A DNA stretch of 64,000 nt from Microtetraspora glauca (lineage in GTDB: Bacteria > Actinomycetota > Actinomycetes > Streptosporangiales > Streptosporangiaceae). A program made the position numbers and the translations under genes. The DNA lies in contig BBYL01000007.1 in assembly GCA_001570385.1 (NCBI GenBank), forward strand, positions 186,001 to 250,000, in the 5' to 3' direction. Below the pieces are notes generated by a model. The model was given only the letters and a program-made list of their open reading frames with translations. It did no database searches and had not been told where the DNA came from. Shown here piece by piece: positions 1 to 64,000 of this stretch (the stretch's first letter is position 1; each line of letters starts with the position of its first letter).

Positions 1-336
1 CTGGAACTGGAAGCCGCCGGATGGACCGATGAGGGGCGGATCCGATGGCGGTACCGGCTGTCACGACGCGGCCGAACGATCTTCGCCGCGTCCGACATCT
101 GCTCTGCCGTCGGGGCGGCGCTGACCACTCAGGAACTGGTCAGCGCGGCCCGTACGGTGCTGTGCTTCCTCACCGCAGGCGAGGGCGACACCGACGCCGA
201 ATACTTCGCCGACTACACCCGCACGCAACGCGCGTGGCGGGACCGGTACGCCGAGGAACTGTCGGTGTACGCCATGGACGGCTGGTGCGGCTACTGCGAT
301 GGAAACCACCCGGCGCCCGACTGCTCCTCCCTTTGA
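1..336 (+). CDS. Hypothetical protein, 5' end outside window
   Basis: Frame 1 is open from the first base to a TGA at 334-336, giving at least 111 residues; the start lies left of the window. The C-terminus has three cysteines in a CGYCDGNHPAPDC pattern that could bind a metal. Composition (acidic, aromatic, no long membrane segment) looks like a soluble protein. The frame overlaps a different frame opening at 45 that is mostly arginine and is its shadow. I do not recognise the family. It precedes a strong stem-loop and a row of small genes on the same strand. Confidence 0.55.
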   Translation: MELEAAGWTDEGRIRWRYRLSRRGRTIFAASDICSAVGAALTTQELVSAARTVLCFLTAGEGDTDAEYFADYTRTQRAWRDRYAEELSVYAMDGWCGYCDGNHPAPDCSSL

Positions 337-356
337 CGCTCCTTCTGCCACGGGCC

Positions 357-413
357 GGTCAGGGAGCGCGCCGTATGGCTCTGCTCCCGGCGTGTACGGC
401 GCGCTCCCTGACC
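357..413 (+). terminator. 19-bp perfect inverted repeat, terminator or leader hairpin
   Basis: Bases 357-375 and 395-413 are perfectly complementary over 19 bp, with a 19-base loop. There is no T run after the stem. The structure lies between the stop at 336 and the ATG at 435, and ends 9 bases before the ribosome binding site (GAGAGGAGA, 422-430). It may be an actinobacterial terminator without U-tract or a leader hairpin for the next gene. Confidence 0.55.
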
Positions 414-434
414 GACTCATCGAGAGGAGAAATC

Positions 435-734
435 ATGACGGTCTGGTTCGGGCTCTGGCACGGCGGCAACGGGTACAGCCCGTCACAGCCCGAGGATCTG
501 GAGGAGTTCTCCTCCCTGGCCGATGCCCGCGCCAAGCTGGCTGAGAGGCACCGGTACGGCTATTGGCGGCGTTCCCGCTTCGCGTTCGTCGACCGGGAGC
601 CTGCCGAGGTGCTCACGCCCTGCGTGGGCGACGACTGCGAGATCACCCTGTACGGCTCTCGCGATGGGCTCGACTACCCCGACCAGCGGATCTTCCTGGG
701 CCCGCGCGGCGGGGTGCGGGTCGAGCGCTGCTGA
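435..734 (+). CDS. Small hypothetical protein (99 aa)
   Basis: An ATG at 435 follows GAGAGGAGA at the right distance, so this start is preferred over the GTG-less extension to 45. The protein is soluble, acidic, rich in aromatic residues (FGLWHGGNGY at the N-terminus), and has a CVGDDC pair near residue 63-68. No family is recognised. It sits downstream of the 357-413 hairpin and upstream of a terminator-like stem, so it may be its own transcription unit in the mobile element's cargo. Confidence 0.6.
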   Translation: MTVWFGLWHGGNGYSPSQPEDLEEFSSLADARAKLAERHRYGYWRRSRFAFVDREPAEVLTPCVGDDCEITLYGSRDGLDYPDQRIFLGPRGGVRVERC

Positions 735-755
735 ACCCCTGTCCTGTCTTTCCCG

Positions 756-780
756 GCCCCCGGCGTCCCGCCGGGGGCTT
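756..780 (+). terminator. GC-rich stem-loop after 435-734
   Basis: GCCCCCGGC at 756-764 pairs with GCCGGGGGC at 770-778 over a 5-base loop, followed by TT. It lies 22 bases after a stop codon and 24 before the next start. Confidence 0.55.
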
Positions 781-801
781 CGTCACGTCTGGAGGTTCCT
801 C

Positions 802-1788
802 ATGACCACTGTCCCGACCGTACGGCTGGCCTCACCGGCCGATCTCATCGCCGTGGTGCCCTACCTGCTCGGCTTCCACCCGGAATCGAGCCTGGTGGTG
901 ACCGTACTCGACACCGAAAACCGCACCGTCGGCGGAGTGGTGCGCTACGACCTGCCCTCCGACCCTGCCGACGCGCCGGGCCTGGCCGGGCACCTGACCA
1001 GCGTCCTCACCGGCAACGAGGCACGACAGGTGATGCTGCTCGGATACGGCACCAGTGCCCAGGTCACGCCCGTCATCGACGCCGCCACCGAGACACTCAA
1101 CACGGCCGGGATCGAGATCATGGACGCGTTGCGCGCTGATGAGGGCCGGTACTGGTCCTACACGTGCACCGTGGCGGGATGCTGCCCGCCGGAGGGCGTC
1201 CCGTACGAGCCGACCGCCAGTGCAGCCGCAGCGACCGCCGTGTTCGCAGGTTTCGTCGCACGCCCGGACCGCGCGGCCCTGGCCGCCACGTTGGCCCCGG
1301 CCGAGGGGCCGGACCGGGAACGGGTGGAGGCCGCGACCCGCACGGCATGCGCCCGCGTCCGAAGCCTGGCCGGGACCGATCATGACTGGTACCGCGAGGG
1401 CATCGACCAGATCGCCGCCTCCCTGGAGCGCGCGCAGGCAGGACAGGAACTGGACGCCGATGAGGCCGCCTGGCTCGGCGTCCGCCTGACCGGGATCTTC
1501 GTCCGCGACGCCGCGATGACCTTCATCGGACGGTACGACGAGGAGACGCATGTCCGGCTGTGGAGCGAGGTCGCCCGCAGGGCGGCGCCGGAGTTCGCCG
1601 CCGCCCCGCTTTCGCTGCTGGCGTTCGTCGCCCTCGGCACAGGGGATGGTTCGCTGGCGCGTGTCGCGATCGAACGGGCGTTGTCGATCGATCCGGGCTA
1701 CCGGCTCGCGCACCTGATCAGCATGGCCCTGGACCACGGGCTTCCCCCGTCGATCACCTCCGCCGTGAACTGCGCGGACATGTCCTGA
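802..1788 (+). CDS. DUF4192 family protein
   Basis: The protein has 328 residues with ATG at 802 after GGAGG (791-795). The N-terminus VRLASPADLIAVVPYLLGF followed by HPESSLVVT is the hallmark of DUF4192, a family found widely in actinobacteria and often carried by their mobile elements. The biochemical role is unknown. No membrane segment is evident. The C-terminal third contains the family's typical alanine-rich helical part ending with a tetratricopeptide-like stretch (ALSIDPGYRLAHLI). A longer in-frame reading to 523 overlaps the previous gene and is not used. Family assignment is confident; function is not. Confidence 0.85.
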   Translation: MTTVPTVRLASPADLIAVVPYLLGFHPESSLVVTVLDTENRTVGGVVRYDLPSDPADAPGLAGHLTSVLTGNEARQVMLLGYGTSAQVTPVIDAATETLNTAGIEIMDALRADEGRYWSYTCTVAGCCPPEGVPYEPTASAAAATAVFAGFVARPDRAALAATLAPAEGPDRERVEAATRTACARVRSLAGTDHDWYREGIDQIAASLERAQAGQELDADEAAWLGVRLTGIFVRDAAMTFIGRYDEETHVRLWSEVARRAAPEFAAAPLSLLAFVALGTGDGSLARVAIERALSIDPGYRLAHLISMALDHGLPPSITSAVNCADMS

Positions 1789-1860
1789 GAGATCGAGACT
1801 CAGGCCCGGCGATACCCGCAAGCCGCCCGCCCGGCCCTCCCCGAGGGATGGTGAGCCTGG

Positions 1861-3345
1861 ATGGGACACGCGTTTACACACTCGGCCGCCATGATCGGCG
1901 TCACCGGACACATCCTGGACATCGAAGCCGACGCCGAAGCGGGACCGCCGGAACTCCACCTCATCGGCCTTCCGGAACGGTCGGTATGGCCGGCCCGCGA
2001 CCGGATCCGTGCCGCGATCCTCAACAGCGGGATCCCCTGGCCGGAGGCTCGGGTCACGGTGAGTGTCTGCCCCGGCAGCGTGCCGGTGTATGACAGCGCC
2101 GCCGATCTCGCGCTGGCGGTCGCGTTCCTGGCCGCCACCGGGCACATCCCATCGGGACGACTCGCCGGGACGGTGTTCCTGGGCGAGCTGGGGCTGAACG
2201 GCGGGATCCGCCCGGTCCGAGGTGTCCTGCCCGCCATCCGCGCCGCCGCAGCGGCCGGGCTCACCACCGTGGTAGTCCCGGGCTTCTTCGCGGAGATCAC
2301 CGCCCAGATCCCCGGCATGGTGGTGATCCCCGCTACCTGCCTGGCCGACGTGATCGCCTGGCTCAGGGACGGGACGGTCAATGAAGACGCCATTCAGCCG
2401 ACTCCGGTCGGCGTCACGCCGCCCGCAGTGGATCTGGCCGACATTCCGGGGAACCACGCCGCCCGCCGCGCTCTGGAGGTGTGCGCGGCGGGAGGGCACC
2501 ACCTGCTCCTCCAGGGGGACGGCCCGGCCACCATGCTGGCCGAACGCCTCCCGGGCATCCTTCCGCCGCTGGATGGCGACGCCTCGCGGGAAGTCGCCGA
2601 CATCCATTCGCTTGCGGGTCGGCTGGACAGGTCCGCAGGTTCGGTTCCGCCGCTGTGCGCGCCACACCACACGTCCACTTCAGCGGCGATCTTCGGCAGC
2701 GTGGCCGCCAACCGTCCCGGTGCCATCTCCCTCGCACACCACGGAGTGCTGCATCTCAGCGACGCGCCCGAGTTTCCCAGTACGGTCCTGGACGGGCTGT
2801 GCCGCCCGATGGACAGCGGGGAGATCCTCCTCGCGGGTATGGGGCGCAGCGTCCGCTACCCGGCCCGGTTCCTGCTCGTTCTCGACGTCCGCGACTGCCC
2901 ATGCGCGACCAGTAGAGGCGGCGGGGAGCCGTGCGAATGCTCGCCGGGCGTGCGCCGCCGCTACCTGGGGCGCCTGGCCGCAGTGCTGCCACGCATCGAG
3001 GTTCGCGCCTGGACCGAGCCGATCACCCGACCTGTCGAACCGGGTGAGCCGACGTCGGTGGTGGCGGCGCGGGTGCGGGAAGCGCGGGAACGGGCCGCCG
3101 TCCGGCTGGCGGAAACGCCCTGGCGGACCAACGCCGAGATCCCCGCGCTGGAGTTGCGTACCCGCTTCCCGGCCGAGCCGGAGGCCGTCACGCTGCTCCG
3201 CTCCGCCGTACACGTCGGCGTGCTGACCGATGCGGCGATGCCCCGGCTGCTCCGCGTGGCATGGACGATCGCCGACCTGCGCGGCGCCGTCCGCCCGGCT
3301 GTGGAAGATGCCGCCGGTGCTCTGGACCTGTGGGAGGGGCGATAG
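1861..3345 (+). CDS. ComM/YifB-like Mg-chelatase family protein with degenerate ATPase motifs
   Basis: The 494-residue protein follows the domain order of ComM: an N-terminal ChlI domain (about 1-165), an Mg-chelatase AAA+ domain (about 190-390) and a C-terminal helical domain. Around residue 211 it reads GGHHLLLQGDGPATM where the family has GGHHLLLVGPPGxGKTM, so the Walker A lysine is absent. At 294 it reads GVLHLSDAPEF instead of GVLFLDELPEF, so the Walker B acidic pair is lost. The sensor-1 stretch is also changed (FLLVLDVRDCPC). The frame is intact, so this looks like a retained pseudo-ATPase rather than a dead gene. It lies in mobile-element cargo, and its partner or role is unknown. Confidence 0.85.
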   Translation: MGHAFTHSAAMIGVTGHILDIEADAEAGPPELHLIGLPERSVWPARDRIRAAILNSGIPWPEARVTVSVCPGSVPVYDSAADLALAVAFLAATGHIPSGRLAGTVFLGELGLNGGIRPVRGVLPAIRAAAAAGLTTVVVPGFFAEITAQIPGMVVIPATCLADVIAWLRDGTVNEDAIQPTPVGVTPPAVDLADIPGNHAARRALEVCAAGGHHLLLQGDGPATMLAERLPGILPPLDGDASREVADIHSLAGRLDRSAGSVPPLCAPHHTSTSAAIFGSVAANRPGAISLAHHGVLHLSDAPEFPSTVLDGLCRPMDSGEILLAGMGRSVRYPARFLLVLDVRDCPCATSRGGGEPCECSPGVRRRYLGRLAAVLPRIEVRAWTEPITRPVEPGEPTSVVAARVREARERAAVRLAETPWRTNAEIPALELRTRFPAEPEAVTLLRSAVHVGVLTDAAMPRLLRVAWTIADLRGAVRPAVEDAAGALDLWEGR

Positions 3346-3348
3346 GCG

Positions 3349-3651
3349 GTGAGGATCGGTGAACGCGTACCGGTCCGGCCCTTCCTCCGCCTCCTGGTAC
3401 GCCCGTGGTGGGCCGAGTCCTATCTGTCGCCGTTCTACTACCCGGGCACCGTCGTCGAGATCACCGAGGGTGGGCGCGTCCGGGTGGAGCTCGACGAACC
3501 GCACCACCCGGCCCCGTGGGAGAGCCGTGTGCAGCTGTTCCATCCCACCGAAATCCACCGGTACGGCTGCCGCTGCTTGGAGTGCGGCAAGCCGGGCCGC
3601 GACATGTACAGGTTCCTCGCCGATCAGGCGCGACTCCCACAAGACAAGTGA
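3349..3651 (+). CDS. Small hypothetical protein with C-terminal CxxC
   Basis: A 100-residue protein starts with GTG three bases after the ComM-like stop, so it is probably translated from the same message. The middle (YPGTVVEITEGGRVRVELDE) resembles a small beta-barrel such as an SH3/KOW-like fold that reads a ligand or nucleic acid; this is a guess from pattern only. The C-terminus has CRCLECGKPGRDMYRF, a possible metal site. No family name can be given. Confidence 0.6.
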   Translation: MRIGERVPVRPFLRLLVRPWWAESYLSPFYYPGTVVEITEGGRVRVELDEPHHPAPWESRVQLFHPTEIHRYGCRCLECGKPGRDMYRFLADQARLPQDK

Positions 3652-3674
3652 CATCACGAAAAGGAGGCTTCGCC

Positions 3675-4238
3675 GTGGAGGCTGCCGACATCGACGATCT
3701 GGTGGTTCGGGTCGCCGAGCATTTGGACGGGTTCAGGCCGCTGGTCCGTCCTGGCCATCCCGCCTACCTGATCGGCCCGGACGAGGCCCGGCTCGTCGTG
3801 CACCCGCTGTGGAGACAGGAAGGGCGCGTCATCGTGCTCGGCGTCTACCCGGACGGAAGCGGTGTCCTGTTCCCGGACCTGCGACGGCATCAGATCACCG
3901 TGACGGCAAGTCGAGGTGCCGAGCACGTCGCCAGAAAGATCGCGCGACGGCTGCTGCCCGGCTACCTGCGAGATCTGGCCCCCTGCCAGGAACGGCTAAG
4001 CGGCCGGACGACCGAGAACACCGCGCGGGCTGATCTCGTCGGAACCCTGCGAACCCTGCTCCCTGGGGTGACCGTCAACGAGAAGCAGCGGGAGACCGTT
4101 GTGCGATGGCGGCTCGGTGCGGCCTCCGGTTCGTTCGCGGTGTATGGCGACACTGCCAGCACTTCGATCGAGGTCCGGATGGCCGATCGCGAGCTGACCG
4201 AACGCGTCGCGTACGCCATCCATGATCGCTTCTCCTGA
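3675..4238 (+). CDS. Two-domain hypothetical protein (fused form)
   Basis: The GTG at 3675 follows AAAAGGAGG (3659-3667) and gives 187 residues. The N-terminal half (about 1-95) and C-terminal half (about 110-187) each have a separate homologue immediately downstream: the genes at 4496-4783 and 4814-5053. Matching landmarks are LDGF, ARLVVHPLW, YPDG, ITV and RRLLP in the first half, and LLPG, RW, GAASG and the IEV-ADREL-ERVA pattern in the second. The protein is soluble. No database family is recognised. A terminator follows directly. Confidence 0.65.
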   Translation: MEAADIDDLVVRVAEHLDGFRPLVRPGHPAYLIGPDEARLVVHPLWRQEGRVIVLGVYPDGSGVLFPDLRRHQITVTASRGAEHVARKIARRLLPGYLRDLAPCQERLSGRTTENTARADLVGTLRTLLPGVTVNEKQRETVVRWRLGAASGSFAVYGDTASTSIEVRMADRELTERVAYAIHDRFS

Positions 4239-4263
4239 CCGCCAGAAACAGAAGTAGATGCCA

Positions 4264-4290
4264 CCCTTCGCCCTGACGGCGAGGGGTTTT
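4264..4290 (+). terminator. Rho-independent terminator
   Basis: A 9-bp stem (4264-4272 with 4278-4286, one G-T pair) and a 5-base loop are followed by TTTT. It closes the 1861-4238 gene group. Confidence 0.75.
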
Positions 4291-4495
4291 CGCGTTTCAT
4301 GAGGTTCTTGCTGCGTGCGCCCTGCCATGCCAGGCGGGCGACGGTGGCGGCTGTCGTGCGGCTGCTCGAAGACCAGGGACGGAGTCACGCCCGGCCTGGC
4401 CGGTACGTCGTGACGATCCGCGCGTTGCCGACTCGCCTGGCCCTGACATCCCCGGGCTTCTCCAGATCAGATCACGACTCGCAGAGAGGAAGTGG

Positions 4496-4783
4496 ATGGT
4501 GAACAGGCAGGAGATCGAGGAACTGGCGATCAAACTCGCGCCCGTGCTGGACGGGTTCACAGCCGAGGTCACTGAAGATCGGCCGGTGTATCTGGTTCGT
4601 CCGGATGGCGCATGCCTGGTCGTCCACCGGGTGTGGAAGCGACCGGAACGCGCCAGGATCATCGCGGGATATCCGGATGGAGACGCCGGGTACGGCATGC
4701 CACGCCACGAGATCACCGTCGCCGTCGCCCGCAGTCCGGAGAGGATCGCCGCCGACATCAGGCGGCGACTGCTGCCTGCCTAA
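4496..4783 (+). CDS. Hypothetical protein, paralogue of N-terminal half of 3675-4238
   Basis: The 95-residue protein starts at ATG 4496 after AGAGAGGAAG. It aligns along its whole length with the first half of the protein at 3675-4238: LDGF near residue 18, the LVVHRVW segment, YPDG, EITVAV and the RRRLLPA end. The next gene at 4814 matches the other half. The two small genes therefore look like a split version of the upstream gene, or the upstream gene like their fusion. Function is unknown. Confidence 0.6.
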   Translation: MVNRQEIEELAIKLAPVLDGFTAEVTEDRPVYLVRPDGACLVVHRVWKRPERARIIAGYPDGDAGYGMPRHEITVAVARSPERIAADIRRRLLPA

Positions 4784-4813
4784 GAACGGGATCTCACCAT
4801 CGTCCACGAGCGT

Positions 4814-5053
4814 ATGGCCAAGATCGCAGTCACGGATTCCCAGCGCGCCCAGTTCGCTGGACGCCTGCTGGGCCTGATCCCAGGCGCGGAAGTCATAGAC
4901 GAGGGGCGGCATCTGGCCGCCCGCTGGAACGTGGGCGCCGCCGGATGTGTCCTGTCCGCGCATGGGGAGGCATCCACCTGCCGTATCGAGATCGACGGGG
5001 CGGATCACGACCTCGTCGCACGCCTGGCGCGTGCTTTTCACTCGGAGAGATGA
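4814..5053 (+). CDS. Hypothetical protein, paralogue of C-terminal half of 3675-4238
   Basis: The 79-residue protein begins 30 bases after the preceding stop. No good ribosome binding site is visible, which suggests coupling to the upstream gene. It aligns with the C-terminal half of the protein at 3675-4238 (LIPG, ARWNVGAAG, IEIDGADHDLVARLARAFH). Function is unknown; the shared order suggests that both halves work together. Confidence 0.6.
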   Translation: MAKIAVTDSQRAQFAGRLLGLIPGAEVIDEGRHLAARWNVGAAGCVLSAHGEASTCRIEIDGADHDLVARLARAFHSER

Positions 5054-5055
5054 GC

Positions 5056-5200
5056 CGTCGGTACACCGGCTCGCCTTCATGGGCAGGTGGAGCGCCTGGG
5101 AGACGGCGAGCCGCTGATACACAGGAAGGGTGAGCACGCGCTCTCTCCTGGTGCTCAACATGTGAATGACCTCGCTGAACGTCTTCGGCTGCTCGGGCAT
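5056..5200 (-). pseudogene. Possible gene fragment
   Basis: Reading leftwards from ATG 5200, about 48 codons look protein-like (PKTFSEVIHMLSTRRERVL) before the frame runs antisense into the 4814 gene. There is no convincing ribosome binding site. It may be the start of a lost gene. I cannot name a family. Confidence 0.22.
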
Positions 5201-5313
5201 CAGGGAGATGCAGGTGGCTTCTTCCCTTTTTGTTTCTGTGAAACGGACGTACGATACGCCGGTTACTCAGACATTATGGGTCTGATGTGTGGATCGGATT
5301 GCCGGAGGGGAGA

Positions 5314-5769
5314 ATGGTGCGTCGCGGGTGGCAGAGCATCTCGATTGCTGTGGTCGCCGTATCTGTGCTGTCCGGATGTGGGGATAATGCCCGGCGGCAG
5401 CCGACCGCAGCCCAGGCCGGCGAAGTGCTCAAGCGTCACATCGACCAGACTCTGAAGAACGCGTTGGCCGAAGATATAAAGATCACAGACCCCGGGGGGA
5501 AGGACATTCCCTGTGGCAATGGAAAGTACAAGCACACCTACGCCGTCGAGGCACGGGCCGGGGTCGGATCCGGCGATTCTGAGATCATCACGGTCGCACT
5601 CGTCGGCGCACTAAGTCATGTGGCTGACTATGACCTTGTCGGTCCCTCCGGTCGGCTTACCGAAGAAGAGGCCGTAAGTGCCGAATACTATACACGGCTC
5701 AATCTTTCCTCTCCCGCTAAGGGAAAGATGGTGGCGCGAGGTGAGACGGAGTGCTTGTCTTTAGATTGA
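5314..5769 (+). CDS. Lipoprotein of unknown function
   Basis: ATG 5314 follows GGAGGGGAGA, preferred over the GTG at 5287. The 151-residue product has basic residues, a hydrophobic stretch and a lipobox (VSVLSGC) with the lipidated cysteine near residue 22, so it should be anchored outside the membrane. The mature part is acidic with two further cysteines that could form a disulfide. It is reminiscent of DUF4333-type actinobacterial lipoproteins, but this is not certain. Its stop is 16 bases from the stop of the convergent large ESX-like gene, and the DNA here is visibly more AT-rich than its neighbours. Confidence 0.7.
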   Translation: MVRRGWQSISIAVVAVSVLSGCGDNARRQPTAAQAGEVLKRHIDQTLKNALAEDIKITDPGGKDIPCGNGKYKHTYAVEARAGVGSGDSEIITVALVGALSHVADYDLVGPSGRLTEEEAVSAEYYTRLNLSSPAKGKMVARGETECLSLD

Positions 5770-5785
5770 TCGGCATAGTATAAGA

Positions 5786-7855
5786 TTATTTATATGGTGA
5801 CGGCTTATGCTTCACTGCATCAGTCCGGCCCCCGTCTAAGACGACCTTGAGCCACTCGTGGGCTTCGCCAAGCTCCTTCTTGTTCATTCCGCCAGATCCG
5901 TTAGCTATCAGCCAGTTGTCGAAGTTCTTCAGGGCGTCTTTGTCTTTCGCTATCTTGTCGAAGGGAAGAAGATTTCCCTTGCTATCGATGATAGGCGGGT
6001 GAGAGAAGCGTGCATCAGTAAGCGGGACCTTGGCCTTGAAACCATTGGCCATGAGCATGTTCACCGTCCAGCCCTCCATGGCCAGGGAAGCCGCACTCGC
6101 TTTGTCGTCTATTGCGTCCACGCGTGTCTTGTCGATCGCCAGCGCGGACTCCAGTCCTGGCGGGACGAGGGTGGAGATTCCTAACCATAGGACTTGGCCT
6201 CCCATGCCGGGTACGGCAAGACCGCCAACGCCAAGTGCCAGACTAGCCGTGAACAGTTGAGTCTTGATCCGCTGCTGGTCCATCGCATCGAGATTTCCTT
6301 GAACTTCGCGCTCGGCCGTGAACTGTAGACCTGATACGTAGCCCATCGCTCTCATCGTGCGTTCGAGATTGTCGATCCCCTTTCCTCCGTCCTTTGCGGC
6401 GGCCGTGTTTATGAGCTTGTCGGCGAGGTTCCCCATTCCTTCTTCGAATGGCTTGATGTTCTCCTGGGAGTCCGCGAACGTTTTGACGAACTCATAGGTG
6501 TCTTTCGGGCTGAGGCGGAACGCCGGTTTCAGTCCGGTAATGATGGTTTTGACGTTTCCGAACGCGCTGTCCTGGGTGCGGTTGGCGTCGCCGAGGTTCG
6601 CCCCTTCGACGATCTCTGTGGCGTACGAACCGGCGATCTCGGCCAGGCTCACCCGGGTAGGCTCAGCGAGCTTCAGAGAGGGGAGCGTCGTCATCAGGCT
6701 GAAGGCGAGCTGCGCGGCCTCCTTGGAGTGAGCCCCGTCCTTCTCGTCGTAGGCGCCCGACGCGGCGGCCAGCATCCGGCCGAAAGCATCGGCGCGTGAA
6801 TTCTCTTTCTCCTGCAGATCCGCCTGCCAGGCGTAAGACTGACTGACCTTCACCCTCTCGTTCAGCTGGCGGAGCGCCTCAGGCAGAGAGCCGTACTCCT
6901 TGGCCGCGGTGGAGATTGCCATCCTCGCGGCTTTGGGATTGTTCCCCAGCGCGTACAGGTATCCGGCCAGGCCCTCGCCGTTCACTCTGCTCTTGCTGCT
7001 CAGCGCATGTCGGCCCACCACGGCCGAGAGCCAGGCCGCTGGAAAGTCGCCCGCCCGGAGAAGATCACCTAAAGCCTGATTTCCGGCTGCAGATGCGGCT
7101 TCTCCACTATCGCGGAGTTCCGCGAAATCTGATGTTGGAGCACTGCCTTGCTCTGTGTGGAAGGTCTGCGTTTGGAATAGAAGCCCGGGATTCTTCCCGG
7201 TCACTATCTCGTATCGGGTTTCGGCGAAACCTGGCACGTGGGCTCCGTGCCGGACCGCAGTGCCGAAAGCACGGCTGACCGTGTCGATCGCTTCCTTGGG
7301 ATCTTTCATGCCCGACCTGAGCTTGGCGGGGATCGCAAGAGTCTTCTCGGCCCCGAGTGCGGCGAAGAAGGCGGCGGTGAAATCCGCATCATTGCGATGC
7401 GCGGCCAACTCTGCCATCAGATCGGCGAGTTCGTCGTCGTTATACTTGCCGCCGGGCCATCCCCGGTCGCCTGCGAAGGTGCTGGCGAATCGTTCCGCCA
7501 GAGCCTTTCCCCGTTGCTGAGCCTCTGCTTGGGACAGCATCGTCTTCTCATTGATGGGCACCAGGCCGGTCAGAACGCCCGGAACCCATTGGATATTGTT
7601 CGAGGACTGAATGATCTGGTTGCGTCTACGGAGCTTCGGTAATTCGGTCTCGATCCATTCCAGAATCGGCCCCACTTGTTGCAGGCTCAGGGTCGACATG
7701 TTCGCACCGGCCAGTAGGCGGCGGATCGCTTCCGTCTCTTCTTTGATGACATCGCGTCCGTTCGCAAGAGAGGTGATGAACGCGCTCAGCAGGCTGGGAT
7801 CGATGCCGCTGTAATCCGGCGACAGCGGCCCCGTTCCGGGGGGTGCCTGCTCCAC
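5786..7855 (-). CDS. Large ESX/WXG-associated-type protein (DUF6571-like)
   Basis: The 689-residue protein starts with GTG after GGGGAG. The N-terminus (PDYSGIDPSLLSAFITSL, then IRRLLAGANMSTLSL) resembles large actinobacterial proteins of the DUF6571 kind that occur with WXG100-type partners; this assignment is from memory and tentative. Most of the chain is helical. A hydrophobic, possibly membrane-inserting segment lies at about 540-580 (LGVGGLAVPGMGGQVLWLG). The C-terminus is short and charged without a recognisable toxin domain. A WXG-like gene is divergently placed at 8289 and a lipoprotein converges at 5769, so the three may form one secretion-related unit. Base composition is lower in GC than the surroundings. 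Confidence 0.6.
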   Translation of the reverse strand: MEQAPPGTGPLSPDYSGIDPSLLSAFITSLANGRDVIKEETEAIRRLLAGANMSTLSLQQVGPILEWIETELPKLRRRNQIIQSSNNIQWVPGVLTGLVPINEKTMLSQAEAQQRGKALAERFASTFAGDRGWPGGKYNDDELADLMAELAAHRNDADFTAAFFAALGAEKTLAIPAKLRSGMKDPKEAIDTVSRAFGTAVRHGAHVPGFAETRYEIVTGKNPGLLFQTQTFHTEQGSAPTSDFAELRDSGEAASAAGNQALGDLLRAGDFPAAWLSAVVGRHALSSKSRVNGEGLAGYLYALGNNPKAARMAISTAAKEYGSLPEALRQLNERVKVSQSYAWQADLQEKENSRADAFGRMLAAASGAYDEKDGAHSKEAAQLAFSLMTTLPSLKLAEPTRVSLAEIAGSYATEIVEGANLGDANRTQDSAFGNVKTIITGLKPAFRLSPKDTYEFVKTFADSQENIKPFEEGMGNLADKLINTAAAKDGGKGIDNLERTMRAMGYVSGLQFTAEREVQGNLDAMDQQRIKTQLFTASLALGVGGLAVPGMGGQVLWLGISTLVPPGLESALAIDKTRVDAIDDKASAASLAMEGWTVNMLMANGFKAKVPLTDARFSHPPIIDSKGNLLPFDKIAKDKDALKNFDNWLIANGSGGMNKKELGEAHEWLKVVLDGGRTDAVKHKPSPYK

Positions 7856-8288
7856 GATCGCTCCCCGCTCTGTAGACGCCCCTCTTCACTCTAGCTATCT
7901 TTACCGGCAAATCGCATAAATCCGAAATTGGCCAATTCTGGAGAGTGTTCTTAAGCAGGTTGGTGTGCGACCGAAATAGGCGCCAACCCTTCGGCGGCCT
8001 GCGACCACGTTGCCTGCAGATGTCGAGGTCAGGTGGCAACGGACGCAGGTCACCCAGCGGTTGACGTCCGTATCAAGGCCGAGAAACTCGCACGAGTGGT
8101 CTGCCGTGCCATTGCGCCCCTAGAAAGACGGTGGGTGAAGCACCTGAAGGCCTGCAAGAGGGGCTTTGCCGGATGGGTCGAAATATGGTTATCGGCACGC
8201 CCGTAGGGTGGGCGGCTTCAGGAGGCTGGTCGAATGACGCGACATCCCATAACGTCCTAGTAATCGCAACTCGCAGGTAAAGGGGCGT
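7856..8288. other. Divergent intergenic region with 12-bp palindrome
   Basis: No gene is supported in this 433-bp gap between the divergent 689-residue gene and the WXG-like gene. It must hold both promoters. A perfect palindrome, AATTGGCCAATT, lies at 7926-7937, about 70 bp upstream of the GTG at 7855, and may be a regulator site. Open frames here have unlikely composition. Confidence 0.45.
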
Positions 8289-8582
8289 ATGAGCCAGCCT
8301 GCGGACCACATGGTGCCCAATCCCCAGCGCCAACTCCTGGAGCAGACTCTGGCGCAGGTCAGAACACGGGTGGCCGTTCTGGAGGCGGCGCTCGACGCGT
8401 CGTATCGCCAGTTCGCCGGCCAGCCCGTGTGGGTCGGCCCAGTGGCCAGACGGTTCGCCGAAGACCTGAGCGCACGCCGCGCGCGGCTACGCCACGTGGC
8501 CCAGGCCGTAATCGCTGCTCTGGAAGACGAACTGCGGGCCGTGCCCACGACGGTCCCGCCATCCTCCGGCCGCCACGGGTGA
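8289..8582 (+). CDS. WXG100-like small helical protein
   Basis: The 97-residue protein is predicted to be two long helices around a central QPVWVGPVARRF turn near residue 46, as in WXG100/ESAT-6-like proteins, where a W-x-G turn joins the helices and the C-terminal helix carries the secretion signal. Here VWVG replaces the usual W-x-G-x-A spacing. It faces a large ESX-like gene, supporting a partner relationship. No ESX ATPase is present in the window, so secretion would rely on the host's system. Confidence 0.6.
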   Translation: MSQPADHMVPNPQRQLLEQTLAQVRTRVAVLEAALDASYRQFAGQPVWVGPVARRFAEDLSARRARLRHVAQAVIAALEDELRAVPTTVPPSSGRHG

Positions 8583-8652
8583 TTCCTACACGCGGATCGC
8601 GCGAGTTTGAAAGCGTGCCGACAGGGATCGCGGCTCGAGACGCGGCATGGCG

Positions 8653-9912
8653 TCAAGGAAGGTCTGCGGCATCGGGCTCCTCATCCGGGGTTTCCGTCTC
8701 AATCTGATTCGCCTCAGCTTCGGCGGGTTGGGTAGCGGCTTGCGGCGAAGGCTGAGGCGGCAGACGTAATCCTGGCGCCTGGGCCGGCAGACCAACAGGA
8801 GGTCGAGACCAGTCGGTCGCCCGGTCGAAGGAGACCTGGCTGCCAGAGAAAACAGCGCCCTTGAACGAGACCTCGCCGCCAGAGAAGACTGCTTTGTCGA
8901 ACGAGACCTGGCCCGCAGAGAAGGTGGCGTCGGAGAAGAAGACATGGGCGCCGGAGAAGACAGCGCCCCTGAACAAGACCGTGCTGCCGGAGAACGCAGC
9001 TCCATCGAACGAGATCTCGCTTTCGGAGAAGACAGCGTTGGCGAACCAGGTCCGGCCGCCTGAGAAGACAGCGCTGTGGAACGTGACCACGCTGCCGGAG
9101 AAGTCAGCGCTGGTGAAATAGATTTGATCACTAGAGAAGACAGCGCCGGTGAACCAGACCCTGCCGCCGGAGAAGACAGCGCCGGCGAAGTCGACTGTGG
9201 TGTCGAAGGTGACGCCGGTGAAGTCAAGGTCGTGTCCGTGCCAGGGGACCGCGGCATGACGGCTGAAGTGGGCACCGATGAGCCGGATGATCGTGGCGCG
9301 GACTTCGCGCATGGCGCGCCAGGTGCTGTGCCTGGTGGGGTCCTGCTCGGGTTCGGGTTCGGGGGGCATGCGCAGGTAGGCGCACAGGACGTCGATGCAC
9401 ATCTGGCGGCCGCCGGCCCAGTCGTCGGCGAGGGCGGCCAGGGCGTGAACGCCGGCCAGGCGGACGGCGGGGGCATCGGTGCCGAGTTGGTTGGCTGCGG
9501 TGGTGAAGCGTTCGACGTACAGCTTGGTGTCCTCGCGGCGGGCCGCCTCCCGAGCGCGCCGGTTATGCTCCCGGGCGCGGTGGTTGTCCTCCTCGGCGAG
9601 GCGCTGCTTGCGGTAGGCGACGACCAGGGCGACGGCACCGCCGATGCCACCGACCACGGCGAGGGCGATCTTGATAATCTCCAGCAGATTGCCCGTGTCG
9701 AGCGTGAGCTTGGACGGCAGCCCGATCCAGACCAGGGCACCGGCCAGCAGTCCGCCGGCGAGGAACGTGGCGACAGCCAGGGTGAGGGCTAGGGCGGCCC
9801 CGATGTGCAGCAATTTGACCGGTCTCGGCTCGGCAAGGCCGTCGACGGGGGGCGTGCGATGGAGCCGGGGGAGCAGCCTCTTCAGACGCGTCAAGTGGGG
9901 GAGTCGCGGCAT
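8653..9912 (-). CDS. Membrane-anchored pentapeptide-repeat protein
   Basis: The chosen ATG at 9912 follows GGGGG and gives 419 residues; a longer reading to 10074 is unlikely. Two hydrophobic segments (about 20-45 and 60-85) are followed by a basic helical linker with RAREHNRRAREAARRE. A segment typical of actinobacterial pentapeptide proteins comes next (AANQLGTDAPAVRLAGVHAL). Then roughly 30 tandem A(D/N/V)FSG-type pentapeptides run from about 220 to 350, which should form a right-handed quadrilateral beta-helix. The C-terminus is proline- and glutamate-rich. Other pentapeptide proteins protect gyrase or act as scaffolds; nothing here shows which applies. The coding DNA is correspondingly repetitive. 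Confidence 0.8.
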   Translation of the reverse strand: MPRLPHLTRLKRLLPRLHRTPPVDGLAEPRPVKLLHIGAALALTLAVATFLAGGLLAGALVWIGLPSKLTLDTGNLLEIIKIALAVVGGIGGAVALVVAYRKQRLAEEDNHRAREHNRRAREAARREDTKLYVERFTTAANQLGTDAPAVRLAGVHALAALADDWAGGRQMCIDVLCAYLRMPPEPEPEQDPTRHSTWRAMREVRATIIRLIGAHFSRHAAVPWHGHDLDFTGVTFDTTVDFAGAVFSGGRVWFTGAVFSSDQIYFTSADFSGSVVTFHSAVFSGGRTWFANAVFSESEISFDGAAFSGSTVLFRGAVFSGAHVFFSDATFSAGQVSFDKAVFSGGEVSFKGAVFSGSQVSFDRATDWSRPPVGLPAQAPGLRLPPQPSPQAATQPAEAEANQIETETPDEEPDAADLP

Positions 9913-10165
9913 ATCCCCCACGATGCCGGGTTGGCCTCGAGGGCAGGGAAAGATCTGGAAGCTGTTGGCGGATCGTATCCCGTGGCCTGGCCGGGATACG
10001 AAGCCACGCTCGTGCGGACACGTCGGACGGAGCGGTCGACCACTACCTGCTGCAGATATGGCCGCAGGCTCCATCGGATCCGTGTGTCGTCAAGACCGGC
10101 AGTGCCTTCCTCCGATACTGGTTGACGGCTGGATAGCCGCAGCCACCGAGCGTTGGGAGAGCGAG

Positions 10166-10684
10166 ATGAATGCTGAGACGGCGGACTTGCTCTTCGAGGT
10201 GGTCGAGCGACTGGAGAAGAGCATCGTCGCCCGTGACTGCCCCGCGATCGTCGCCATCGAAGGGCGGCGGAAGCTGGTGCTGAGCGATTACGACTACCTT
10301 CGCGACGACGCGTCGGCCGTGGCCTTCGAGAAGAGAGCCGCAGACAAGGCCCGGGAGGTTGGGGCTGTCCGCTGGGTGCTCGCTGTCCCTCAGGTGTGGG
10401 TGTTCACTCCGCCGAGCACGGTGTCCGTGCGGGCGGTGTCGAATCATCCGCTGCGTGAGGGGGAGCAGGAGGCCATCACTTGGATGAGCTTCGACCAGGA
10501 GGCGGGTGTGGATTACGGGCGGGTCGCCTACGCGCGTCGCCCGAGTGGGGAGCCGGTCTTCGAGGAGCCGGAGATGTTCCGGGTCGGCATCCGGCCGACG
10601 GAAGCGTCACCTGGATACACGCTGCTCCAAGCATTCCCGGATGAAGACGAAACGGAGCCGACCCCCGGAGGAGTCGGCTCCTGA
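10166..10684 (+). CDS. Hypothetical protein (172 aa)
   Basis: ATG 10166 follows GGGAGAGCGAG, preferred over the long extension to 9644, which overlaps the opposite gene. The protein is soluble, with an N-terminal helix (ETADLLFEVVERLEKSI) and a mixed alpha/beta body. It has no cysteine cluster, signal peptide or membrane segment. No family is recognised. A terminator overlaps its stop codon. Confidence 0.6.
   Translation: MNAETADLLFEVVERLEKSIVARDCPAIVAIEGRRKLVLSDYDYLRDDASAVAFEKRAADKAREVGAVRWVLAVPQVWVFTPPSTVSVRAVSNHPLREGEQEAITWMSFDQEAGVDYGRVAYARRPSGEPVFEEPEMFRVGIRPTEASPGYTLLQAFPDEDETEPTPGGVGS
10654..10681 (+). terminator. Stem-loop overlapping a stop codon
   Basis: GGAGCCGAC (10654-10662) pairs with GTCGGCTCC (10673-10681) across a 10-base loop. 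The second arm runs up to the TGA of the 10166-10684 gene. No T-tract follows. Confidence 0.5.
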
Positions 10685-10778
10685 CCCTGTTTCCAACCTT
10701 GCTGACGAAAGAAAGGGCAGAGAAGGGCACTCTCAAGCTACCGCGAGCGGCACGGGGCGAGCGAGAGAAACGCGCGCT

Positions 10779-11030
10779 CTACCAGAGCCTCCGCTTGATC
10801 CAGACGGACGGATTGCACTGCTTGACGACGCCGTTGTACCGGAAGCAGAGCTTGAAGACGGTGATGTAACCGAAGAAGACGGTGTCCTCCCCGCACTCGA
10901 AGCCGCCGCCCTTCTCGTCCTTGACCGTGTGCATGAGCAGGAACGATGTCGCGTACTCCGCCCATACCTCGGTGGTGTCGTCGTGTAGATCGCAGACCGT
11001 GATGTGCTTGCGGTTGCGCGGGGGTCGGTG
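10779..11030 (-). pseudogene. N-terminally truncated small cysteine-containing protein
   Basis: Directly after the TAA of the NlpC/P60 gene, and in the same frame, 83 codons remain open to TAG at 10779-10781. There is no in-frame ATG or GTG before an internal ATG at about a third of the length. The sequence looks like real protein: HITVCDLHDD, EVWAEYATSF, GFECGEDTVFF and KQCNPSVW, with four cysteines, like small secreted actinomycete proteins. The signal peptide and start seem to be missing. Either the 5' end was deleted when the conjugation operon joined this site, or it is expressed by readthrough. Confidence 0.45.
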
Positions 11031-12278
11031 TTATGAGGGCCGGACGGCGCCGGCGAACTGCCGTTCCCGGCCTGGTGCGCCCGCCCAGGTGTCGATGCGT
11101 ACGGTGCTGCCGGTGAAGGGCGCGTGGACCATGCGGGTGGCGTCGATCGCGATGCCGACGTGGTCGGGGCCGGGGATGGATGGGTCGGTTTCGTAGAAGA
11201 GCAGGTCGCCTGGCTGGATCTGTGAGCGCGGCACGCGGACCCCTGCCTGCCACTGCTCGTAGGTGGTGGTCCCGATCCGCACTTCGGCCTTGGCCCATGC
11301 GTATTCGGTCAGCCCTGAGCAGTCGAACCCCTTGGTTCGGGCGCCGCGGCCGATGCCGTAGCTCGGGCCGTTCGGGCCGCCGCCGCCCCAGGAGTACGGG
11401 ACGCCGCGCATCGCCAGCGCGGCGCGTACGACCTCCACGCCTCGCGCCGAGACGGAGACGAGGCCGGTACCTGCGAGATCGGCCGCCGAGAGCTCATCAC
11501 ACAGGTCCCGTGCGACCGATGTCATGATCTCCTTCGCCCGCTCCCTGCCCGCATCGGAGCCCCCGAGATTTGCGGCGACCTCGTCCACGAGCGCCTCCAG
11601 CGTTATCCCGAGAGACGCGGCGGCCTCGATGCTGTCGCGTAGATCCGCATGGTCGTCTACGGATTTCGGCACGTCGTCACGCATCCCAGCTGTCGACGTG
11701 AGCGCGGTGACGATCCACCCCGCACGGTCCTCGTGCCTGGCGTACGCGTCCGGGTGGGCGGAGCGCTGGACGGCCTGGGCCACGACGGTGAGCGGCTTTC
11801 CCACCCAGCCCTCCACCCTCATCAACCGGGAGAAGAACGCGCGGGCGGCATATCGCGGGTCGGTGACCTGTTCCCGGCTGCCCCAGCCGTACTCGGGGTG
11901 CTGCTGCATGAGGCCGAAGGCGCGGCCGTGGTCGCCCACGGCGCTGTCGTCGAGCCCGCTTTCCTGCAGCGCGGTCGCCACGCCGATGACGGCGGCACGT
12001 TCGGGCAGTCCGAGCTCGGCGGCCACGTCGACGATGGCCTTGGCGTTCGTGGCTTGTCTGCCGGTGAGCCCCAGCTGTCGCGCCTGGTCGAGCCCACCGC
12101 TGCCGACAAGGGCGGCTCGGCCGCCCGCGTAAGCGCATACGGCTGCGGCGAGTTGGTCGGGCCGGGCGGCCAGCGCCGCGCGCTGCGCTCCGCCCGCCAT
12201 GCCGGCCAGCAGGGCGACGCACGAGATGAGTCCGCCTCCGGCGGCGATGACCTTGGCGAGGCCCGCTTCCGCGATCAA
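11031..12278 (-). CDS. Two-domain cell-wall hydrolase (lysozyme-like + NlpC/P60)
   Basis: The likely start is TTG 12278, overlapping the TGA of the preceding gene, which gives 415 residues; longer readings run antiparallel into shadow sequence. A membrane segment lies at about 10-28. It is followed by a lytic-transglycosylase-like domain with ALQESGLDDSAVGDHGRAFG around residue 105, where E is the expected catalytic acid. The C-terminus is an NlpC/P60 peptidase with FDCSGLT (Cys near 318) and HVGIA (His near 373). This architecture matches VirB1/CwlT-like enzymes that open the wall for conjugation. It is the last gene of the conjugation operon. Confidence 0.85.
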   Translation of the reverse strand: MIAEAGLAKVIAAGGGLISCVALLAGMAGGAQRAALAARPDQLAAAVCAYAGGRAALVGSGGLDQARQLGLTGRQATNAKAIVDVAAELGLPERAAVIGVATALQESGLDDSAVGDHGRAFGLMQQHPEYGWGSREQVTDPRYAARAFFSRLMRVEGWVGKPLTVVAQAVQRSAHPDAYARHEDRAGWIVTALTSTAGMRDDVPKSVDDHADLRDSIEAAASLGITLEALVDEVAANLGGSDAGRERAKEIMTSVARDLCDELSAADLAGTGLVSVSARGVEVVRAALAMRGVPYSWGGGGPNGPSYGIGRGARTKGFDCSGLTEYAWAKAEVRIGTTTYEQWQAGVRVPRSQIQPGDLLFYETDPSIPGPDHVGIAIDATRMVHAPFTGSTVRIDTWAGAPGRERQFAGAVRPS

Positions 12279-13162
12279 CGGGGGCTCCCGTCCGGTGGCT
12301 CGGTGGCCTCTTGCTGTCCGAGTTGTGGCCAGTGCAAGGCGAGCTGGGCGAGGCGCAGCCGCGGCCCTCCAGCTTCGATGGGAAGCCATAGCGCACCGGC
12401 CGGTCCGTCGTCGCTGAAGGGCAGGGCCCGGGACGCCGTGGCGATGGGGACGAGATCCGCGGCGTGATGGCCGAGCAGTCGCTTGCGGAGGTTGACCTCG
12501 CGGCGGTCGCTGTGGACAGAGAACAGCACCGGCGTGACGATCGTGCTGCTGCGGGCCAGCGCCGCGTACCCGTCCAGCTTGGTGGCGACCCGGTCGAGCG
12601 GTTCGGTGCCGGTGTCGTGTTCGAGGAAGAAGTCCAGGATGTGGCCCGTTTCGGCCCATCGGCCGTACGCGTCGGGCCTGGTGCTCTCGCCCCACATGGC
12701 GGTACACCGCTGCTCGGTCCACCAGCTCACCAGCCGGGCGTTGCCCTGCCGACGGGCGTACCAGGTGAGATCGGCGTAGAAGTCGGCCACGCCCACGGTG
12801 TGCGCGAGCCGCTGGTTGAGCGCGATGCCGAGCGCGCGGTCCCGGCGGTAGCCGAACGCCGCGAACTCGACACCGTCCTCCGCGGCCAGTACGGCGGCGC
12901 CGGCCACGCCGAGAACGTAGTGGTAGGGCGCGGCGCCCATGCCGATCGGCCGGTTGGGGCGGAACCGCTCCATCAGGCCCATGTGGTGCAGGGTCAGCAA
13001 CCTTTTGCGGGTCGCGGTGTCGGTGTCGAAGAACAGCTTGGTGAGCTGCTGGGAGGTCAGGACGCGGTGGTCCCACACCGCGCGCAAGATCTTGCGGTCG
13101 CGGTGGGTGACCCGTACGGCCAGGGCGGCGAGTACGGCGGGGCTGAAGCGGGACCTGGTCAT
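12275..13162 (-). CDS. Replication-relaxation family protein (Replic_Relax)
   Basis: The 295-residue protein begins with RVTHRDRKILRAVWDHRVLT and then LTKLFFDTDTATRKRLLTLHHMGLM, the winged-helix start typical of the Replic_Relax family found in actinobacterial and firmicute plasmids and ICEs. The middle has the family's conserved HTVGVADFYADL and ILDFFLEHDTGTE segments, the latter possibly nuclease-like acidic residues. It is expected to act on the element's origin in replication or mobilisation. ATG 13162 overlaps the coupling-protein stop by four bases, and its own stop overlaps the TTG of the wall-hydrolase gene. Confidence 0.85.
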   Translation of the reverse strand: MTRSRFSPAVLAALAVRVTHRDRKILRAVWDHRVLTSQQLTKLFFDTDTATRKRLLTLHHMGLMERFRPNRPIGMGAAPYHYVLGVAGAAVLAAEDGVEFAAFGYRRDRALGIALNQRLAHTVGVADFYADLTWYARRQGNARLVSWWTEQRCTAMWGESTRPDAYGRWAETGHILDFFLEHDTGTEPLDRVATKLDGYAALARSSTIVTPVLFSVHSDRREVNLRKRLLGHHAADLVPIATASRALPFSDDGPAGALWLPIEAGGPRLRLAQLALHWPQLGQQEATEPPDGSPR

Positions 13163-15543
13163 CGGTCATCTCCTTGGGGTGAGAGCCGGGGGTCGTCCGG
13201 CTTGGGTGTGGAGGCGGCAGCCGTACGGCTGTGCGTCTGGGAGGCGGCGGCCCGGATGCGCCGGGCGATGTCGCGGGAGGGTTCGGGCAGCGGGCGGGTG
13301 CGCAGCGTGAATGGCGGAGCCTCGGCCGAGCGGACGACGAGCCGCGCGGCAGCCTGGAACGCGTCGAGGTTCGCCAGGTCATGCGTGGTGAGGTGAGGGG
13401 TGAAGTGGTGCTCGACCTCGCGGGCGTCCTGCGGCGATAGCGAAAAATAGATCTTGTTCCGGGCGTCGGAGGAGACGGCCTGGCGCAGCTCGCGGGGGAG
13501 CTGCGCGAGGTGCTGGTGGGCGAGAACGAGGGACATCCGGTACGCGCGGGCCTCGGCGAGCATGTCCGACAGCGCGTGCGGCAGGGTGAGGAAGTTGTGG
13601 CACTCGCCCACGTACAGGGCGGCGTGCCCGCGAGCGCGCCCGAGCTTGGCCCGGCGGGCGGCGGCCTGCCAGACCTGGGCGAGGATGACCGAGCCGAGCA
13701 GCCGGGCGGTGTCGTCGCCGAGCACGCCCTTGGGCAGCCGGACGAGCAGGATGCCGCCGTCCAGGATGCTGTCCAGGTCGAAGGTGGAGGTCGCCGAGCC
13801 GAGTACGTCGCGGATGAACGGCCGGAGCAGGAATGCCCGCAGCTTGTTCATGATCGGCGCGGTGACGGTGGCCTGGGCCTGCTCCGACAGGCTCTCGTAC
13901 CAGTTCCAGAAGCCGCGCAGCACCGGGTCTTTCACGGCCGAGGTGATCCGCCGCCGGTGGACGGGGTCGGTGAGCAGCTCGGGGATGTCGGCGAGGGTGC
14001 CGCCGCTCGTGGCGAGGGTGAGCGCGCAGCCGCGCAGGATGTCGTCGGTGCGCGGCCCCCACGAGTCGGCGTAGATCTTGTGGAAGATGCCGACCAGGTT
14101 GTCCACGGCCATGTCGGCGTCCCGGTCGCCCAGCGCGTTGAGTGAGGGGGCGGGGTGGCGGTCGTCGGGGTCGATCAGCACGACCTTGCCTGCCGCTTCC
14201 GGCGGCATGAGGCCGAGAAGGTCGCGGACCAGGTCGCCCTTGGCTTCGATGACCACGGTGCCGCGCCCGGCCTGGACGTCGGACAGGATCATCTGCGCGA
14301 GCAGCGTGGACTTTCCGGTGCCGTTCGGGCCGAGCACGTGCACGTGGTGACAGGAGTCGGCGACCCGCAGCGCGACCGGCCCCTGATGGCCGGTGTCGGC
14401 GAACCCGAGCACCTTGGCCTCCGGCCCGCCGCGCGCGATGGCCGGTGACGGCGGTACGGCGTTGGCTCCGGCCCGCGTGAGTCCGGGTACGGCGGCGTCC
14501 AGGGGCAGGTGTGCGAGGGCGGCCAGCTCGGGGACCGACAGCAGGAAGCCGCGGCCGAGCCTCCGCCCGGCGAGCGTGCGCGCGGGATCCAGGAGCCGGC
14601 GGCGTTCCAGCCGGTTGTGCCCGCTGTAAAGCGCGAACGCTGAGGCCAGCGCGTGCGCCCGGCCCTCGATCGCCTTCCGCCGGACTGTGCGCGCCGACTC
14701 CTGGATCTGCCGGTCGGCGAACACTGCTTCATCGGCCTGTACGGCATAACGGACCTGCACCTCGTAGCGCGACCGTTGTGCCTTGCCGCGCACCACACGC
14801 GCCTCGGCCGACTCCTCCAGCCGTGCCACGTGATCCCTCGGGTAGGTCCGCGGGTGCGTCGGTCCGGGCGTGACGAGGTCCAGTACGGCGCGCAGCAGCC
14901 GTACTGGCGCCGACGACGCCGGGGAGAGGCGGTGCCCGGTGGTAGGGCGGGCGAGGATCTGGACGCAGGCGTGCTGCCAGACCGGCATGCCGACGGCCGC
15001 GCCGATGAGCGCGCGGAGCGGGTCGCCGTCATGGTCGTGCTTGATCGGCAGTCTCTCGCTGCGAGCGAGGACGAACCGGCCACCGGCAGCCTGCCCGGCG
15101 AGCGGCACGGGTGGGGCGGCGTCCACGACAGCGGTACGCGCCGATGGCCATGCCGACTCGACGGCGTGCTCGACAAGGTTCCGGGGGACCACGCCGGGCA
15201 CCCACATCCGGATGCGCACGCCGTCGACTCCGAAGACGTACTCGAAGGCGAGATGCGGCCGGCCGAGCAGGAGCCGCTTCCAGGCGGGATGGAGCAGGCC
15301 GATCAGGTTCCCCCACAGGGCCTCCGCGCCCGCCATGTCCGCGACGGGCGGGGCGAGAATCTCGACGCACCGGGAGCCTTTGGCCAGCCGACGGTGGCGG
15401 AGCCGTACGAGCAGTAGCCTGAGCGCGATCAGCACGAGCTCGGCGGCCGTGACCCAGGCGGCGACCTGCCACACGTGTGCCCTACACCAGGCGGCGAGCT
15501 GATCGATGAACGCGTCCGGGTGGTTGAGAAGGTCGTGGATCAC
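13159..15543 (-). CDS. Type IV coupling protein (VirD4/TraG-like ATPase)
   Basis: The GTG at 15543 overlaps the stop of the preceding small ORF and gives 794 residues. A hydrophobic N-terminus (about 10-50, VTAAELVLIALRLLLVRL) should anchor it in the membrane. The ATPase domain has Walker A HVLGPNGTGKSTLLAQ near residue 405, and a Walker B region reading LYVGECHNFLTL, close to the LYVDEFHNF of related actinobacterial coupling proteins. The segment LVLAHQHLAQLPRELRQAV is the typical sensor region. It should deliver DNA-protein substrate to the secretion channel. The frame extends upstream to 15759, but coupling favours the shorter start. Confidence 0.88.
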   Translation of the reverse strand: MIHDLLNHPDAFIDQLAAWCRAHVWQVAAWVTAAELVLIALRLLLVRLRHRRLAKGSRCVEILAPPVADMAGAEALWGNLIGLLHPAWKRLLLGRPHLAFEYVFGVDGVRIRMWVPGVVPRNLVEHAVESAWPSARTAVVDAAPPVPLAGQAAGGRFVLARSERLPIKHDHDGDPLRALIGAAVGMPVWQHACVQILARPTTGHRLSPASSAPVRLLRAVLDLVTPGPTHPRTYPRDHVARLEESAEARVVRGKAQRSRYEVQVRYAVQADEAVFADRQIQESARTVRRKAIEGRAHALASAFALYSGHNRLERRRLLDPARTLAGRRLGRGFLLSVPELAALAHLPLDAAVPGLTRAGANAVPPSPAIARGGPEAKVLGFADTGHQGPVALRVADSCHHVHVLGPNGTGKSTLLAQMILSDVQAGRGTVVIEAKGDLVRDLLGLMPPEAAGKVVLIDPDDRHPAPSLNALGDRDADMAVDNLVGIFHKIYADSWGPRTDDILRGCALTLATSGGTLADIPELLTDPVHRRRITSAVKDPVLRGFWNWYESLSEQAQATVTAPIMNKLRAFLLRPFIRDVLGSATSTFDLDSILDGGILLVRLPKGVLGDDTARLLGSVILAQVWQAAARRAKLGRARGHAALYVGECHNFLTLPHALSDMLAEARAYRMSLVLAHQHLAQLPRELRQAVSSDARNKIYFSLSPQDAREVEHHFTPHLTTHDLANLDAFQAAARLVVRSAEAPPFTLRTRPLPEPSRDIARRIRAAASQTHSRTAAASTPKPDDPRLSPQGDDR

Positions 15544-15719
15544 CGGAGGCCACCCGCTTCCCGCTGCGAATTGGTGAGGATGACTGGGCGCCGCAGGTCG
15601 AGGTACCGCGGGAACCCGTACGCCCGCCGGGGTGCGAGGCTTTGGATGCGCTGAGGAGGATCGGCGGCGGGTACGCGATCGAGTACGGCGCCCTTGGCCC
15701 ATTGCTGGAAGGCGATCAC
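15540..15719 (-). CDS. Tiny ORF coupled between VirB4- and VirD4-like genes
   Basis: A 59-residue ORF starts at GTG 15719, overlapping the VirB4 TGA, and its own TGA overlaps the coupling-protein GTG. The overlaps at both ends match the style of the whole operon and support translation. An SD-like GAGGAGG lies within the end of the VirB4 gene. The product is basic, ends with LTNSQREAGGLR and has no membrane segment. It is not recognised. It could be a real accessory protein or only a coupling device. Confidence 0.5.
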   Translation of the reverse strand: MIAFQQWAKGAVLDRVPAADPPQRIQSLAPRRAYGFPRYLDLRRPVILTNSQREAGGLR

Positions 15720-17464
15720 AGGTCGGCCTCCTCGTAGTCGGCCAGCTCCTGCGGGTCACTCGTGACCGTCGAGTGCTCCCAAGGGCTGCTGATCACCTGG
15801 AAAGCCACGCGCTGCTGACCGGCCGCCAGGAGGCCCATGCCTCGCTCGGCCGACAGCAGCAGTTGCCGCTCTCCGTCGGAGAGTCCGAAAGCGTCGGCGA
15901 CCCGATCGATGGCTTGGGGCGCCTGCCGTAGCAGGATCTGCGTGGTGGAGTTGGCGATCAACGCCTGGCCGATGTCGCTGCCGAGCAAGTCGCCCGCGTC
16001 CTGCGTGACGACCGACAGCCCCGCCCAGTGCTTGCGCGCGGCCTTGGCCATGCGCAGGAGGAATTTCGCCCCCTCCGGGTCCTTCATGAGCAACCACGCC
16101 TCGTCGACCACGACCAGGCGCGGACGCCGGTCACGCGGGTCGGAGACGCGCCGCCACACCGCGTCCAGCGTGAGCAGCGTGCCCACCGCCTTCAGCTCCT
16201 CCGGCAAATCCCGGAGCGAGAAGACGATCAGATGCGAGTCGGGCTGGGTGGTGGTCGGGCCGTCGAAAAGCTGCCGATGGCTCCCCGTGACGTACGGCGC
16301 GAGCCCAGCGGCCAGCTCCTTCGCCCTGGGATCGGCATCGTCGGTAAGCGCGGTTACCAGATCGCGCATGAGCGGCGGGCGCCGGTTCCAGGTGCGCCGC
16401 TCGGTCGTGATCCCGGCCTGCCGGTAGGCGGCCAGGATGCCCCGGTCGAGCGCGGCCTTGCTTGCGTTGCCCAGCGTCTCGCCGAGCATCACCGAGATCA
16501 GCGTGTGCAGGAACAGCGCGCGCCGGGTGAGCGGATCACCGTCCCGGCGGCCTTCAGGAGGAAGGTCGAAGGGGTTGAGCCGGACCTTCGGCGCGCCGAG
16601 ATGGAGGTAGGCGCCGCCGACCGCCGAGCACAGCCGGGCGTACTCGTCCTCGGGGTCGATGACCGCCACCTCGACGCCCGCGTACAGGGAGCGCAGCGCC
16701 TCCAGCTTGGCCAGGTAAGACTTCCCGGCCCCGCTGCTCGCGAGGATCACGGAGTTGTGGTTGGCCTGCTCGAACCGGTCCCAGGCGACCAGGGACGCGC
16801 TCGACAGGTTCGCGCCGTACAGCACGGCCGTCGGGCCGAGTTCGGCGGTCAGATCCGGTGAGGTGAAGGGGAAGGCCGCCGCGAGCGCGGGGGTGTCGAA
16901 GGTCCGCCGCATGGCGAGGTTGTCGTAGGCTAGCGGGAGCGAGGACACCCACCCTTGGAATTGGCGGAAGGTGACCTGGCGCGCGTCCAGTAGCAAGGAT
17001 GCGGCCAGCGCCCGCACCTGGGCGCAGGCGTCGTCCAACTCTTCCGGCGTGTTCGCGTGGACGGTCAGGTAGATCGAGGCGCGGAATAGCTTGGCCTGGC
17101 CGCGGGCGATCCGGGAGGCGAGGGCCTGGGCGTCCTCGGCTGCCGCCTCCGCGCCCGGGTCGAGCAGCCGGCCGTGTTCGTGGGCGCTGCGCAGGCCGGA
17201 CTCCAGGCGGGCGAGCTGCCGGCGCAGCCGGTCGGAGGCGACGAGTGACGGCACCGGCTCGACGTGGACTGACACGTCCAGGCGACCCGGGTAGGTGAGC
17301 AGCGGCTCCAGCCAGCCCAGCGTGACCTCGCGCGGGTACCCGGTGACCGCGAGCGTGGCGCACGCTCCTGATCCCAGATGGAGCCGGCGGGGCTGGACCT
17401 CGACCGACACCGGCCCGAACCCGCCCCGAGCAGAAGCGGCGTCGCGACGGAAGGGTAGTTTCAC
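15716..17464 (-). CDS. VirB4/TraC-like conjugation ATPase
   Basis: The 582-residue protein has the VirB4 layout: an N-terminal domain (about 1-215) and a P-loop ATPase domain. Walker A is ILASSGAGKSYLAKLEALRS near residue 243. Walker B is LVVVDEAWLLM near 451, followed by GLSVVTQDAGDLLGS and NSTTQILLRQAPQAID, both standard VirB4 motifs. It energises pilus or channel assembly at the inner face of the membrane. The start overlaps the PrgI gene's stop by four bases. It is shorter than proteobacterial VirB4 (about 800), as is common for actinobacterial forms. Confidence 0.9.
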   Translation of the reverse strand: MKLPFRRDAASARGGFGPVSVEVQPRRLHLGSGACATLAVTGYPREVTLGWLEPLLTYPGRLDVSVHVEPVPSLVASDRLRRQLARLESGLRSAHEHGRLLDPGAEAAAEDAQALASRIARGQAKLFRASIYLTVHANTPEELDDACAQVRALAASLLLDARQVTFRQFQGWVSSLPLAYDNLAMRRTFDTPALAAAFPFTSPDLTAELGPTAVLYGANLSSASLVAWDRFEQANHNSVILASSGAGKSYLAKLEALRSLYAGVEVAVIDPEDEYARLCSAVGGAYLHLGAPKVRLNPFDLPPEGRRDGDPLTRRALFLHTLISVMLGETLGNASKAALDRGILAAYRQAGITTERRTWNRRPPLMRDLVTALTDDADPRAKELAAGLAPYVTGSHRQLFDGPTTTQPDSHLIVFSLRDLPEELKAVGTLLTLDAVWRRVSDPRDRRPRLVVVDEAWLLMKDPEGAKFLLRMAKAARKHWAGLSVVTQDAGDLLGSDIGQALIANSTTQILLRQAPQAIDRVADAFGLSDGERQLLLSAERGMGLLAAGQQRVAFQVISSPWEHSTVTSDPQELADYEEADL

Positions 17465-18393
17465 CAGCGGCCTCCGATCACGTCGCCGGGCAGCGCCGTA
17501 TCGCCGTCCGCGAGCGGTGGCGTGGCCGGATCGAAGCAGGAGACCAGCAGCGCGGTCACCGCGCGGGCGTCGAGGAGGCGTACGGCAAGCCCGCAGCCGC
17601 CGAGTACACGCGATGCTTCATCCAGGCGGCGCAGAGCTCGCGAGGCGGCAGCCGTACGGCCCTGCGGGCCGGTGGCGGGCTCGCGGACGATCAGCAGGAC
17701 CTGGCGGCGCAGCAGGTCATGCCGGGTGGACAGATCAGCGAGGAAGGCGGCGTGTTCCCGAGCGGCATGCGCGAGCGCCGGGTGCGGGAGCTGGGCGGCG
17801 CTGTGCTGAAGGTCGCCGATCGTCTCGGACAGGTTCACCCGCTCGGCGCGGACCAGGATCTGCACCGGACCCGACAGCGAGTTGAGCCAGCGCCCGAACA
17901 CCGAGACCAGCGCGTCCTGCTCATCCGGAGTCCGCAGTGCGAAGCTCACCGTGGACACCTCGGCGACGGCCGCGACGCCGTCCGGCCCGAGGTCGATCAG
18001 TCCGTCTCCCACCACCCCGCGCGCGGGAAGGCGCAGCGGCGCGGGCAGAGGTCCAGGATCGGCGGCGATCCAGGTGGGGGGCTGCGGAGCCTCCTCCATC
18101 GTGCTGACCAGGTGCTTGGGTGCGCGCCCGTGCCGGAGCGCGGCCAGCAGGTACGCGTCCAGTGGGGTGCCCTCGTGCCGCCCGACCGCGAGCAGGATGC
18201 CCGCCACGGCCACCGGCAGGGCGATCGCGGCGAACACGGCGATCGGCACCTGCTCCCCGAACGCCGCGTACGCGGCATAGAGAGCGGCTCCCGTGCTTGC
18301 CAGGATGAGCACCTGGCGGGCCGTGAACGACCCGAGGATCCTGTCCGGGGCCTCCACGTCGGCGGGGATGCGAACGGCTTGAGTCCAGGTCAT
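17461..18393 (-). CDS. PrgI family protein (VirB3-like), extended C-terminus
   Basis: The 310-residue protein starts with IPADVEAPDRILGSFTARQ, the PrgI-family signature, followed by two membrane helices at about 30-46 and 48-68. PrgI proteins are the VirB3 equivalent of Gram-positive type IV secretion and sit next to VirB4. Here a soluble domain of about 200 residues follows, with a segment (SFALRTPDEQDALVSVFGRW, SGPVQILVRAERV) seen in actinobacterial SCO6880-like proteins. Both gene ends overlap neighbours by four bases. Confidence 0.85.
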   Translation of the reverse strand: MTWTQAVRIPADVEAPDRILGSFTARQVLILASTGAALYAAYAAFGEQVPIAVFAAIALPVAVAGILLAVGRHEGTPLDAYLLAALRHGRAPKHLVSTMEEAPQPPTWIAADPGPLPAPLRLPARGVVGDGLIDLGPDGVAAVAEVSTVSFALRTPDEQDALVSVFGRWLNSLSGPVQILVRAERVNLSETIGDLQHSAAQLPHPALAHAAREHAAFLADLSTRHDLLRRQVLLIVREPATGPQGRTAAASRALRRLDEASRVLGGCGLAVRLLDARAVTALLVSCFDPATPPLADGDTALPGDVIGGRW

Positions 18394-20273
18394 CGCTCGT
18401 CACCTGTCTTCCGGTCTCGGCGGGTACGGCGTCGCGACGGCGGTGGGGTACGGCGGGCCACGCCGGGGCTCTCCGGCCACTCCGGAGTGCCGGGGATGGG
18501 CGCGTTGGGCGAGACGATCGGCTTGACCGGGCGGCCCGAGGCCGGCGGCGGTTCGACCGTCCTGCGGGGCAGCGGGGGCGACCCGGTTGCCTGACCGCGC
18601 AGCCGATACATCTGCGCCAGCCCGGCCGGGCCGTTCGCGTAGTAGGTCTCGCACGGGTACCCGTAGACCGGCGTGTTCTGCGGGACCGGCTGCGACGGCC
18701 GGGGCGTGGGCCGGTACTTGCCTCGGATGGCCGGTGCGGAGGGAGCGTGCTTGACGGGCGCGGCCTCCCAGTCGTCGGCACGTACCGGACGGCGGGCCGC
18801 GACGGGCGCGTGCTTCGCCGGTCCGGCGCCGCCACGAGCGGCAGAGGCGGCGGTGGCAGCGCCGGTGGCGGATCCGGCACCGTGGCGGGCGGCCGTTGCC
18901 GCTGCGGCAACGCCCGTGGCAGCCGCACCGGCAGGACCCGCGGCCAGAGCGGGCAGTGCCTTGCCGGCCACGGCTTTGATGCCTGCTGCTTTCGCCGCTC
19001 CGGAAGCCGCTCTTCCGCCACCGCTCCGGCCGAGGTGGAGCGCGCTCAGCACGGGCGAGGTGAGCTTGTACGCGACGGCGTACTTCACCATCCGGCCGAC
19101 CACCGATCCCCGACCTCGGTGGACGAAGACGGCGCGGGACACCCAGCCGGGGATGCGCACCAGGATCAGCAGCAGGCAGAGGACGAGCAGCAGGTTGTAG
19201 AGCGGCCCGGTCCCGAACAGGCCGACGACCTCGCGGCCGTCCTGGTTGAAGAAGATCCGTACCGCGGTGACCAGAGTGAGCGACTGGGCGACCTGGATGA
19301 TCAGCAGGCCGGAGAAGCCACGCCACCACAACCTGGCCAGCCCGTCGGTCTGGGGCAGGGACAGGCAGGCCAGCGCGAGCGGTGCCGCGATGACCAGCAG
19401 CGTCGTCATGGCCACCCGGAACACGAACGTGATCAGCAGTAGGACGAGCAGGATCACCGCGACCAGCGCGAGCAGGATGTAGAAGATCGCCGCGTCGCCG
19501 GTTGGCACAATCAGGGTCCGGATGACGTTCGCCGCACGCCTCGCGTCGAACCCCTGGCCGAGCAGCGCGGCGGAGACGCCGTTGGCCACCTCGATCGCCT
19601 GGCTCGCCAGGAAGAAGCTGAAGTTCGCCGCCAGGAACGCGACGACCAGCCGAGGGGCGATCTCCTTGAACGCGTACCGGGTCTGGACCGTCTCGTGCCC
19701 CATCACCAGCACGCCGGCGGCGATGACCAGCACGACGAACGCGCCGTTCGCGAGGACGGAGACCGCCTGCCACAGGTCCTGGATCCGGGCCTGCCCCTCG
19801 ACGCTGGGCGTGTGGAGCAGCGTGACGGCGAGTACGTTCAGCAGAGGTTTGATCGCCGAGGTGACCAGGTCCGCGAACCAGGAGTTGATCTGGTTGCTAA
19901 TCCACCCGCCCAGGCCGAACCCGATCCCGCCGCCCCTGGTTGGTGGAATGGGCGGCAGTGGCCGTTCATCCGGGAAGGGAGTGGGCGAGGGCGCAGGTGC
20001 TGCCGCCGTGGCAGGAGCGGCAGCCAGTACGGCGGCAACGGCAACGAGACCCGCCACCGAAAACGCCAGGGAAGCCGCGCGATGCCGTAGGGAGGCGTGC
20101 GGCCCGACAGCCCCGACAGATGCCGTTCCGGGACGAGGTGTCGTGCCAGCGCGAAATGGTCGAACGGTGGCTCGGAACCGGATCGTCCTCCGGTCGCAGG
20201 AGGTGGCAATTCCGACGGTCGTCCTGCGGAGGGCGATGCGGGAAGCGGGGGACAGGAAGATCATGGCCGTCAC
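18390..20273 (-). CDS. VirB6/TrbL-like multi-spanning membrane protein
   Basis: GTG 20273 overlaps the preceding stop (GTGA); ATG 20264 is the alternative. The product of about 627 residues has an arginine-rich start, a signal-like hydrophobic segment, and then a Pro-rich spacer with PIPPTRGGGIGFGLGGWISN. About six to seven membrane helices follow between 150 and 400, including LLALVAVILLVLLLITFVF. The tail of about 200 residues is Ala/Gly/Pro-rich, low in complexity and probably cytosolic. This matches VirB6/TrbL channel proteins of Gram-positive conjugation systems in layout and neighbourhood. The open frame extends to 20618, but that part overlaps the pilin gene. Confidence 0.82.
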   Translation of the reverse strand: MTAMIFLSPASRIALRRTTVGIATSCDRRTIRFRATVRPFRAGTTPRPGTASVGAVGPHASLRHRAASLAFSVAGLVAVAAVLAAAPATAAAPAPSPTPFPDERPLPPIPPTRGGGIGFGLGGWISNQINSWFADLVTSAIKPLLNVLAVTLLHTPSVEGQARIQDLWQAVSVLANGAFVVLVIAAGVLVMGHETVQTRYAFKEIAPRLVVAFLAANFSFFLASQAIEVANGVSAALLGQGFDARRAANVIRTLIVPTGDAAIFYILLALVAVILLVLLLITFVFRVAMTTLLVIAAPLALACLSLPQTDGLARLWWRGFSGLLIIQVAQSLTLVTAVRIFFNQDGREVVGLFGTGPLYNLLLVLCLLLILVRIPGWVSRAVFVHRGRGSVVGRMVKYAVAYKLTSPVLSALHLGRSGGGRAASGAAKAAGIKAVAGKALPALAAGPAGAAATGVAAAATAARHGAGSATGAATAASAARGGAGPAKHAPVAARRPVRADDWEAAPVKHAPSAPAIRGKYRPTPRPSQPVPQNTPVYGYPCETYYANGPAGLAQMYRLRGQATGSPPLPRRTVEPPPASGRPVKPIVSPNAPIPGTPEWPESPGVARRTPPPSRRRTRRDRKTGDER

Positions 20274-21520
20274 CCGCCGACCACGCGCTTGAGCACGTTG
20301 ACGAACAGCGGAGCCAGGACGGCGAGGGCGTAACCAAACGCCGCCGCTTTGAAAGCGCCCTTGGCCTTCTGCACCTCGGCCGGGTCGCCGCCCGCGATCA
20401 GGTAGCGCAGGCCACCGATCGTGAGCATGAGCGTCGCCAGGGCGGCGAGCAGGCTGATCAGCCAGTTCCGGAGGTTGTCGAAGACCCTGCCGAGCTGGTC
20501 CGGGCTGGTCGGCGGTCCCGCCCTCGTCCCGGTCGCGGCGAACACCTCGGTCGCCGCCATGACAAGGACAGCGCCCACGATCGCCGCCACCAGCAGGAAC
20601 GGGCCGCTCCTCCGCCACCCGACCACCCGACGGGCTGCCGTCGCCGCAGCGCCTGCGGTATGGCCCGCTGCTTCAGCTGCCGACTTCGGGGGCATGGCCT
20701 GCCGACGATCCGGGTGATAGGCGACGGACGGCTTCGCCGTGCCGGAGGGGGAGGGCTGGCTTGCGGGGGTGCGGGAAGGCAGCGGGTCGGCGATGGAGAT
20801 CCGCGCGGAGCCGGGGATGGTGCCCCGACCTCCCTTCGGGTCATGGAACTCGGACTGGATATCTGAGGAGTTCCGGCTCCGCGCGGAAGTCGTGGTGGCG
20901 TTGCGCAGGGGTGGTGCGGCGCCGATCGGTTCGGGGTCCGGCCCGCTGACGCCGTCCTTCTCCGAGGCATCGAAGAGGACGACGTCCAGATGCCGGGGCG
21001 GCACCGAGACGGTGACGGGGAACGGGCGGTCCAGTCCCGAATCGACGATCCGGCACGCCCGCTCCCCGGCGCGGCGCGCCAGGCCGTACAGGCGAGCCCG
21101 GATGTCAGGGGTGTGCAGATCGATCGTGCGGACCGCGTCGATGAAGGCGACCAGCGCCTCGCCGCCGATGAGGGAGATGCCGTCCGGGTCACCCGCGCGA
21201 TAGCCAGAGGCGATCCGGCCGGTGATGTCACGCAGTCCGGGCAAGGCGACGCCGACCGCGCCGATCACCCACATCTGGCCAAGAGATCGGGTGCGGGCGG
21301 CCAGCTCTCGCCACACTGCGTCCCGGGTGGTGCCGCTCACCGCGCGACCGTCGAGCAGCCGGCGCAGCTGTGTCAGAGGCACTGATCGCTGCGGGAGATC
21401 GGGTGCGAGCCGGCCGTCGATCGCCAAGCCGTACGGCTCGCACGCGACGAGCTGGAAGAGACGCTCGGCGCGGTCCATCGGGGACAGGCCGGGCACCGTT
21501 TCGTGAATCTCGGATTCCAT
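20270..21520 (-). CDS. VirB2-like pilin domain fused to a soluble N-terminal domain
   Basis: ATG 21520 has GGAGTG upstream and gives 416 residues. The last 110 residues look like a Gram-positive VirB2/TrbC-type pilin: a hydrophobic segment (FLLVAAIVGAVLVMAATEVF) and the pattern NLRNWLISLLAALATLMLTI, then GGLRYLIAGGDPAEVQKAKG and a second helix. The first 190 residues resemble an actinomycete family normally encoded separately (GQMWVIGAVGVALPGLRDIT, then EALVAFIDAVRTIDLHTPDI), somewhat like a sigma region-2 helical fold. A Ser/Pro-rich linker joins them. An internal ATG (PPKSAAEAAG) could also produce a separate pilin. It is the first gene of the operon. Confidence 0.75.
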   Translation of the reverse strand: MESEIHETVPGLSPMDRAERLFQLVACEPYGLAIDGRLAPDLPQRSVPLTQLRRLLDGRAVSGTTRDAVWRELAARTRSLGQMWVIGAVGVALPGLRDITGRIASGYRAGDPDGISLIGGEALVAFIDAVRTIDLHTPDIRARLYGLARRAGERACRIVDSGLDRPFPVTVSVPPRHLDVVLFDASEKDGVSGPDPEPIGAAPPLRNATTTSARSRNSSDIQSEFHDPKGGRGTIPGSARISIADPLPSRTPASQPSPSGTAKPSVAYHPDRRQAMPPKSAAEAAGHTAGAAATAARRVVGWRRSGPFLLVAAIVGAVLVMAATEVFAATGTRAGPPTSPDQLGRVFDNLRNWLISLLAALATLMLTIGGLRYLIAGGDPAEVQKAKGAFKAAAFGYALAVLAPLFVNVLKRVVGG

Positions 21521-21767
21521 CGGGCCACTCCGCTACGCGAGGGATTTCGCTTGTCGCAGCCCTGTCTAGAAACCCGAACAGGCAAATCACTGGCGGAATC
21601 TCAGGCAGGTTCCCGGCAGTTTCCGGCCGCGCCTCCAGGCCCGTCCTGCCAGTCGAGTTGCCAGTGCCGCCGGAAGTTGCCATAGCCACCACCTGCGGAG
21701 TTGCCGGTGACCTGCCAGAGCCGGCTGCTGCACTGGTGGCCATCTGAGGAACCCGCCCCGAAAACGA
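21521..21767. other. Divergent control region with repeated GTTGCC
   Basis: No gene is seen in this 247-bp region between the leftward conjugation operon and the rightward genes. It holds three direct copies of a (G/A)AGTTGCC motif, with GTTGCC at 21658, 21676 and 21700, flanked by several GGCAGG/CCTGCC words in both orientations. Promoters for both directions should lie here. An origin of transfer or regulator-binding iterons are possible but unproven. Confidence 0.35.
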
Positions 21768-22334
21768 ATGACAACCACACCCGCCAACCGGTTCCGGTAC
21801 GGAAGGACCTCCACACAGGAGGAAGTGAATTTCAAAGAAAGCGCAGCAAGTGGCGAGCATTTGACGCCCATTCCCGTCACGCTGCAAACCGCCAGGGCAT
21901 TCGTCGCCTGGACCCACGGGCACCTGCCGCCCACCCAGAGGGCGATGTTCGCGATCGGTGTCGCGATCGAGGACGGCACTCTCGTCGGCGTCGCCATCGC
22001 GGGCCGCCCTGTCGCCCGGTCGTTCGACGACGGGTTCACCGCGGAGGTCGCCCGACTGGCCACCGACGGCGCGGCCAATGCCTGCTCGGCGTTGCTCGGG
22101 GCAGCCTGGCGAGCGGCCCGCGCGATGGGCTACCGCCGCTTGACCACCTACACCCTCGCCACCGAACCCGGCACGAGCCTGCGCGCCGCCGGCCTGCGCC
22201 GGGTGGCAGAACGTCCCGCCCGTTCCGGCTGGAACACCCCCAGCCGACCCCAACCAGTGCACGGCGCAGACGGTGTCGCCCGAGTCCTCTGGGAGATCAC
22301 CGCCTCCTTCCCGGGCGAGGGATGTGCCCGATGA
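21768..22334 (+). CDS. XF1762-like GNAT-fold protein
   Basis: The product has 188 residues from ATG 21768. GTG 21825 beside AGGAGGAA and a TTG near 21863 are possible later starts. From PIPVTLQTARAFVAWTHGHL on, it matches the small XF1762 family of phage and mobile-element acetyltransferase-like proteins: GVAIEDGTLVGVAIAGRP, then EVARLATDGAANACSALLGA and ARAMGYRRLTTYTL. The substrate is unknown. Its stop overlaps the next ATG (ATGA), so it is cotranslated with the PP-loop gene. Confidence 0.7.
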   Translation: MTTTPANRFRYGRTSTQEEVNFKESAASGEHLTPIPVTLQTARAFVAWTHGHLPPTQRAMFAIGVAIEDGTLVGVAIAGRPVARSFDDGFTAEVARLATDGAANACSALLGAAWRAARAMGYRRLTTYTLATEPGTSLRAAGLRRVAERPARSGWNTPSRPQPVHGADGVARVLWEITASFPGEGCAR

Positions 22335-23005
22335 CACCTTCCGGAAGGGACCCACGGCCTCTCGACGGTGGTCGGCTCCGTCCGCCCGCGCTGCGGGTGC
22401 TCTCCCTTGGCGTGGGAGTGAAGTCCACCGCGCTCTTGCTGCTCGCCGTCGACCGGGTGATCCCACGCTTCGACGCGGCGATCTTCGCGCACACCGGGCG
22501 GGAGTCGGAGGAAGCCATACGGCATCTCGACCATGTGGAAGCGATCGCCGTCGAGGCCGAAATCCCGATCGTCCGGGTCTCCGTTCCGGGCATCCGCCCC
22601 AATGCCCCCGATCCGGATTGCCCACCCGTCTCCGTGCCGCCGTCCGGCCTGCACTCGGACAGGGAACAGGGTGTGGCCCAGCGGCAGTGCGCCTGCGTGT
22701 ATCTGATCAGACCCATCGGAGCGGTCATACGGTCGCTCCTGGGCTATCCGTACTCACGTCCCGTCCCGGAAGGCGTCTACGCCGAGCAGGCGATCGGCAT
22801 CAGTACGGACGAGGCCCACCGTGCGAGGGCCGCCGACGTGGCCTACATCTGCAACCTCTTCCCGTTGGTCACCATCGGTTGGACCCGCGCCGACTGCCAG
22901 GCCTACCTCGCTTACCGGGGTTTAACCGACATGCCTGAGCCCAACCGCGTCGGCTGCTGCTCTCGCGGTCACGGGGCGGCCCGAGGCAGGGCCGACGACG
23001 GATGA
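22331..23005 (+). CDS. PAPS reductase-like PP-loop protein, shortened C-terminus
   Basis: The 224-residue product has LSLGVGVKSTALLLLA near residue 25, a variant PP-loop of the adenine nucleotide alpha-hydrolase superfamily, then FAHTGRESEE and GISTDEAHRARAADVAYICN. Complete family members end with a CxxCPFH-like cysteine site and about 60 further residues. Here the chain stops soon after NRVGCCSRGHG, so the metal/catalytic end is truncated or altered. A complete cousin is encoded at 42033-42866 in the other element. Mobile-element members have unknown roles, possibly in nucleic acid modification. Both ends overlap neighbouring genes by four bases. Confidence 0.7.
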   Translation: MTPSGRDPRPLDGGRLRPPALRVLSLGVGVKSTALLLLAVDRVIPRFDAAIFAHTGRESEEAIRHLDHVEAIAVEAEIPIVRVSVPGIRPNAPDPDCPPVSVPPSGLHSDREQGVAQRQCACVYLIRPIGAVIRSLLGYPYSRPVPEGVYAEQAIGISTDEAHRARAADVAYICNLFPLVTIGWTRADCQAYLAYRGLTDMPEPNRVGCCSRGHGAARGRADDG

Positions 23006-23277
23006 CCGCGCCGGAGCCGGCCCTTCCCAGCGGGCCGCAGTTGCCTTCGAAACCGCCTCCTGAGCAGGGCGGACCTCCCTACGATCAGATGACGGCGCAG
23101 CCGGACGCCCTCCGGATCGAGGTCGAGATCATCACTCTTTCGGGAGAACAGGGGAGGAGCCTGCGCGCTGCGCAGGCGCGGGTCATCCACAAGCTTCTCG
23201 TCTGGTTCGGCGAGGAGGAGACAAGGAGAGGTGCGCGTGAGCGGCTGGGGGACGAGGACGACCGACGACCCGTTTGA
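23002..23277 (+). CDS. Small hypothetical protein before the recombinase
   Basis: The 91-residue protein begins at an ATG overlapping the previous TGA. The first 30 residues are Pro-rich. The rest (RIEVEIITLSGEQGRSLRAA, then QARVIHKLLVWFGEE) forms a strand-helix pattern. Similar short proteins precede serine recombinases in actinobacterial elements and may act as directionality factors or accessory proteins; this is inference. It overlaps the recombinase start by about 40 bases. Confidence 0.6.
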   Translation: MTAPEPALPSGPQLPSKPPPEQGGPPYDQMTAQPDALRIEVEIITLSGEQGRSLRAAQARVIHKLLVWFGEEETRRGARERLGDEDDRRPV

Positions 23278-25183
23278 CGGGCTTCGGGTCGCCTGGTGTG
23301 GGCGTACGTCCACCGAGGATCTGCAGGACCCCACACTCTCCCTGCCGCGTCAGCTCGACAACAGCCGGGCGGCGTTGCCGCCCGGCGCGCTGGTCGTCGC
23401 GCACTTCTACGACATCGAGTCGGGCCGCAAGAACCTGGAAGACCGCGGCCACGGGACCGCGCATGAGCGGTTCACCATTCCGATTCCGCGTGACGGCGGC
23501 ATCCAGGACCTGCTTGCCGAAGCCACCCGGTCCGACCGCCGATTCGACGCGGTGATCTGCGAGTCCATCGACCGGATCTCGCGCCGTACCTTCTACGGGA
23601 CGAAGATCGAGCATGAGCTCGAACAGCTGGGCGTGGCCCTGTTCGCGGCCGATGAGCCGATCACGCTCAACGGCAAGCGGGCCACCGCGATCCTCACCCG
23701 CCGGGTAAAGCAGGGCATCGCCGAGTGGTACGCCGTCCAGATGATGGAGGCGTCCTGGGACGGGCTGCGCACGCACACCCAGCAGGGATGGAATGTCGGT
23801 CGCCCGCCGTACGGCTATCTCGCCGAGAAGGTGCCGCACCCGGTGCCGGCCAAGGCGGCTGACGGCAAGAGCAAGACGAGGCTGATTCCCGACCCGGTGC
23901 GCGGCCCCGCGGTCACGCAGATCTTCACTTGGCGAGTGGTGGAACGACTCGGCTACGGCGACATCGCCGACCGGCTCAACGCCGACCACGAGCGCTTCCC
24001 GCCACCGGAGTCGCTGAACCCGAACTTCCGGGGGCGCAATGCGTGGTCTCGATCAGGGATCCGCGAGATCCTCCTCAACCCGAAGTACACGGGCCACATG
24101 GTGTGGAACAGGAAGGCGACCACGAGCCGCCGGGGCACCAGTCGCAGCATGCTCAACCCGCCGAGCGCCTGGGTCTGGTCGGAGCAGCCGACCCACGAGC
24201 CGCTGGTCACGCGGGAGATCTACGAGGCCGCGCAGAAGGTCGGCCGGACCCGGAGCACGTCCAGGTCCGGTTCCGCGTCCAACAGCCATCCGCAAACACG
24301 CCGCACGTATCTGCTGCGCTCCTTCGTCCACTGTGTGCCCTGCGATCGCCGGATGTTCGGCCAGACGGAGACCCGGCGCAAGGCGCAGGATGCCTATTAC
24401 GCGTGCCAGCCGGACCGTAACCACCGGGGCCGCGAGGATCGCTTCCCGGGGCACCCGAAAGTCGTCCGCGTCCGGGAAGACATTCTTCTCGATGCGGTCT
24501 ACGACCTCTTTCAGAGGCGCGTGTTCGGTGAGCTGCGGCACGAGCTGCTCGTCGCAGACCTTCCGCGCTCCGCCCACCAGGCGGAGGGCGAATGGGAGTC
24601 ACGGTGCCGCGCGCTGAAGCGGAGCATTACGGAGATCACCAAGAAGCAGGACCGGTTGATCGCCCAGATCGAGGACATCGATGCGGACGCGGAGTTCTCG
24701 CGTCGCCTTCGCATACGCTTCGGCGAGTTGGAGGCCGAGCGCCGGGCCAAGGCACAGGAGCTGGCCGACCTCGAAGCGAACCGGCCCGGACGGGACCACC
24801 AGGTGGCCCTCCTCGACAGGATTCCGGTGCTCCAGACGAGGCTCGCGGACCTGCCCGAAGCGCTCCAGCGAGAGCTGTTCTCCGCCTTCCGCCTGGAGAT
24901 CCGCTACGACGCGGGCACCGGTACGGCGCTGATCCGGATCACGCTCGATGGCGACACGATCGGGGAAGTCGCGGCTATGGCAGAGCAACTTCCCGGCAAC
25001 GAAAACAGGCACCTGCTGAATGCAAGTGCCTGTGTCGAAGATTTGGTGCGTGCCCCCGGCAGGATTCGAACCTGCGGCACCCGCTTTAGGAGAGCGGTGC
25101 TCTATCCCCTGAGCTACGGAGGCGAGACATGCCCTGTAAGCCTAGCGAAAGGTTGGCACCGCGTGCGCCGTTGGGGCGGATAA
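23237..25183 (+). CDS. int: Large serine recombinase (integrase)
   Basis: GTG 23237, eight bases after AAGGAG, is preferred over GTG 23231. The product has about 648 residues. The catalytic domain has WCGRTSTED with the nucleophilic serine near residue 25, and later CESIDRISRR. A recombinase domain follows (GWNVGRPPYGYLAEK, then AWSRSGIREILLNPKYTGHM). Next come a zinc beta-ribbon with HCVPCDRRMFG and YYACQPDRNH near 365-395, and a coiled coil at about 455-520. The last 40 codons are antisense to tRNA-Arg and continue past it, so the original C-terminus was probably replaced at integration. It should catalyse integration and excision of the left-hand element. Confidence 0.9.
   Translation: MSGWGTRTTDDPFDGLRVAWCGRTSTEDLQDPTLSLPRQLDNSRAALPPGALVVAHFYDIESGRKNLEDRGHGTAHERFTIPIPRDGGIQDLLAEATRSDRRFDAVICESIDRISRRTFYGTKIEHELEQLGVALFAADEPITLNGKRATAILTRRVKQGIAEWYAVQMMEASWDGLRTHTQQGWNVGRPPYGYLAEKVPHPVPAKAADGKSKTRLIPDPVRGPAVTQIFTWRVVERLGYGDIADRLNADHERFPPPESLNPNFRGRNAWSRSGIREILLNPKYTGHMVWNRKATTSRRGTSRSMLNPPSAWVWSEQPTHEPLVTREIYEAAQKVGRTRSTSRSGSASNSHPQTRRTYLLRSFVHCVPCDRRMFGQTETRRKAQDAYYACQPDRNHRGREDRFPGHPKVVRVREDILLDAVYDLFQRRVFGELRHELLVADLPRSAHQAEGEWESRCRALKRSITEITKKQDRLIAQIEDIDADAEFSRRLRIRFGELEAERRAKAQELADLEANRPGRDHQVALLDRIPVLQTRLADLPEALQRELFSAFRLEIRYDAGTGTALIRITLDGDTIGEVAAMAEQLPGNENRHLLNASACVEDLVRAPGRIRTCGTRFRRAVLYPLSYGGETCPVSLAKGWHRVRRWGG
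25030..25123. other. Probable right attachment site of the left element
   Basis: The serine recombinase frame passes into the tRNA-Arg gene, whose 3' half would be restored by element DNA. The exact core cannot be defined because the other att copy is outside the window. Confidence 0.5.
25051..25123 (-). tRNA. tRNA-Arg (CCT)
   Basis: The 73-base gene folds as a cloverleaf. Acceptor GCCTCCG (25117-25123) pairs with CGGGGGC (25052-25058) with one T-G pair. The anticodon arm is CCGCT-CTCCTAA-AGCGG with anticodon CCT, and the T arm contains GGTTCGAATCC. The discriminator is A at 25051 and no CCA is encoded. Its 3' end faces the mobile element. Confidence 0.95.
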
Positions 25184-25279
25184 GTCGGCCGACTTCATGG
25201 TCATCACTGCCCTGACGGGCGGTAAAGCCCTGGCAAGCGGACGACCCGTCAGCAGCCTATCTGATTACCGTCACGCATT

Positions 25280-25714
25280 GTGACCATACGGCGACGCAGA
25301 ATCCCTCGGGGTGCGCACATGTTCGTCGCGGCGTTGCTCGCGCCGGCGTTGCTCGCCCTTGGCCTGCTCATCGGCGAACTCACGGGATACGGGGACTCGA
25401 TCCGTGGCTCGTTCGGGGTGGCCGCACCACGGCAGGCGCCGCCGAAGGTGAACGATCACGTCCGGGCCCGTCCGGATCTGCTCTACCAGGCGCTCGTACC
25501 GCTGTACCAGGGGATGGTGCCGCGGCCCTTGATTCGTAAGCCCCATCACCTCCTGCCGCCGAAGTGGCCGGTAAGGAAAGTGTCACCGAGATCTCGGCCC
25601 CAGCGGCCCGCGCGGCGGGCGGAGCCCAGTACCCCGGAGTTCTCGTGCGCGAGGGAATGGCAGGACACCTGGTTGTGGGAGGCGTGTCAGGAGCGTGCGC
25701 GCCGGACAGCCTGA
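25280..25714 (+). CDS. Hypothetical membrane-anchored protein
   Basis: A 144-residue frame starts at GTG 25280; ATG 25319 is an alternative with GGGG upstream. After a basic start there is one hydrophobic segment (FVAALLAPALLALGLLIGEL). A Pro/Arg-rich extracytoplasmic region follows, ending in EFSCAREWQDTWLWEAC, where two cysteines may pair. No family is recognised. It is the first chromosomal gene after the tRNA-Arg boundary. Confidence 0.5.
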   Translation: MTIRRRRIPRGAHMFVAALLAPALLALGLLIGELTGYGDSIRGSFGVAAPRQAPPKVNDHVRARPDLLYQALVPLYQGMVPRPLIRKPHHLLPPKWPVRKVSPRSRPQRPARRAEPSTPEFSCAREWQDTWLWEACQERARRTA

Positions 25715-25804
25715 CCGCTTGACGCCCCGGACCCGGGCATTCATCCGGCTGTAGTAACGTGCGTCCCTGGCCCAGGTCATGAATTCGCAATGGAGGAGTC
25801 GATC

Positions 25805-26899
25805 GTGTCATCTCCTCGATCGGCGGGTCTGATCGCGGTTGTCATGGTGATGACTTCGCTCGTCGGTGGAGCCACCGCCGGCGCCGCTCACGGGGACACT
25901 GCGCCGCGCAACGCCTTGGGCGTCGTCCCGCTGAAGGCCCCGGCGAACCTCACCGAGCTGCGGCGTGAGGCCCAGAAGGCGTTCAAGGGCATCGAGGACG
26001 CCAACCGAACGCTGAAGGCACGGCAGAAGCAGTTCGACGCCCTCCAGAAGCAGGTCACCACCAAGCTGACCCAGCTCCAGGCCGCCAACCAGCAGCTGGC
26101 CAAGGTGCGCAGGCCCCTGTCCGAGATCGTCGAGTACGTCTACCAGGACCCCACGGCCAACGGTATGGGCGCGTTCTTCCCGACTGGTGACGGCACGCAC
26201 CCTCTCCGCGCGCTCAGCGACGTGAACCACATGGTCGCCGGACAGAACAACGTCGTGTCCGACGCGGGGAAGCTCCTCCAGGAGCGAGAACGGCTGGCCA
26301 CCGAGGCGCAGGAGCTACGTGCAGAGAACCTCCTGCAGGAGGCCCAACTGGACGCCGAGATCGACACGTTGCGCACGCGCTCGGCCGCTCTCGTCAAGTC
26401 ACTCACCCGGGCGCTGGTCAAGCTGGGCGTCAAGGTCAACGCCAACAACCGTGGTACGGGAGCCTGCGACCCCACGCGGGTCGACCTCGCGGCGCAGTTC
26501 CCCAACGGCCTGTTGCCGAGGGGTTATCTCTGCCCGCTTCCGCAGAAGGGCGAGGAACTGCGTGCCGACGCGGCGATCGCGTTCGCCGATCTCAACGTCG
26601 CCTACAAGCAGCGATTCGGCACGCCCATCTGCATCTCCGACAGTTACCGCAGCCTCTCGGAACAGCAGGCCGTCTACTACCAGCGTCCCGGGCTGGCGGC
26701 GACCCCGGGCAAGAGCAACCACGGTCTCGGCATGGCCGTCGACCTCTGCGGGGGCGTGCAGATCTTCCGGTCCGCGCAGTTCAACTGGCTTGAGGCCAAC
26801 TCGAAGCGCTATGGCTTCATCCACCCCGACTGGGCCTACAGCAGTCCGTTCGAGCCGTGGCACTGGGAGTACGACCCCAAGGTGGGTTCGCTCCTCTGA
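25805..26899 (+). CDS. Secreted D-alanyl-D-alanine carboxypeptidase (VanY/peptidase M15B)
   Basis: GTG 25805 lies seven bases after GGAGGA and gives 364 residues; ATG 25790 is less likely. A signal peptide (AVVMVMTSLVGGATAGAAHG) is followed by a coiled coil of about 170 residues. The C-terminal VanY domain has the zinc motif SNHGLGMAVD near residue 306 and EPWHWEY near 349, with the supporting ISDSYRSLSEQ segment. It should trim D-Ala from peptidoglycan stem peptides outside the membrane. The coiled coil plus hydrolase layout is common among secreted actinobacterial wall enzymes. Confidence 0.88.
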   Translation: MSSPRSAGLIAVVMVMTSLVGGATAGAAHGDTAPRNALGVVPLKAPANLTELRREAQKAFKGIEDANRTLKARQKQFDALQKQVTTKLTQLQAANQQLAKVRRPLSEIVEYVYQDPTANGMGAFFPTGDGTHPLRALSDVNHMVAGQNNVVSDAGKLLQERERLATEAQELRAENLLQEAQLDAEIDTLRTRSAALVKSLTRALVKLGVKVNANNRGTGACDPTRVDLAAQFPNGLLPRGYLCPLPQKGEELRADAAIAFADLNVAYKQRFGTPICISDSYRSLSEQQAVYYQRPGLAATPGKSNHGLGMAVDLCGGVQIFRSAQFNWLEANSKRYGFIHPDWAYSSPFEPWHWEYDPKVGSLL

Positions 26900-27323
26900 G
26901 GAGCCCGTCCATCTGGGGCCGCAAGCCAGAGTCCGCGCCGTCTGATCCTTTACAGCTGACATGGAGTCGTCTGACCCAGAAATGGGGTGGGTCCCGGCAC
27001 GTCACCGGCTTCCATGCCGAGGCGTGTCCGGCCGGTGCCGTGGACGACAGCTCCGATCGTGTACGGCGGTCGCCACCGGGATCGTGCGCGACCGATCCGC
27101 CGACGGCCGATCATGGGGGATGACGGCGTTTCCTGCGCTCTGATCTGCGGTTTCCCGGCTTAGCATCAGATCGTGTCCGGGTGCCTTCCCGTGGACGTCC
27201 GGCCGCCGCCGTGGCCTTTCGGCTGGACGCGCCGGTCGACATGCCCCGCGCAGTGGACGACGAACAGGCCGAGAGCCGGCGCACTCCTTGAGACAGACGC
27301 TGGTGTGACCGCAGGAGAGGCTC
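26900..27323. other. Intergenic region, no gene seen
   Basis: These 424 bases carry no frame with plausible composition and start site. They presumably hold the terminator of the VanY gene and the promoter of the DUF2243-ctaG pair. Confidence 0.4.
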
Positions 27324-27866
27324 ATGATGGGGATCAGAGCGGCCCGACCAGCCGACGTGACAGGGGACATCGCACTGCCGGGAGTGATCCTCGGTGTGGG
27401 ACTCGGCGGGTTCGTGGACGGCATCATGCTTCACCAGGTGTTGCAGTGGCACCACATGTTGAGCAGCACCGACAGCGACAACATCGGCGTGCGCTACTAC
27501 CCCGCGGACACCGTTCCCGGGCTGCGGATGAACACCCTGTGGGACGGGTTCTTCCACGTGTTCACCTGGACGGCGGTGCTGGTGGGCCTGGCCATGCTGT
27601 ACTCGCGGATGTCCCACCGCCGGAGCGGCGTCTGGGCTTCGCGTGGACTGTGGGGCTGGATCCTGGTCGGCTGGGGGCTGTTCAACCTCGTCGAAGGCGT
27701 CATCGACCATCACATCCTCGGCATTCACCACGTGCGCGGCGGGCCGTACCAGACCTGGTGGGACGTGGGGTTCCTCGTGCTGGGCGCGTTGCTCGTCGCC
27801 GGAGGGTGGCTGCTGCAACGCGGGTCGGTCCGCCTTCACACTGAGCCGAACGGCTCGGCCGCATGA
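27324..27866 (+). CDS. DUF2243 membrane protein
   Basis: The 180-residue protein starts after GGAGAGG. It has four membrane helices and the DUF2243 pattern GVGLGGFVDGIMLHQVLQWH near residue 24, then NTLWDGFFHVFTWTAVL and NLVEGVIDHHILGIHHVRGG. The conserved histidines suggest metal or heme binding. Function is unknown. It is translationally coupled (ATGA) to a CtaG-like gene, which points to cytochrome oxidase or copper-related biogenesis. Confidence 0.88.
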   Translation: MMGIRAARPADVTGDIALPGVILGVGLGGFVDGIMLHQVLQWHHMLSSTDSDNIGVRYYPADTVPGLRMNTLWDGFFHVFTWTAVLVGLAMLYSRMSHRRSGVWASRGLWGWILVGWGLFNLVEGVIDHHILGIHHVRGGPYQTWWDVGFLVLGALLVAGGWLLQRGSVRLHTEPNGSAA

Positions 27867-28666
27867 CCTTCGTCGCTCACGAGGGTCATGGTGGTGTGAT
27901 CGCGTCGGCTCCGCAGGCGGTGGCGGTCGCCCTCCTGCTCGGCGGATATCTCGTGCTCGCCGGACGCGTACGGCATGAGCCGAGGGGATGGAGCCGGTGG
28001 CGTACGGCGAGCTTCGCCACCGGTTGCGCACTGCTCATGGTGGCGGTGCTCCCGCCGATCGGCACCTTCGCCGACACTGATTTCCGTGGGCACATGCTGC
28101 AACATCTGCTCATCGGCATGGTGGTCCCCACCGCTCTCGTGCTGGGGGCACCGCTGACCTTGCTGCTGCGGTCGCTTCCGCCGCGGCACAGGCGCCATGT
28201 CGCGAAGGTTCTCCGCAGTCGCGTTCTGCACGTGGCCGTCAATCCGTGGTTCGCACTGGTGCTCAACATAGGTGGCATGGCCGCGGTGTATTTCACCCCG
28301 GTGTATCGGCTGGTCTCCGGAGGCCAGGTCTCGCATCATCTCGTGCACCTCCACTTTCTGCTGGCCGGCTATCTGTTCGCTTGGGTCATCGCGGGACCGG
28401 ATCCCGCGCCTCGACGCCCGTCCGTCAAGACACGGCTTGTCGTGCTGGGAGTGGCGATCACGTCACATGCCACGCTGGCCCAGTTCATGTACGCCGGGCT
28501 CTTCGTCGACGTACGGGTGCCCGTGACGGGGCTGCGGGGGGCCGCCGAGATCATGTACTACGGCGGAGACATTGCGGAGTTGCTGCTGGCCATGGCCCTG
28601 CTGACGACCTGGCGCCCGGTGTCGAGAAGATCACGACGGCCCGCGCCCACCGCAGCCACTTCGTAG
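27863..28666 (+). CDS. Cytochrome c oxidase assembly factor, caa3_CtaG family
   Basis: The 267-residue protein has about seven membrane segments and the family's histidine-containing motifs: DFRGHMLQHLLIGMVVPTAL near residue 75, HHLVHLHFLLAGYLFAW near 160, and SHATLAQFMYAG. CtaG-family proteins help assemble the copper centre of heme-copper oxidases in Gram-positive bacteria. It overlaps the DUF2243 gene by four bases. Confidence 0.87.
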   Translation: MTFVAHEGHGGVIASAPQAVAVALLLGGYLVLAGRVRHEPRGWSRWRTASFATGCALLMVAVLPPIGTFADTDFRGHMLQHLLIGMVVPTALVLGAPLTLLLRSLPPRHRRHVAKVLRSRVLHVAVNPWFALVLNIGGMAAVYFTPVYRLVSGGQVSHHLVHLHFLLAGYLFAWVIAGPDPAPRRPSVKTRLVVLGVAITSHATLAQFMYAGLFVDVRVPVTGLRGAAEIMYYGGDIAELLLAMALLTTWRPVSRRSRRPAPTAATS

Positions 28667-28803
28667 GCGGGCACCGTCGAAAGGCGCGGCAGGCGTTCCC
28701 TCCTTGGTCCGTCTCCTGATGGGCCGGCCCCCGGTGATTTGCGTCGAGCTGATCTGTGTCGAACTGATCTGTGCCCAGCCGTGATCTGGCGCAATGAGGG
28801 GCG

Positions 28804-29397
28804 CTAGCGCGGGTGGATGGTCACGGAGAGACGGCTGGCGGACTGGGCGCGGGCCAGCGCGGTCGCCTGTTCACTCGTGGTGGCGAGGACAAGGAGCGCG
28901 CCCTCGACGGCCCCTGCCGCCGGTCTGGTCACGACGGTGACCTGCCTGGCGACGGTGACCGCCTGAGGAGCGGCTTCCTGTCCGAAGGCGGCGAGGACGT
29001 CGACCACGTCACCCGGCGAGAGCAGAGTGGCCGCGTCCGCGTCGGCGAGCCGCACGGGGGTCGCCACCAGGCCGGAGCCCAGGGTCGACAGGAATCCCCG
29101 CCCGAGCAGCCGGGCGTCCGTGAGCAGTTCGCCCCGGCGCACCGGACCGGACAGGACCCTGCCGACGACCGAGGCTCTCTCATCGAACGCGCCGTCGGGA
29201 ACCGCTTCCGGCGGCAGCCGTACGACGGTGACATCCTGCGCGGACACGCGACCCCCGGACAGGTCGCGAGCCGCGGCGAGAACGGCGACGCCGGACGGCT
29301 GCCGCACGGACAGCAGTGCACACGCCACCGCGGTGGCGGCGAGGAACGCGGCGATGAGGCGGCGGTGACGGGCGAGCGGACGGCTCAGCGCGCGCAT
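28804..29397 (-). CDS. SAF-domain protein, CpaB/RcpC-like
   Basis: The 197-residue protein has an N-terminal membrane helix (IAAFLAATAVACALLSV), then a SAF domain with AARDLSGGRVSAQDVTVVRL and later LLSPGDVVDVLAAF. This layout matches the Flp pilus assembly protein CpaB/RcpC, although no tad genes are nearby. In actinomycetes such proteins also occur alone. It lies four bases from the mtnP stop on the same strand. Confidence 0.75.
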   Translation of the reverse strand: MRALSRPLARHRRLIAAFLAATAVACALLSVRQPSGVAVLAAARDLSGGRVSAQDVTVVRLPPEAVPDGAFDERASVVGRVLSGPVRRGELLTDARLLGRGFLSTLGSGLVATPVRLADADAATLLSPGDVVDVLAAFGQEAAPQAVTVARQVTVVTRPAAGAVEGALLVLATTSEQATALARAQSASRLSVTIHPR

Positions 29398-29401
29398 GCG
29401 C

Positions 29402-30208
29402 TCAAGGAAGCTCGAACGGGAGCGGGATGCCGTCGAGGACGCTGCCGCAGGAGCAGGAACGCTCGGACGGAAGGGCGGCCACGGCCCGCCCGATGAGGGA
29501 GCGCATCCGCTCGACGTTGGCGGCGAAGACTGCCAGGACCTCTTCGTGGGTGACGCCCTCGCCCGCCACCACCCCGGCGTCGTGGTCGGTCACCAGGGAG
29601 ATCTGTGTGTAGCAGAGGGCCAGCTCGCGGGCGAGCACGGCCTCGGGCAGCGCCGTCATGCCGATGATCGACCACCCAGCTCCCGCGTACCACTGCGACT
29701 CGGCCCTGGTGGAGAAGCGAGGGCCCTCGATCACCACGAGCGCGCCGCCGTCGACGGGGGGCCACCCTTCCTCGCGGGCGGCGCTCAGTGCGACACCGCG
29801 CCCGGAGGGGCAGTAGGGATCGGAGAAGGAGACGTGAACGGCGCAGCCGGAGTCGTAGTAGGTCTGCTCCCGGCTCGTCGTCCGGTCCACGAGCTGGTCG
29901 GGGATCACCAGGGTGCCCGGGCCGTACTCGACGCGGAGAGAGCCGACGGCGCATGGGGCGAGCACCTGGCGGACGCCGAGTGAACGCAGCGCCCACATGT
30001 TGGCGCGATAGGGAATGCGATGGGGCGGATGCTCGTGACCACGCCCGTGCCGGGGGAGGAACGCCACAGAGCGGCCGCCGATGCGGCCCAGCGTGATCGT
30101 GTCGCTGGGCGGGCCGTACGGTGTGGAGACCTGGACCTCTTCGGCATCGTCGAGCAGCGAGTAGAGCCCCGAACCGCCGATGACACCGATGTCTGCGCGA
30201 GTGACCAT
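29402..30208 (-). CDS. mtnP: S-methyl-5'-thioadenosine phosphorylase family
   Basis: The 268-residue protein has the purine phosphorylase signatures GVIGGSGLY at the N-terminus, FLPRHGRGHEHPPHRIPYRA near residue 52, IEGPRFSTRAESQWY and GMTALPEAVLARELALCY. These fit the MTAP subgroup, which cleaves methylthioadenosine (or methylthioinosine) to the base and 5-methylthioribose-1-phosphate in methionine salvage. The exact base preference cannot be told. The C-terminal CSCG is a feature of bacterial MTAP-type proteins. Confidence 0.87.
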   Translation of the reverse strand: MVTRADIGVIGGSGLYSLLDDAEEVQVSTPYGPPSDTITLGRIGGRSVAFLPRHGRGHEHPPHRIPYRANMWALRSLGVRQVLAPCAVGSLRVEYGPGTLVIPDQLVDRTTSREQTYYDSGCAVHVSFSDPYCPSGRGVALSAAREEGWPPVDGGALVVIEGPRFSTRAESQWYAGAGWSIIGMTALPEAVLARELALCYTQISLVTDHDAGVVAGEGVTHEEVLAVFAANVERMRSLIGRAVAALPSERSCSCGSVLDGIPLPFELP

Positions 30209-30398
30209 GGGCAGACACTAGCGAAAGCCCGAGGGGATGGATCTCGGCCCTGTGGATAACTTTTCGCCGCCGACCGCGCGACTGCTTCGTGTCCGCTTTG
30301 AGGCGGCCTGGCTCGGGCGCGTTCCCGATCGACTTGTTCCCGATCGCCTCGGTCCGCTCGCGGCCCGAGGCCGGTTCGGGCAGTGCGGCACGCGCGGG

Positions 30399-30465
30399 CC
30401 GGTCAACCTGGGCGGCCTGGTCCTGGGCGGTCCAGTCCTGGGCGGCCCGGTCCTGGGCAGGCCCC
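30399..30465. repeat. 15-bp imperfect tandem repeat
   Basis: About four copies of a GTCCTGGGCGGYCCR unit lie in the gap between mtnP and the FmdB gene. The first copy is degenerate. The 299-bp gap holds no supported gene. Confidence 0.55.
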
Positions 30466-30507
30466 TTCGTCCACGCCCGGTGCGGCCCGGCCGAGCCGGG
30501 CCGGGGG

Positions 30508-30834
30508 CTATGCCGCGGAGGTGGACGACGCGGTTGTCGAACTCGCCGCCGGGGTGCTGCTGCTGGTGGACTCGGTCTTCGCCGGAGCCGGAGTGGAGTC
30601 GCTCTTCGACGAGTCGCCGGACGTCGAGGTCGAGCTCGTCGACTTCGACGAGTTCGAGGACCGGTTGTCGGTGCGGTAGAAACCGGATCCCTTGAACACG
30701 ATGCCGACCGCGGAGAACACCTTGCGCAGCTTGCCGGTGCATTGCGGACAGTCGGTGAGCGGGGCGTCAGAGAACTTCTGGACGGCCTCCAGCTGCTCAC
30801 CGCAAGCGGTACAGGCGTACTGGTAGGTGGGCAC
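30508..30834 (-). CDS. FmdB family zinc-ribbon protein
   Basis: GTG 30834 follows AGGAGGAG, so the product has 108 residues; the extension to 30897 is not needed. The start PTYQYACTACGEQLEAVQKF and CPQCTGKLRKVF form the four-cysteine zinc ribbon of the FmdB/putative regulatory protein family. It is followed by the usual GIVFKGSGFYRTD and a long Ser/Thr/Ala-rich low-complexity tail. Its role is unclear; the family is linked to regulation or to zinc handling. Confidence 0.88.
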   Translation of the reverse strand: MPTYQYACTACGEQLEAVQKFSDAPLTDCPQCTGKLRKVFSAVGIVFKGSGFYRTDNRSSNSSKSTSSTSTSGDSSKSDSTPAPAKTESTSSSTPAASSTTASSTSAA

Positions 30835-31325
30835 GCGCTCCTCCTGAAACTGGCACTCGACCGGTGCGACTGCTAATGGTACGCAGCCGACAAGCATAAA
30901 CGCTACTCAGGCCCTGTTTATTGCGTACCCTCGGCCGGCGCACCCTTCCGACGTGCCGGAACGCCTGTGCCACAGGCCCGAACGCCCCAAGCGCACGTGC
31001 CCCGCCGTGCCTCGCGCGTGATCGGGTGTCGCTCTGCAAGAGGCGCCGCTGCCACATCCCGGAACACCTACCGTTCACATAGTGGGACGTCGCAGACGGG
31101 CCACGGAACGCTCGCCCCGCCCTGTGGCCGGCGTCGACCCACGACGAATATCGGCCTCGCGGTGCACATGCCCCCCTTCAGTGAACGCCCCCCGCAGTGA
31201 ACCCCCGCAGTGACCCCCGCAGTGACCCCCGCAGTGAACGACCCCCGCAGTGAACGACCCCCCGCACTGAACGCCGTGCCGGACTGCGCGTCGCCTCGCA
31301 CTGCACGTCGCTCGTGGCTGCTTCT
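30835..31325. other. Gene-free region with an inverted repeat
   Basis: No gene is supported in this 491-bp gap. GGTACGCA at 30878-30885 pairs with TGCGTACC at 30922-30929, with an inner ATAAAC/GTTTAT pair, 44-95 bases upstream of the FmdB start. A tandem repeat occupies 31170-31275. Confidence 0.4.
31170..31275. repeat. Tandem CCCCGCAGTGA minisatellite
   Basis: Seven spaced copies of CCCGCAGTGA or close variants occur at 11-15 bp intervals. They lie just beyond the 3' end of the antiporter gene. Spacing varies through an optional AACGA insertion. Confidence 0.65.
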
Positions 31326-32834
31326 TCAGGTGAGGCCGCGTTCGCCGTACCAGCCGGCCAGCTTGCCCTTGCGGCTCACGGCGCGCAGGCGCTGTTCGAC
31401 GACCTGCCGCTGTGCGGCCGTGGTGACCACGAGCAACTGGTCCTCGGCCTGCAACTTGGTGGTCTCCGAGGGGACGAAGGAACGCCCGTCGCGCACGATC
31501 ATCGTCACCGCGGCGTTCGCGGGGAGCCGCAGCTCGAAGATCTCCACACCGTTCATGAGGGATCCGGGAGGGATCCGCACCTGCAGCAGGTCCGCCTTCA
31601 GCTCCTCCAGTGGCGCGGCCTCGACGTCGAGGTCCCGGGCCTCTCCCTCGGCGCTGATCCCGAGCAGCCGAGCCAGGAACGGCAGGGTCGGGCCCTGCAC
31701 CAGCGTGAAGACGATCACGATGATGAAGACCTCGTTGAACACGCCCTTGGCTCCCATCATGCCGTCCGCCCACGGGATCGTGGCCAGGACGATGGGAACC
31801 GCGCCGCGCAGGCCGGCCCAGGAGAGGAACACCTGTTCTCGCCAGGAGATCCGGTCGATACGCGTGAGCCGTAGGAGAAGCGCGCAGACGGCGACGGAGA
31901 GTGGGCGGGCGAGCAGCACGAGGACCACGCCCGCCAGCAGACCGGGGACGATCGCGTTCGGGAGCTCCGACGGGCTGGCGAGCATGCCGAGCATGACGAA
32001 GAGGCCGATCTGCGCCAGCCAGGCGGCGCCCTCCGCGAACCCCCGGGTGGCCGAACGGTGCGGCAACCGGCTGTTTCCGATGATCAGCGTCGCGAGGTAG
32101 ACGGCGAGGAAGCCGCTCGCGTGGAGTTGCACCGCCCCGGTGTACGCGAGGAACGCGACGGCCATCACGGCGATCGGATAGAGACCTGAGGCGGGCAGTG
32201 CGACCCTGCGCAGCAGGTACGCCGCCAGGGGCCCGATCGCCAACCCGACCACGGCGCCCACGGCCAGTTCGTACGTGGAGTTGACCAGGATGTCCCACGT
32301 CGACGGCATGGGCGCGGTGGGCAGGCTCAGCATCGTCACGACGATCACGGTCGGCGCGTCGTTGAAGCCCGACTCCGCCTCCAGGACCCCTGCGAGCCGT
32401 GGAGGCAGCGGAAGCCGTCGCAGCACGGAGAACACGGCCGCCGCGTCAGTCGAGGCGAGTACGGCTCCGAGCAGCAGCGACATCCGCCAGCTGAGGTCGA
32501 GCAGGCCCTGTACGGCGACCGCGAACGCGACGATGCTGACCGCGACGCCGACCGTGGCCATGACCAGAGCCGCAGGCGCGGCATGCCGTACGGACTGCCA
32601 GTTGGTCGTCAGACCACCTTCGGCGAGGATCACGGCGAGCGCGACGAGACCGAGCTGCTGGGCGAGCGCCGCGTTCTCGAAGTGGATGTGCGCGAATCCC
32701 GACTCTCCGACCAGTAGGCCGAGGCCGAGGTAGATCAGGAGGCTGGGCAGGCCGGTGCGGTGGGCGATGCGGACCGAGACGATTGCCGTGATGACGATGA
32801 TGGCGGACAGGAGCAGCCATACATTCAGCCCCAC
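31326..32834 (-). CDS. K+/H+ (or Na+/H+) antiporter, CPA1 family with TrkA-C domain
   Basis: The 502-residue protein starts with GTG after AAAGGGGGG. About twelve membrane helices include the CPA signatures LGLVALAVILAEGGLTTNWQ and ESGFNDAPTVIVV, the second with the transport aspartate. After residue 400 a cytosolic TrkA-C domain follows (GVEIFELRLPANAAVTMIV, EDQLLVVTTAAQRQVVEQRL), which binds regulatory ligands. This is the layout of NhaP2/CvrA potassium/proton antiporters. Ion choice is inferred from the family. Confidence 0.87.
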   Translation of the reverse strand: MGLNVWLLLSAIIVITAIVSVRIAHRTGLPSLLIYLGLGLLVGESGFAHIHFENAALAQQLGLVALAVILAEGGLTTNWQSVRHAAPAALVMATVGVAVSIVAFAVAVQGLLDLSWRMSLLLGAVLASTDAAAVFSVLRRLPLPPRLAGVLEAESGFNDAPTVIVVTMLSLPTAPMPSTWDILVNSTYELAVGAVVGLAIGPLAAYLLRRVALPASGLYPIAVMAVAFLAYTGAVQLHASGFLAVYLATLIIGNSRLPHRSATRGFAEGAAWLAQIGLFVMLGMLASPSELPNAIVPGLLAGVVLVLLARPLSVAVCALLLRLTRIDRISWREQVFLSWAGLRGAVPIVLATIPWADGMMGAKGVFNEVFIIVIVFTLVQGPTLPFLARLLGISAEGEARDLDVEAAPLEELKADLLQVRIPPGSLMNGVEIFELRLPANAAVTMIVRDGRSFVPSETTKLQAEDQLLVVTTAAQRQVVEQRLRAVSRKGKLAGWYGERGLT

Positions 32835-32866
32835 CTGCCCCCCTTTCGAGCTCTACGGCAGTCTCG

Positions 32867-33442
32867 TCACATTTGTCGCAATCGAATAATACCGGTCGGT
32901 AAAGCCCCAAATGCGACGCGCTGATCGTGCGACTCGGTCGGAATGTCCTCGATCAGCTCCCCTTCGTGCAGCAGCGCCACCGTGGGGACGTTGGGACCCA
33001 CTCTGGCGAGTGCGCGGTCATAGGACCCGCCGCCACGCCCGAGCCGGACCCCCGTCGAGGCGTCCACCGCGAGCGCGGGGACGATGACCAGCGCGGCGGT
33101 CCTGATCGCGTCCACGCCGCGTCGCGTGTCCACCGGCTCCATGATCCCGTAGGGACCGGGGGCGAGGGAGTCCGGACCGTCGTACACCGCCCAGTCGAGA
33201 TCATGGTCCGGCTGGAGCACCGGGAGCATGACCGTCGTCCCGTGCTTCCAGAGCGCGAAGACCAGGCCGTGGGTCGACGGCTCCGAGCCGATCGACCAGT
33301 AACACGCGACCAGCCCGGCCATCTGGACCCAGGGCTGTTCGAGGAGGTGCTCCCGGATGGCGGCGGATGACTCGCGCAGGACCTTCTCATCGAGTCCTGA
33401 CCGTGTGTTAAGAATCCGTCGCCGCAGGTTCATCTTGTCCAT
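32867..33442 (-). CDS. 5-formyltetrahydrofolate cyclo-ligase
   Basis: ATG 33442 lies after GGAGCAGG; ATG 33454 is the alternative. The 191-residue protein shows the family signatures VACYWSIGSEPSTHGLVFAL, and near the C-terminus IVPALAVDASTGVRLGRGGG followed by SYDRAL, the phosphate-binding loop. It converts 5-formyl-THF to 5,10-methenyl-THF with ATP. Its start is only 24 bases from that of galU on the other strand. Confidence 0.9.
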   Translation of the reverse strand: MDKMNLRRRILNTRSGLDEKVLRESSAAIREHLLEQPWVQMAGLVACYWSIGSEPSTHGLVFALWKHGTTVMLPVLQPDHDLDWAVYDGPDSLAPGPYGIMEPVDTRRGVDAIRTAALVIVPALAVDASTGVRLGRGGGSYDRALARVGPNVPTVALLHEGELIEDIPTESHDQRVAFGALPTGIIRLRQM

Positions 33443-33466
33443 AGCCTGCTCCATTAGTGTTCCACC

Positions 33467-34372
33467 ATGGCTGACTTTGAGAACGTAACGAAAGCCGTTG
33501 TACCGGCGGCGGGTCTCGGTACCCGATTCCTGCCCGCGACCAAGGCGACTCCCAAGGAGATGCTGCCCATCGTCGACAAGCCGGCCATTCAGTATGTCGT
33601 CGAGGAGGCGGTTTCCGCCGGTCTGCTCGACGTTCTGATGGTGACCGGCCGTAACAAGCGTTCGATCGAAGACCATTTCGACGTCGCCTACGAGCTCGAG
33701 GACGCGCTGCGCGCCAAGGGCGACGAGGAGCGCCTCTCGCAGGTCCAGGAGCCCGTCGACCTCGCCACCATGCACTACGTACGCCAGGGTGAGCCCAAGG
33801 GCCTTGGTCACGCCGTCCTGTGCGCCAAGCAGCACGTCGGCGACGAGCCGTTCGCCTGTCTGCTCGGCGACGACCTGATCGACCCCCGTGACCCGTTGCT
33901 CAAGCGCATGATCGAGGTACGCGCCACCTACGGCGGCAGCGTCATCGCCCTGATGGAGGTGCCGCGCGAGCAGGTCTCTTTGTACGGCGCGGCCGCCATC
34001 GAGGCGACCGACCAGGACGACGTGGTCCGCGTGACCGACCTGGTGGAGAAGCCGCCGGCCGACGAGGCGCCGTCCAACTGGGCCGTCATCGGCCGTTACG
34101 TGATCGACCCGGCCGTCTTCGAGGTTCTGGAGAACACTCCGCCCGGCCGTGGCGGCGAGATCCAGCTCACCGACGCCCTGCGCACGCTGGCCTCCCGCGG
34201 CACGAGCGAGGGCGGCCCGGTCCACGGCGTGCTGTTCCGCGGCCGCCGTTACGACACCGGAAACAAGCTCGACTACCTGCGCACGGTCGTCCAGTTCGCG
34301 GCCGGCCGCGAAGACCTGGCGCCCGAGTTCATCCCTTGGCTGCGGGAGTTCCTCGACCAGGCGGGATCCTAG
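33467..34372 (+). CDS. galU: UTP-glucose-1-phosphate uridylyltransferase
   Basis: The 301-residue protein has the nucleotidyltransferase motif VVPAAGLGTRFLPATKATPK near residue 12, then KPAIQYVVEEAV, GDDLID and VEKPPADEAPSNWAVIGRYV. It makes UDP-glucose for wall glycans and polysaccharides. It opens a same-strand series galU-moeA-moaC-mog-rimJ-glpR. No ribosome binding site is evident within the 24-bp divergent gap, so initiation may be leaderless. Confidence 0.94.
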   Translation: MADFENVTKAVVPAAGLGTRFLPATKATPKEMLPIVDKPAIQYVVEEAVSAGLLDVLMVTGRNKRSIEDHFDVAYELEDALRAKGDEERLSQVQEPVDLATMHYVRQGEPKGLGHAVLCAKQHVGDEPFACLLGDDLIDPRDPLLKRMIEVRATYGGSVIALMEVPREQVSLYGAAAIEATDQDDVVRVTDLVEKPPADEAPSNWAVIGRYVIDPAVFEVLENTPPGRGGEIQLTDALRTLASRGTSEGGPVHGVLFRGRRYDTGNKLDYLRTVVQFAAGREDLAPEFIPWLREFLDQAGS

Positions 34373-34376
34373 AAGT

Positions 34377-35561
34377 ATGAAATCGGTTGATCGGCACCTG
34401 ACCGACATCCTCGCGACCGTGCAGCCGCTGGCCCCGCTTGAGGTCGACCTCGAGCGGGCGCACGGCACGGTGCTCGCCGAGGACGTCGCATCGCCAGTGG
34501 CGCTTCCCCCCTTCGACAACTCGGCCATGGACGGCTATGCCGTACGCGCGGCGGACGTGGCCGGCGCGCCGGTCGTGCTCCCGGTGATCGAGGACGTGGC
34601 GGCGGGGGACAGCGAGCTGCGCGCGATGGGGCCGGGCATGGTCACGCGCATCATGACCGGCGCGCCCGTGCCCGCGGGTGCCGACGCCGTCGTCCCCGTC
34701 GAGTGGACCGACGGCGGCACGGTCAGGGTCACCGTTCATCGGCCGGCCCCTGCGGGCAACGCCATCCGGCGCGCCGGTGAGGACGTGCACGCGGGTGAGA
34801 TCGTGCTGCGCGAAGGCAGCGTGATCGGGCCGGCCCAGCTCGGCATCCTGGCCGGGGTCGGGCGCCGCCGCGTGCTGGTACGGCCCCGGCCCCGGGTCGT
34901 CGTGATCTCCACCGGAGCCGAGCTGGCCGAGCCGGGCACATCGCTGGGCCACGGCCAGATCTGGGAGTCCAACAGCTTCATGCTCGCGGCCGCCGTACAG
35001 GAGGCCGGGGGAGAGGTGTTCCGCGCCGGAGCCGTGACGGACGACCCGCAGCGGTTCCTGAGCGCGCTGGAGGCCCAGCTCGTCCGAGCCGACGCCGTGA
35101 TCACCAGTGGCGGCGTCTCCATGGGCGCGTACGAACCGGTCAAGGAGGCCCTGGCCCCGCTCGGCAAGGTCGTCTTCGAGAAGGTCGCCATGCAGCCGGG
35201 GATGCCCCAGGGCTTCGGAGTGGTCGGCGACGACGACGTGCCGATCTTCACACTGCCCGGCAATCCGGTCTCGTCCTTCGTGTCGTTCGTGCTCTTCGTC
35301 GAACCGGCGCTGCGCAAGATGCGCGGCCTCCCCGAAGGGCCGCCCCGGACGGTGAGAGCGACCACCACGGCCTACCTGCGCTCCCCCGCGGGGAAACGGT
35401 CCTACCTGCGCGCCGTGCTGTCGGGGGAGACGGTGGCCCCGGTCGTCGGGCAGGGGTCGCACCAGCTCGCCGCGCTCGCGTCCGCCAACGCCCTCGTCGT
35501 CGTGCCCGAAGAGGTGACCGAGCTCCCCGAGGGAGCCGAAGTGGAGGTGATCCCGCTGTGA
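34377..35561 (+). CDS. moeA: MoeA/gephyrin-like molybdotransferase (probable Glp)
   Basis: The 394-residue protein has the MoeA architecture: ALPPFDNSAMDGYAVRAADV near residue 42, IMTGAPVPAGADAVVPVEWT, VVVISTGAEL, the MoCF motif VITSGGVSMGAYEPVKEAL near 240, and GNPVSSFVSFVLFVEP. MoeA inserts molybdate into adenylated molybdopterin. In many actinobacteria the copy between galU and rimJ-glpR is Glp, a gephyrin-like divisome protein that binds FtsZ and the membrane receptor GlpR. The presence of glpR at 37384 suggests that role here, while the following moaC and mog keep the enzymatic role possible. Confidence 0.9.
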   Translation: MKSVDRHLTDILATVQPLAPLEVDLERAHGTVLAEDVASPVALPPFDNSAMDGYAVRAADVAGAPVVLPVIEDVAAGDSELRAMGPGMVTRIMTGAPVPAGADAVVPVEWTDGGTVRVTVHRPAPAGNAIRRAGEDVHAGEIVLREGSVIGPAQLGILAGVGRRRVLVRPRPRVVVISTGAELAEPGTSLGHGQIWESNSFMLAAAVQEAGGEVFRAGAVTDDPQRFLSALEAQLVRADAVITSGGVSMGAYEPVKEALAPLGKVVFEKVAMQPGMPQGFGVVGDDDVPIFTLPGNPVSSFVSFVLFVEPALRKMRGLPEGPPRTVRATTTAYLRSPAGKRSYLRAVLSGETVAPVVGQGSHQLAALASANALVVVPEEVTELPEGAEVEVIPL

Positions 35562-36031
35562 GCGACGAACTGACGCACATCGACGAAACCGGCGCCGCCC
35601 GCATGGTGGACGTCTCAGCGAAGGACGTCAGCGTCCGTACGGCGACCGCCACCGGACGCGTCCTGCTCGCCGCCCCCGCCGTGGCCGCGCTCCGCGCCGG
35701 TGACGTGCCCAAGGGTGACGCCCTCGGCGTGGCCAGGATCGCCGGGATCATGGGCGCCAAGCGCACTCCCGACCTCATCCCGCTCTGCCATCCGATCGCC
35801 GTACAGGGCGTCGAGGTCGTGCTCGACGTCGTCGACACGGGCGTGGAGATCACCGCCCGGGTCAAGACCGCCGACCGCACCGGTGTCGAGATGGAGGCGC
35901 TGACCGCGGTCACGGTCGCGGCCCTGGCCCTGATCGACATGGTCAAGGCCGTCGATCCCGCGGCCGTCATCACGGGCGTGCGCGTCGAGGAGAAGACCGG
36001 CGGCAAGACCGGTGTCTGGACCCGTCCGTGA
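35558..36031 (+). CDS. moaC: Cyclic pyranopterin monophosphate synthase MoaC
   Basis: The 157-residue protein has MVDVSAKDVSVRTATATG, GIMGAKRTPDLIPLCHPI with the catalytic region, and TGVEMEALTAVTVAALALID with MVKAVDP after it. It makes cPMP in molybdenum cofactor synthesis. GTG 35558 overlaps the moeA stop, and its own stop overlaps mog. Confidence 0.94.
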   Translation: MSDELTHIDETGAARMVDVSAKDVSVRTATATGRVLLAAPAVAALRAGDVPKGDALGVARIAGIMGAKRTPDLIPLCHPIAVQGVEVVLDVVDTGVEITARVKTADRTGVEMEALTAVTVAALALIDMVKAVDPAAVITGVRVEEKTGGKTGVWTRP

Positions 36032-36504
36032 GAGCGCTCGTGATCACGGTCTCGAACCGCGCGTCCGCCGGGATCTACGAGGACACCTCGGGGCCGTTGC
36101 TGGCGCGGCTGCTCCTGGAGACCGGCTGCGACACCGTGGACGGCCCCAAGGTCGTCCCCGACGGCGAGCCGGTCGAGGCGGCCCTTCGACAGGGGGTCGG
36201 CGACGGCTACGACGTCATCGTGACGACCGGCGGCACGGGCCTCACCCCCCTGGATCTCACGCCCGAGATGACGCGCCGCGTCCTCGACCGTGAGATCCCC
36301 GGCATCGCGGAGGCCGTACGCCAGGTGAACAGGGAGAAGGTGCCCGCCTCGATCCTGTCCCGCGGGCTGGCCGGCCAGGCGGGATCCACTTTGATCGTCA
36401 ACCTGCCCGGCTCCTCGGGCGGCGTACGTGACGGGATGGCGGTGCTCGCCCCGATCCTGGGGCACGCCGTCGACCAGATCCGGGGCGGTGACCACCGCAG
36501 ATGA
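36028..36504 (+). CDS. mog: MogA/MoaB molybdopterin adenylyltransferase
   Basis: The 158-residue protein has the MoCF-binding motifs VITVSNRASAGIYEDTSGPL, IVTTGGTGLTPLDLTPEMTR and LSRGLAGQAGSTLIVNLPGS. It adenylates molybdopterin before metal insertion. It starts with GTG overlapping moaC by four bases. Confidence 0.92.
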   Translation: MRALVITVSNRASAGIYEDTSGPLLARLLLETGCDTVDGPKVVPDGEPVEAALRQGVGDGYDVIVTTGGTGLTPLDLTPEMTRRVLDREIPGIAEAVRQVNREKVPASILSRGLAGQAGSTLIVNLPGSSGGVRDGMAVLAPILGHAVDQIRGGDHRR

Positions 36505-36559
36505 CGGGGTTCGGGGACCGGCGTGGCGCGGCGGAGGACTTCCGGGAGATGATTGACGC

Positions 36560-37207
36560 GTGGATCGACTTCGCGGCTGGCCGGCGGCCCTGACCGAGGG
36601 GCCCGTCGGACTCCGGCCCCTGCGGTTGCGTGACGTCCGTGCCTGGCGTGAGACCCGGCTGCGCAACGCCGACTGGCTTCGGCCCTGGGAGCCGAGCAAC
36701 CCCGAGACGCCGCTGTTCAGGACCGGCCTCGGGCCGTACGTCTCGATGGTGGGCACGTTGCGGCGCGAGGCGCGGCAGGGGCTCGCCCTGCCCTGGGTGG
36801 TCACCTACCAGGGAGCGTTCGCCGGGCAGCTCACTGTGGGCGCCGTCGTCTGGGGTTCCGCCCGGTCCGCCCAGGTCGGTTACTGGGTGGACGGCGCGCT
36901 CGCCGGGCGCGGCATCATCCCGACCGCGCTGGCCATGGCCGTCGACCACTGCTTCTTCACCACGGGACTGCACCGCCTGGAGGCGAACATCCGCCCGGAG
37001 AACCACGCGAGCCGCAGGGTGGTCGAGAAGCTCGGCTTCCGGGAGGAGGGCGTCCGCCGGCGCCAGCTCCACATCGACGGCGCCTGGCGCGACCACATCT
37101 GCTACGCGCTGACGGTCGAGGACGTCCCGCGCGGCCTCCTCGTCCAGTGGCGCCGCGCCCGCGAGGCGGCGGCGTCCAGGCGCACGGAGACGACCCCGGG
37201 ACAGTGA
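36560..37207 (+). CDS. GNAT acetyltransferase, RimJ/RimL-like
   Basis: The 215-residue protein reads VGLRPLRLRDVRAWRETRLR at the start, then QVGYWVDGALAGRGIIPTAL near residue 113 (the acetyl-CoA loop), and HRLEANIRPENHASRRVVEK with LGFREEG. This matches RimJ-type N-terminal acetyltransferases. The gene lies in the conserved actinobacterial galU-moeA/glp-rimJ-glpR order, so its substrate may be a protein N-terminus. It starts with GTG. Confidence 0.87.
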   Translation: MDRLRGWPAALTEGPVGLRPLRLRDVRAWRETRLRNADWLRPWEPSNPETPLFRTGLGPYVSMVGTLRREARQGLALPWVVTYQGAFAGQLTVGAVVWGSARSAQVGYWVDGALAGRGIIPTALAMAVDHCFFTTGLHRLEANIRPENHASRRVVEKLGFREEGVRRRQLHIDGAWRDHICYALTVEDVPRGLLVQWRRAREAAASRRTETTPGQ

Positions 37208-37383
37208 GCGCTTCCCGGTGACTACGCACCGGGATCGAATTACATGAACAGCTTTGACGATCTCGCGACACACCGCATCGAATGCTCGTCAATCAGTGAC
37301 ACGCAGTCTTACGGTGCGTGACGTGAGCACATCTCAGACGCCCAGAGTCCGCAGGTGTGCTCGGCATCTCCGGAGGTGGTCGC

Positions 37384-38184
37384 ATGGGTAGCGTCCTCCT
37401 CTACCTCGCCATCGTCGTCATGTGGCTCGGCGTCCTGCTGCCCATGTGGCTGCGCAGGGACAAGCACGCCATCGACGACCTTTACGAGGACGAGCTCGCA
37501 GAGCTCGCCGAGCCAGGGGATCCTGCGGATTCCGCGGAGCCCGCGGCCGACGCGGACACGGTCGTCGAGAGACCGCGCGCGGAGTCCTCGGAGGCTTCCG
37601 ACGCTCCCCTCACGGTCCCGCTCGCGGCTCCGGTCGCGGAGCGCGAGGCCGAGAGGTCCGGCGGCGCCGCCAGGGCCACCGAATCCGCGTCGGGCGAGGG
37701 CGCGCCCGCCGAGAGAGGCGCCACAGGTAAGGCGGAGGGTGCCGAGTCCGCCTCACCGACCGCCGCGGGAGCCCCTCGGGGCCCCGAGGACCGGGCGGCG
37801 CGGATGCGTCGCGCCGAGCGGAGGCGCCGGGCGATCATCGTCGCACGTCGCCGCAGGAGGCTGCTCTGGAGCATCCTTCTCATCATCGCCTCCACCGTCA
37901 CCGCCGCCGTCAGGGTCGTGCCCTGGTGGGCCGTCACGCCGTCGGCGGTCCTCCTCGTCGGGTACCTCGCCGTGCTGCGCGTCGCCGTACGCGTGGACGT
38001 GGAGCGGCGTGAACTGGCCGCCAAGGCGCGGGCGGAGCGGATCGAGAGGCAGCGTGCGCGCCGTCGCGCCATCGAGGCCAAGGCGCGTGAGGCGGAGATC
38101 ATCATGCTCGAGGCGCGCAAGCGGGTTCAGGTCTTCGACCAGTACTCCGACCAGTTCACCGACAGGCGGGCGGTCGGTGATTGA
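37384..38184 (+). CDS. Divisome membrane protein GlpR/SepX family
   Basis: ATG 37384 after GGAGGTGG gives 266 residues. There is one N-terminal membrane helix (LLYLAIVVMWLGVLLPMWL), then a long acidic Ala/Glu/Pro-rich disordered region. A basic stretch and two adjacent membrane helices lie at about 163-205, and a charged coiled-coil tail ends the protein. This topology and the galU-moeA-rimJ neighbourhood identify SepX/GlpR, the membrane receptor of the gephyrin-like Glp, which supports septation in Streptomyces and Corynebacterium. The interaction is inferred from family and synteny. Confidence 0.8.
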   Translation: MGSVLLYLAIVVMWLGVLLPMWLRRDKHAIDDLYEDELAELAEPGDPADSAEPAADADTVVERPRAESSEASDAPLTVPLAAPVAEREAERSGGAARATESASGEGAPAERGATGKAEGAESASPTAAGAPRGPEDRAARMRRAERRRRAIIVARRRRRLLWSILLIIASTVTAAVRVVPWWAVTPSAVLLVGYLAVLRVAVRVDVERRELAAKARAERIERQRARRRAIEAKAREAEIIMLEARKRVQVFDQYSDQFTDRRAVGD

Positions 38185-38233
38185 TCAGATGGCGCGAGGA
38201 GCCTCGAATGTTTGCTAACCTAGTCGAGGCATT

Positions 38234-38310
38234 GGGGCTATAGCGCAGTCCGGTAGCGCACTTCGTTCGCATCGAAGGGGTCTGGGGTTCAAATCCCCAT
38301 AGCTCCACCA
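38234..38310 (+). tRNA. tRNA-Ala (CGC)
   Basis: The 77-base gene includes an encoded CCA (38308-38310). Acceptor GGGGCTA pairs with TAGCTCC and contains the G3-T70 pair that identifies alanine tRNA. The anticodon loop TTCGCAT gives CGC, and the T arm has GGTTCAAATCC. Its 3' half is the attachment site of the 13-kb element. Confidence 0.95.
38266..38310 (+). other. attL core (45 bp)
   Basis: It is identical to 51515-51559. It spans the anticodon loop, T arm and acceptor end with CCA, so the tRNA stays functional after integration. Confidence 0.9.
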
Positions 38311-38314
38311 GGCC

Positions 38315-38350
38315 AGAGGCCGGTTCCGCTCAGCGGGACCGGCCTCTTTG
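38315..38350 (+). terminator. Terminator after tRNA-Ala
   Basis: AGAGGCCGGT (38315-38324) pairs with ACCGGCCTCT (38338-38347), and the stem continues inward to about 15 bp with one wobble pair. TTT follows. Nearly the same hairpin follows attR, and a diverged one lies at 51739-51766. Confidence 0.85.
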
Positions 38351-38375
38351 ATCTTCTGGGTGACTAACTGAGTGA

Positions 38376-39527
38376 CTACGGCTTGAAGATGTCATCCATC
38401 GCTTCGGCACCCTCCAGGAGCATCGGCCGGAGCTGCTTGCGGTAAACGGTCTCGGTCACCCTCGTGTTGCTGTGGCCGACGAGACGAGAGATGTTCTCGA
38501 TCGGGACTCCGCTGTCGGACATCAGCGACACGAAGCTGTGGCGCATCTCTCGGGGAGTCCACTCCTTTTCGCTCAGCCCTGCCTTCTTGAGAACCTTCCG
38601 GAACGCGCGCCGCACGTTGTGCGCGTCCAGTTCGGTGCCCACCGCCGACGCGAAGACGAGATCCCGATCCTTCCATCGCTCACCAGCCGCTTTCCGGCTC
38701 ACTGCCTGGCGCTCACGATGGCTGAGAAGGGCGTCCACGCAGCGTTTCGGCAGGGCGAGGGTTCGGCGAGACTTCTCCGTCTTCGTGTCCCCACCGGCCC
38801 GTACAGAGCGCCAGACCATGATGGAAGGCGGTACAGGGGGCTCAGCGTCCGGCTTCCCTTCCAGGTCCACGTGATCCCACGTGAGCGCCCGCAACTCCTC
38901 AGTCCGCGCCCCAATGAGCAGCGACAACACGATGTAGGCGTGCAGCGACGTCCCTTCGGACGCGGTGAGTACAGCTTCCGCTTGGTCAAGCGTTAGCGAC
39001 TTGGACGGGCGGCCCTCGCGTCCCTTCGGGATCTCGCAGAGCAGTACGACGTTCCGCTTTACCTTGTCGCGAGCCTGAGCGCGAGAGACAGCCCGTACGA
39101 GGATGGAACGCACCTCGCGTAGCGTCCGTGTGCTCAGCTCCTTGGCCTTCTCGGCTAGCCAGCGGTCAACGTCATCAGCCGACAGTCTTATGAGCTTGGC
39201 GGCCCCCAGGCTCGGAATGATGTGCTTGTTCGCGAGGATCGTGCATTTCTCGACGGTGGCCGCGTCGCGACCACTGAGACCGAACTCCAGCCAGTTCCGC
39301 ACGGTGTCCGCCACGGTGTACCCGGTCGAGGAGACGAGGAGCCCGTCTTCGTAGTCCCGGATGATGTCCTTGAGCTTGTTCTTGGCCTCGGTCTTCGTCT
39401 TGCCGCTGGCCTTCTTCACGATCCGCTTGCCTGCCGGGGTGTAGCCCACGGTCAGGGACGCGATCCAGCGTTGACGGGACTCGTCCCAGTGCAGTCCGCC
39501 GTCCCCGCGGCTTCTCCGCTTGGTCAT
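38376..39527 (-). CDS. int: Tyrosine recombinase integrase
   Basis: The 383-residue protein has an N-terminal arm-binding part (WDESRQRWIASLTVGY), a SAM-like core-binding domain (about 70-160) and the catalytic domain. Catalytic residues are visible: Arg in GARTEELRAL near 208, a Lys in TKTEKSRRTLAL, the box-II REMRHSFVS near 329, His in LVGHSNTRVTETVY near 352 and Tyr near 361. It integrates the element at tRNA-Ala. The gene ends 65 bases from attL and overlaps xis by four bases. Confidence 0.95.
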   Translation of the reverse strand: MTKRRSRGDGGLHWDESRQRWIASLTVGYTPAGKRIVKKASGKTKTEAKNKLKDIIRDYEDGLLVSSTGYTVADTVRNWLEFGLSGRDAATVEKCTILANKHIIPSLGAAKLIRLSADDVDRWLAEKAKELSTRTLREVRSILVRAVSRAQARDKVKRNVVLLCEIPKGREGRPSKSLTLDQAEAVLTASEGTSLHAYIVLSLLIGARTEELRALTWDHVDLEGKPDAEPPVPPSIMVWRSVRAGGDTKTEKSRRTLALPKRCVDALLSHRERQAVSRKAAGERWKDRDLVFASAVGTELDAHNVRRAFRKVLKKAGLSEKEWTPREMRHSFVSLMSDSGVPIENISRLVGHSNTRVTETVYRKQLRPMLLEGAEAMDDIFKP

Positions 39528-39733
39528 GCAGCCTCCCTCTCCAAGAGGGTGATGTAGTCACGGATCGCGGTTGCGGGGATGAGCCGGGCGCGGCCCTGCT
39601 TGACCGAGCGCAGGCGGCCCGCGCGTAACTGCTCGTAGATGAGACTGCGGCTCAGCTTGAGCAGCCGCATGGCGTCGGGGATGCGGTACAGCTCCAGGTC
39701 GTTCGGCTGGTTGTCCATCGTGTCGATGGTCAT
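39524..39733 (-). CDS. xis: Excisionase-type helix-turn-helix protein
   Basis: The 69-residue protein has a MerR/excisionase-like winged helix: YRIPDAMRLLKLSRSLIYEQ then LRAGRLRSVKQGRARLIP. It starts after GAGGAGAACACC and overlaps int. It should direct excision with the integrase. Confidence 0.88.
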   Translation of the reverse strand: MTIDTMDNQPNDLELYRIPDAMRLLKLSRSLIYEQLRAGRLRSVKQGRARLIPATAIRDYITLLEREAA

Positions 39734-39818
39734 GTTGGGGTGTTCTCCTCATCGGAAGGTGTGTCGGCCGGGCGGCTCTGTGGTGCTTGTGGCGCGTTCT
39801 GAGGGGGGTAGCCGTACC

Positions 39819-39890
39819 AGCCGTCCCAGGACCATTTCCGCAGATCAGCCCTGGGACGGCTTTTTCGGTGGGACGGCTCAAGCCGTCCCA
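39819..39890. terminator. Double hairpin at the end of the replication-transfer operon
   Basis: AGCCGTCCCAGG (39819-39830) pairs with CCTGGGACGGCT (39850-39861), followed by TTTTT in the plus direction. TGGGACGGCT (39869-39878) pairs with AGCCGTCCCA (39881-39890) and overlaps the stop of the leftward DUF3631 gene. The four copies of one word in alternating orientation can form several structures, and probably separate the long operon from xis-int. Confidence 0.65.
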
Positions 39891-41092
39891 GGAATCGGAG
39901 TCGTCCCGCGCTGACCTGCGTTGACGATGCTGGGACGGCCGGGACGGGCACCCCTCCCGAACGGGACCACGTCGCCCTCTGGAAGGGGTTCGAGGGTGGG
40001 GCAGTAGCGCGCCCAGGCATCGGCGAAATCGACGCGCTGGTAGCCCTTGGCTTGAGTTCCATCGGGGAAGCGGATGTTGCCCGACCGGATGTCGTATTCG
40101 CGCAGGATGACGCCGAGTTTCATCGCAGTAAGGCCGTTGGGTCCGTAGTCAGCCCAGGGCGCTTCGGGGTCGGCCTTGAGTCGTTCCAGCAGGGTTGCAG
40201 TGGGTAGGGCGGTCTCCGTGCCGAATGCGGTGCGGCAGTCGGCCAGCAGCCGAATGCGGTTGGAGGGCTGACCGTTGTCGTCGGCTTCGGCGGTGAGGGT
40301 CAGCACGGCGGCGCGGGCGCGCTCGGGCCAGTCGCCGCCAGCGTGGTCGGCCACCGCGACGAGGGGTTCCCAGGTGTCGGCGGCGCGGTCTTCGACGGGC
40401 ATGGGTGGTTCGGCCTTCTCCAAGGTGTCGAGGTCGGCGCGCAGCCATGCGGATAGATCTTGCGCGATCTGGCGCAGGCCGGGGCGGTCGCGGCGGTGGC
40501 GGTAGGGGGCGACGGTTTCGCCGGGGCCGCGGCGGCGCATGCGCACCACAACGGCACGGTCTTCGATGGTGTCGGGCATCGCGCCGATTCCGGCGAGCGC
40601 GGCCATAGCGAAGGTCGGGATGGACTCCACGCGGTTGCTGTTGGCGTCGTAGCGCTTGGCGGGCCGGTTGCGCTGGTGCCCGGCGTTGAGCAGGCCGCGA
40701 AGGTCCTCGTTGCCGTCTGCTTTGGGTCCAAAGATGGTGTCGGCCTCGTCCACGAGCAGCGTGGGCGGGTCGTCGGTGATGGATCGGTAGACGGCGGCCG
40801 GTGAGGAGTTGACGGTGATGAACGGGTTGTGGCAGGTGGCCTCGACCACGTCGAGCAGCCGGGACTTACCGCAGCGCTTCTCCGGGGCGCGGATGACCAG
40901 CCGGGGCGCGTGCGCCCACGCGGGTTGTGCGTGGGTGGCGGCGATCCACAACACCACGGCGTCGGCGGCCTCGGGGCTCGGCAGGATCACGTAGCGGATG
41001 AGCGCGGCCAGCAGGGCGTCCAGCAGGGCCGCGCCACGGTTGACGGACTGGTTCATGGTCAGGGCTCCCAGGTGTGAGGGCGGGTTGGTCAT
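39878..41092 (-). CDS. DUF3631 domain protein (replication-associated P-loop)
   Basis: The 404-residue protein has RLVIRAPEKRCGKSRLLDVV near residue 67 (Walker A) and PTLLVDEADTIFG near 110 (Walker B), then ESIPTFAMAALAGIGAMPDT. These are features of DUF3631 proteins encoded beside prim-pol genes in actinobacterial plasmids and AICEs. A helicase-like role in element replication is likely but unproven. The start overlaps the prim-pol stop. Confidence 0.85.
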   Translation of the reverse strand: MTNPPSHLGALTMNQSVNRGAALLDALLAALIRYVILPSPEAADAVVLWIAATHAQPAWAHAPRLVIRAPEKRCGKSRLLDVVEATCHNPFITVNSSPAAVYRSITDDPPTLLVDEADTIFGPKADGNEDLRGLLNAGHQRNRPAKRYDANSNRVESIPTFAMAALAGIGAMPDTIEDRAVVVRMRRRGPGETVAPYRHRRDRPGLRQIAQDLSAWLRADLDTLEKAEPPMPVEDRAADTWEPLVAVADHAGGDWPERARAAVLTLTAEADDNGQPSNRIRLLADCRTAFGTETALPTATLLERLKADPEAPWADYGPNGLTAMKLGVILREYDIRSGNIRFPDGTQAKGYQRVDFADAWARYCPTLEPLPEGDVVPFGRGARPGRPSIVNAGQRGTTPIPGTA

Positions 41093-42036
41093 GCGGCCAC
41101 GGTCCGGGGTCGGCGGGCGCCGTTTTTGAGTCCGGATGCGATGGTGAGGCGCGTTTCGGAGGCGCTCAGCCCGATGTCAACCCCTCCCTGTTCAAGCAGG
41201 TTTGTGACCTCGGCTTGGTCGAGCGCGCCACCTGCGACGAGTTGGCCCAGGGCGGTCGCGGCCAGGTAGAGGGTGCGGTTGCGCTGGCCGACCGGCGCGG
41301 CTGCGAGCCGTTCCAGTTCGCCGGTGATCGCGGCACGCAGGAACGCGCCGCGCCGGTCGTCGGGCAGGGCCAGGCGGACGGGCTTGGCCACGGTCCGGGG
41401 TGGGGCAACTAGCTGCTTGGACAGCCAGGGGGGCAGCGGGGCCGGGGGTGCGTTGTATATGACCTCGTAGGTGCCGGTGCCGTCCGGTAGGTCCACGAAG
41501 CTGCCGGGGCCGACCACGTAGCCGCCGGACGCGCGGGTGTCGATGAGCCAGCCCAGCCCGTTGCCCTTGTCGCCCTCGGTGTTGCGCAGCTTCATGCCGT
41601 CGGGGGCGGCGTAGTAGAGATGCTGGCCACCCCGGCGAGTGCGGACGTGGAAGGTCTCCAGGGTGGGGAAGGGGTGTCCTGTGCGCTCGCAGAGTACGGC
41701 CAGCACGTCGGCGCCGTCGTTCACCCCCGGCAGGTCCCAAGGGGGCGGGGGGCGAAGCCCCTCCTTCTTGGGGGTGTCCAGGTCGAGCACCACGAGCCGG
41801 GAGGGGCCGCATGCGATCCCGATGTTGAACGGGGCGTGCGTCCATGTCCGGCGGATGATGTTGGGGTCGGTGGTGGCGTGGCGCTCCCACTCGGTGAACC
41901 CGCGTAGCGGTCGCTTGTCGCCGGGGGTGAGCGGGAAGACGTGCCAGCCACGAGCGGCGGCGGCCAGCGCGTAGCGGGTGAGATCGGCAGAGCGCATCCT
42001 GTCGTCCTTGGGGCGTCGCAGGTTTGGGGTGCTCAC
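41089..42036 (-). CDS. Bifunctional DNA primase/polymerase (prim-pol)
   Basis: GTG 42036 overlaps the preceding TGA; a reading to 42048 is also open. The 315-residue protein begins YALAAAARGWHVFPLTPGDK followed by RPL, then NIGIACGPSRLVVLDLDTPK and THVRTRRGGQHLYY-like HVRTRRGGQHLYYAAPDG. The DLD and histidine motifs are catalytic in archaeo-eukaryotic primase-like prim-pol. It should start or perform element replication. Confidence 0.92.
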   Translation of the reverse strand: MSTPNLRRPKDDRMRSADLTRYALAAAARGWHVFPLTPGDKRPLRGFTEWERHATTDPNIIRRTWTHAPFNIGIACGPSRLVVLDLDTPKKEGLRPPPPWDLPGVNDGADVLAVLCERTGHPFPTLETFHVRTRRGGQHLYYAAPDGMKLRNTEGDKGNGLGWLIDTRASGGYVVGPGSFVDLPDGTGTYEVIYNAPPAPLPPWLSKQLVAPPRTVAKPVRLALPDDRRGAFLRAAITGELERLAAAPVGQRNRTLYLAATALGQLVAGGALDQAEVTNLLEQGGVDIGLSASETRLTIASGLKNGARRPRTVAA

Positions 42037-42866
42037 GTGAAGCACCATCCGGAGTCACAGGCGCCGTCGCCGAAGTCGAGGGGTAAGACGTCGTCGGTGG
42101 GCACGACGTCGGCCAGTGGTGCGGCGTGCCGGGTGAGCCAGACGGGGTCTTTGCCGAGTTCGGTTCGTCGGGCGTTGAGGGTGGCTTCCAGGGCGCATGC
42201 GCGCTGGAAGAGGTCGGGTTCGTCGCGGCGCATGTCGGCCCACGTGGTGATGCGGTGGAAGGGGCAGAACCAGCAGGAGGACTTGGGCGGTACGGGCAGG
42301 CCAGCGGAGCGGATGATGCGCGGGCAATCGGCGCGCCTGATGCCCAGGTCCAGCAGGGGGTAGATGATGCGCTCGTGCGGCTCGCAGCGGCGGTTGTTGG
42401 CGCGTTCGATCTCGTCCACGCTGATGCCGATGCCGACGGTTGCCGGGTTGTCGGCAGTGGCTCCGTGGGCTTTGAGCCAGCGGCCGATGACGCGAATCTT
42501 GAAGTCGGCGGTGCAGGAGCGGGTACCGGGGGCACCATTGCTCATCCGGACCGGGATGGGCAGGGAGCGGGACCCTTCCTTGGTCAGGCGGCCGTAGAGG
42601 GTCTCCGTGGTGCCGTCGCGGCGGATGCGGGCCAGCGTGTGCAGCTCGATGCCGTGCGCGGCGGCGAACGGGGCCGCGTGTTCGGCGACGTAGCGCAGGG
42701 TGGCGGGGTGCTCGGAGTCGTCGCCGACGTTGGCGAACAGGAAGGTTCGGAAGGGCAGCTCACCGCGGGCGGCGAGCACGAGCGCGGTGGTGGACTGCCA
42801 GCCCCCGCCGTAGCTGAACACCTCCAGGGCGTTGCTGGCGGGGGCGGGGGCAAGGGCGGTGGTCAT
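42033..42866 (-). CDS. PAPS reductase-like PP-loop protein
   Basis: The 277-residue protein has the PP-loop VFSYGGGWQSTTALVLA near residue 17, FANVGDDSEHPATLRYV, and GIGISVDEIERANNRRCEPH. Its C-terminal cysteine site, PKSSCWFCPFH, is complete, unlike that of the cousin at 22331-23005. Such adenine nucleotide alpha-hydrolase family proteins recur in phages and AICEs; a role in base or tRNA thiolation or DNA modification is possible, not shown. It lies between prim-pol and a zinc microprotein. Confidence 0.83.
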   Translation of the reverse strand: MTTALAPAPASNALEVFSYGGGWQSTTALVLAARGELPFRTFLFANVGDDSEHPATLRYVAEHAAPFAAAHGIELHTLARIRRDGTTETLYGRLTKEGSRSLPIPVRMSNGAPGTRSCTADFKIRVIGRWLKAHGATADNPATVGIGISVDEIERANNRRCEPHERIIYPLLDLGIRRADCPRIIRSAGLPVPPKSSCWFCPFHRITTWADMRRDEPDLFQRACALEATLNARRTELGKDPVWLTRHAAPLADVVPTDDVLPLDFGDGACDSGWCFT

Positions 42867-42893
42867 GAGTGCTGTTCTCCCTGTCCTGTCGGG

Positions 42894-43064
42894 TTAGCGG
42901 CCCTTGCGGCGGGCGCGAGCGGCGCAGAGCTGGCACACGAACACGCTGCGGTCGGTGGGGTGGGTCACCAGGTGGTTGTGGTGGAAGTAGGTGCCGCAGC
43001 CCGCGCCGGGGGTGATCGAGCCGTCGCGGGTGGTGCCGCAGGCAGAGTGGTTGGCGGTGGCCAT
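42894..43064 (-). CDS. Cysteine-rich microprotein (56 aa)
   Basis: ATG 43064 follows AGGAG. The product has ACGTTRDGS, AGCGTYFHHNHLV and FVCQLCAARARR, so four cysteines and several histidines could bind zinc. It ends with a basic RRKGR. It is too short for routine gene finding, but its ribosome binding site and position in a row of similar genes support it. Confidence 0.6.
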   Translation of the reverse strand: MATANHSACGTTRDGSITPGAGCGTYFHHNHLVTHPTDRSVFVCQLCAARARRKGR

Positions 43065-43088
43065 GGTCGGTTCTCCTGGTTCGAGGGG

Positions 43089-43394
43089 TCAGCGGGTGCC
43101 GTCGCGGTAGAGGCGGCGGAGGTAGTTGAAGAGGCGGCGGCCCCAGCGCAGGCGTAGGCCGGTGGCGTCGCAGTGGCGGCACCACGTCCGCGTGTGTCCG
43201 TTGGGCTTGAGCGTCTTGCCCTTGCCCTTGCAGCGGGGGCAGCGCCCGAACGGGGCGGCGGCGCACGCGGCGGCGTAGCCGAGCGCCCACAGCAGGGCGG
43301 CGAGGAACAGAGCGGCGATGATCAACGGCAGGGGCGGAAGGGTCGCGATGTTGGTCGCGGGCGGGGTGGTCGCGGTCGCGGCCAGGTGGGTCAT
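43089..43394 (-). CDS. Membrane-anchored DnaJ-type zinc-finger small protein
   Basis: The 101-residue protein has one membrane helix (PLIIAALFLAALLWALGYAA) followed by CPRCKGKGKTL and WCRHCDATGL, the paired CxxC-x-G-x-G pattern of a DnaJ-like zinc finger. It is located just past the candidate clt repeats. It may help transfer at the membrane; this is inference. Confidence 0.65.
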   Translation of the reverse strand: MTHLAATATTPPATNIATLPPLPLIIAALFLAALLWALGYAAACAAAPFGRCPRCKGKGKTLKPNGHTRTWCRHCDATGLRLRWGRRLFNYLRRLYRDGTR

Positions 43395-43484
43395 GGCAGG
43401 GCTCCAGAGACGGTTTTTGGGCGTGGAAAGCTGAGCCCGCTACCCGCGACCTGCGGATATTTGGGCTGATCAGGGGCTATATGG

Positions 43485-43537
43485 CCGGTCGCGGGGCGGG
43501 TCGCGCAGCCGCGACCGGTCGCGGGTGGAGCGCGACC
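43485..43537. repeat. Cluster of GGTCGCG motifs in both orientations
   Basis: Five copies of GGTCGCG or its complement lie within 53 bp (starts 43487, 43499, 43510, 43517, 43531). CCGGTCGCGG (43485-43494) and CCGCGACCGG (43509-43518) form a perfect 10-bp inverted repeat. The cluster is 43 bp downstream of the translocase gene, where AICE and plasmid clt loci are found. Confidence 0.65.
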
Positions 43538-43579
43538 CGGCGAACCCCTCGGACAGGGTCCGCCGGGCGCGCGTCGGCC

Positions 43580-45778
43580 CTATCCGGTGGTGGCCTCCCG
43601 GCGGGCGATGGCGGCGGTGACGGCGGCCTTCTTGGCACCCTTGAGCGCCTTGCCGTCCCGCTTGATGTCCACGCTCGGCACCCCAAGCGCGCGGAGCTGA
43701 GCGGAGATCGCATCGGCGGTCACGTCCGCGTAGTGCTCGGGGATGCGCTCGGACAGCCGGGCAGCGATCAGCGCCCAGGGAAGGCCGGTCTCGGAGCCCT
43801 GGAAGACGCTCAGTGCGTCGGCCAGTACATCGCGCACCTCACGGATCGCGGCCTGCCCGGCGGCGTAGCCGGACAGAGTGCCGGCACGCTCGCGGAGCTT
43901 GCGCGCGGCCTGAAGGATCTTCTCGGCGTCTTCGGCGTCGGCCAGGTGGAACCGCACGGTCGGAGTGTCGTCCCCCGCTCCGCGCAGCAGGCCAACACCC
44001 TTGTAGGAGGGCAGCAGCGCGGAGGAGTCGAACCCCTCGGAGTACGCACCGGAGCCGAGAACCAGGTCAGAGACCTGCCACGAGCCGGTACGCAGCGCGA
44101 TGCGGACCTGGTGGTTGTCGCGGAAGCTGGTGAAGGCGGTAGCAGTGTCGCCGGTGCCGACCCCGCCGGGCTTCTGCGTGGCGTCCAGCACGATGACCCC
44201 GGCGGCGGGAGCGACCTTGACCAGGTACACCAGCAGGCCAGCGATCTCCTTGTTCAGCTCCTTGTCGCCGGTGTCGAAGTACTCCTGACACTCGTCGATC
44301 ACGACCAGGCGGACCGGCATGCCGTACTTCGGGTCACGGGCGATCTCGCGGGTCAGCTTGCCCTCGGGGCAGATGTCCACCGGCAGCTCAGAGAGCTTCT
44401 GGTACCGCGCCTGAACGTCGGCCTTCAGGTCCCGGAGCGTCTGCACGAAGATCTCCAGCGGGTCACCGTCGCGGGACGGGGTGAACCCGAACGAGCAGGA
44501 GTGCGCCACGAGCGCGAACTTGCGCCAGTCCGGGGAGCCCTTGCCGTCGAACACATCCAGCCGCACGTACGGGTCGAGAGCGGCGTACAGCGCGAGCAGG
44601 CGGGCGGTGAAGCTCTTGCCCTGCCTCGGCTGAGCGCCGACCAGGATGGACGTCCACAGCATCAGCAGCGTGACGGCGCGGCCACGCTCGTCCACCCCCA
44701 GCGGTGCGGGCTTCCAGATGTCAGTTTCCTTGCAGGCCAGCAGCGGCGTACGGCCCGCGGGCGTGGCGAGGGGGTCGGCGTCGGCCACCCACAGCCAGTG
44801 CGACCGGTGCGACTGCGGGTCCCGCGACAGCGTGACCTGCGCGAGCGCCACATCCAGCCCGGATGCGATCTTCTCGCGGGCGTTGACAGCGTCGGCGAAC
44901 GTCTTGCCGTACGGCAGGTTGATCAGCACCTTGGAGCCGTCGCCCTCGCGCGCCATGGCGGTGCCGAACTCGATCTGCTGGTTCGGCTTGTCGGGGTGCC
45001 CGAGTCCGGCGGCGTAGTAGGCGCGAAGCACGATGTCGCTGTTCAGTTTGCGGTACCGGCGCGTCACTACGGCGGTGGGGATGATCTGGCGACCCGCTGG
45101 GCGGCCGTGGCGGGCCAGGACCGGCACCATCCCGGCGGCAATCCCGATCTGCCACAGCACGGGCAGCCCGAGCGTCAGGATGACGGCGACGCACAGGGCG
45201 ATGGCCTGCCCGAGCAGGACCAGGCCGCGCCAGCGGCGGGTGGACTTGCCCTCGCGGTGCAGCTTGAGCCACATCGCCGGGTCGTTGTCGGATGCGGCCT
45301 GCTGAAGCAGCGTGTACTGCTCGTTGACCCACCACCACCGCATCTGACGGCCTGCCAGGCGGAACGCGCCGACCACAGCCCAGGCGGCGGCCTGAAGGGC
45401 GTACCACGGGGAGCGGACCGCGTGGAAGGCGGCCACGTGTCCCCAGCGGCCCGCCGTGTTGGCGAGCGTCGCGCCCAGGTTGGCGCGGTGCAGGTCGGTC
45501 GGGATGATCGGACGCCGTCCCTCTACCGGGGTAGCCGCCGGGCCGATGCCCTCGGGCAGGTCTACGAGGGTCGGGGCCGTGTCGGCGGGCGGGACCTCGT
45601 CCAGCTCGATCTCATAGGAGGTGTCGCGGGCGGCGGTCCGGCGGCCGACCGTGCGGTCACGGTCGGCGAACTCCTCGTCCTCGTCCAGCAGGACGACGGT
45701 GGGACGCATCGCGGGCGGGTTGCCGTTGACACGGTCCGGGCGGTCGATGGTGTTGGTGGGGTCGTGGGGCTGAGTCAT
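43580..45778 (-). CDS. FtsK/SpoIIIE-type DNA translocase (TraB/TraSA-like)
   Basis: The 732-residue protein has an acidic N-terminus, hydrophobic segments at about 130-155 and 190-225, and an FtsK ATPase domain. Walker A is ILVGAQPRQGKSFTARLLAL near residue 384, and Walker B is LVVIDECQEYF near 494. The C-terminal 90 residues look like a winged helix (LPWALIAARLSERIPEHYAD). Proteins of this type pump double-stranded DNA between mycelia and read clt repeats through that winged helix. The ATG overlaps the preceding small ORF. Confidence 0.92.
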   Translation of the reverse strand: MTQPHDPTNTIDRPDRVNGNPPAMRPTVVLLDEDEEFADRDRTVGRRTAARDTSYEIELDEVPPADTAPTLVDLPEGIGPAATPVEGRRPIIPTDLHRANLGATLANTAGRWGHVAAFHAVRSPWYALQAAAWAVVGAFRLAGRQMRWWWVNEQYTLLQQAASDNDPAMWLKLHREGKSTRRWRGLVLLGQAIALCVAVILTLGLPVLWQIGIAAGMVPVLARHGRPAGRQIIPTAVVTRRYRKLNSDIVLRAYYAAGLGHPDKPNQQIEFGTAMAREGDGSKVLINLPYGKTFADAVNAREKIASGLDVALAQVTLSRDPQSHRSHWLWVADADPLATPAGRTPLLACKETDIWKPAPLGVDERGRAVTLLMLWTSILVGAQPRQGKSFTARLLALYAALDPYVRLDVFDGKGSPDWRKFALVAHSCSFGFTPSRDGDPLEIFVQTLRDLKADVQARYQKLSELPVDICPEGKLTREIARDPKYGMPVRLVVIDECQEYFDTGDKELNKEIAGLLVYLVKVAPAAGVIVLDATQKPGGVGTGDTATAFTSFRDNHQVRIALRTGSWQVSDLVLGSGAYSEGFDSSALLPSYKGVGLLRGAGDDTPTVRFHLADAEDAEKILQAARKLRERAGTLSGYAAGQAAIREVRDVLADALSVFQGSETGLPWALIAARLSERIPEHYADVTADAISAQLRALGVPSVDIKRDGKALKGAKKAAVTAAIARREATTG

Positions 45779-45975
45779 GATGTGTGCACCTCGTGTGCGT
45801 TGACGTGGGCGGGGTGGCAGGGCGCGGCCGGAGTCTTGGCGGATGAGGCCGCGCCCTGTGTGTTGGTCGGGGACGATGCGCGGTCGGTCCGCACCCCGTC
45901 CGTGCGGGCGGTGGTGTCCGGCTTCCCGGACGGACTGCGCGGTCCGTCCGGGAAGCGGGCGGCGGTCGGGTTCAC
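45775..45975 (-). CDS. Small coupled ORF before the translocase
   Basis: A 66-residue ORF starts at GTG 45975, overlapping the TGA of the gene before, and ends in the TGA that overlaps the translocase ATG. The product is Pro/Ser/Thr-rich with one cysteine and no clear domain. The overlaps at both ends support translation, while composition is weak evidence. Confidence 0.4.
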   Translation of the reverse strand: MNPTAARFPDGPRSPSGKPDTTARTDGVRTDRASSPTNTQGAASSAKTPAAPCHPAHVNAHEVHTS

Positions 45976-46145
45976 CGGTCGGCCTGGCGGGCGGTGGCGT
46001 GGTGTCCGCAGCAGGTCCGGCGGTGCTCCGACATCCGGTCGTGGATCTGCGCGCGGACGCGCGGTCCGGTGATGACCATGCGGACGAAGATGGACACCGG
46101 AACGGCCAGGCAGATCAGCGCGGCGATCGTGGCGAAGGTGAACAT
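45972..46145 (-). CDS. Small membrane protein (57 aa)
   Basis: ATG 46145 gives a 57-residue product with one membrane helix (FATIAALICLAVPVSIFVRM) and a basic cytosolic tail containing CCGHH. Such tiny membrane proteins are common in AICE spread operons. It starts 17 bases after the DUF2637 gene stop. Confidence 0.6.
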   Translation of the reverse strand: MFTFATIAALICLAVPVSIFVRMVITGPRVRAQIHDRMSEHRRTCCGHHATARQADR

Positions 46146-46162
46146 GGCGGTCGGACCTTTCC

Positions 46163-47233
46163 TCAGGCGGCGTCGGCGTTGACGGGGGCGGGGGTGGAGT
46201 CGGGGACGGTCGAGGGGTCGGCGGGGGCTTCGGTCCGCAGCCGGGCCAGCAGCGCCCCGGCGCGGTCGGTCGAGATGGACGCTCCGGTCTGGCGGATCGC
46301 GTCGCGGAGCCGGTCACGGGTGAGCGGTTCGCCCTTGGTCCCCAGGTCGGCGGCGATCTGCCAGCCGAGCGGCATCAGGTCGTCCACGTCCACCGGCGCA
46401 CGGCGGGAACGGGCGGCGGTGCGCTTGCTCGCCGGGCCGGTCTTCCTCGCGGTCGGCCTGCGGGGCGGGGCGGGCAGTGCGGGCCGTTCGGCGGCCGGTA
46501 CGGCAGGCGCAGCCGCCGGGCCGGGGTCGAGCCGTACGGCCTCAGCGTGGATCGGGGAACCTGCGGGGGTGAGTTCTCCGAGCTTGTAGAGGGCGCGTTC
46601 GCGGCGGGTGGCCTTCCACCGCCACATGCGGCCGTAGCGGTCCTGCAGCTCGGTGCGGGCCATGATGCGGTCCCGCTCCCGTCCGAGCGCGGCCGGGTAA
46701 GAGCGGATCTCCCACAGCACCATGCGCCGCCACAGAGCGAAGGTCGGCACGGGAGCGAGCAGCCAGCGGGAGAGGCGGATGGAGTCCATCCGGGTCCGGC
46801 TGGCCAGCTTGGCGCGCTTGCGCAGGGCGTGCGCGCCGATCTCGACGGCGGCGACCCACAGCAGAGGCAGCACCGCGTGCGCGACCATGCCGAACGGGGT
46901 GGTCTGTTCGGCCACGTTCAGGTAGACGGTGGCACCGGTCAGCGTCCAGGGGATGAACCTCAGCCAGCGCACCCGCATGTCCATCCGGGCAAGGACGATG
47001 TCCAGCGCGGAGAACACGCCGATGCCCAGGTCAACCCCGAGCGGCAGCAGGAAGGCCAGGGGGCCGAACGCGGGCTTGGCGGCGGCGGCGACGGTGGCGA
47101 AGCTGATGACGAACCCGATCAGCCCCAGCGCGCCGACAGCGGCGGCCGTGACGAAAACGGCTTTGCGCTCGCCCTCGCTCAGCTCACGTGGGCGCGTGCC
47201 GGCATCGGTGGCGGTGGTGTCGGTGATGGTCAC
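46163..47233 (-). CDS. DUF2637 membrane protein (SpdB-like spread protein)
   Basis: GTG 47233 follows AAAGGAGG. The 356-residue protein has four membrane helices between about 28 and 140, including FVTAAAVGALGLIGFVISFA, GPLAFLLPLGVDLGIGVFSA and HAVLPLLWVAAVEIGAHALR, which fit DUF2637/SpdB. A basic region follows, and then a C-terminal helical domain (MPLGWQIAADLGTKGEPLTR) likely to be a DNA-binding winged helix. SpdB proteins assist intramycelial plasmid spread. Confidence 0.85.
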   Translation of the reverse strand: MTITDTTATDAGTRPRELSEGERKAVFVTAAAVGALGLIGFVISFATVAAAAKPAFGPLAFLLPLGVDLGIGVFSALDIVLARMDMRVRWLRFIPWTLTGATVYLNVAEQTTPFGMVAHAVLPLLWVAAVEIGAHALRKRAKLASRTRMDSIRLSRWLLAPVPTFALWRRMVLWEIRSYPAALGRERDRIMARTELQDRYGRMWRWKATRRERALYKLGELTPAGSPIHAEAVRLDPGPAAAPAVPAAERPALPAPPRRPTARKTGPASKRTAARSRRAPVDVDDLMPLGWQIAADLGTKGEPLTRDRLRDAIRQTGASISTDRAGALLARLRTEAPADPSTVPDSTPAPVNADAA

Positions 47234-47245
47234 GGATTCCTCCTT

Positions 47246-47545
47246 TCAGTCCTCGTAGATCCAGGCGGGCACCAGGCCGGAGCCGCCGCAGGACGGGCAG
47301 CCGTCCCCGTCGCACCACCAGCAGGTGACCGGGTCGTCGCCGGGGATCGGGGCGTTGGGGTGGCCGGGGCCGGGCTCGTGAGCGGGGCGGTAGGTCATGG
47401 GGGTGACCTCCAGGTAGAGGCGGATGTGGGTGGCTGAACCCCGGCACGGGCGCGGCCCGGAGAACGCGGTGACGGTGAAGGTGTCCCGGATGATCTGGGT
47501 CGCCTCGGTCACCTGCTCGGGCTCGCCGATAAGGCGGATCTTCAT
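47246..47545 (-). CDS. Small protein with CxxC zinc motif
   Basis: ATG 47545 after GGGAG gives 99 residues. The first half (IRLIGEPEQVTEATQIIRDT) is an alpha/beta pattern, while the second has CWWCDGDGCPSCGGSGLV, a compact zinc knuckle. Its start overlaps the RRQRL-type gene's stop. Function is unknown. Confidence 0.65.
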   Translation of the reverse strand: MKIRLIGEPEQVTEATQIIRDTFTVTAFSGPRPCRGSATHIRLYLEVTPMTYRPAHEPGPGHPNAPIPGDDPVTCWWCDGDGCPSCGGSGLVPAWIYED

Positions 47546-47934
47546 GCGGCACGCTCCCGTCCGGTCTCCCCGGCGCAGTCCAGGCACGTGCCCAGGTGGC
47601 GCGGGAGGACGTAACCGGCGTCACGGCCGCACTCGGGGCAGGTCCGGCGGGCGGCGTTGGCCTTGGCCAGCGCGTCGAGCTGGGCGGGGGTGGCGGTGCG
47701 CTTCGGCAGGGCGAACCGCACGTCGTAGAGGTAGGCGGCGCGGACGCCGCGGGCACCGTAGCGGCGGGAGCGCCAGAGCACCTGTGCCTGTACGCCCTGC
47801 CCACCGGGCCGGAGCCCGGCGGCGGTGAGCTGGCGAAGGGTCATCAGGTGCGGCGGGGCCATCCGCCACGGCCAGGTCGGGATGCCGTACCGGGACCCGG
47901 TCGGGTCCCAGAACACGGCGCGGATGCGGCTCAT
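47542..47934 (-). CDS. RRQRL-type zinc-binding protein
   Basis: The 130-residue protein has the AICE-typical order: GIPTWPWRMAPPHLMTLRQL, then AAGLRPGGQGVQAQVLWRSR, and a zinc site CPECGRDAGYVLPRHLGTCL followed by DC. The MTLRQL segment stands for the family's RRQRL motif. The role is unknown, but the family is a marker of AICEs. Confidence 0.8.
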   Translation of the reverse strand: MSRIRAVFWDPTGSRYGIPTWPWRMAPPHLMTLRQLTAAGLRPGGQGVQAQVLWRSRRYGARGVRAAYLYDVRFALPKRTATPAQLDALAKANAARRTCPECGRDAGYVLPRHLGTCLDCAGETGRERAA

Positions 47935-48104
47935 CAGATGGCCCGGCAGGAAGCGGCGTGGTCGTTGGCGGCCCATCCCTCGCCCCAGTCCCGCTCGCCG
48001 CAGCCCTCGCACGTCCACCGGCCGTAGCCGTCAGCTCCCCTTCTCCAGTTCACGACGTTGCCTCCGGCGGTGCGGTACTTGCGGCTGTTGGCGTTGTTGG
48101 TCAT
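47934..48104 (-). CDS. Zinc-ribbon microprotein, paralogue of 49028-49225
   Basis: A 56-residue product reads YRTAGGNVVNWRRGADGYGR then CEGCGERDWGEGW and AANDHAASCRAI. The CxxC plus HAASC pattern suggests a zinc site (C-C-H-C). The same scaffold (FRTIGGNTVTW, CQGCGDRG, QHAAACRAE) is encoded at 49028-49225 on the same strand. Its stop overlaps the start of the RRQRL-type gene. Confidence 0.65.
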   Translation of the reverse strand: MTNNANSRKYRTAGGNVVNWRRGADGYGRWTCEGCGERDWGEGWAANDHAASCRAI

Positions 48105-48132
48105 TGCTGATCGGTCCCTTCGGGATTGGGGG

Positions 48133-48288
48133 TTAGCGGGTGGGGAGAGTGCCCTTGCCCTTGCAGGTGTGGCAGGTCCGGCCGATGGTGCGGTTGCCCT
48201 TGCCCAAGACCCAGGTGGTGACGACGACGCGGCGGTCGCCGAGGCAGGTGGGGCAGGTCAGGGGCGGGTTCTTCTTGCGGAAGTTCAT
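48133..48288 (-). CDS. DnaJ-type zinc-finger microprotein (51 aa)
   Basis: ATG 48288 gives a 51-residue protein with CPTCLGDRRVVV and CHTCKGKGTL, a paired CxxC-x-G motif like half a DnaJ zinc finger. It is basic and has no membrane segment. It lies in the row of Cys-rich genes. Confidence 0.6.
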   Translation of the reverse strand: MNFRKKNPPLTCPTCLGDRRVVVTTWVLGKGNRTIGRTCHTCKGKGTLPTR

Positions 48289-48312
48289 TGGTGATTCCTT
48301 GGGGTCGGAAGG

Positions 48313-48480
48313 TCAGATTCCGGTCTGGGACCGGACGAGGGTGCGGCAGGTGCGGCACCTGGCGGCGTGGCCGGAGCCGTGGATGTGGCAGATCTCGACC
48401 TGACGGCCGGAGGTCCGGCAGCGGGGGCAACGGGTCGCGCATGCGTGGTCGCGGTCGCACTCGGTGCACTGGAAGCGCAT
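48313..48480 (-). CDS. Cysteine-rich microprotein (55 aa)
   Basis: The 55-residue product has nine cysteines in CTECDRDHACATRCPRCRTS, ICHIHGSGHAARC and RTCRT patterns, enough for two zinc sites. ATG 48480 begins two bases after the WhiB stop, so coupling is likely. No family is recognised. Confidence 0.6.
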   Translation of the reverse strand: MRFQCTECDRDHACATRCPRCRTSGRQVEICHIHGSGHAARCRTCRTLVRSQTGI

Positions 48481-48481
48481 G

Positions 48482-48790
48482 TCAGGCCACCTCCTCGCCG
48501 GAGACGAGCAAACGGATGGACATCAGCCGGATACGGGCGGCGGTCAGACCGGCCCAGACGCCCTCAGCGGGGCGGATCGCGAGGGCGTAGGCGAGGCACT
48601 CGGGCCGGGCCGGGCAGGTGAGGCAGACCCGCTTGGCCTGCTTCTCGCGCTCCAGGCGGGCGGCGATCGGCTCGTCCTCGAAGGCGTCGGGGCCGGTGAA
48701 CAGCTCCGGGTCGGCGGTGGCGCAAGCCGGGTCGGCCTCCACCATCGCCGTACGCAGCTCGCGGATCGTGGGCGTGTTCTGGCCGGTCAT
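48482..48790 (-). CDS. WhiB family iron-sulfur transcription regulator
   Basis: The 102-residue protein has the four WhiB cysteines: one in ADPACATADPELFTG, and three in KRVCLTCPARPECLAYALA. The G-V-W-A-G turn follows (AEGVWAGLTAARIR). WhiB proteins bind a 4Fe-4S cluster and regulate through sigma factors. An element-borne copy may tune transfer or host development. It overlaps the preceding small gene by four bases. Confidence 0.92.
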   Translation of the reverse strand: MTGQNTPTIRELRTAMVEADPACATADPELFTGPDAFEDEPIAARLEREKQAKRVCLTCPARPECLAYALAIRPAEGVWAGLTAARIRLMSIRLLVSGEEVA

Positions 48791-48930
48791 CGGGCGGCCT
48801 TGCCCGGTGTCGCGTCCGGGTGGCAGAAGGGGCAGGGGTAGGGGCCGGAACCGGGGTTCCAGATCTGGCCGTTGCGGCACTCCTGGAGGCAGCAGCCTCC
48901 GGGGTTGGCGCCGGTCTTCGGGCGGGTCAT
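48787..48930 (-). CDS. Cysteine-rich microprotein (47 aa)
   Basis: The 47-residue product reads GANPGGCCLQECRNGQIWNP then YPCPFCHPDATPGK, with five cysteines and one histidine in zinc-like spacing. It overlaps WhiB by ATGA. No family is recognised. Confidence 0.6.
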   Translation of the reverse strand: MTRPKTGANPGGCCLQECRNGQIWNPGSGPYPCPFCHPDATPGKAAR

Positions 48931-49027
48931 GATGGTGAAGCTCCTTCTTGCTGTTGCAGGTGGGTGGGAGCGCTGGGGCGGCCCATGTCTTGGTCGATGG
49001 GGGCCGCCCCGGCACAGTTCGCCGTGG

Positions 49028-49225
49028 TCACTCAGCGCGGCAGGCGGCGGCGTGCTGGTTGGCCTTCTCGCGCGTGGCGTTGTAGCCGCGGTCCCCGCAG
49101 CCCTGGCACTCCCAGGGGCCGTAGTCGATGGGGAACTCCTTGCCGTACCGGTCACGCTCGGTTCCGGCCTTCCAGGTCACCGTGTTGCCGCCGATGGTGC
49201 GGAACTTGGCCTCGGTCTTTCGCAT
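49028..49225 (-). CDS. Zinc-ribbon microprotein, paralogue of 47934-48104
   Basis: The 65-residue product has FRTIGGNTVTWKAGTERDRY, WECQGCGDRGYNATREKA and HAAACRAE. It shares the scaffold of the 47934-48104 product but has a longer loop. The CxxC and H-x3-C residues are conserved between the two, which argues for a functional metal site. Confidence 0.65.
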   Translation of the reverse strand: MRKTEAKFRTIGGNTVTWKAGTERDRYGKEFPIDYGPWECQGCGDRGYNATREKANQHAAACRAE

Positions 49226-49273
49226 TGCTGACGTGCCTTTCTGAGATGAGATGGGAGCGGGGTGGGGCGGGAC

Positions 49274-49444
49274 TCAGCCGATGCCGCTCGCGAAGCTCAC
49301 GAGCGCATCAGCGACGGTGCCGATGCCGTGCATGGCGTTCGTGGCGAGGCTGGCCGCCTTGGCGGGCTCCCGGATGACGAAGAACAGAGCGAGAGCCAGC
49401 AGCAGCAGGGGCAGCAAGCGCCGGGACTTCGGGGCAGGAAACAT
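49274..49444 (-). CDS. Small membrane protein, first gene of the leftward operon
   Basis: ATG 49444 follows AAGGAG. The 56-residue product has a basic start and one membrane helix (LLPLLLLALALFFVIREPAK), then a small amphipathic tail. It is the promoter-proximal gene of the element's long leftward operon. Similar one-helix proteins are common at this place in AICEs. Confidence 0.6.
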   Translation of the reverse strand: MFPAPKSRRLLPLLLLALALFFVIREPAKAASLATNAMHGIGTVADALVSFASGIG

Positions 49445-49710
49445 CACACGGCTCCTTCCGATGAGGTGTGTCTGAGCACTTCAGGCAGGCCCCCTCCCGA
49501 CGTGAGCCGGAAGGGGCACGCAGCGATTCGCAAAGGCGAACAGAAGCGTTCACGCAGGTCATCGCCTGCGCGGGGCCGCCTTTTCGGTGGGAGGCGGTAG
49601 CCCGGATTCAGTTGGTAAGTGGCGACTGCATCAGCCCGTCGGCGCGCGGCCCGTGGCCGCCTTCCCAGGTCTTCCGGCTGTGCATCGGCCCTTTGGCGAC
49701 TCGTAAACCT

Positions 49711-49801
49711 GTCTGCCAAGTGGCGATGACATGAAGGTAAGCGGGCTTGGCAGACATGTCAACGACTTCCGTCAAACTTGTCTGCCAAGTAGTTGGCAGA
49801 C
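49711..49801. promoter_or_regulatory. GntR operator sites (GTCTGCCAA / TTGGCAGAC)
   Basis: Four copies occur: 49711-49720 and 49780-49788 in one orientation, 49746-49755 and 49793-49801 in the other. The last pair forms a perfect 9-bp inverted repeat with a 4-base spacer, 22 bp before the gntR start. The first pair brackets the leftward promoter. Confidence 0.75.
49734..49762 (-). promoter_or_regulatory. Leftward promoter of the AICE operon
   Basis: On the minus strand TTGACA (49762-49757) and TACCTT (49739-49734) are separated by exactly 17 bp. The spacer contains the TGTCTGCCAAG operator word, so binding of the divergent GntR regulator would block RNA polymerase. Confidence 0.72.
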
Positions 49802-49823
49802 GTGAAGACAAGGAAGGGATACC

Positions 49824-50642
49824 GTGGCGTCTATGACCGAACGTGACTGGCGGCCCCGATACCTCCAGGTGGCCGAAGACCTGCGAGACCAGATCAATCG
49901 CGGGGAGCTTCCGGCGGGTGAACCACTGCCGAGCGAGACGGTTCTCTCCGAGACCTACAAGCTGTCCCGTACGAGCGTTCGCAACGCGATCAAGCAGTTG
50001 AAGGATTGGGGGCTCGTTCGGGCAGAGCAGGGAAGGGGCACCTACGTCCGAGCACCACGGCAACGCGTTCGACGCACGACCGAGCGGTACCAGTGGGAGA
50101 AGGACCGGGTGCGACTCTCCGAAGAGGAGCGCAGAAAGACCGGAGCCACGGAGAAGGACACCGGGCTCACCATGGACGGACTGACCTTCCATGCCGAATA
50201 TGGCACCGTCGAGGCCAGCGAGACCCTGGCGGCAACGTTCGGCGTACCAGTTGGGACGCGGCTACTGCACCGCCGTTACCAAACCAGCTCTCGCCAGGAG
50301 AACGCCCCGCTCAGCCTGGTCTACTCATGGCTTCCATACGACTTGGTGTCCGCGAATCCTGCCTTGCTCTCAGCGGACAATGAGCCGTGGCCCGGCGGAA
50401 CACAGCATCAGCTCTACACAGTCGGCATCGAAATTGACCGCATCGTGGACGAGCTGAGGGCACGTCCGCCACAGCCAGATGAGGCAGCGATTCTCGACGT
50501 TGAACCGGGGGTGTCCGTGATCGTGCTCCGTAAGATCTCGATCGACACGCAGGGCCGTGTGGTCGAGGTAGCCGAGAACATCCTTCCCGGCGACAGGTAC
50601 GAACTCGTCTACAACACACAGCTTGAGCGGTGGTCTGAGTGA
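49824..50642 (+). CDS. GntR family regulator (HutC/UTRA type, KorSA-like)
   Basis: GTG 49824 lies six bases after GGAAGG; ATG 49833 is the alternative. The 272-residue protein has the GntR winged helix (LQVAEDLRDQINRGELPAGE then LPSETVLSETYKLSRTSVRN), and a UTRA effector domain from about 120 (TLAATFGVPVGTRLLHRRYQ, and LDVEPGVSVIVLRKISID). It is divergent from the transfer operon with inverted repeats between them, as for pSAM2 KorSA. It probably represses both promoters. Confidence 0.88.
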   Translation: MASMTERDWRPRYLQVAEDLRDQINRGELPAGEPLPSETVLSETYKLSRTSVRNAIKQLKDWGLVRAEQGRGTYVRAPRQRVRRTTERYQWEKDRVRLSEEERRKTGATEKDTGLTMDGLTFHAEYGTVEASETLAATFGVPVGTRLLHRRYQTSSRQENAPLSLVYSWLPYDLVSANPALLSADNEPWPGGTQHQLYTVGIEIDRIVDELRARPPQPDEAAILDVEPGVSVIVLRKISIDTQGRVVEVAENILPGDRYELVYNTQLERWSE

Positions 50643-51403
50643 CTCACCTGATCTCGGTCATCACCCCCGTCTATCAGCCGGTGCCGGAGTTCTTGCGGGC
50701 CGCATATGACTCCCTGGCCGCGCAGGAACTCCCGGCGGGATGGGACTGGGAATGGATCGTCCAGGAGGACGGTGAGAGCGGCGCGCTGTCCGGCCTGCTG
50801 CCGGATGACTCACGGATCAGCCCTGGTAGCGGTCGGCGCGGTGGCCCCGGCGTGGCGCGCACGCTCGCCATGGCACGCGCGAGCGGAGAGTTGGTCAAGG
50901 TGCTGGATGCCGATGACCAGCTCATGTTCGGCGTGTTGGCCCGTGACATCGGGGTGCTTACGGCGCATGAGCAGATCGGATGGACCACATCACGAGTCCT
51001 TGATCTGCTCCCGGACGGCTCCACAGTCGGATTCGACCTAGACCCCCTTGAGGGTCCGATCAAGCGCGGGGCCGTTCTCGACCACTGGCTTGCCCACGAC
51101 TACCGCGCCCAGGTCCATCCCGCCACACTGTGCATTCGACGCGACCTGTTGCTTGCCCTAGGCGGTTGGATGGCGCTGCCGGCATCGGAGGACACTGGCC
51201 TACTGATCGCCGCGAACACGGTCAGCGATGGCTACTTCTCGGCGGACCCCGGTCTCCTCTACCGCAAGTGGCCGGGCCAGATGACCAGCCACGCATCTCA
51301 CGTCGAACCAACCGAACGGGCAGCGAGAATGCGAGTCATCAGGGACAGGGCGCACGCATTGGATCTGCTCTTTCACGGCGCACCCTCTTCCCGCGCTGAG
51401 TGA
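50639..51403 (+). CDS. Family 2 glycosyltransferase-like protein
   Basis: The 254-residue protein begins ISVITPVYQPVPEFLRAAYD, has EWIVQEDGESGAL, and a KVLDADDQL motif near residue 90 that matches the DxD metal site of GT-A transferases. Similar GT2-like genes follow GntR regulators in other AICEs. The acceptor is unknown. GTG 50639 overlaps the gntR stop. Confidence 0.78.
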   Translation: MTHLISVITPVYQPVPEFLRAAYDSLAAQELPAGWDWEWIVQEDGESGALSGLLPDDSRISPGSGRRGGPGVARTLAMARASGELVKVLDADDQLMFGVLARDIGVLTAHEQIGWTTSRVLDLLPDGSTVGFDLDPLEGPIKRGAVLDHWLAHDYRAQVHPATLCIRRDLLLALGGWMALPASEDTGLLIAANTVSDGYFSADPGLLYRKWPGQMTSHASHVEPTERAARMRVIRDRAHALDLLFHGAPSSRAE

Positions 51404-51514
51404 CTAACCGGGTGACAACTGGCTCGGATACGGGCGGACGTCGGTGGACGGTTACAACCGCTTTGAGCGTGTGACGAACGGTGCGGATGCTGATCGTGGC
51501 GACCCCTAATTGGC

Positions 51515-51559
51515 TTCGCATCGAAGGGGTCTGGGGTTCAAATCCCCATAGCTCCACCA
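51515..51559 (+). other. attR core (45 bp)
   Basis: It is identical to the attL core at 38266-38310. Upstream sequence no longer matches tRNA-Ala, so this is the partial tRNA copy at the far end of the element. Confidence 0.9.
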
Positions 51560-51564
51560 ATGTC

Positions 51565-51597
51565 AGAGGCCGGTTCCGCCCAGCGGGACCGGCCTCT
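51565..51597 (+). terminator. Copy of the tRNA-Ala terminator at attR
   Basis: AGAGGCCGGT and ACCGGCCTCT form the same stem as at 38315-38347, with single-base differences in the loop side. Confidence 0.7.
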
Positions 51598-51613
51598 TCG
51601 ATCTTCTGAGTGA

Positions 51614-51703
51614 CTACGGCGTGAAGGTGCCGTCCATCACTTCGGCGCCTCCCGGGAGCATCGGCCGGAGCTGCTTGCGACACGCCGTGTCCGCGACCTG
51701 TCG
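51614..51703 (-). pseudogene. Fossil C-terminus of a related tyrosine integrase
   Basis: Reading leftwards, about 29 codons end at TAG 51614-51616 and match the last residues of the resident integrase. CRKQLRPMLPGGAEVMDGTF corresponds to the resident YRKQLRPMLLEGAEAMDDIF. The position of the catalytic Tyr is now Cys. No intact gene lies upstream. It is the remnant of an earlier, related element at the same tRNA. Confidence 0.7.
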
Positions 51704-51705
51704 GA

Positions 51706-51766
51706 CTGGGGTTCACAACCTGGGCTCCGCCGACGTCCGAGGCCGTTCCCCTCGGAGAACGGCCTC
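51706..51766 (+). other. Decayed third att-like site with terminator
   Basis: CTGGGGTTCA at 51706-51715 matches the core exactly. The remainder to about 51734 is partly conserved (GCTCCGCC against GCTCCACC). A hairpin GAGGCCGTTC/GAACGGCCTC (51739-51748 with 51757-51766) follows, at the same place as in the other two copies. Confidence 0.5.
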
Positions 51767-51858
51767 TCACTTTGCGGGCGCTGCCGGGCGCGGGCAGATC
51801 AGGAGCCGGTCTCCGTACGGGAGGCGGGCGGGAAGCCCGCATGTTCAGGGGACCCGGT

Positions 51859-52119
51859 TCAGGGTCGGCCCTTCCGGTAGCTCTCGTACAGCGCGGCGAG
51901 GTTGTCGGTGTAGAGCTCGGTGTAACCGCAGGCCGCGCAGATCCAGGCGCGGACGACCCCCGATGACGAGCCCTGCTTCCAGATGAAGCCGTGGTTCGGC
52001 GGTTCCGGCTCCGTGATGTGGACGCGCAGCGGGAGCGCACCGTTCTGTCCGCGGTCATGCACGTCGATATCGGCCATGATGTGGGAGGAGCCGCATTTCG
52101 GGCAGGAGCCGTTCCTCAT
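51859..52119 (-). CDS. Zinc-ribbon protein (86 aa)
   Basis: ATG 52119 follows CCAGGAGAGG. The product starts RNGSCPKCGSSHIMADIDVH and ends with WICAACGYTELYTDNLAALY, so two CxxC pairs frame a 45-residue beta-rich middle. It fits a small chromosomal nucleic-acid-binding zinc ribbon. The upstream in-frame extension to 52158 belongs to fossil sequence. Confidence 0.72.
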   Translation of the reverse strand: MRNGSCPKCGSSHIMADIDVHDRGQNGALPLRVHITEPEPPNHGFIWKQGSSSGVVRAWICAACGYTELYTDNLAALYESYRKGRP

Positions 52120-52136
52120 AGATCCGCCTCTCCTGG

Positions 52137-52430
52137 GTCGGGGTCCGTCAGGGCCCACCGGCTGTCCCGGGTGTTCGCGGTGTTCGCGTACGGCGCCGGC
52201 GTCGAAGGTGGTGCCGTGATCGATGTGGTGACGCCCTGCCTGGTGGTGGGGGCTGCCGTGTTCCTCGACGATGTCCCGCCATTCGGCGGGTGCCGGTGGC
52301 AGGCGGTCCGGGCGCCATTAAGGGGAAGCCGCCGGTGAGAACCGGCTCGGCGATGAAGTCCGCGACATGCCGGCAGCCGTGTCCCGGGCACGCCACCAGT
52401 CGCGCTGCTGGGAAAGGGGCGCTTCACGGA
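52137..52430 (-). pseudogene. Frameshifted fossil gene
   Basis: Protein-like segments occur in different leftward frames without a start or an unbroken frame: SQQRDWWRARDTAAGM, then RHVADFIAEPVLTGGFPL, then PPAPAEWRDIVEEHGSPHHQ and HHIDHGTTFDAGAVREH. Order and spacing suggest one gene broken by at least two frameshifts and a stop. I do not recognise the family. Confidence 0.32.
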
Positions 52431-52680
52431 CGGCCTTCCGCGCTGGGTCGCTCGTTTCGCCGTGGCGGGCGTCGAACGCCTGCCTTCGTGCGTCAGGAGC
52501 CGAGGGGGTGATTGGCGGCAGCGGAAGGATACCGGAGCGACGCCTGCCGGTACGGCGATCGGAGACAGTCGCGTTCCCGCGCGCGTCTTCCGGTACGTGG
52601 GGACGCATGCAAACTTCCCGACATCTCCATGGCGCGCCCGCCGTGTCCGGAGCCCCGTGTACGGCGCCCCGGCTCCATGG
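52431..52680. other. Intergenic, nothing recognised
   Basis: No supported gene or clear signal is seen between the fossil and the membrane-protein gene. Confidence 0.3.
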
Positions 52681-53226
52681 TCAGACCGGAGGTGACGGCT
52701 GCCGGAGGAGGCGGTTCATGGTGGCCACGAGGACCATGCCGTACACCACGTGCCCGGCGGCCGCCACGGCGGCGCGGCAGGAGTCGTCACGGGTCTCCGG
52801 CGGGAGGATGCCGATGCACGGCACCCAGCCGTTGTGGCTCGCGATCCAGGCCGCGAGGGCGTAGCCGACGCCCAGCGGCAGCCGGGCTCGCCGCCCTCGG
52901 GAAAGGGCGGAGAACACGACACCGGATGCCACGCCGATTCCGAAGTGGGCGAGCGCCTCACCACGCCGGGTCCGGCGGCCTCCGTGCCGGGGGGCGTGGG
53001 AAGCCCCGGGAGCCAGGCCGGACGTGAGGGGATTGCGGGAAGTCCGGGGAAGCAGGCCGGGTGTGAGGGGATTGCGGGAGGCCCGGGGAGGCAGACCGCC
53101 GGGCGAGACATGTCTGGACGGCTGGTCGCGCATCAGCCCGGCCTGGTCTCCGGCCAGCGACACCGCGGCCAGCGCCACGGTGGCGAGGGCGCCGCTTGCG
53201 GCGCCGTGCACCAGCTTGGTCAACAT
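52681..53226 (-). CDS. Membrane protein with internal repeats
   Basis: ATG 53226 after AGAAGGA gives 181 residues. A first membrane helix (VHGAASGALATVALAAVSLA) is followed by 13-residue repeats (SRNPLTPGLLPRT) in a Pro/Arg-rich region. Two to three further helices follow (HFGIGVASGVVFSALS, GVGYALAAWIASHNGW, HVVYGMVLVATM). The layout resembles DUF1440/YagU-like inner membrane proteins, but identity is uncertain. The open frame to 54243 is antisense to the epimerase and not used. Confidence 0.6.
   Translation of the reverse strand: MLTKLVHGAASGALATVALAAVSLAGDQAGLMRDQPSRHVSPGGLPPRASRNPLTPGLLPRTSRNPLTSGLAPGASHAPRHGGRRTRRGEALAHFGIGVASGVVFSALSRGRRARLPLGVGYALAAWIASHNGWVPCIGILPPETRDDSCRAAVAAAGHVVYGMVLVATMNRLLRQPSPPV
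52998..53110. repeat. 39-bp in-frame tandem repeat
   Basis: Two nearly identical 39-bp units (52998-53036, 53037-53075) and a partial third encode the 13-residue repeats in the membrane protein. Confidence 0.7.
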
Positions 53227-53340
53227 GATCGTCCTTCTTCCCCGAGAGATCCCCTCATGCCCGTCCAGAGCTCGGGCGAAACGGGCGAACCCGCAGGCAG
53301 GACGTGTTTCGACAGCCGCCATCTGGGCAGCCAACGGCAC

Positions 53341-54390
53341 ATGCGAGTAGTCGTGGTCGGAGCGACCGGAAACGTCGGGACGAGCGTGGTCTCCGCGCTG
53401 GAATCGGATCCCGATATCACCACGATCCTGGGTGTGGCGAGGCGGTTCCCCGGATGGAGGCCCGGCAAGACGGAGTGGCGGGCGGCCGACGTCATCACGG
53501 CGGACCTGGCCCGGATCTTCACTGGGGCCGACGCCGTCATCCATCTGGCGTGGTTGTTCCAGCCGACGCACGACCCGGTGACCACCTGGCGCGCCAACGT
53601 GATGGGCAGCCAGCGGGTGTTCCGCGCGGCGGCGAAAGCGGGCGTGTCCACGCTGGTGTACGCCTCGTCGGTGGGCGCGTACTCTCCGGGGCCGAAGGAA
53701 CAGGGCGTCGACGAGACGTGGCCGACCCACGGCTGGCCGAACGCCGCGTACGCGCGCGAGAAGGCCTATGTCGAGCGGCTGCTGGACATCTTCGAGCGGG
53801 ATCACCCTGACATCCGCGTGGTGCGGATGCGGCCGGGCTTCATCTTCAAGCGCGAGGCCGCGACCGAGCAGCGACGCATCTTCGCAGGTCCCTTCCTGCC
53901 AGGACGGCTGGTGCGCCCCGGCATGATTCCGTTCGTGCCGGACATCCCGGGGCTGCGGCTGCAGGCGCTGCACGCCGAGGACGCCGCGGAGGCCTACCGG
54001 CTCGCGGTGACCCGTCCCGTCATCGGCGCCTTCAACATCGCCGCCGACCCGGTCATCACCCCGGACGTGCTGGCGGAGATCCTCGGCACCCGGACGGTGA
54101 GCATGCCGACCATGCTGGCGAGGGCGGCGGTGGCGGCCGGCTGGCATCTGCGCCTGGTGCCCGCGTCCCCCGGGCTGCTGGAGATGGCCTTGAAGATCCC
54201 CCGGATGGACATCTCCCGGGCCCACGACGAGCTCGGCTGGCATCCCCTCCGTACCGGACGGCAGGCGCTGGAGGAGTTCTTCGAGGGTCTGCGCGCCGGC
54301 GAGGGGATGGACACGCCCCCGCTGGCGATGGAGACCGGAGTGAAGGGCCGCATCAAGGAGTTCGCCACGGGAGTCGGGCAGCGCGCCTGA
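53341..54390 (+). CDS. NAD-dependent epimerase/dehydratase (extended SDR)
   Basis: ATG 53341 gives 349 residues beginning VVVVGATGNVGTSVVSAL, a Rossmann nucleotide-binding motif. VIHLAWLFQPT and VYASSVGAYSPG follow, then NAAYAREKAYVERLLD, which has the Y-x3-K catalytic pair. Longer frames upstream overlap the divergent gene. It is probably an NAD(P)-dependent sugar or isoprenoid-modifying enzyme; the substrate is unknown. Confidence 0.87.
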   Translation: MRVVVVGATGNVGTSVVSALESDPDITTILGVARRFPGWRPGKTEWRAADVITADLARIFTGADAVIHLAWLFQPTHDPVTTWRANVMGSQRVFRAAAKAGVSTLVYASSVGAYSPGPKEQGVDETWPTHGWPNAAYAREKAYVERLLDIFERDHPDIRVVRMRPGFIFKREAATEQRRIFAGPFLPGRLVRPGMIPFVPDIPGLRLQALHAEDAAEAYRLAVTRPVIGAFNIAADPVITPDVLAEILGTRTVSMPTMLARAAVAAGWHLRLVPASPGLLEMALKIPRMDISRAHDELGWHPLRTGRQALEEFFEGLRAGEGMDTPPLAMETGVKGRIKEFATGVGQRA

Positions 54391-54761
54391 CTCCTCCGAC
54401 CGGGTCTGCCGAGCGGCCCGTCGGCCGGGTCTGCCGAGCGAACCGCCGGCCGGGTCTGCGAGCGGGTCTGCCGATCGCGTGCTTGGGCGGGTCTTCGGGG
54501 CGGGGCCGGACGCGTGGCCAGGCCGACCAGAACGGCGCGATCCCGACGCCAGGCTCGGCCGCTACGCCGCGTGTACCCCTGAGGGCAGGCCGGGCGGCGC
54601 GTACCCCTGAGGGCAGGCCGGGCGGCGCGTACCCCTGAGGAAGGCCCCGGCGGCGCGCATCCCTGATGGGCAGGTCGTGGTTGTGGTGCCAGGCTGTGGG
54701 CCGCAGCCGGTGGTTGTCGCCGGCCCGGAGGAATGTCGGTCCTGCCTGATAGACCTGCGAC
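54391..54761. other. Repeat-rich intergenic region
   Basis: No gene is supported in this 371-bp gap. Besides the 28-bp repeats, bases 54405-54470 hold several copies of GGGTCTGCCGAGCG-like words. Confidence 0.5.
54573..54677. repeat. 28-bp tandem repeat
   Basis: Two perfect 28-bp copies (54573-54600, 54601-54628) are followed by a diverged copy (54629-54656) and part of a fourth. The unit begins GTACCCCTGAGGGCAGG. Confidence 0.85.
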
Positions 54762-55124
54762 ATGGACAATCTCCATGATCAGGCGGCCGGCGTCGAGGAG
54801 TTCCTGCGGCTCGTGCGGGCGCTTCCGGAGGCTCAGGTCGGTGCCCCCGCCAACTATGTCGGGATCAAGGTGCGGGGAAAGGGGTTCGCCTACCTTCAGG
54901 AGGACACCGGCATCGCCCTGGTGAAGGTGACCATGGAGGAGCGTGAGGCGCTCGTCGGGCAGGATCCGGAGATCTTCGCGCGTTCCTACACCTCCGGCCG
55001 TTTCGGCTGGGTGCAGATCCGGCTGGACATGGTGCCGCCGGACGAGCTGGCCGAGTTGGTGACCGAGGCATGGTGCCTCACGGCTCCCCGCCGGTTGGTC
55101 GAGGAGTATGAGGCGGCCGGGTGA
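54762..55124 (+). CDS. MmcQ/YjbR family protein
   Basis: The 120-residue protein has the small YjbR-like layout: VEEFLRLVRALPEAQVGAPA, GKGFAYLQEDTGIALVKVTM, RSYTSGRFGWVQIRLDMVPP and LAELVTEAWCLTAPRRLVEE. Members are thought to bind DNA through a double-wing-like fold; no specific role is known. It starts with ATG 54762, without a strong ribosome binding site. Confidence 0.82.
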   Translation: MDNLHDQAAGVEEFLRLVRALPEAQVGAPANYVGIKVRGKGFAYLQEDTGIALVKVTMEEREALVGQDPEIFARSYTSGRFGWVQIRLDMVPPDELAELVTEAWCLTAPRRLVEEYEAAG

Positions 55125-55462
55125 CCGCTCAGGGATCTCGGTCGCAATGAGGCGATCTGTTCGGGCTACCCGTCGTCTCCCGGGTGCGCTCTACGGACTG
55201 CGGTCTGCCGGGCGTGCTCCATGACCCTCTGCTCTGTTTTCTGGACGTGCTCACGGCCCGCCATCTCTCGGGCGTGCTCAACGTCCCTCTGTCTCTCGGA
55301 CGTGCTCTACGGCCTGCCGACTCCCGGACGTCCTGGAGTCGCAGGTGCGACGGTCGCTGGGATTCCACCTTTTCCGGGGCTCCATCTTGCTCGTTCTCGG
55401 GTACGCGGAGACTGGTGGGGGACGTCCCATGACCTCGTCTCATGACTTTTCGGGGGTGGCAC
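55125..55462. other. Intergenic region with imperfect CGGGCGTGCTC repeats
   Basis: No gene is supported in this 338-bp gap. Between about 55175 and 55335, five words like CGGGCGTGCTC or CGGACGTGCTC recur with CTCTACGG or similar around them. Confidence 0.45.
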
Positions 55463-56335
55463 ATGGCAGGGCAGGCGGAGCGCCTTCCGGCACAGCGGAG
55501 CGGCACCTTTCTTCTCGGCGGAGATCTGCCGGTCGTCCGGCTCGGTTACGGCGCGATGCAGCTCACCGGGCCGGGCGTCTGGGGCGAGCCGCGTGACCGG
55601 GGGGAGGCGCGCGCGGTGTTGCGCCGGGCCGTGGAACTCGGGGTGAATTTCATCGACACCGCCGACTCCTATGGTCCCTATGTCAGCGAGGAGATCATCG
55701 CCGAGGCGCTGCATCCGTACGGCGACTCTCTGGTGATCGCGACCAAGGCGGGTCTGGTCCGCACCGGCCCGGGCGAGTGGCATCCGGTCGGTCGCCCGGA
55801 ATACCTCCGCCAGGAGGTCGAGATGTCGCTCCGCCGGTTGCGGCTCGACCGGATCGACCTGCTCCAACTGCACCGGATCGACCCCCAGGTGCCGCTGCCC
55901 GACCAGATCGGCGTGCTGGCCGATCTGAAGAACGAGGGAAAGATCCGGCACATCGGGGTGTCCGAGGTCTCCGTGGAGGAGATCGAGCAGGTAAGGAAGA
56001 TCGCAGAGATCGTCTCCGTGCAGAACCTGTACAACCTGGCGAACCGCCAGTCCGAGGCGGTGCTGGACTACGCGGAGCGGGAGGGGCTGGGCTTCATCCC
56101 CTGGTTCCCGATCGCGACCGGTGAGCTGGCCAAGCCCGGCGGCCCGCTGGCGGGTGCGGCGAAGGACCATGGCGTCAGTCCGGCCCAGCTCGCGCTGGCA
56201 TGGTTGCTGCGCCGCTCTCCTGTGATGCTCCCGATCCCCGGCACGTCACGGGTCGCGCACTTGGAGGAGAACGTCGCCGCGGTGGAGGTCGACCTCACCG
56301 ACGACGAGTACGACGCCCTCACCAAGGCCGTCTGA
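55463..56335 (+). CDS. Aldo/keto reductase
   Basis: ATG 55463 after GGGGGTGG gives 290 residues. The family motifs are [20 protein letters not shown] near residue 52 (catalytic Asp and Tyr), [20 protein letters not shown] with the catalytic Lys, [15 protein letters not shown], and the C-terminal NADPH loop region [15 protein letters not shown]. It is an NADPH-dependent oxidoreductase of unknown substrate. Confidence 0.9.
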
Positions 56336-56525
56336 CGTCTCCTCGCCGAGGCCGAGGCCGAGGCCGTACGGCTGAGTAGGGACGTCGGGCGCCGGAGCGA
56401 CTGCGCGGCCGCGCCTCACGGGCGAGATCGCCGGTGTGGATCGTTGAAACGGGCCATGTCGCCGCGAGACTCCGGGTGGATCCGGCGGCGCCTCCTACAC
56501 GGGACGTCTGATGATCACCGGAGAA

Positions 56526-57206
56526 TCAGACCTGCTGTACGGGCGTGGCCCATGAGGTGCTCCAGTCGAGGTCGCGTCCGTCCAGCCGGATGGTCGGCGT
56601 GCCCTGGACACCGCGGGCGAAGGCGAGCTTCGACAGCGCGTCGGCGCGGTCGGCGGTCTCCTGGGAGTTCAGGCATGTGGTGAACTCGGCCTCGGAGATG
56701 CCGATCCCCTTCGCGTACCCCACGAGTTCCTCGACGGCGAATCCGCCCTCCAGCGTCTCTTCGGGCTGGTGGGAGTACAGCGCGTCGTGGAAGTCCAGCC
56801 ACTTGCGCGGGTCGGTGACGCACAGGGACGCCATGAGCGCACGACGCGAGTTGTCCCGCGTCACGCGGGTGTTCTCGCCGAAGACCGTGAACGGGTGGAT
56901 GATCACCGCGACCTTGCCCTGCACCGCCCATTCCCGGACGACGCCGCCGTTGAGCCGCTCGAAGTCCCGGCAGTACGGGCACTGGTAGTCCTCGTACACC
57001 TCCAGGACGGGGGCGGTGACTCCGGGGCGCGCCATCATGATGGTCCCGTCGGGACGGAACGAGACGAGGTCGGACGGAGAGGCGGCGGCGCGCTCCTGCT
57101 GCCCGTTCGGCGCGAGCGCGACGATGCCCAGCATGACGATGACGACGGCCGCGACGGCCAGCTTGACCGCACGCGTGCGGATCGCGTGGAAGCGGGAGGT
57201 ATCCAA
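56526..57206 (-). CDS. Membrane-anchored DsbA-like thioredoxin-fold protein
   Basis: The 226-residue protein has an N-terminal membrane anchor (LAVAAVVIVMLGIVALAP), then VLEVYEDYQCPYCRDFERLN with the redox CPYC near residue 77. FHDALYSHQPEETLEGG and GVQGTPTIRLDGR, the cis-Pro loop, follow. It fits DsbA-like disulfide oxidoreductases that act outside the membrane. Confidence 0.88.
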   Translation of the reverse strand: MDTSRFHAIRTRAVKLAVAAVVIVMLGIVALAPNGQQERAAASPSDLVSFRPDGTIMMARPGVTAPVLEVYEDYQCPYCRDFERLNGGVVREWAVQGKVAVIIHPFTVFGENTRVTRDNSRRALMASLCVTDPRKWLDFHDALYSHQPEETLEGGFAVEELVGYAKGIGISEAEFTTCLNSQETADRADALSKLAFARGVQGTPTIRLDGRDLDWSTSWATPVQQV

Positions 57207-57399
57207 GATCAGCCTGCCCCTAAGAACGGCGCACGGTTCCGCGTTGATCGTATCCGGGCATTCCTCCTACGCAGGCCACCGGGCTCCCGGGTGACGTGCG
57301 GCATCGCCGATCATGCCCCCTTGAGCGAGGGCCGCCTGAATGTTGCCGGAAGCGACTGTGCATGATGCGTATGTCGGGGTGTGGGCCGGTCCGCCGGAC

Positions 57400-58878
57400 A
57401 TGCGAGCGGGGGGCCTTTTGAGCGCGACGTCACTCACCGGTCACGAAAAGGGGTCCGCGACCGGCTCGTCGCGCACCAGAGGCGTGATCGCCGTCCTGTG
57501 CTTCGCCGGCATCCTGGTCGCCTTGATGCAGACTCTGGTGCTTCCGCTGGTGTCCGAACTGCCCGTCCTGCTGCACACCTCCGCATCGAACGCGTCCTGG
57601 GTGTTCACCTCGACGCTGCTCGCCGGCGCGGTCGCCACCCCCGTCATCACCAGGCTCGCCGACATGTACGGCAAGCGGCGGATGCTGCTGCTCAGCCTGA
57701 CGCTGCTGATCGTGGGTTCCCTGGTGTGCGCGCTGAGTGAATCGCTCGTACCGATGGTGATCGGGCGGGCTCTGCAGGGATTCGGCATCGGGGTGATCCC
57801 GCTCGGCATCAGCATCATGCGCGACGAACTGCCGCCCGAGAGGCTGGGCGCGGCGATGGCGCTGATGAGTTCCTCGATGGGCATCGGCGGGGCGCTGGGC
57901 CTGCCGGCCGCGGCGGCGGTGGCGCAGTATGTCCACTGGCACGTGCTCTTCTGGGCGTCCGGCGGGCTGGCCCTGGTGGTGCTGGCGCTGGTGATCGTCA
58001 TGGTGCCGGAGTCGCCGGTGCGCAGCGGAGGCAGGTTCGACCTCGTCGGCGCGTTCGGCCTCTGTACGGGGCTGATCTGCCTGCTGCTGGGCGTCTCCAA
58101 GGGGGGCGACTGGGGCTGGACGAGCGGGGTCACCCTCGGACTTCTCGGCGCGGCCGTGCTGGTGCTGCTCGTCTGGGGCTGGTACGAGCTGCGCGCCCGG
58201 GAGCCCCTCGTGGACCTGAGGACGACAGCCCGCCGTCAGGTCCTGATGACCAACCTCGCCTCCGTCGTGGTCGGATTCGCCATGTACGCGCAGGCGCTGG
58301 TCATCCCGCAGCTCCTGCAGCTGCCCACGGCGACCGGGTACGGCCTGGGCCAGTCCATGCTGGCGGCCGGGCTGTGTCTGCTCCCCGGCGGACTCGTGAT
58401 GGTGCTGGTCTCGTCGCTGTCCGCGCGCATCTCGGCGGCTCGCGGGCCCAGGGCGTCGCTGGTCACCGGTTGCCTGGTGATCGTCGGCGGATACGCGATG
58501 GGGCTCGGGATGACCCGCGAGGTATGGCAGATCATGGTGATCTCCGCGGTCATCTCCGCCGGGATCGCCTTCACGTACGCCGCCATGCCCGCGCTGATCA
58601 TGTCCGTGGTGCCGACCTCGGAGACGGCGGCGGCGAACGGGCTCAACAGCCTGATGCGGTCCATCGGCACCTCCACCGCGAGTGCCGTCATCGGTGTGGT
58701 GCTCAGCCACATGATCGTTCACCTGGGGCCGAGTTCGCTGCCCTCCATGGCCGGGTTCCGTACCAGCTTCGTGATCGGCGGCGGCGCGGCGCTGCTGGCC
58801 GCGCTGCTGGCCCTGGCGATCCCGCGCCGCCGGACCAGCGTGGCCCCGGTGCTCGCCGGTGAAACCGCGACCGGTTGA
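57400..58878 (+). CDS. MFS transporter, DHA2 (drug:H+ antiporter) type
   Basis: The start is unclear: ATG 57400 is used, TTG 57418 after a G-run is as likely, and ATG 57340 opens the frame. The product of about 492 residues has 14 probable membrane helices, with LADMYGKRRMLLLSL (loop 2-3 motif) and GRALQGFGIGVIPLGISIMR (motif C region). It probably exports a drug-like compound; the substrate is unknown. Confidence 0.87.
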   Translation: MRAGGLLSATSLTGHEKGSATGSSRTRGVIAVLCFAGILVALMQTLVLPLVSELPVLLHTSASNASWVFTSTLLAGAVATPVITRLADMYGKRRMLLLSLTLLIVGSLVCALSESLVPMVIGRALQGFGIGVIPLGISIMRDELPPERLGAAMALMSSSMGIGGALGLPAAAAVAQYVHWHVLFWASGGLALVVLALVIVMVPESPVRSGGRFDLVGAFGLCTGLICLLLGVSKGGDWGWTSGVTLGLLGAAVLVLLVWGWYELRAREPLVDLRTTARRQVLMTNLASVVVGFAMYAQALVIPQLLQLPTATGYGLGQSMLAAGLCLLPGGLVMVLVSSLSARISAARGPRASLVTGCLVIVGGYAMGLGMTREVWQIMVISAVISAGIAFTYAAMPALIMSVVPTSETAAANGLNSLMRSIGTSTASAVIGVVLSHMIVHLGPSSLPSMAGFRTSFVIGGGAALLAALLALAIPRRRTSVAPVLAGETATG

Positions 58879-59142
58879 TCCGGAGGCCGCGTCACATGCC
58901 GTACGCGTCCCGCGACGCACATGTGCCCGATCCAGTCGATCTGCTCGTGGGGCGGGGAGGCGGGATGGAGCGGCTGGACACGAAGGTCTTCCTGGTGCTG
59001 CCCACCGGACTCGCCGGGCCCACGGTCCCCCCGTCGGCACGTGCGTCATCCCATCCAGAGTGAGAAGGATGTCCCGATCCGGGTAATCGTGAGATCGTGA
59101 ATTTCATGTGATCGCCGGACGTGCTGAAGAGAAGGGGACCCC

Positions 59143-59637
59143 ATGTCGACAGCTCCGCCGGAGGCTCGGCACGACGTACGGCCGCGCACGGCGTCGAGAC
59201 CGAATCGCCAAGCAGGACGCGTCATCGCGAGCCTGTCGGTTCTTCCTCTGCTCTACGTTCTCGCCATGGCGCCTGTGTGGATCCACGACCACCAGATGGC
59301 CGGAGTCGCCGACCGATTCCTGGACCATCCCCCTCCGCCGAAGACGTCTATCAGCGGTGCCGACTACCACGGTTCGGTGGGGGCGTACGACATGAAGGAC
59401 ATGTGCACCTTCCGGCTGCGCTTCGACCTGAGCACCACACTGTCTCTGGATGAGATCGCCCGCTACTACAGGGCGGCCGGGATCCGGCCGAGTGAGGGCG
59501 GGAACGACTCCCTTGAGTTCATGGTGTGGGAGTCCCCTCACCTGCCGGGATACCGGTACGGCGCTGATGATCGGCCGGTCATCGTTGAGATCCAGGACCG
59601 CGATCACGGCTCCTTCTGGGACCTCCGCTGCATGTGA
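59143..59637 (+). CDS. Membrane-anchored hypothetical protein
   Basis: ATG 59143 lies after AAGGGG. The 164-residue protein has a basic start, one membrane helix (IASLSVLPLLYVLAMAPVWI) and an extracytoplasmic domain with two cysteines (MKDMCTFRLRFDLSTTLS near 90, and LRCM at the end) that may pair. No family is recognised. Confidence 0.65.
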   Translation: MSTAPPEARHDVRPRTASRPNRQAGRVIASLSVLPLLYVLAMAPVWIHDHQMAGVADRFLDHPPPPKTSISGADYHGSVGAYDMKDMCTFRLRFDLSTTLSLDEIARYYRAAGIRPSEGGNDSLEFMVWESPHLPGYRYGADDRPVIVEIQDRDHGSFWDLRCM

Positions 59638-59653
59638 GCCGACTGGACCGGCG

Positions 59654-60247
59654 TTACGAGGTGATGGGATCCGGGGTGGGGATGCTCCTCATGGCGGGTG
59701 CGTCCCAGGTGTACTCGACGACGGCGACCTCGAATCCCGCGGCGAACGGTTCCACGAACTCCCGGGTCACCCGACCTCCCATGCGCCGGTAGAAGGATCG
59801 TGCCGGGGTGTTGTCCCGGAGCACCTCCAGATAGACGGCCCGGCCGGGGTGGTGCGCGGCCGCCCACTCGAAGCCGTGGTGCATGAGGTGGCGTCCGATG
59901 CCCGAACGCTTCAGGGCCGGGCTGACGTGGAGGTTGTCCAGCAGGATGCGCCCGTCGTCCTGGAGAAGGAGGTAGACGAATCCGCTGATAGCGTCGCCGT
60001 CCTCGGCGATCAGGAGGCGCGAGGTGGTGTCGCCTCCGGGGTGCGGATCGGCTCCCAGCCGGGCACGCCACAGGCGTGATCGTTCGTCGAGCAGCGGCCC
60101 GTTGAGGTAGCTGTCCGGCATGAGCCCGGCATAGGCCGTCCGCCAGCTCGCGGTGTGCAGCGCCGCGACCGCTTCGATGTCGTTCGCGGTGCCTTGTCGG
60201 ATTTCCACGGAACGGAGAATATCCACCTGCCTGATCCGCCCGGCCAC
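59654..60247 (-). CDS. GNAT family acetyltransferase
   Basis: The 197-residue product (a GTG 60208 start is possible) has VEIRQGTANDIEAVAALHTA, LLIAEDGDAISGFVYLLL, LHVSPALKRSGIGRHLMHHG as the acetyl-CoA loop, and LEVLRDNTPARSFYRRMGGR. This is the standard GNAT order. The substrate is unknown. Confidence 0.88.
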   Translation of the reverse strand: MAGRIRQVDILRSVEIRQGTANDIEAVAALHTASWRTAYAGLMPDSYLNGPLLDERSRLWRARLGADPHPGGDTTSRLLIAEDGDAISGFVYLLLQDDGRILLDNLHVSPALKRSGIGRHLMHHGFEWAAAHHPGRAVYLEVLRDNTPARSFYRRMGGRVTREFVEPFAAGFEVAVVEYTWDAPAMRSIPTPDPITS

Positions 60248-60343
60248 AAGGCCGTCGGGGCTCGCCGCTTGATCGCATTACGCACCTGATCGTAAAATTT
60301 CCGGCACGACGGATGTCAGACGAGTACCTGGGGCGAGGCTTAC

Positions 60344-60646
60344 ATGGCGGGGTTCGAGGTCTACGTCGACGCTCTGGAGGATTGCGCGGGCAAAGCCATG
60401 AGTGTCTCCAACCTGTTCAAGGCTGATGCCGACGAGGCTCCCGTGCACGTCGGCAAGCTCTCTTTCGGGACACTTGAGAACACGTCCGGCAGGCTCGTCG
60501 ACGCCGTCGGCAAGCTCCAGGCGAAGATCCAATCCGAGACGCGGTACGCCCAGCAGAACCTGGTCGAGGTCGAGTCGGCCGTGCACACGGTCATCGGGAA
60601 CGTCAAGAGCGCCAACTCCCCGGGCCCTGAGGTGATGCAGGCGTGA
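60344..60646 (+). CDS. WXG100-like protein partner
   Basis: The 100-residue helical protein (VYVDALEDCAGKAMSVSNLF, LVDAVGKLQAKIQSETRYAQ) lacks a clear WXG turn but has the size and helix layout of ESX small proteins. It overlaps the following WXG100-NlpC/P60 gene by four bases, so the two are probably a secreted pair. Confidence 0.65.
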   Translation: MAGFEVYVDALEDCAGKAMSVSNLFKADADEAPVHVGKLSFGTLENTSGRLVDAVGKLQAKIQSETRYAQQNLVEVESAVHTVIGNVKSANSPGPEVMQA

Positions 60647-61812
60647 CGGATATCTGGGACACGTATCTCCAGCCCATCCAGCGCATCATCGACCAACTGG
60701 CGTCCGATCAGTCCGAGATCAGCGCGCTCTCGGCACGCCTGCGGAAGGTGGCCGGCGACGTGACCGAGCACACCGACGCCCTCAAGCGCGTGGTGGGCAC
60801 CGTCGACGACGCGTGGAACGGCGAGGCCGCCGAGAGCTTCGTCACCTACATGAGCGCCTATCCCAATGCCGCCACGGAGCTGAGCAGCGCTCTGACCAGC
60901 TGCGCCAACATGATCGACGCTGCGGCGACGGCGCTGGCGACCGCCAAGGGCGACGTCCAGACGATCTACAACGAGAAGCGCCTCTGGCTGGACGAGCAGC
61001 GTAGCAACAGCAGCAGCAACGTGATCTCCATGACGAGCATCAGGATCGAGGTGGACGACGGCGTGAGCCGGGCGGCGGAGCCGAAGCGGCGGGCGGTCGA
61101 CGCCGTCACGAAGGCGGTCGACGAGGTCGACAAGCACGTCGGGGTCTCCTTCTTCACGTCCATCAGTCCTCCCAGCCAGCAGACCTTCACCGCGAAGGAC
61201 AACCCTGGGATGCGCTGGATCCCCGACCCCGCGTACTCACATGGGAACGTCGATCTGGCGAGCTACACCGGCACCGGCACCGAGACCGGCGCGGGACCCG
61301 ACCCCGCCTCCGGCACGGGCGCCGGCAGCGGCACCGCCGCTCAGACCGGCGGCAACGGGTACGGCTCGGGCGGAGGCGTCTACGGGCCGCAGAACACCAG
61401 GGTCCCGCCGAACGCCCACAGCCTTGCCAAGAACCCCCGGGCAGGTGCCGTCATCGACTACGCGCTCGCGCAACTCGGCGACCGCTATGTCTGGGGTGCG
61501 ACGGGGCCGAACTCCTTCGACTGCTCCGGGCTGACGCTACGCGCCTACCAGGCGGCGGGGATCAACATTCCCCGGGTCGCCGCGGACCAGTGGTTCCAGG
61601 GACCCCGCATCCCCGACGGTACGGAGCAGGCGGGAGACCTCATCTTCTTCGACAACAACGGGGACGGCAGCCCCGACCACGTGGGCATCGTGCTCGACCC
61701 CGAGAAGCACACGATGATCCACGCGCCCAACTCGCACTCGGTGGTCCGTATCGAGAGCTACGCGAACTATTCGACGCCCCGCGTCGGCTTCTCCCGCCCC
61801 GGGAACCACTAG
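60643..61812 (+). CDS. WXG100-NlpC/P60 fusion peptidoglycan hydrolase
   Basis: The 389-residue protein starts with a WXG100 domain (DDAWNGEAAESFVTYM near residue 55). A Gly/Thr-rich linker at 200-250 follows, and then an NlpC/P60 domain with SFDCSGLTLRAYQ (Cys near 292) and DHVGIVLDP (His near 346). No signal peptide is present, so export through an ESX/type VII system is expected, as for similar fusions. It should cut peptidoglycan peptide bonds outside the cell. Confidence 0.88.
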   Translation: MTDIWDTYLQPIQRIIDQLASDQSEISALSARLRKVAGDVTEHTDALKRVVGTVDDAWNGEAAESFVTYMSAYPNAATELSSALTSCANMIDAAATALATAKGDVQTIYNEKRLWLDEQRSNSSSNVISMTSIRIEVDDGVSRAAEPKRRAVDAVTKAVDEVDKHVGVSFFTSISPPSQQTFTAKDNPGMRWIPDPAYSHGNVDLASYTGTGTETGAGPDPASGTGAGSGTAAQTGGNGYGSGGGVYGPQNTRVPPNAHSLAKNPRAGAVIDYALAQLGDRYVWGATGPNSFDCSGLTLRAYQAAGINIPRVAADQWFQGPRIPDGTEQAGDLIFFDNNGDGSPDHVGIVLDPEKHTMIHAPNSHSVVRIESYANYSTPRVGFSRPGNH

Positions 61813-61873
61813 CCGAGCCGGGGAGCCGGTCGCTCGCGGCTCACCGGACGACATGGCCGGCGTCCGAACAGGG

Positions 61874-63217
61874 CTACGCGCTTCCGCGTCCCGGCGGATG
61901 GGGGCGGGGAAGGCGCAGGGCGGCGGCGGAGAGCGCCGCGACCAGGCCGAGTCCGACCAGCGCCGTCGCCATGCCCTGGCTCCCGGCGTCGAGAAGCGGG
62001 CCGACGGCGAACCCTCCCGCCAGGGAGACCACTCCGGAGAGGAAGCTGAGCAGACCGAAATAGGCGCCGAACCGCTGGGGTGGAGCGCAGCGGGTGATGG
62101 TCTGGAACACCGCCGACTGCGTCAGCCCGGCGGCCAGTCCGTGCAGTACGGCGGCCGCCACCAGCACGGCGGTCCGGTCACCTCCGTCGGGAGGCACCGC
62201 CAGCAGCACCAGATAGCCGGTCCCCGCGCAGAGCAGGCCGCTCCTGAGCAACCAGGGGCGCTCGCCTCGCCCGCCACCGGCGCACCAGGGCTGGATCGCG
62301 GCCGTGGCCGCCGCCACCACGCAGAAGAACAGGGTCGTCGCGCCGGCGCCGACCCCTGTGAGCGGGACCACGGTCGCGATCTGGTTGGTGAGCAGCGTGA
62401 CGGGCGCCGCGATCAGGGCGTATCGGAGGAAGCCCCGGTCGCGGAGCGCCACCGACACCCCTTCGGCGAGCGCCCGTACGTCCAGGCGCGTGTCCGCCGG
62501 TGTGTCCGCCGGTGTGTCCGCTGGTGTGTCCGCTGGTGTGTCCGTACGCGGGTTGCCGGGCTCGCGACGTAGCAGCATGAACAGCACGGCACCGGCCGCC
62601 CACGCACCCGCGGTCACCGCCGACAGCAGCCAGAACCCGCCCGCCAGCAGGACCAGCCCGATGGGCGGGCCCGCCACCGCGCCCAGCTGGCCGACGATCA
62701 CGTAGGCCGCGAAGCCACGGGAGCGATGTGCCGGAGTCACCCCGGCCAGCATCGACTGGGCGGCCGGATGGAACAGCGCCCCGCCCACCGCCATCACCAC
62801 GGCCGCGCAGAGCAGCTCGCCGAATCCACTGGTGAACCCCAGCAGCGCGAACGCCGTCGCCCGCAGCCCGCAGGCCAGCGCTCCCGTACGCGCCGGGCCG
62901 ATCGCGTCCGTGATCGCGCCGGCGGGCAGGTACAGCATGTACTGGATCGCGACGCGAATGCCGAGCACCACGGCGATGGTGCCGGCGAGCATGCCGAGAT
63001 CATGGCGCAGGTGGAGGACCAGGTGCGCCATCACCGCGTAGTAGCCGAGTGAGATGGCCAGCTGTATCCCCACGACGATCGCGACCGCCCGGCGGTCGGA
63101 GACCGCCTGCCGTCCTCGCCGCGCAGGGGTGGGTGCTGTCGCCGCACCCCCGGCCGACGGGCGGCCGGGGGCATCGGGATCCGTGCGCGGCGACGTCATG
63201 GCATCGCAGGATTCCAT
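61874..63217 (-). CDS. MFS transporter
   Basis: The 447-residue protein (ATG 63199 is a possible later start) has about 12 membrane helices, with AGAITDAIGPARTGALACGL in the loop 2-3 region. Between the two halves lies a (DTPA)-repeat linker encoded by a 12-bp tandem repeat. It resembles YfcJ/MdtH-like drug efflux carriers. The substrate is unknown. Confidence 0.85.
   Translation of the reverse strand: MESCDAMTSPRTDPDAPGRPSAGGAATAPTPARRGRQAVSDRRAVAIVVGIQLAISLGYYAVMAHLVLHLRHDLGMLAGTIAVVLGIRVAIQYMLYLPAGAITDAIGPARTGALACGLRATAFALLGFTSGFGELLCAAVVMAVGGALFHPAAQSMLAGVTPAHRSRGFAAYVIVGQLGAVAGPPIGLVLLAGGFWLLSAVTAGAWAAGAVLFMLLRREPGNPRTDTPADTPADTPADTPADTRLDVRALAEGVSVALRDRGFLRYALIAAPVTLLTNQIATVVPLTGVGAGATTLFFCVVAAATAAIQPWCAGGGRGERPWLLRSGLLCAGTGYLVLLAVPPDGGDRTAVLVAAAVLHGLAAGLTQSAVFQTITRCAPPQRFGAYFGLLSFLSGVVSLAGGFAVGPLLDAGSQGMATALVGLGLVAALSAAALRLPRPHPPGRGSA
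62490..62549. repeat. 12-bp in-frame tandem repeat
   Basis: Five copies of GTGTCCGCYGGT (the last partial) encode Asp-Thr-Pro-Ala repeats in the central loop of the MFS transporter. Confidence 0.8.
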
Positions 63218-63242
63218 GTGATCGCGACGCCCGGAGAACCGG

Positions 63243-64000
63243 TCATGCCTTCGGGAGGGCGCCGAGCGCCTTCAGCAGCTCTCTGGCGAGGGGGATCCGC
63301 TTCTCGGTGTCCTTGTCGGCGTTGATGTCGATGTTCAGCGCGAAGGTGTAGAGGCGGTCACCGCGTTCGACCCAGCCGACCCACCAGCCGATGCCGGGCT
63401 TGGTGGACATGCCCCAGCCGGTCTTGGCGAACAGCGCGTAGCCGTCCTTCTCCTCGATCTTCAGCAGGTCACGCACCGTCAGCTGGTTCCGCTTGGACGC
63501 CGGCAACTGCTGACGGGCCAGCCGGGACAGGAAGCCGGTCTGCTCGACCGCCGAGATCTCCAGCGGGCCGTCGAGCCAGAAGCGGTCCACGACCGTACCG
63601 ATACGGCGGTTGCCGTAGTGCAGCCGGTTGACCCACTGCTGTTCCCGCTTGAGGCCGATCCGGCGGGAGAGCGTCTGGAACACCGGGACGTTGGACGCCC
63701 GGACCGCGTCACGCAGGTTCATGTCGTGCTCCCACTCCGGGAACGGCTGCGGCTGCCCGCCGTAGGGGATCACCTCGTTCTCGTCTTTGACGGCTCGGGT
63801 CTCCAGCGCGATCAGGCTGTGCGGGATCTTGAACGTGGAGGCCGGGATCAACCGCTGTCGCGCCCGCTGCGAGTCGACGACGGTGGTCTGTCCCCGCTTC
63901 ACGTCGTAGAGCGCGAAGGTTCCACGCACGGCCGCATCGCGGAACAGCGCCTGAAGGTCGTCGCGGACGATCAGGTCGTGGTGGCCTACCGCCTGCGACG
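63243..64000 (-). CDS. Class D (OXA-like) beta-lactamase, 5' end outside window
   Basis: The frame is open to the right edge, so the start and any signal peptide are missing. At least 252 codons remain. Class D motifs are clear: PASTFKIPHSLIALE with the S-T-F-K serine and lysine, RASNVPVFQ as the S-x-V box, YGNRRIG, FWLDGPLEISAVEQ and FAKTGWGM as the K-T-G box. It should be a periplasmic-side or secreted serine beta-lactamase, or a related penicillin-binding sensor. Confidence 0.88.
   Translation of the reverse strand, partial: SQAVGHHDLIVRDDLQALFRDAAVRGTFALYDVKRGQTTVVDSQRARQRLIPASTFKIPHSLIALETRAVKDENEVIPYGGQPQPFPEWEHDMNLRDAVRASNVPVFQTLSRRIGLKREQQWVNRLHYGNRRIGTVVDRFWLDGPLEISAVEQTGFLSRLARQQLPASKRNQLTVRDLLKIEEKDGYALFAKTGWGMSTKPGIGWWVGWVERGDRLYTFALNIDINADKDTEKRIPLARELLKALGALPKA

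Follow-up and report, generated by a model that had tools for sequence, protein, structure and literature searches.

AICEs are an important means by which antibiotic-producing bacteria exchange genes. Those of the pSAM2 type combine insertion at a tRNA gene with an integrase, an excisionase, replication functions, an FtsK-type transfer protein and a GntR-family regulator. The element described here follows the same plan but, unlike them, encodes eight CxxC microproteins together with an RRQRL motif protein and a WhiB-family regulator. The text of an AICE survey mentions a WhiB-like factor for one element of Frankia (FeuI6863), and the terms "cysteine", "DnaJ" and "small protein" are absent from its main text (PMC3218068). 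A Streptomyces survey applied a threshold of 150 residues, with short AICE genes read as probable pseudogenes (PMC9513070). SpdA2 of pIJ101 is described as a small DNA-binding protein that had been overlooked and gives zinc-finger hits (PMC4170104); it resembles the present proteins in being small, overlooked and part of an actinomycete conjugative element (a likeness of description), whereas here eight proteins of several families occur in one element. Haloferax volcanii is reported to have 49 C(P)XCG zinc-finger micro-proteins of under 70 aa with paired CxxC motifs; of 14 proteins of this kind that were purified, five did not bind zinc (PMC11241148). These are like the array in their paired CxxC motifs and small size, although they are archaeal, and the abstract of that study mentions no mobile element. 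Our literature search, which most subscription journals lay outside, found no description of such an array.

Within the window (the whole 64,000-nucleotide stretch of Microtetraspora glauca DNA that was analysed), the element is bounded by an exact 45-bp direct repeat, one copy being the 3' part of a tRNA-Ala(CGC) gene (repeat at 38266..38310, gene at 38234-38310) and the other lying at the opposite end of the element (51515..51559). All its protein-coding genes given below, except the GntR gene, are on the minus strand. Next to the tRNA gene come a tyrosine integrase (38376..39527; Pfam PF00589, 3.3e-19), an excisionase-like helix-turn-helix protein (39524..39733; Pfam HTH_17, 1.2e-9), a DUF3631 protein that is probably a replication protein (39878..41092; Pfam, 3.3e-72) and a Prim-Pol replication protein (41089..42036 from the gene-caller start; Pfam PF09250, 5e-45 on 41089-42048), for which a longer start at 42048 is possible. 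The protein encoded between the Prim-Pol and sm1 genes (42033..42866) is presumably PP-loop/PAPS-reductase-like, a label with no family match behind it; Pfam and NCBIfam gave nothing at E<=0.01, and there is a weak PDB match to PptA (E 0.0058). The FtsK/SpoIIIE-type transfer ATPase, tra (43580..45778), was recognised by tblastn to plasmid proteins annotated as FtsK (E down to 2e-73); Pfam had no match to it, and NCBIfam an EccCa match alone (E 0.0068). On these genes and repeats, namely an integrase, direct repeats that flank the element at a tRNA gene, replication genes (Prim-Pol and DUF3631) and an FtsK-type transfer protein, we class the array-bearing element as an AICE.

Further genes are interspersed with the array. 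They encode s57, a small protein with a hydrophobic start and three cysteines, none in a CxxC (45972..46145; relatives in 10 of 40 related loci); a DUF2637 protein (46163..47233; Pfam, 1.4e-21); the RRQRL motif zinc-binding protein (47542..47934; NCBIfam NF041638, 1.2e-40, 138.2 bits against a curated cut-off of 65); and the WhiB-family regulator (48482..48790; Pfam PF02467, 4.2e-15, 56.5 bits against a cut-off of 23.6), which has the four cysteines. The first gene of the block encodes a small hydrophobic protein, hyd57 (49274..49444; tblastn relatives in 7/40 loci). Divergent from it is a GntR/UTRA regulator on the plus strand (49833..50642; Pfam GntR 1.9e-20 and UTRA 4.3e-18 on 49824-50642), KorSA-like by analogy. 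Between this gene and the array lie four operator-like copies of TTGGCAGAC, two per strand (49707..49804), the sole exact copies in the 64-kb window. In the host genome's other two elements, the places examined lack TTGGCAGAC and showed no operator-like repeats. A scan of 42800-50000 revealed neither a sigma-70-like promoter nor a terminator. The KorSA homologue SCO3932 is described as binding the promoter region it has in common with the pra homologue SCO3933 (PMC8584621).

The preliminary description listed at least eight cysteine-rich proteins of 47-101 residues with CxxC patterns on one strand, besides WhiB and the RRQRL protein, and we located them all. Beyond the Prim-Pol side of tra lie sm1 (42894..43064; 56 aa), with one CxxC and two further cysteines, and sm2 (43089..43394; 101 aa), in which a hydrophobic segment precedes CxxCxGxG ... 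CxxC (tblastn relatives in 26/40 loci). On its other side are sm3 (47246..47545; 99 aa), with a compact CxxCxGxGCxxCxGxG (tblastn matches in 13/40 loci, a few of these at other positions); sm5 (47934..48104; 56 aa), a C2HC microprotein; sm6 (48133..48288; 51 aa), with two DnaJ-like motifs; sm7 (48313..48480; 55 aa), with CxxC-x9-CxxC-x9-CxxH-x7-CxxC; sm9 (48787..48930; 47 aa), with CxxxCRNGQIWNPG..YPCPxC (tblastn relatives in 6/40 loci, and an alignment of three); and sm10 (49028..49225; 65 aa), again C2HC. Three had been said to share DnaJ-like CxxCxGxG halves, which holds for sm2 and sm3 and for sm6 with its CxxCxG and CxxCxGxG. Net charges are +14 for sm2, +10 for sm6, +6 for sm7 and +5 for sm1, sm3 alone being negative (-5).

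By their composition and context, the eight ORFs look like real genes. Third-position GC is 0.88-0.96 in all of them, as in coding sequence, and upstream of each a ribosome site can be made out by eye, complete or partial (AAGG to AGGAGG). The final version of our codon-model gene caller finds the whole set; its first version lost sm5 because it started RRQRL further upstream, and sm7 (7.3) and sm9 (11.7) had the lowest scores among its calls. The true frame of the eight genes holds 13 CxxC motifs against 0, 0, 0, 0 and 3 in the other five, and residue shuffles average 2.46, with none of 5000 reaching 13. The suggested coupling by overlaps is visible in the coordinates: sm9/WhiB and RRQRL/sm3 overlap by 4 bp and sm5/RRQRL by 1 bp, and 1 bp separates WhiB from sm7. 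The remark that most of the genes are too short for standard gene calls does not stand, since RefSeq annotates CDS of 54 and 57 aa in a related Kitasatospora element, and length alone is thus no bar.

Small ORFs with CxxC make up 8/12 of those in the AICE and 62/163 of those around the 40 related loci, but 7/72 of those in 450 kb of the host chromosome (Fisher P 5e-5 and 5e-6, the related loci not being independent of one another). These counts cover ORFs of 28-110 aa without WhiB and RRQRL (9/13 in the AICE and 79/180 around the related loci when both are included), with off-strand ORFs dropped around the related loci. In parts of two actinophages with a WhiB or WhiB-like match, 8/46 and 5/29 small ORFs have the motif. 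The loci with RRQRL comprise 67 named ones, one of them (L226) with no called RRQRL, and the named and unnamed sets partly overlap.

Two layers of the array emerge when elements are compared. The host genome has three related elements; in two of them most of the backbone is common and the microproteins differ. The window element and the second of this pair (L229) are 90% identical in the replication protein, 94% in the primase and 95% in tra, and similarly close in sm2 (92%), WhiB (86%) and sm9 (89%). Among the called ORFs of L229 we found no counterpart of sm1, sm3, RRQRL, sm5, sm6, sm10 or hyd57, and genome-wide searches agree for RRQRL, sm5/10, sm6 and sm1. We distinguish a core of sm2, sm7 and sm9 from an accessory layer of sm1, sm3, sm5, sm6, sm10 and RRQRL, the latter swapped between elements whose transfer genes are nearly identical. 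Together the three elements of this genome offer a ready comparison of accessory function.

Among the core members, sm7 (found in 25/200 family genomes) is linked to WhiB. Of 34 unique sm7 proteins, identical sequences being counted once, 25 start within 60 nt of the stop of an upstream WhiB gene, and 14 of these overlap that stop by one base; the other nine lie outside this distance. The adjacency also holds in 12/17 loci fetched solely because of sm7. Some relatives miss some ligands, and the structure model is poor (pLDDT 69.5). Eight members searched against the Pfam double zinc ribbons gave no match above cut-off (best E 0.0071, Zn_ribbon_11, two members), and in a class-wide sample the sm7 profile found 3/296 genomes at E<=1e-5, all of the host's own family. 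Relatives of sm2 sit downstream of tra wherever both were found. Plasmid tblastn with sm2, sm7, sm9 and a 44-aa relative returned nothing, and PHROGs matches for the microproteins were weak and mostly annotated without function.

The accessory sm5 and sm10 had been called paralogues, and so they are (E 9.5e-6 and 51% identity in an own-genome search), both falling in one 15-row alignment in which C, C, H and C are invariant. The AlphaFold2 model of sm10 is confident (pLDDT 94.7), with putative C2HC zinc ligands in the pattern C-x2-C-x14-H-x3-C. None of the 15 members scored above a Pfam cut-off (best E 0.011, one member); Foldseek with the sm10 model had no match at E<=0.001, the best by VIA (Z 3.6) being no usable match. 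In a class-wide sample the sm5/10 profile matched one genome out of 296 at E<=1e-3, of the host's own family, and plasmid tblastn with sm10 hit one Kitasatospora record. In the family tree, 10 of 12 inner branches are open. A 197-aa Kitasatospora protein is sm10-like in its C-terminal part, and a few longer open frames surround some sm5/10 matches.

The Cys-rich domain of DnaJ and anti-TRAP (RtpA) have CxxCxGxG knuckles like those of sm6 and sm2, at scores below the cut-offs. DnaJ has four such motifs, whereas sm6 has two and no J domain; given also its score against PF00684 (7.2e-6; 26.6 bits, cut-off 32.7), we rejected sm6 as a DnaJ central domain, and likewise sm6 and sm2 as RtpA (NF058604; 21.7 and 20.1 against 65 bits). 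At E<1e-5, sm6 occurs in 7/295 family genomes including the host's own, and in 6/7 genomes with a convincing sm6 it lies within 5 kb of sm5/10. A scan of genome contigs with sm6 found no relative, and phage tblastn gave matches only at E 0.1 or worse. A search with sm1 found 8/295 genomes at E<=0.01, the convincing hits being the two copies of the host genome, of which the second, 84-86% identical, lies in another element.

The preliminary description proposed that the set regulates transfer, evades host defence or acts as zinc-dependent adaptors, an interpretation that is partly supported. We give about an even chance to the reading that the array is part of an early, GntR-repressed AICE operon whose folded zinc-knuckle microproteins act as adaptors. 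The adaptor part fits the Cys/His knuckles that the families conserve and the confident model of sm10, and the eight proteins probably bind zinc. Support for a part in regulating transfer is indirect, coming from the WhiB linkage of sm7 and the position of the array behind a GntR gene with operator-like repeats. Derepression at excision or on entry into a new cell would lead to the microproteins being made together. WhiB and the adjacent, probably translationally coupled sm7 could then act on transcription as a regulatory pair, and sm2 may be a zinc protein anchored in the membrane next to the FtsK-type transfer pump. The accessory members might bind host nucleic acid or proteins and so tune establishment in a given host.

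An anti-defence role of the accessory members is possible. They would then be inhibitors directed at the host, acting against restriction or other defences or in host take-over, and the first products made in a new cell, a reading that we think rather unlikely overall. The leading regions of conjugative plasmids are described as hotspots of anti-defence genes, early and variable accessory genes as here (PMC11541004), although no anti-defence homologue is known in this element. The accessory members are small and variable, lie (except for sm1) towards the GntR end of the operon and are swapped on a constant backbone. However, family, PDB and fold searches, in libraries other than the anti-phage-defence one, yielded nothing that convincingly matched a known inhibitor, and most members are basic, unlike DNA-mimic inhibitors. 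AICE transfer is also held to use double-stranded DNA, so the leading-region logic may not apply.

We see still less reason to regard the microproteins as Spd- or SpdA2-like proteins of spread or stability, binding the DNA of the element itself in replication, partition or mycelial spreading. SpdA2 is reported to affect plasmid stability as a small DNA-binding protein (PMC4170104), and sm2, sm6, sm7 and the RRQRL protein are basic; yet L229 lacks accessory counterparts, so the backbone can persist without these members. It is very improbable that the proteins are metal or redox buffers shielding WhiB, a member of an iron-sulphur protein family, or the cell during transfer: they are cysteine-rich and linked to WhiB, but their cysteines are paired at fixed positions, with a ligand spacing of structural zinc knuckles rather than metallothioneins.

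We can hardly credit that the microproteins are decaying gene fragments or non-translated ORFs, even with 223 of 445 AICE cargo genes under 150 aa taken as probable pseudogenes in the Streptomyces survey (PMC9513070) and with s57 (pN/pS 0.99) and a 66-aa ORF under no significant constraint, for lengths, starts and ligands are largely kept between genera, the longer relatives noticed are the 197-aa Kitasatospora protein and a few frames around sm5/10 matches, and several members are constrained in close pairs. Selection against nonsynonymous change, a test set by the preliminary description, is seen in such pairs for sm2 (pN/pS 0.29, P 0.003), sm9 (0.38, P 0.043), sm6 (0.49, P 0.037) and, less surely, sm1 (0.39, P 0.055), all P values being uncorrected. 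For sm7 it is mixed: the window copy gives 0.98 and 1.33, not clearly below 1, and the other two copies about 0.36 between them (P 0.02, uncorrected).

Several short-gene families are conserved and constrained in close pairs, one of them beside WhiB in many genera, which makes the pseudogene reading testable and points to a specific small protein as a candidate partner of WhiB. More tentatively, and with some doubt, we suggest that AICEs of the Streptosporangiaceae group carry a dedicated early island whose zinc microproteins can be exchanged, among them a new family of WhiB partners (sm7) and one of a new C2HC type (sm5/sm10). The island would serve as a modular tool-kit for fitting the element to host transcription and defences, and much of the short-gene content of AICEs that has been dismissed as pseudogenes would then be functional. 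Less constrained comparisons include sm2 against L064 (pN/pS 0.76) and WhiB against L158 (0.86). Over all divergent pairs, the small families average 0.6-1.1, a mean that we consider uninformative because of divergence and extreme GC3. For families whose window copies have no close relative, the closest pairs among relatives have pN/pS of 0.03/0.21 for sm3 and 0.13/0.54 for sm5/10.

The preliminary description proposed at least eight cysteine-rich microproteins encoded on one strand, and eight (sm1, sm2, sm3, sm5, sm6, sm7, sm9 and sm10; 47-101 residues) were found in place on the minus strand between 42894 and 49225, with a third-position GC of 0.88-0.96. All were called by a purpose-written codon-model gene caller. 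Their coding frame contains 13 CxxC motifs and the other five frames 0, 0, 0, 0 and 3, while none of 5000 residue shuffles attained 13. Two further genes amid the array, WhiB (48482-48790) and RRQRL (47542-47934), belong to already known families and were left out of the enrichment counts. In the window element, 8 of 12 called ORFs of 28-110 aa carry CxxC. The count was 62 of 163 in the surroundings of 40 related RRQRL loci, and 7 of 72 for 450 kb elsewhere in the genome. Using the gene caller trained on each phage, we counted 8/46 in part of the genome of actinophage Totinger (with an annotated WhiB) and 5/29 in part of that of Nimi13 (with a WhiB-like match), so these phages are just slightly richer than the chromosome in such ORFs. 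In 66 named RRQRL neighbourhoods (up to 12 genes per side, counted as found, contig ends included uncorrected), the number per operon ranged from 0 to 7, with 9, 27, 17, 5, 4, 2, 1 and 1 loci having 0, 1, 2, 3, 4, 5, 6 and 7, respectively. The window element, with its eight CxxC microproteins, is the tail of a continuum and not a singularity.

We file the array as AICE cargo built of zinc-type microproteins. A survey of AICEs names WhiB and also a C2H2-like protein; the words "cysteine", "DnaJ" and "small protein" never occur in its main text (PMC3218068). AICE genes below 150 aa were counted as probable pseudogenes in a Streptomyces study (PMC9513070). The hosts here are of another family, probably the Streptosporangiaceae group, because the named relatives include Sphaerisporangium, Microbispora, Nonomuraea and Actinomadura, among others. 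Our comparisons argue against a pseudogene reading for sm2, sm6 and sm9 and, with less certainty, for sm1. In close pairs, pN/pS (P values uncorrected throughout) was 0.29 for sm2 (P 0.003), 0.38 for sm9 (P 0.043) and 0.49 for sm6 (P 0.037); WhiB gave 0.47 (P 0.034) and sm1 0.39 (P 0.055). The preliminary description had named a lack of translation and of selection against nonsynonymous change in relatives as what would count against it; such selection is seen in sm2, sm9 and sm6, less surely in sm1. The picture for sm7 is mixed: the window copy gave 0.98 and 1.33, the other two copies ~0.36 against each other (P 0.02), so that the copy in the window counts as a divergent allele. Less close pairs were weaker (sm2 0.76 against the related locus L064; sm9 0.48, P 0.08, and WhiB 0.86 against L158, an element of the same genome), and close pairs showed no significant constraint in the small protein s57 (0.99) or a 66-aa ORF (0.70). 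The window sm3, sm5 and sm10 are without a close relative; the closest pairs among their relatives gave a pN/pS of 0.03/0.21 for sm3 and 0.13/0.54 for the sm5/10 family.

The genome has two further related elements with differing microprotein sets, L158 (7.4-18.6 kb) and L229 (892-903 kb of the window contig). L229 is close to the window element in rep (90% identity), primase (94%), a PAPS-like protein (94%), tra (95%), sm2 (92%), WhiB (86%), sm9 (89%) and s57 (84%), and more divergent in DUF2637 (52%) and sm7 (65%). Its called ORFs include no counterpart of the window integrase, excisionase, sm1, sm3, RRQRL, sm5, sm6, sm10 or the small protein hyd57, and it bears another, 39-aa Cys protein. 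Whole-genome searches agree with this comparison, giving one RRQRL, one sm6, two sm5/10 members, neither of them outside the window, and two sm1, of which L158 has one and the window the other. L158 contains sm1, sm2, sm7, sm9, WhiB and further small Cys proteins, together with an sm3-like ORF (E 2e-4); sm5, sm6 and sm10 are absent. The accessory set is swapped between these elements, and by presence and absence sm2, sm7 and sm9 behave as a core, with the remaining microproteins as exchangeable cargo. The accessory proteins may have host-directed roles. In the relatives L037, L042, L045 and L059, the slot between WhiB and RRQRL can take larger cargo as well, labelled by eye as NUDIX-like proteins, a 246-aa HEIAH-motif protein and one in which SGDI motifs recur.

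The best functional clue of the array is the adjacency of sm7 and WhiB across genera. WhiB proteins are iron-sulphur transcription regulators, and the WhiB-sm7 pair may itself regulate. sm7 has four knuckles (CxxC-x9-CxxC-x9-CxxH-x7-CxxC), and its profile matched 25/200 family genomes in 14/68 genera (E≤1e-3) and 3/296 genomes of a class-wide sample, all of its own family (E≤1e-5). It starts within 60 nt of the WhiB stop in 25 of 34 unique proteins of the fetched loci, with a 1-base overlap in 14, and 12 of 17 sm7 proteins lie as close in loci fetched solely for sm7. WhiB is 145-682 nt away in seven of the nine exceptions, and none was found in two; the exceptions L230 and L247 have another sm7-like copy directly behind WhiB. 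The tandem sm7-like genes of L247 (~5.1-5.4 kb) differ strongly and overlap by 1 base.

Neither sm7 nor the paralogues sm5 (47934-48104) and sm10 (49028-49225) have a Pfam family, an NCBIfam match above cut-off or a convincing PHROG. The residues C, C, H and C are invariant in 15/15 aligned sm5/10 members, spaced C-x2-C-x14-H-x3-C in sm10. The AlphaFold2 model of sm10 (pLDDT 94.7) has six strands, and the His lies on its C-terminal helix, which adjoins the final Cys. Foldseek gave no match to a solved structure at E≤0.001, and the best VIA Z was 3.6. We expect that the microproteins would bind zinc. DNA binding is reported for SpdA2 of pIJ101, a small protein of zinc-finger-like type from an element of this kind (PMC4170104), and paired-CxxC microproteins of Haloferax are reported not to bind zinc in every case (PMC11241148). 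With E≤0.01 as threshold, the sm5/10 profile matched 23/295 family genomes, own genome counted, 13 of them at <1e-5; in the class-wide sample of 296 it matched only the own genome. On one Kitasatospora plasmid (L077:13644-14237; NZ_CP108563.1), a 197-aa protein placed between WhiB and DUF2637 has an sm10-like domain fused at its C-terminal end.

sm6 is a DnaJ-like protein with two motifs, and its scores were below the cut-offs of both DnaJ and anti-TRAP. Convincing sm6 (E<1e-5) occurs in 7/295 genomes, own included, and in six of these seven an sm5/10 member is no more than 5 kb away. Among these elements, L116 and L117, which we take for AICEs, have DnaJ-like microproteins in longer rows behind an integrase and a 463-469-aa protein (~6.1-9.4 kb of each); several of these small Cys proteins hold two motifs of the CxxCxGxG type.

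The window element is an AICE bounded by 45-bp direct repeats, of which one is the end of a tRNA-Ala gene (38266-38310) and the other lies at 51515-51559. It encodes an integrase, an HTH excisionase-like protein, DUF3631, Prim-Pol, DUF2637 and a divergent GntR/UTRA regulator (49833-50642, plus strand), and its large ATPase (tra, 43580-45778) matches plasmid proteins annotated as FtsK, with weak or no score in curated libraries. The array lies behind the GntR gene and operator-like repeats: all four copies of TTGGCAGAC lie between that gene and the array, with none elsewhere in the 64-kb window. Its 14-bp form has three sites vs 0.63 expected, and three were attained in 1/100 shuffles. TTGGCAGAC is absent from L158 and L229, and the places examined in those elements held no repeats of operator kind. 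The GntR gene of the relative L064 is adjoined by a different pair of palindromes, which would fit each repressor having its own operator. By analogy with KorSA-type regulators, the source of this repressor logic (PMC8584621), the array genes might be derepressed jointly at excision or entry.

Three further observations concern genes within or beside the element. The PAPS-like protein (42033-42866) begins with a PP-loop-like stretch (SYGGGWQS) and belongs to no Pfam or NCBIfam family; in the PDB, PptA was a weak match (E 0.0058), and the L229 copy is 94% identical. Behind the GntR gene, 50639-51403 is glycosyltransferase-like (TuaG model 9e-7, below cut-off). Immediately outside the right att repeat, 51859-52119 encodes an 86-aa zinc-ribbon-like protein (weak matches, below cut-off).
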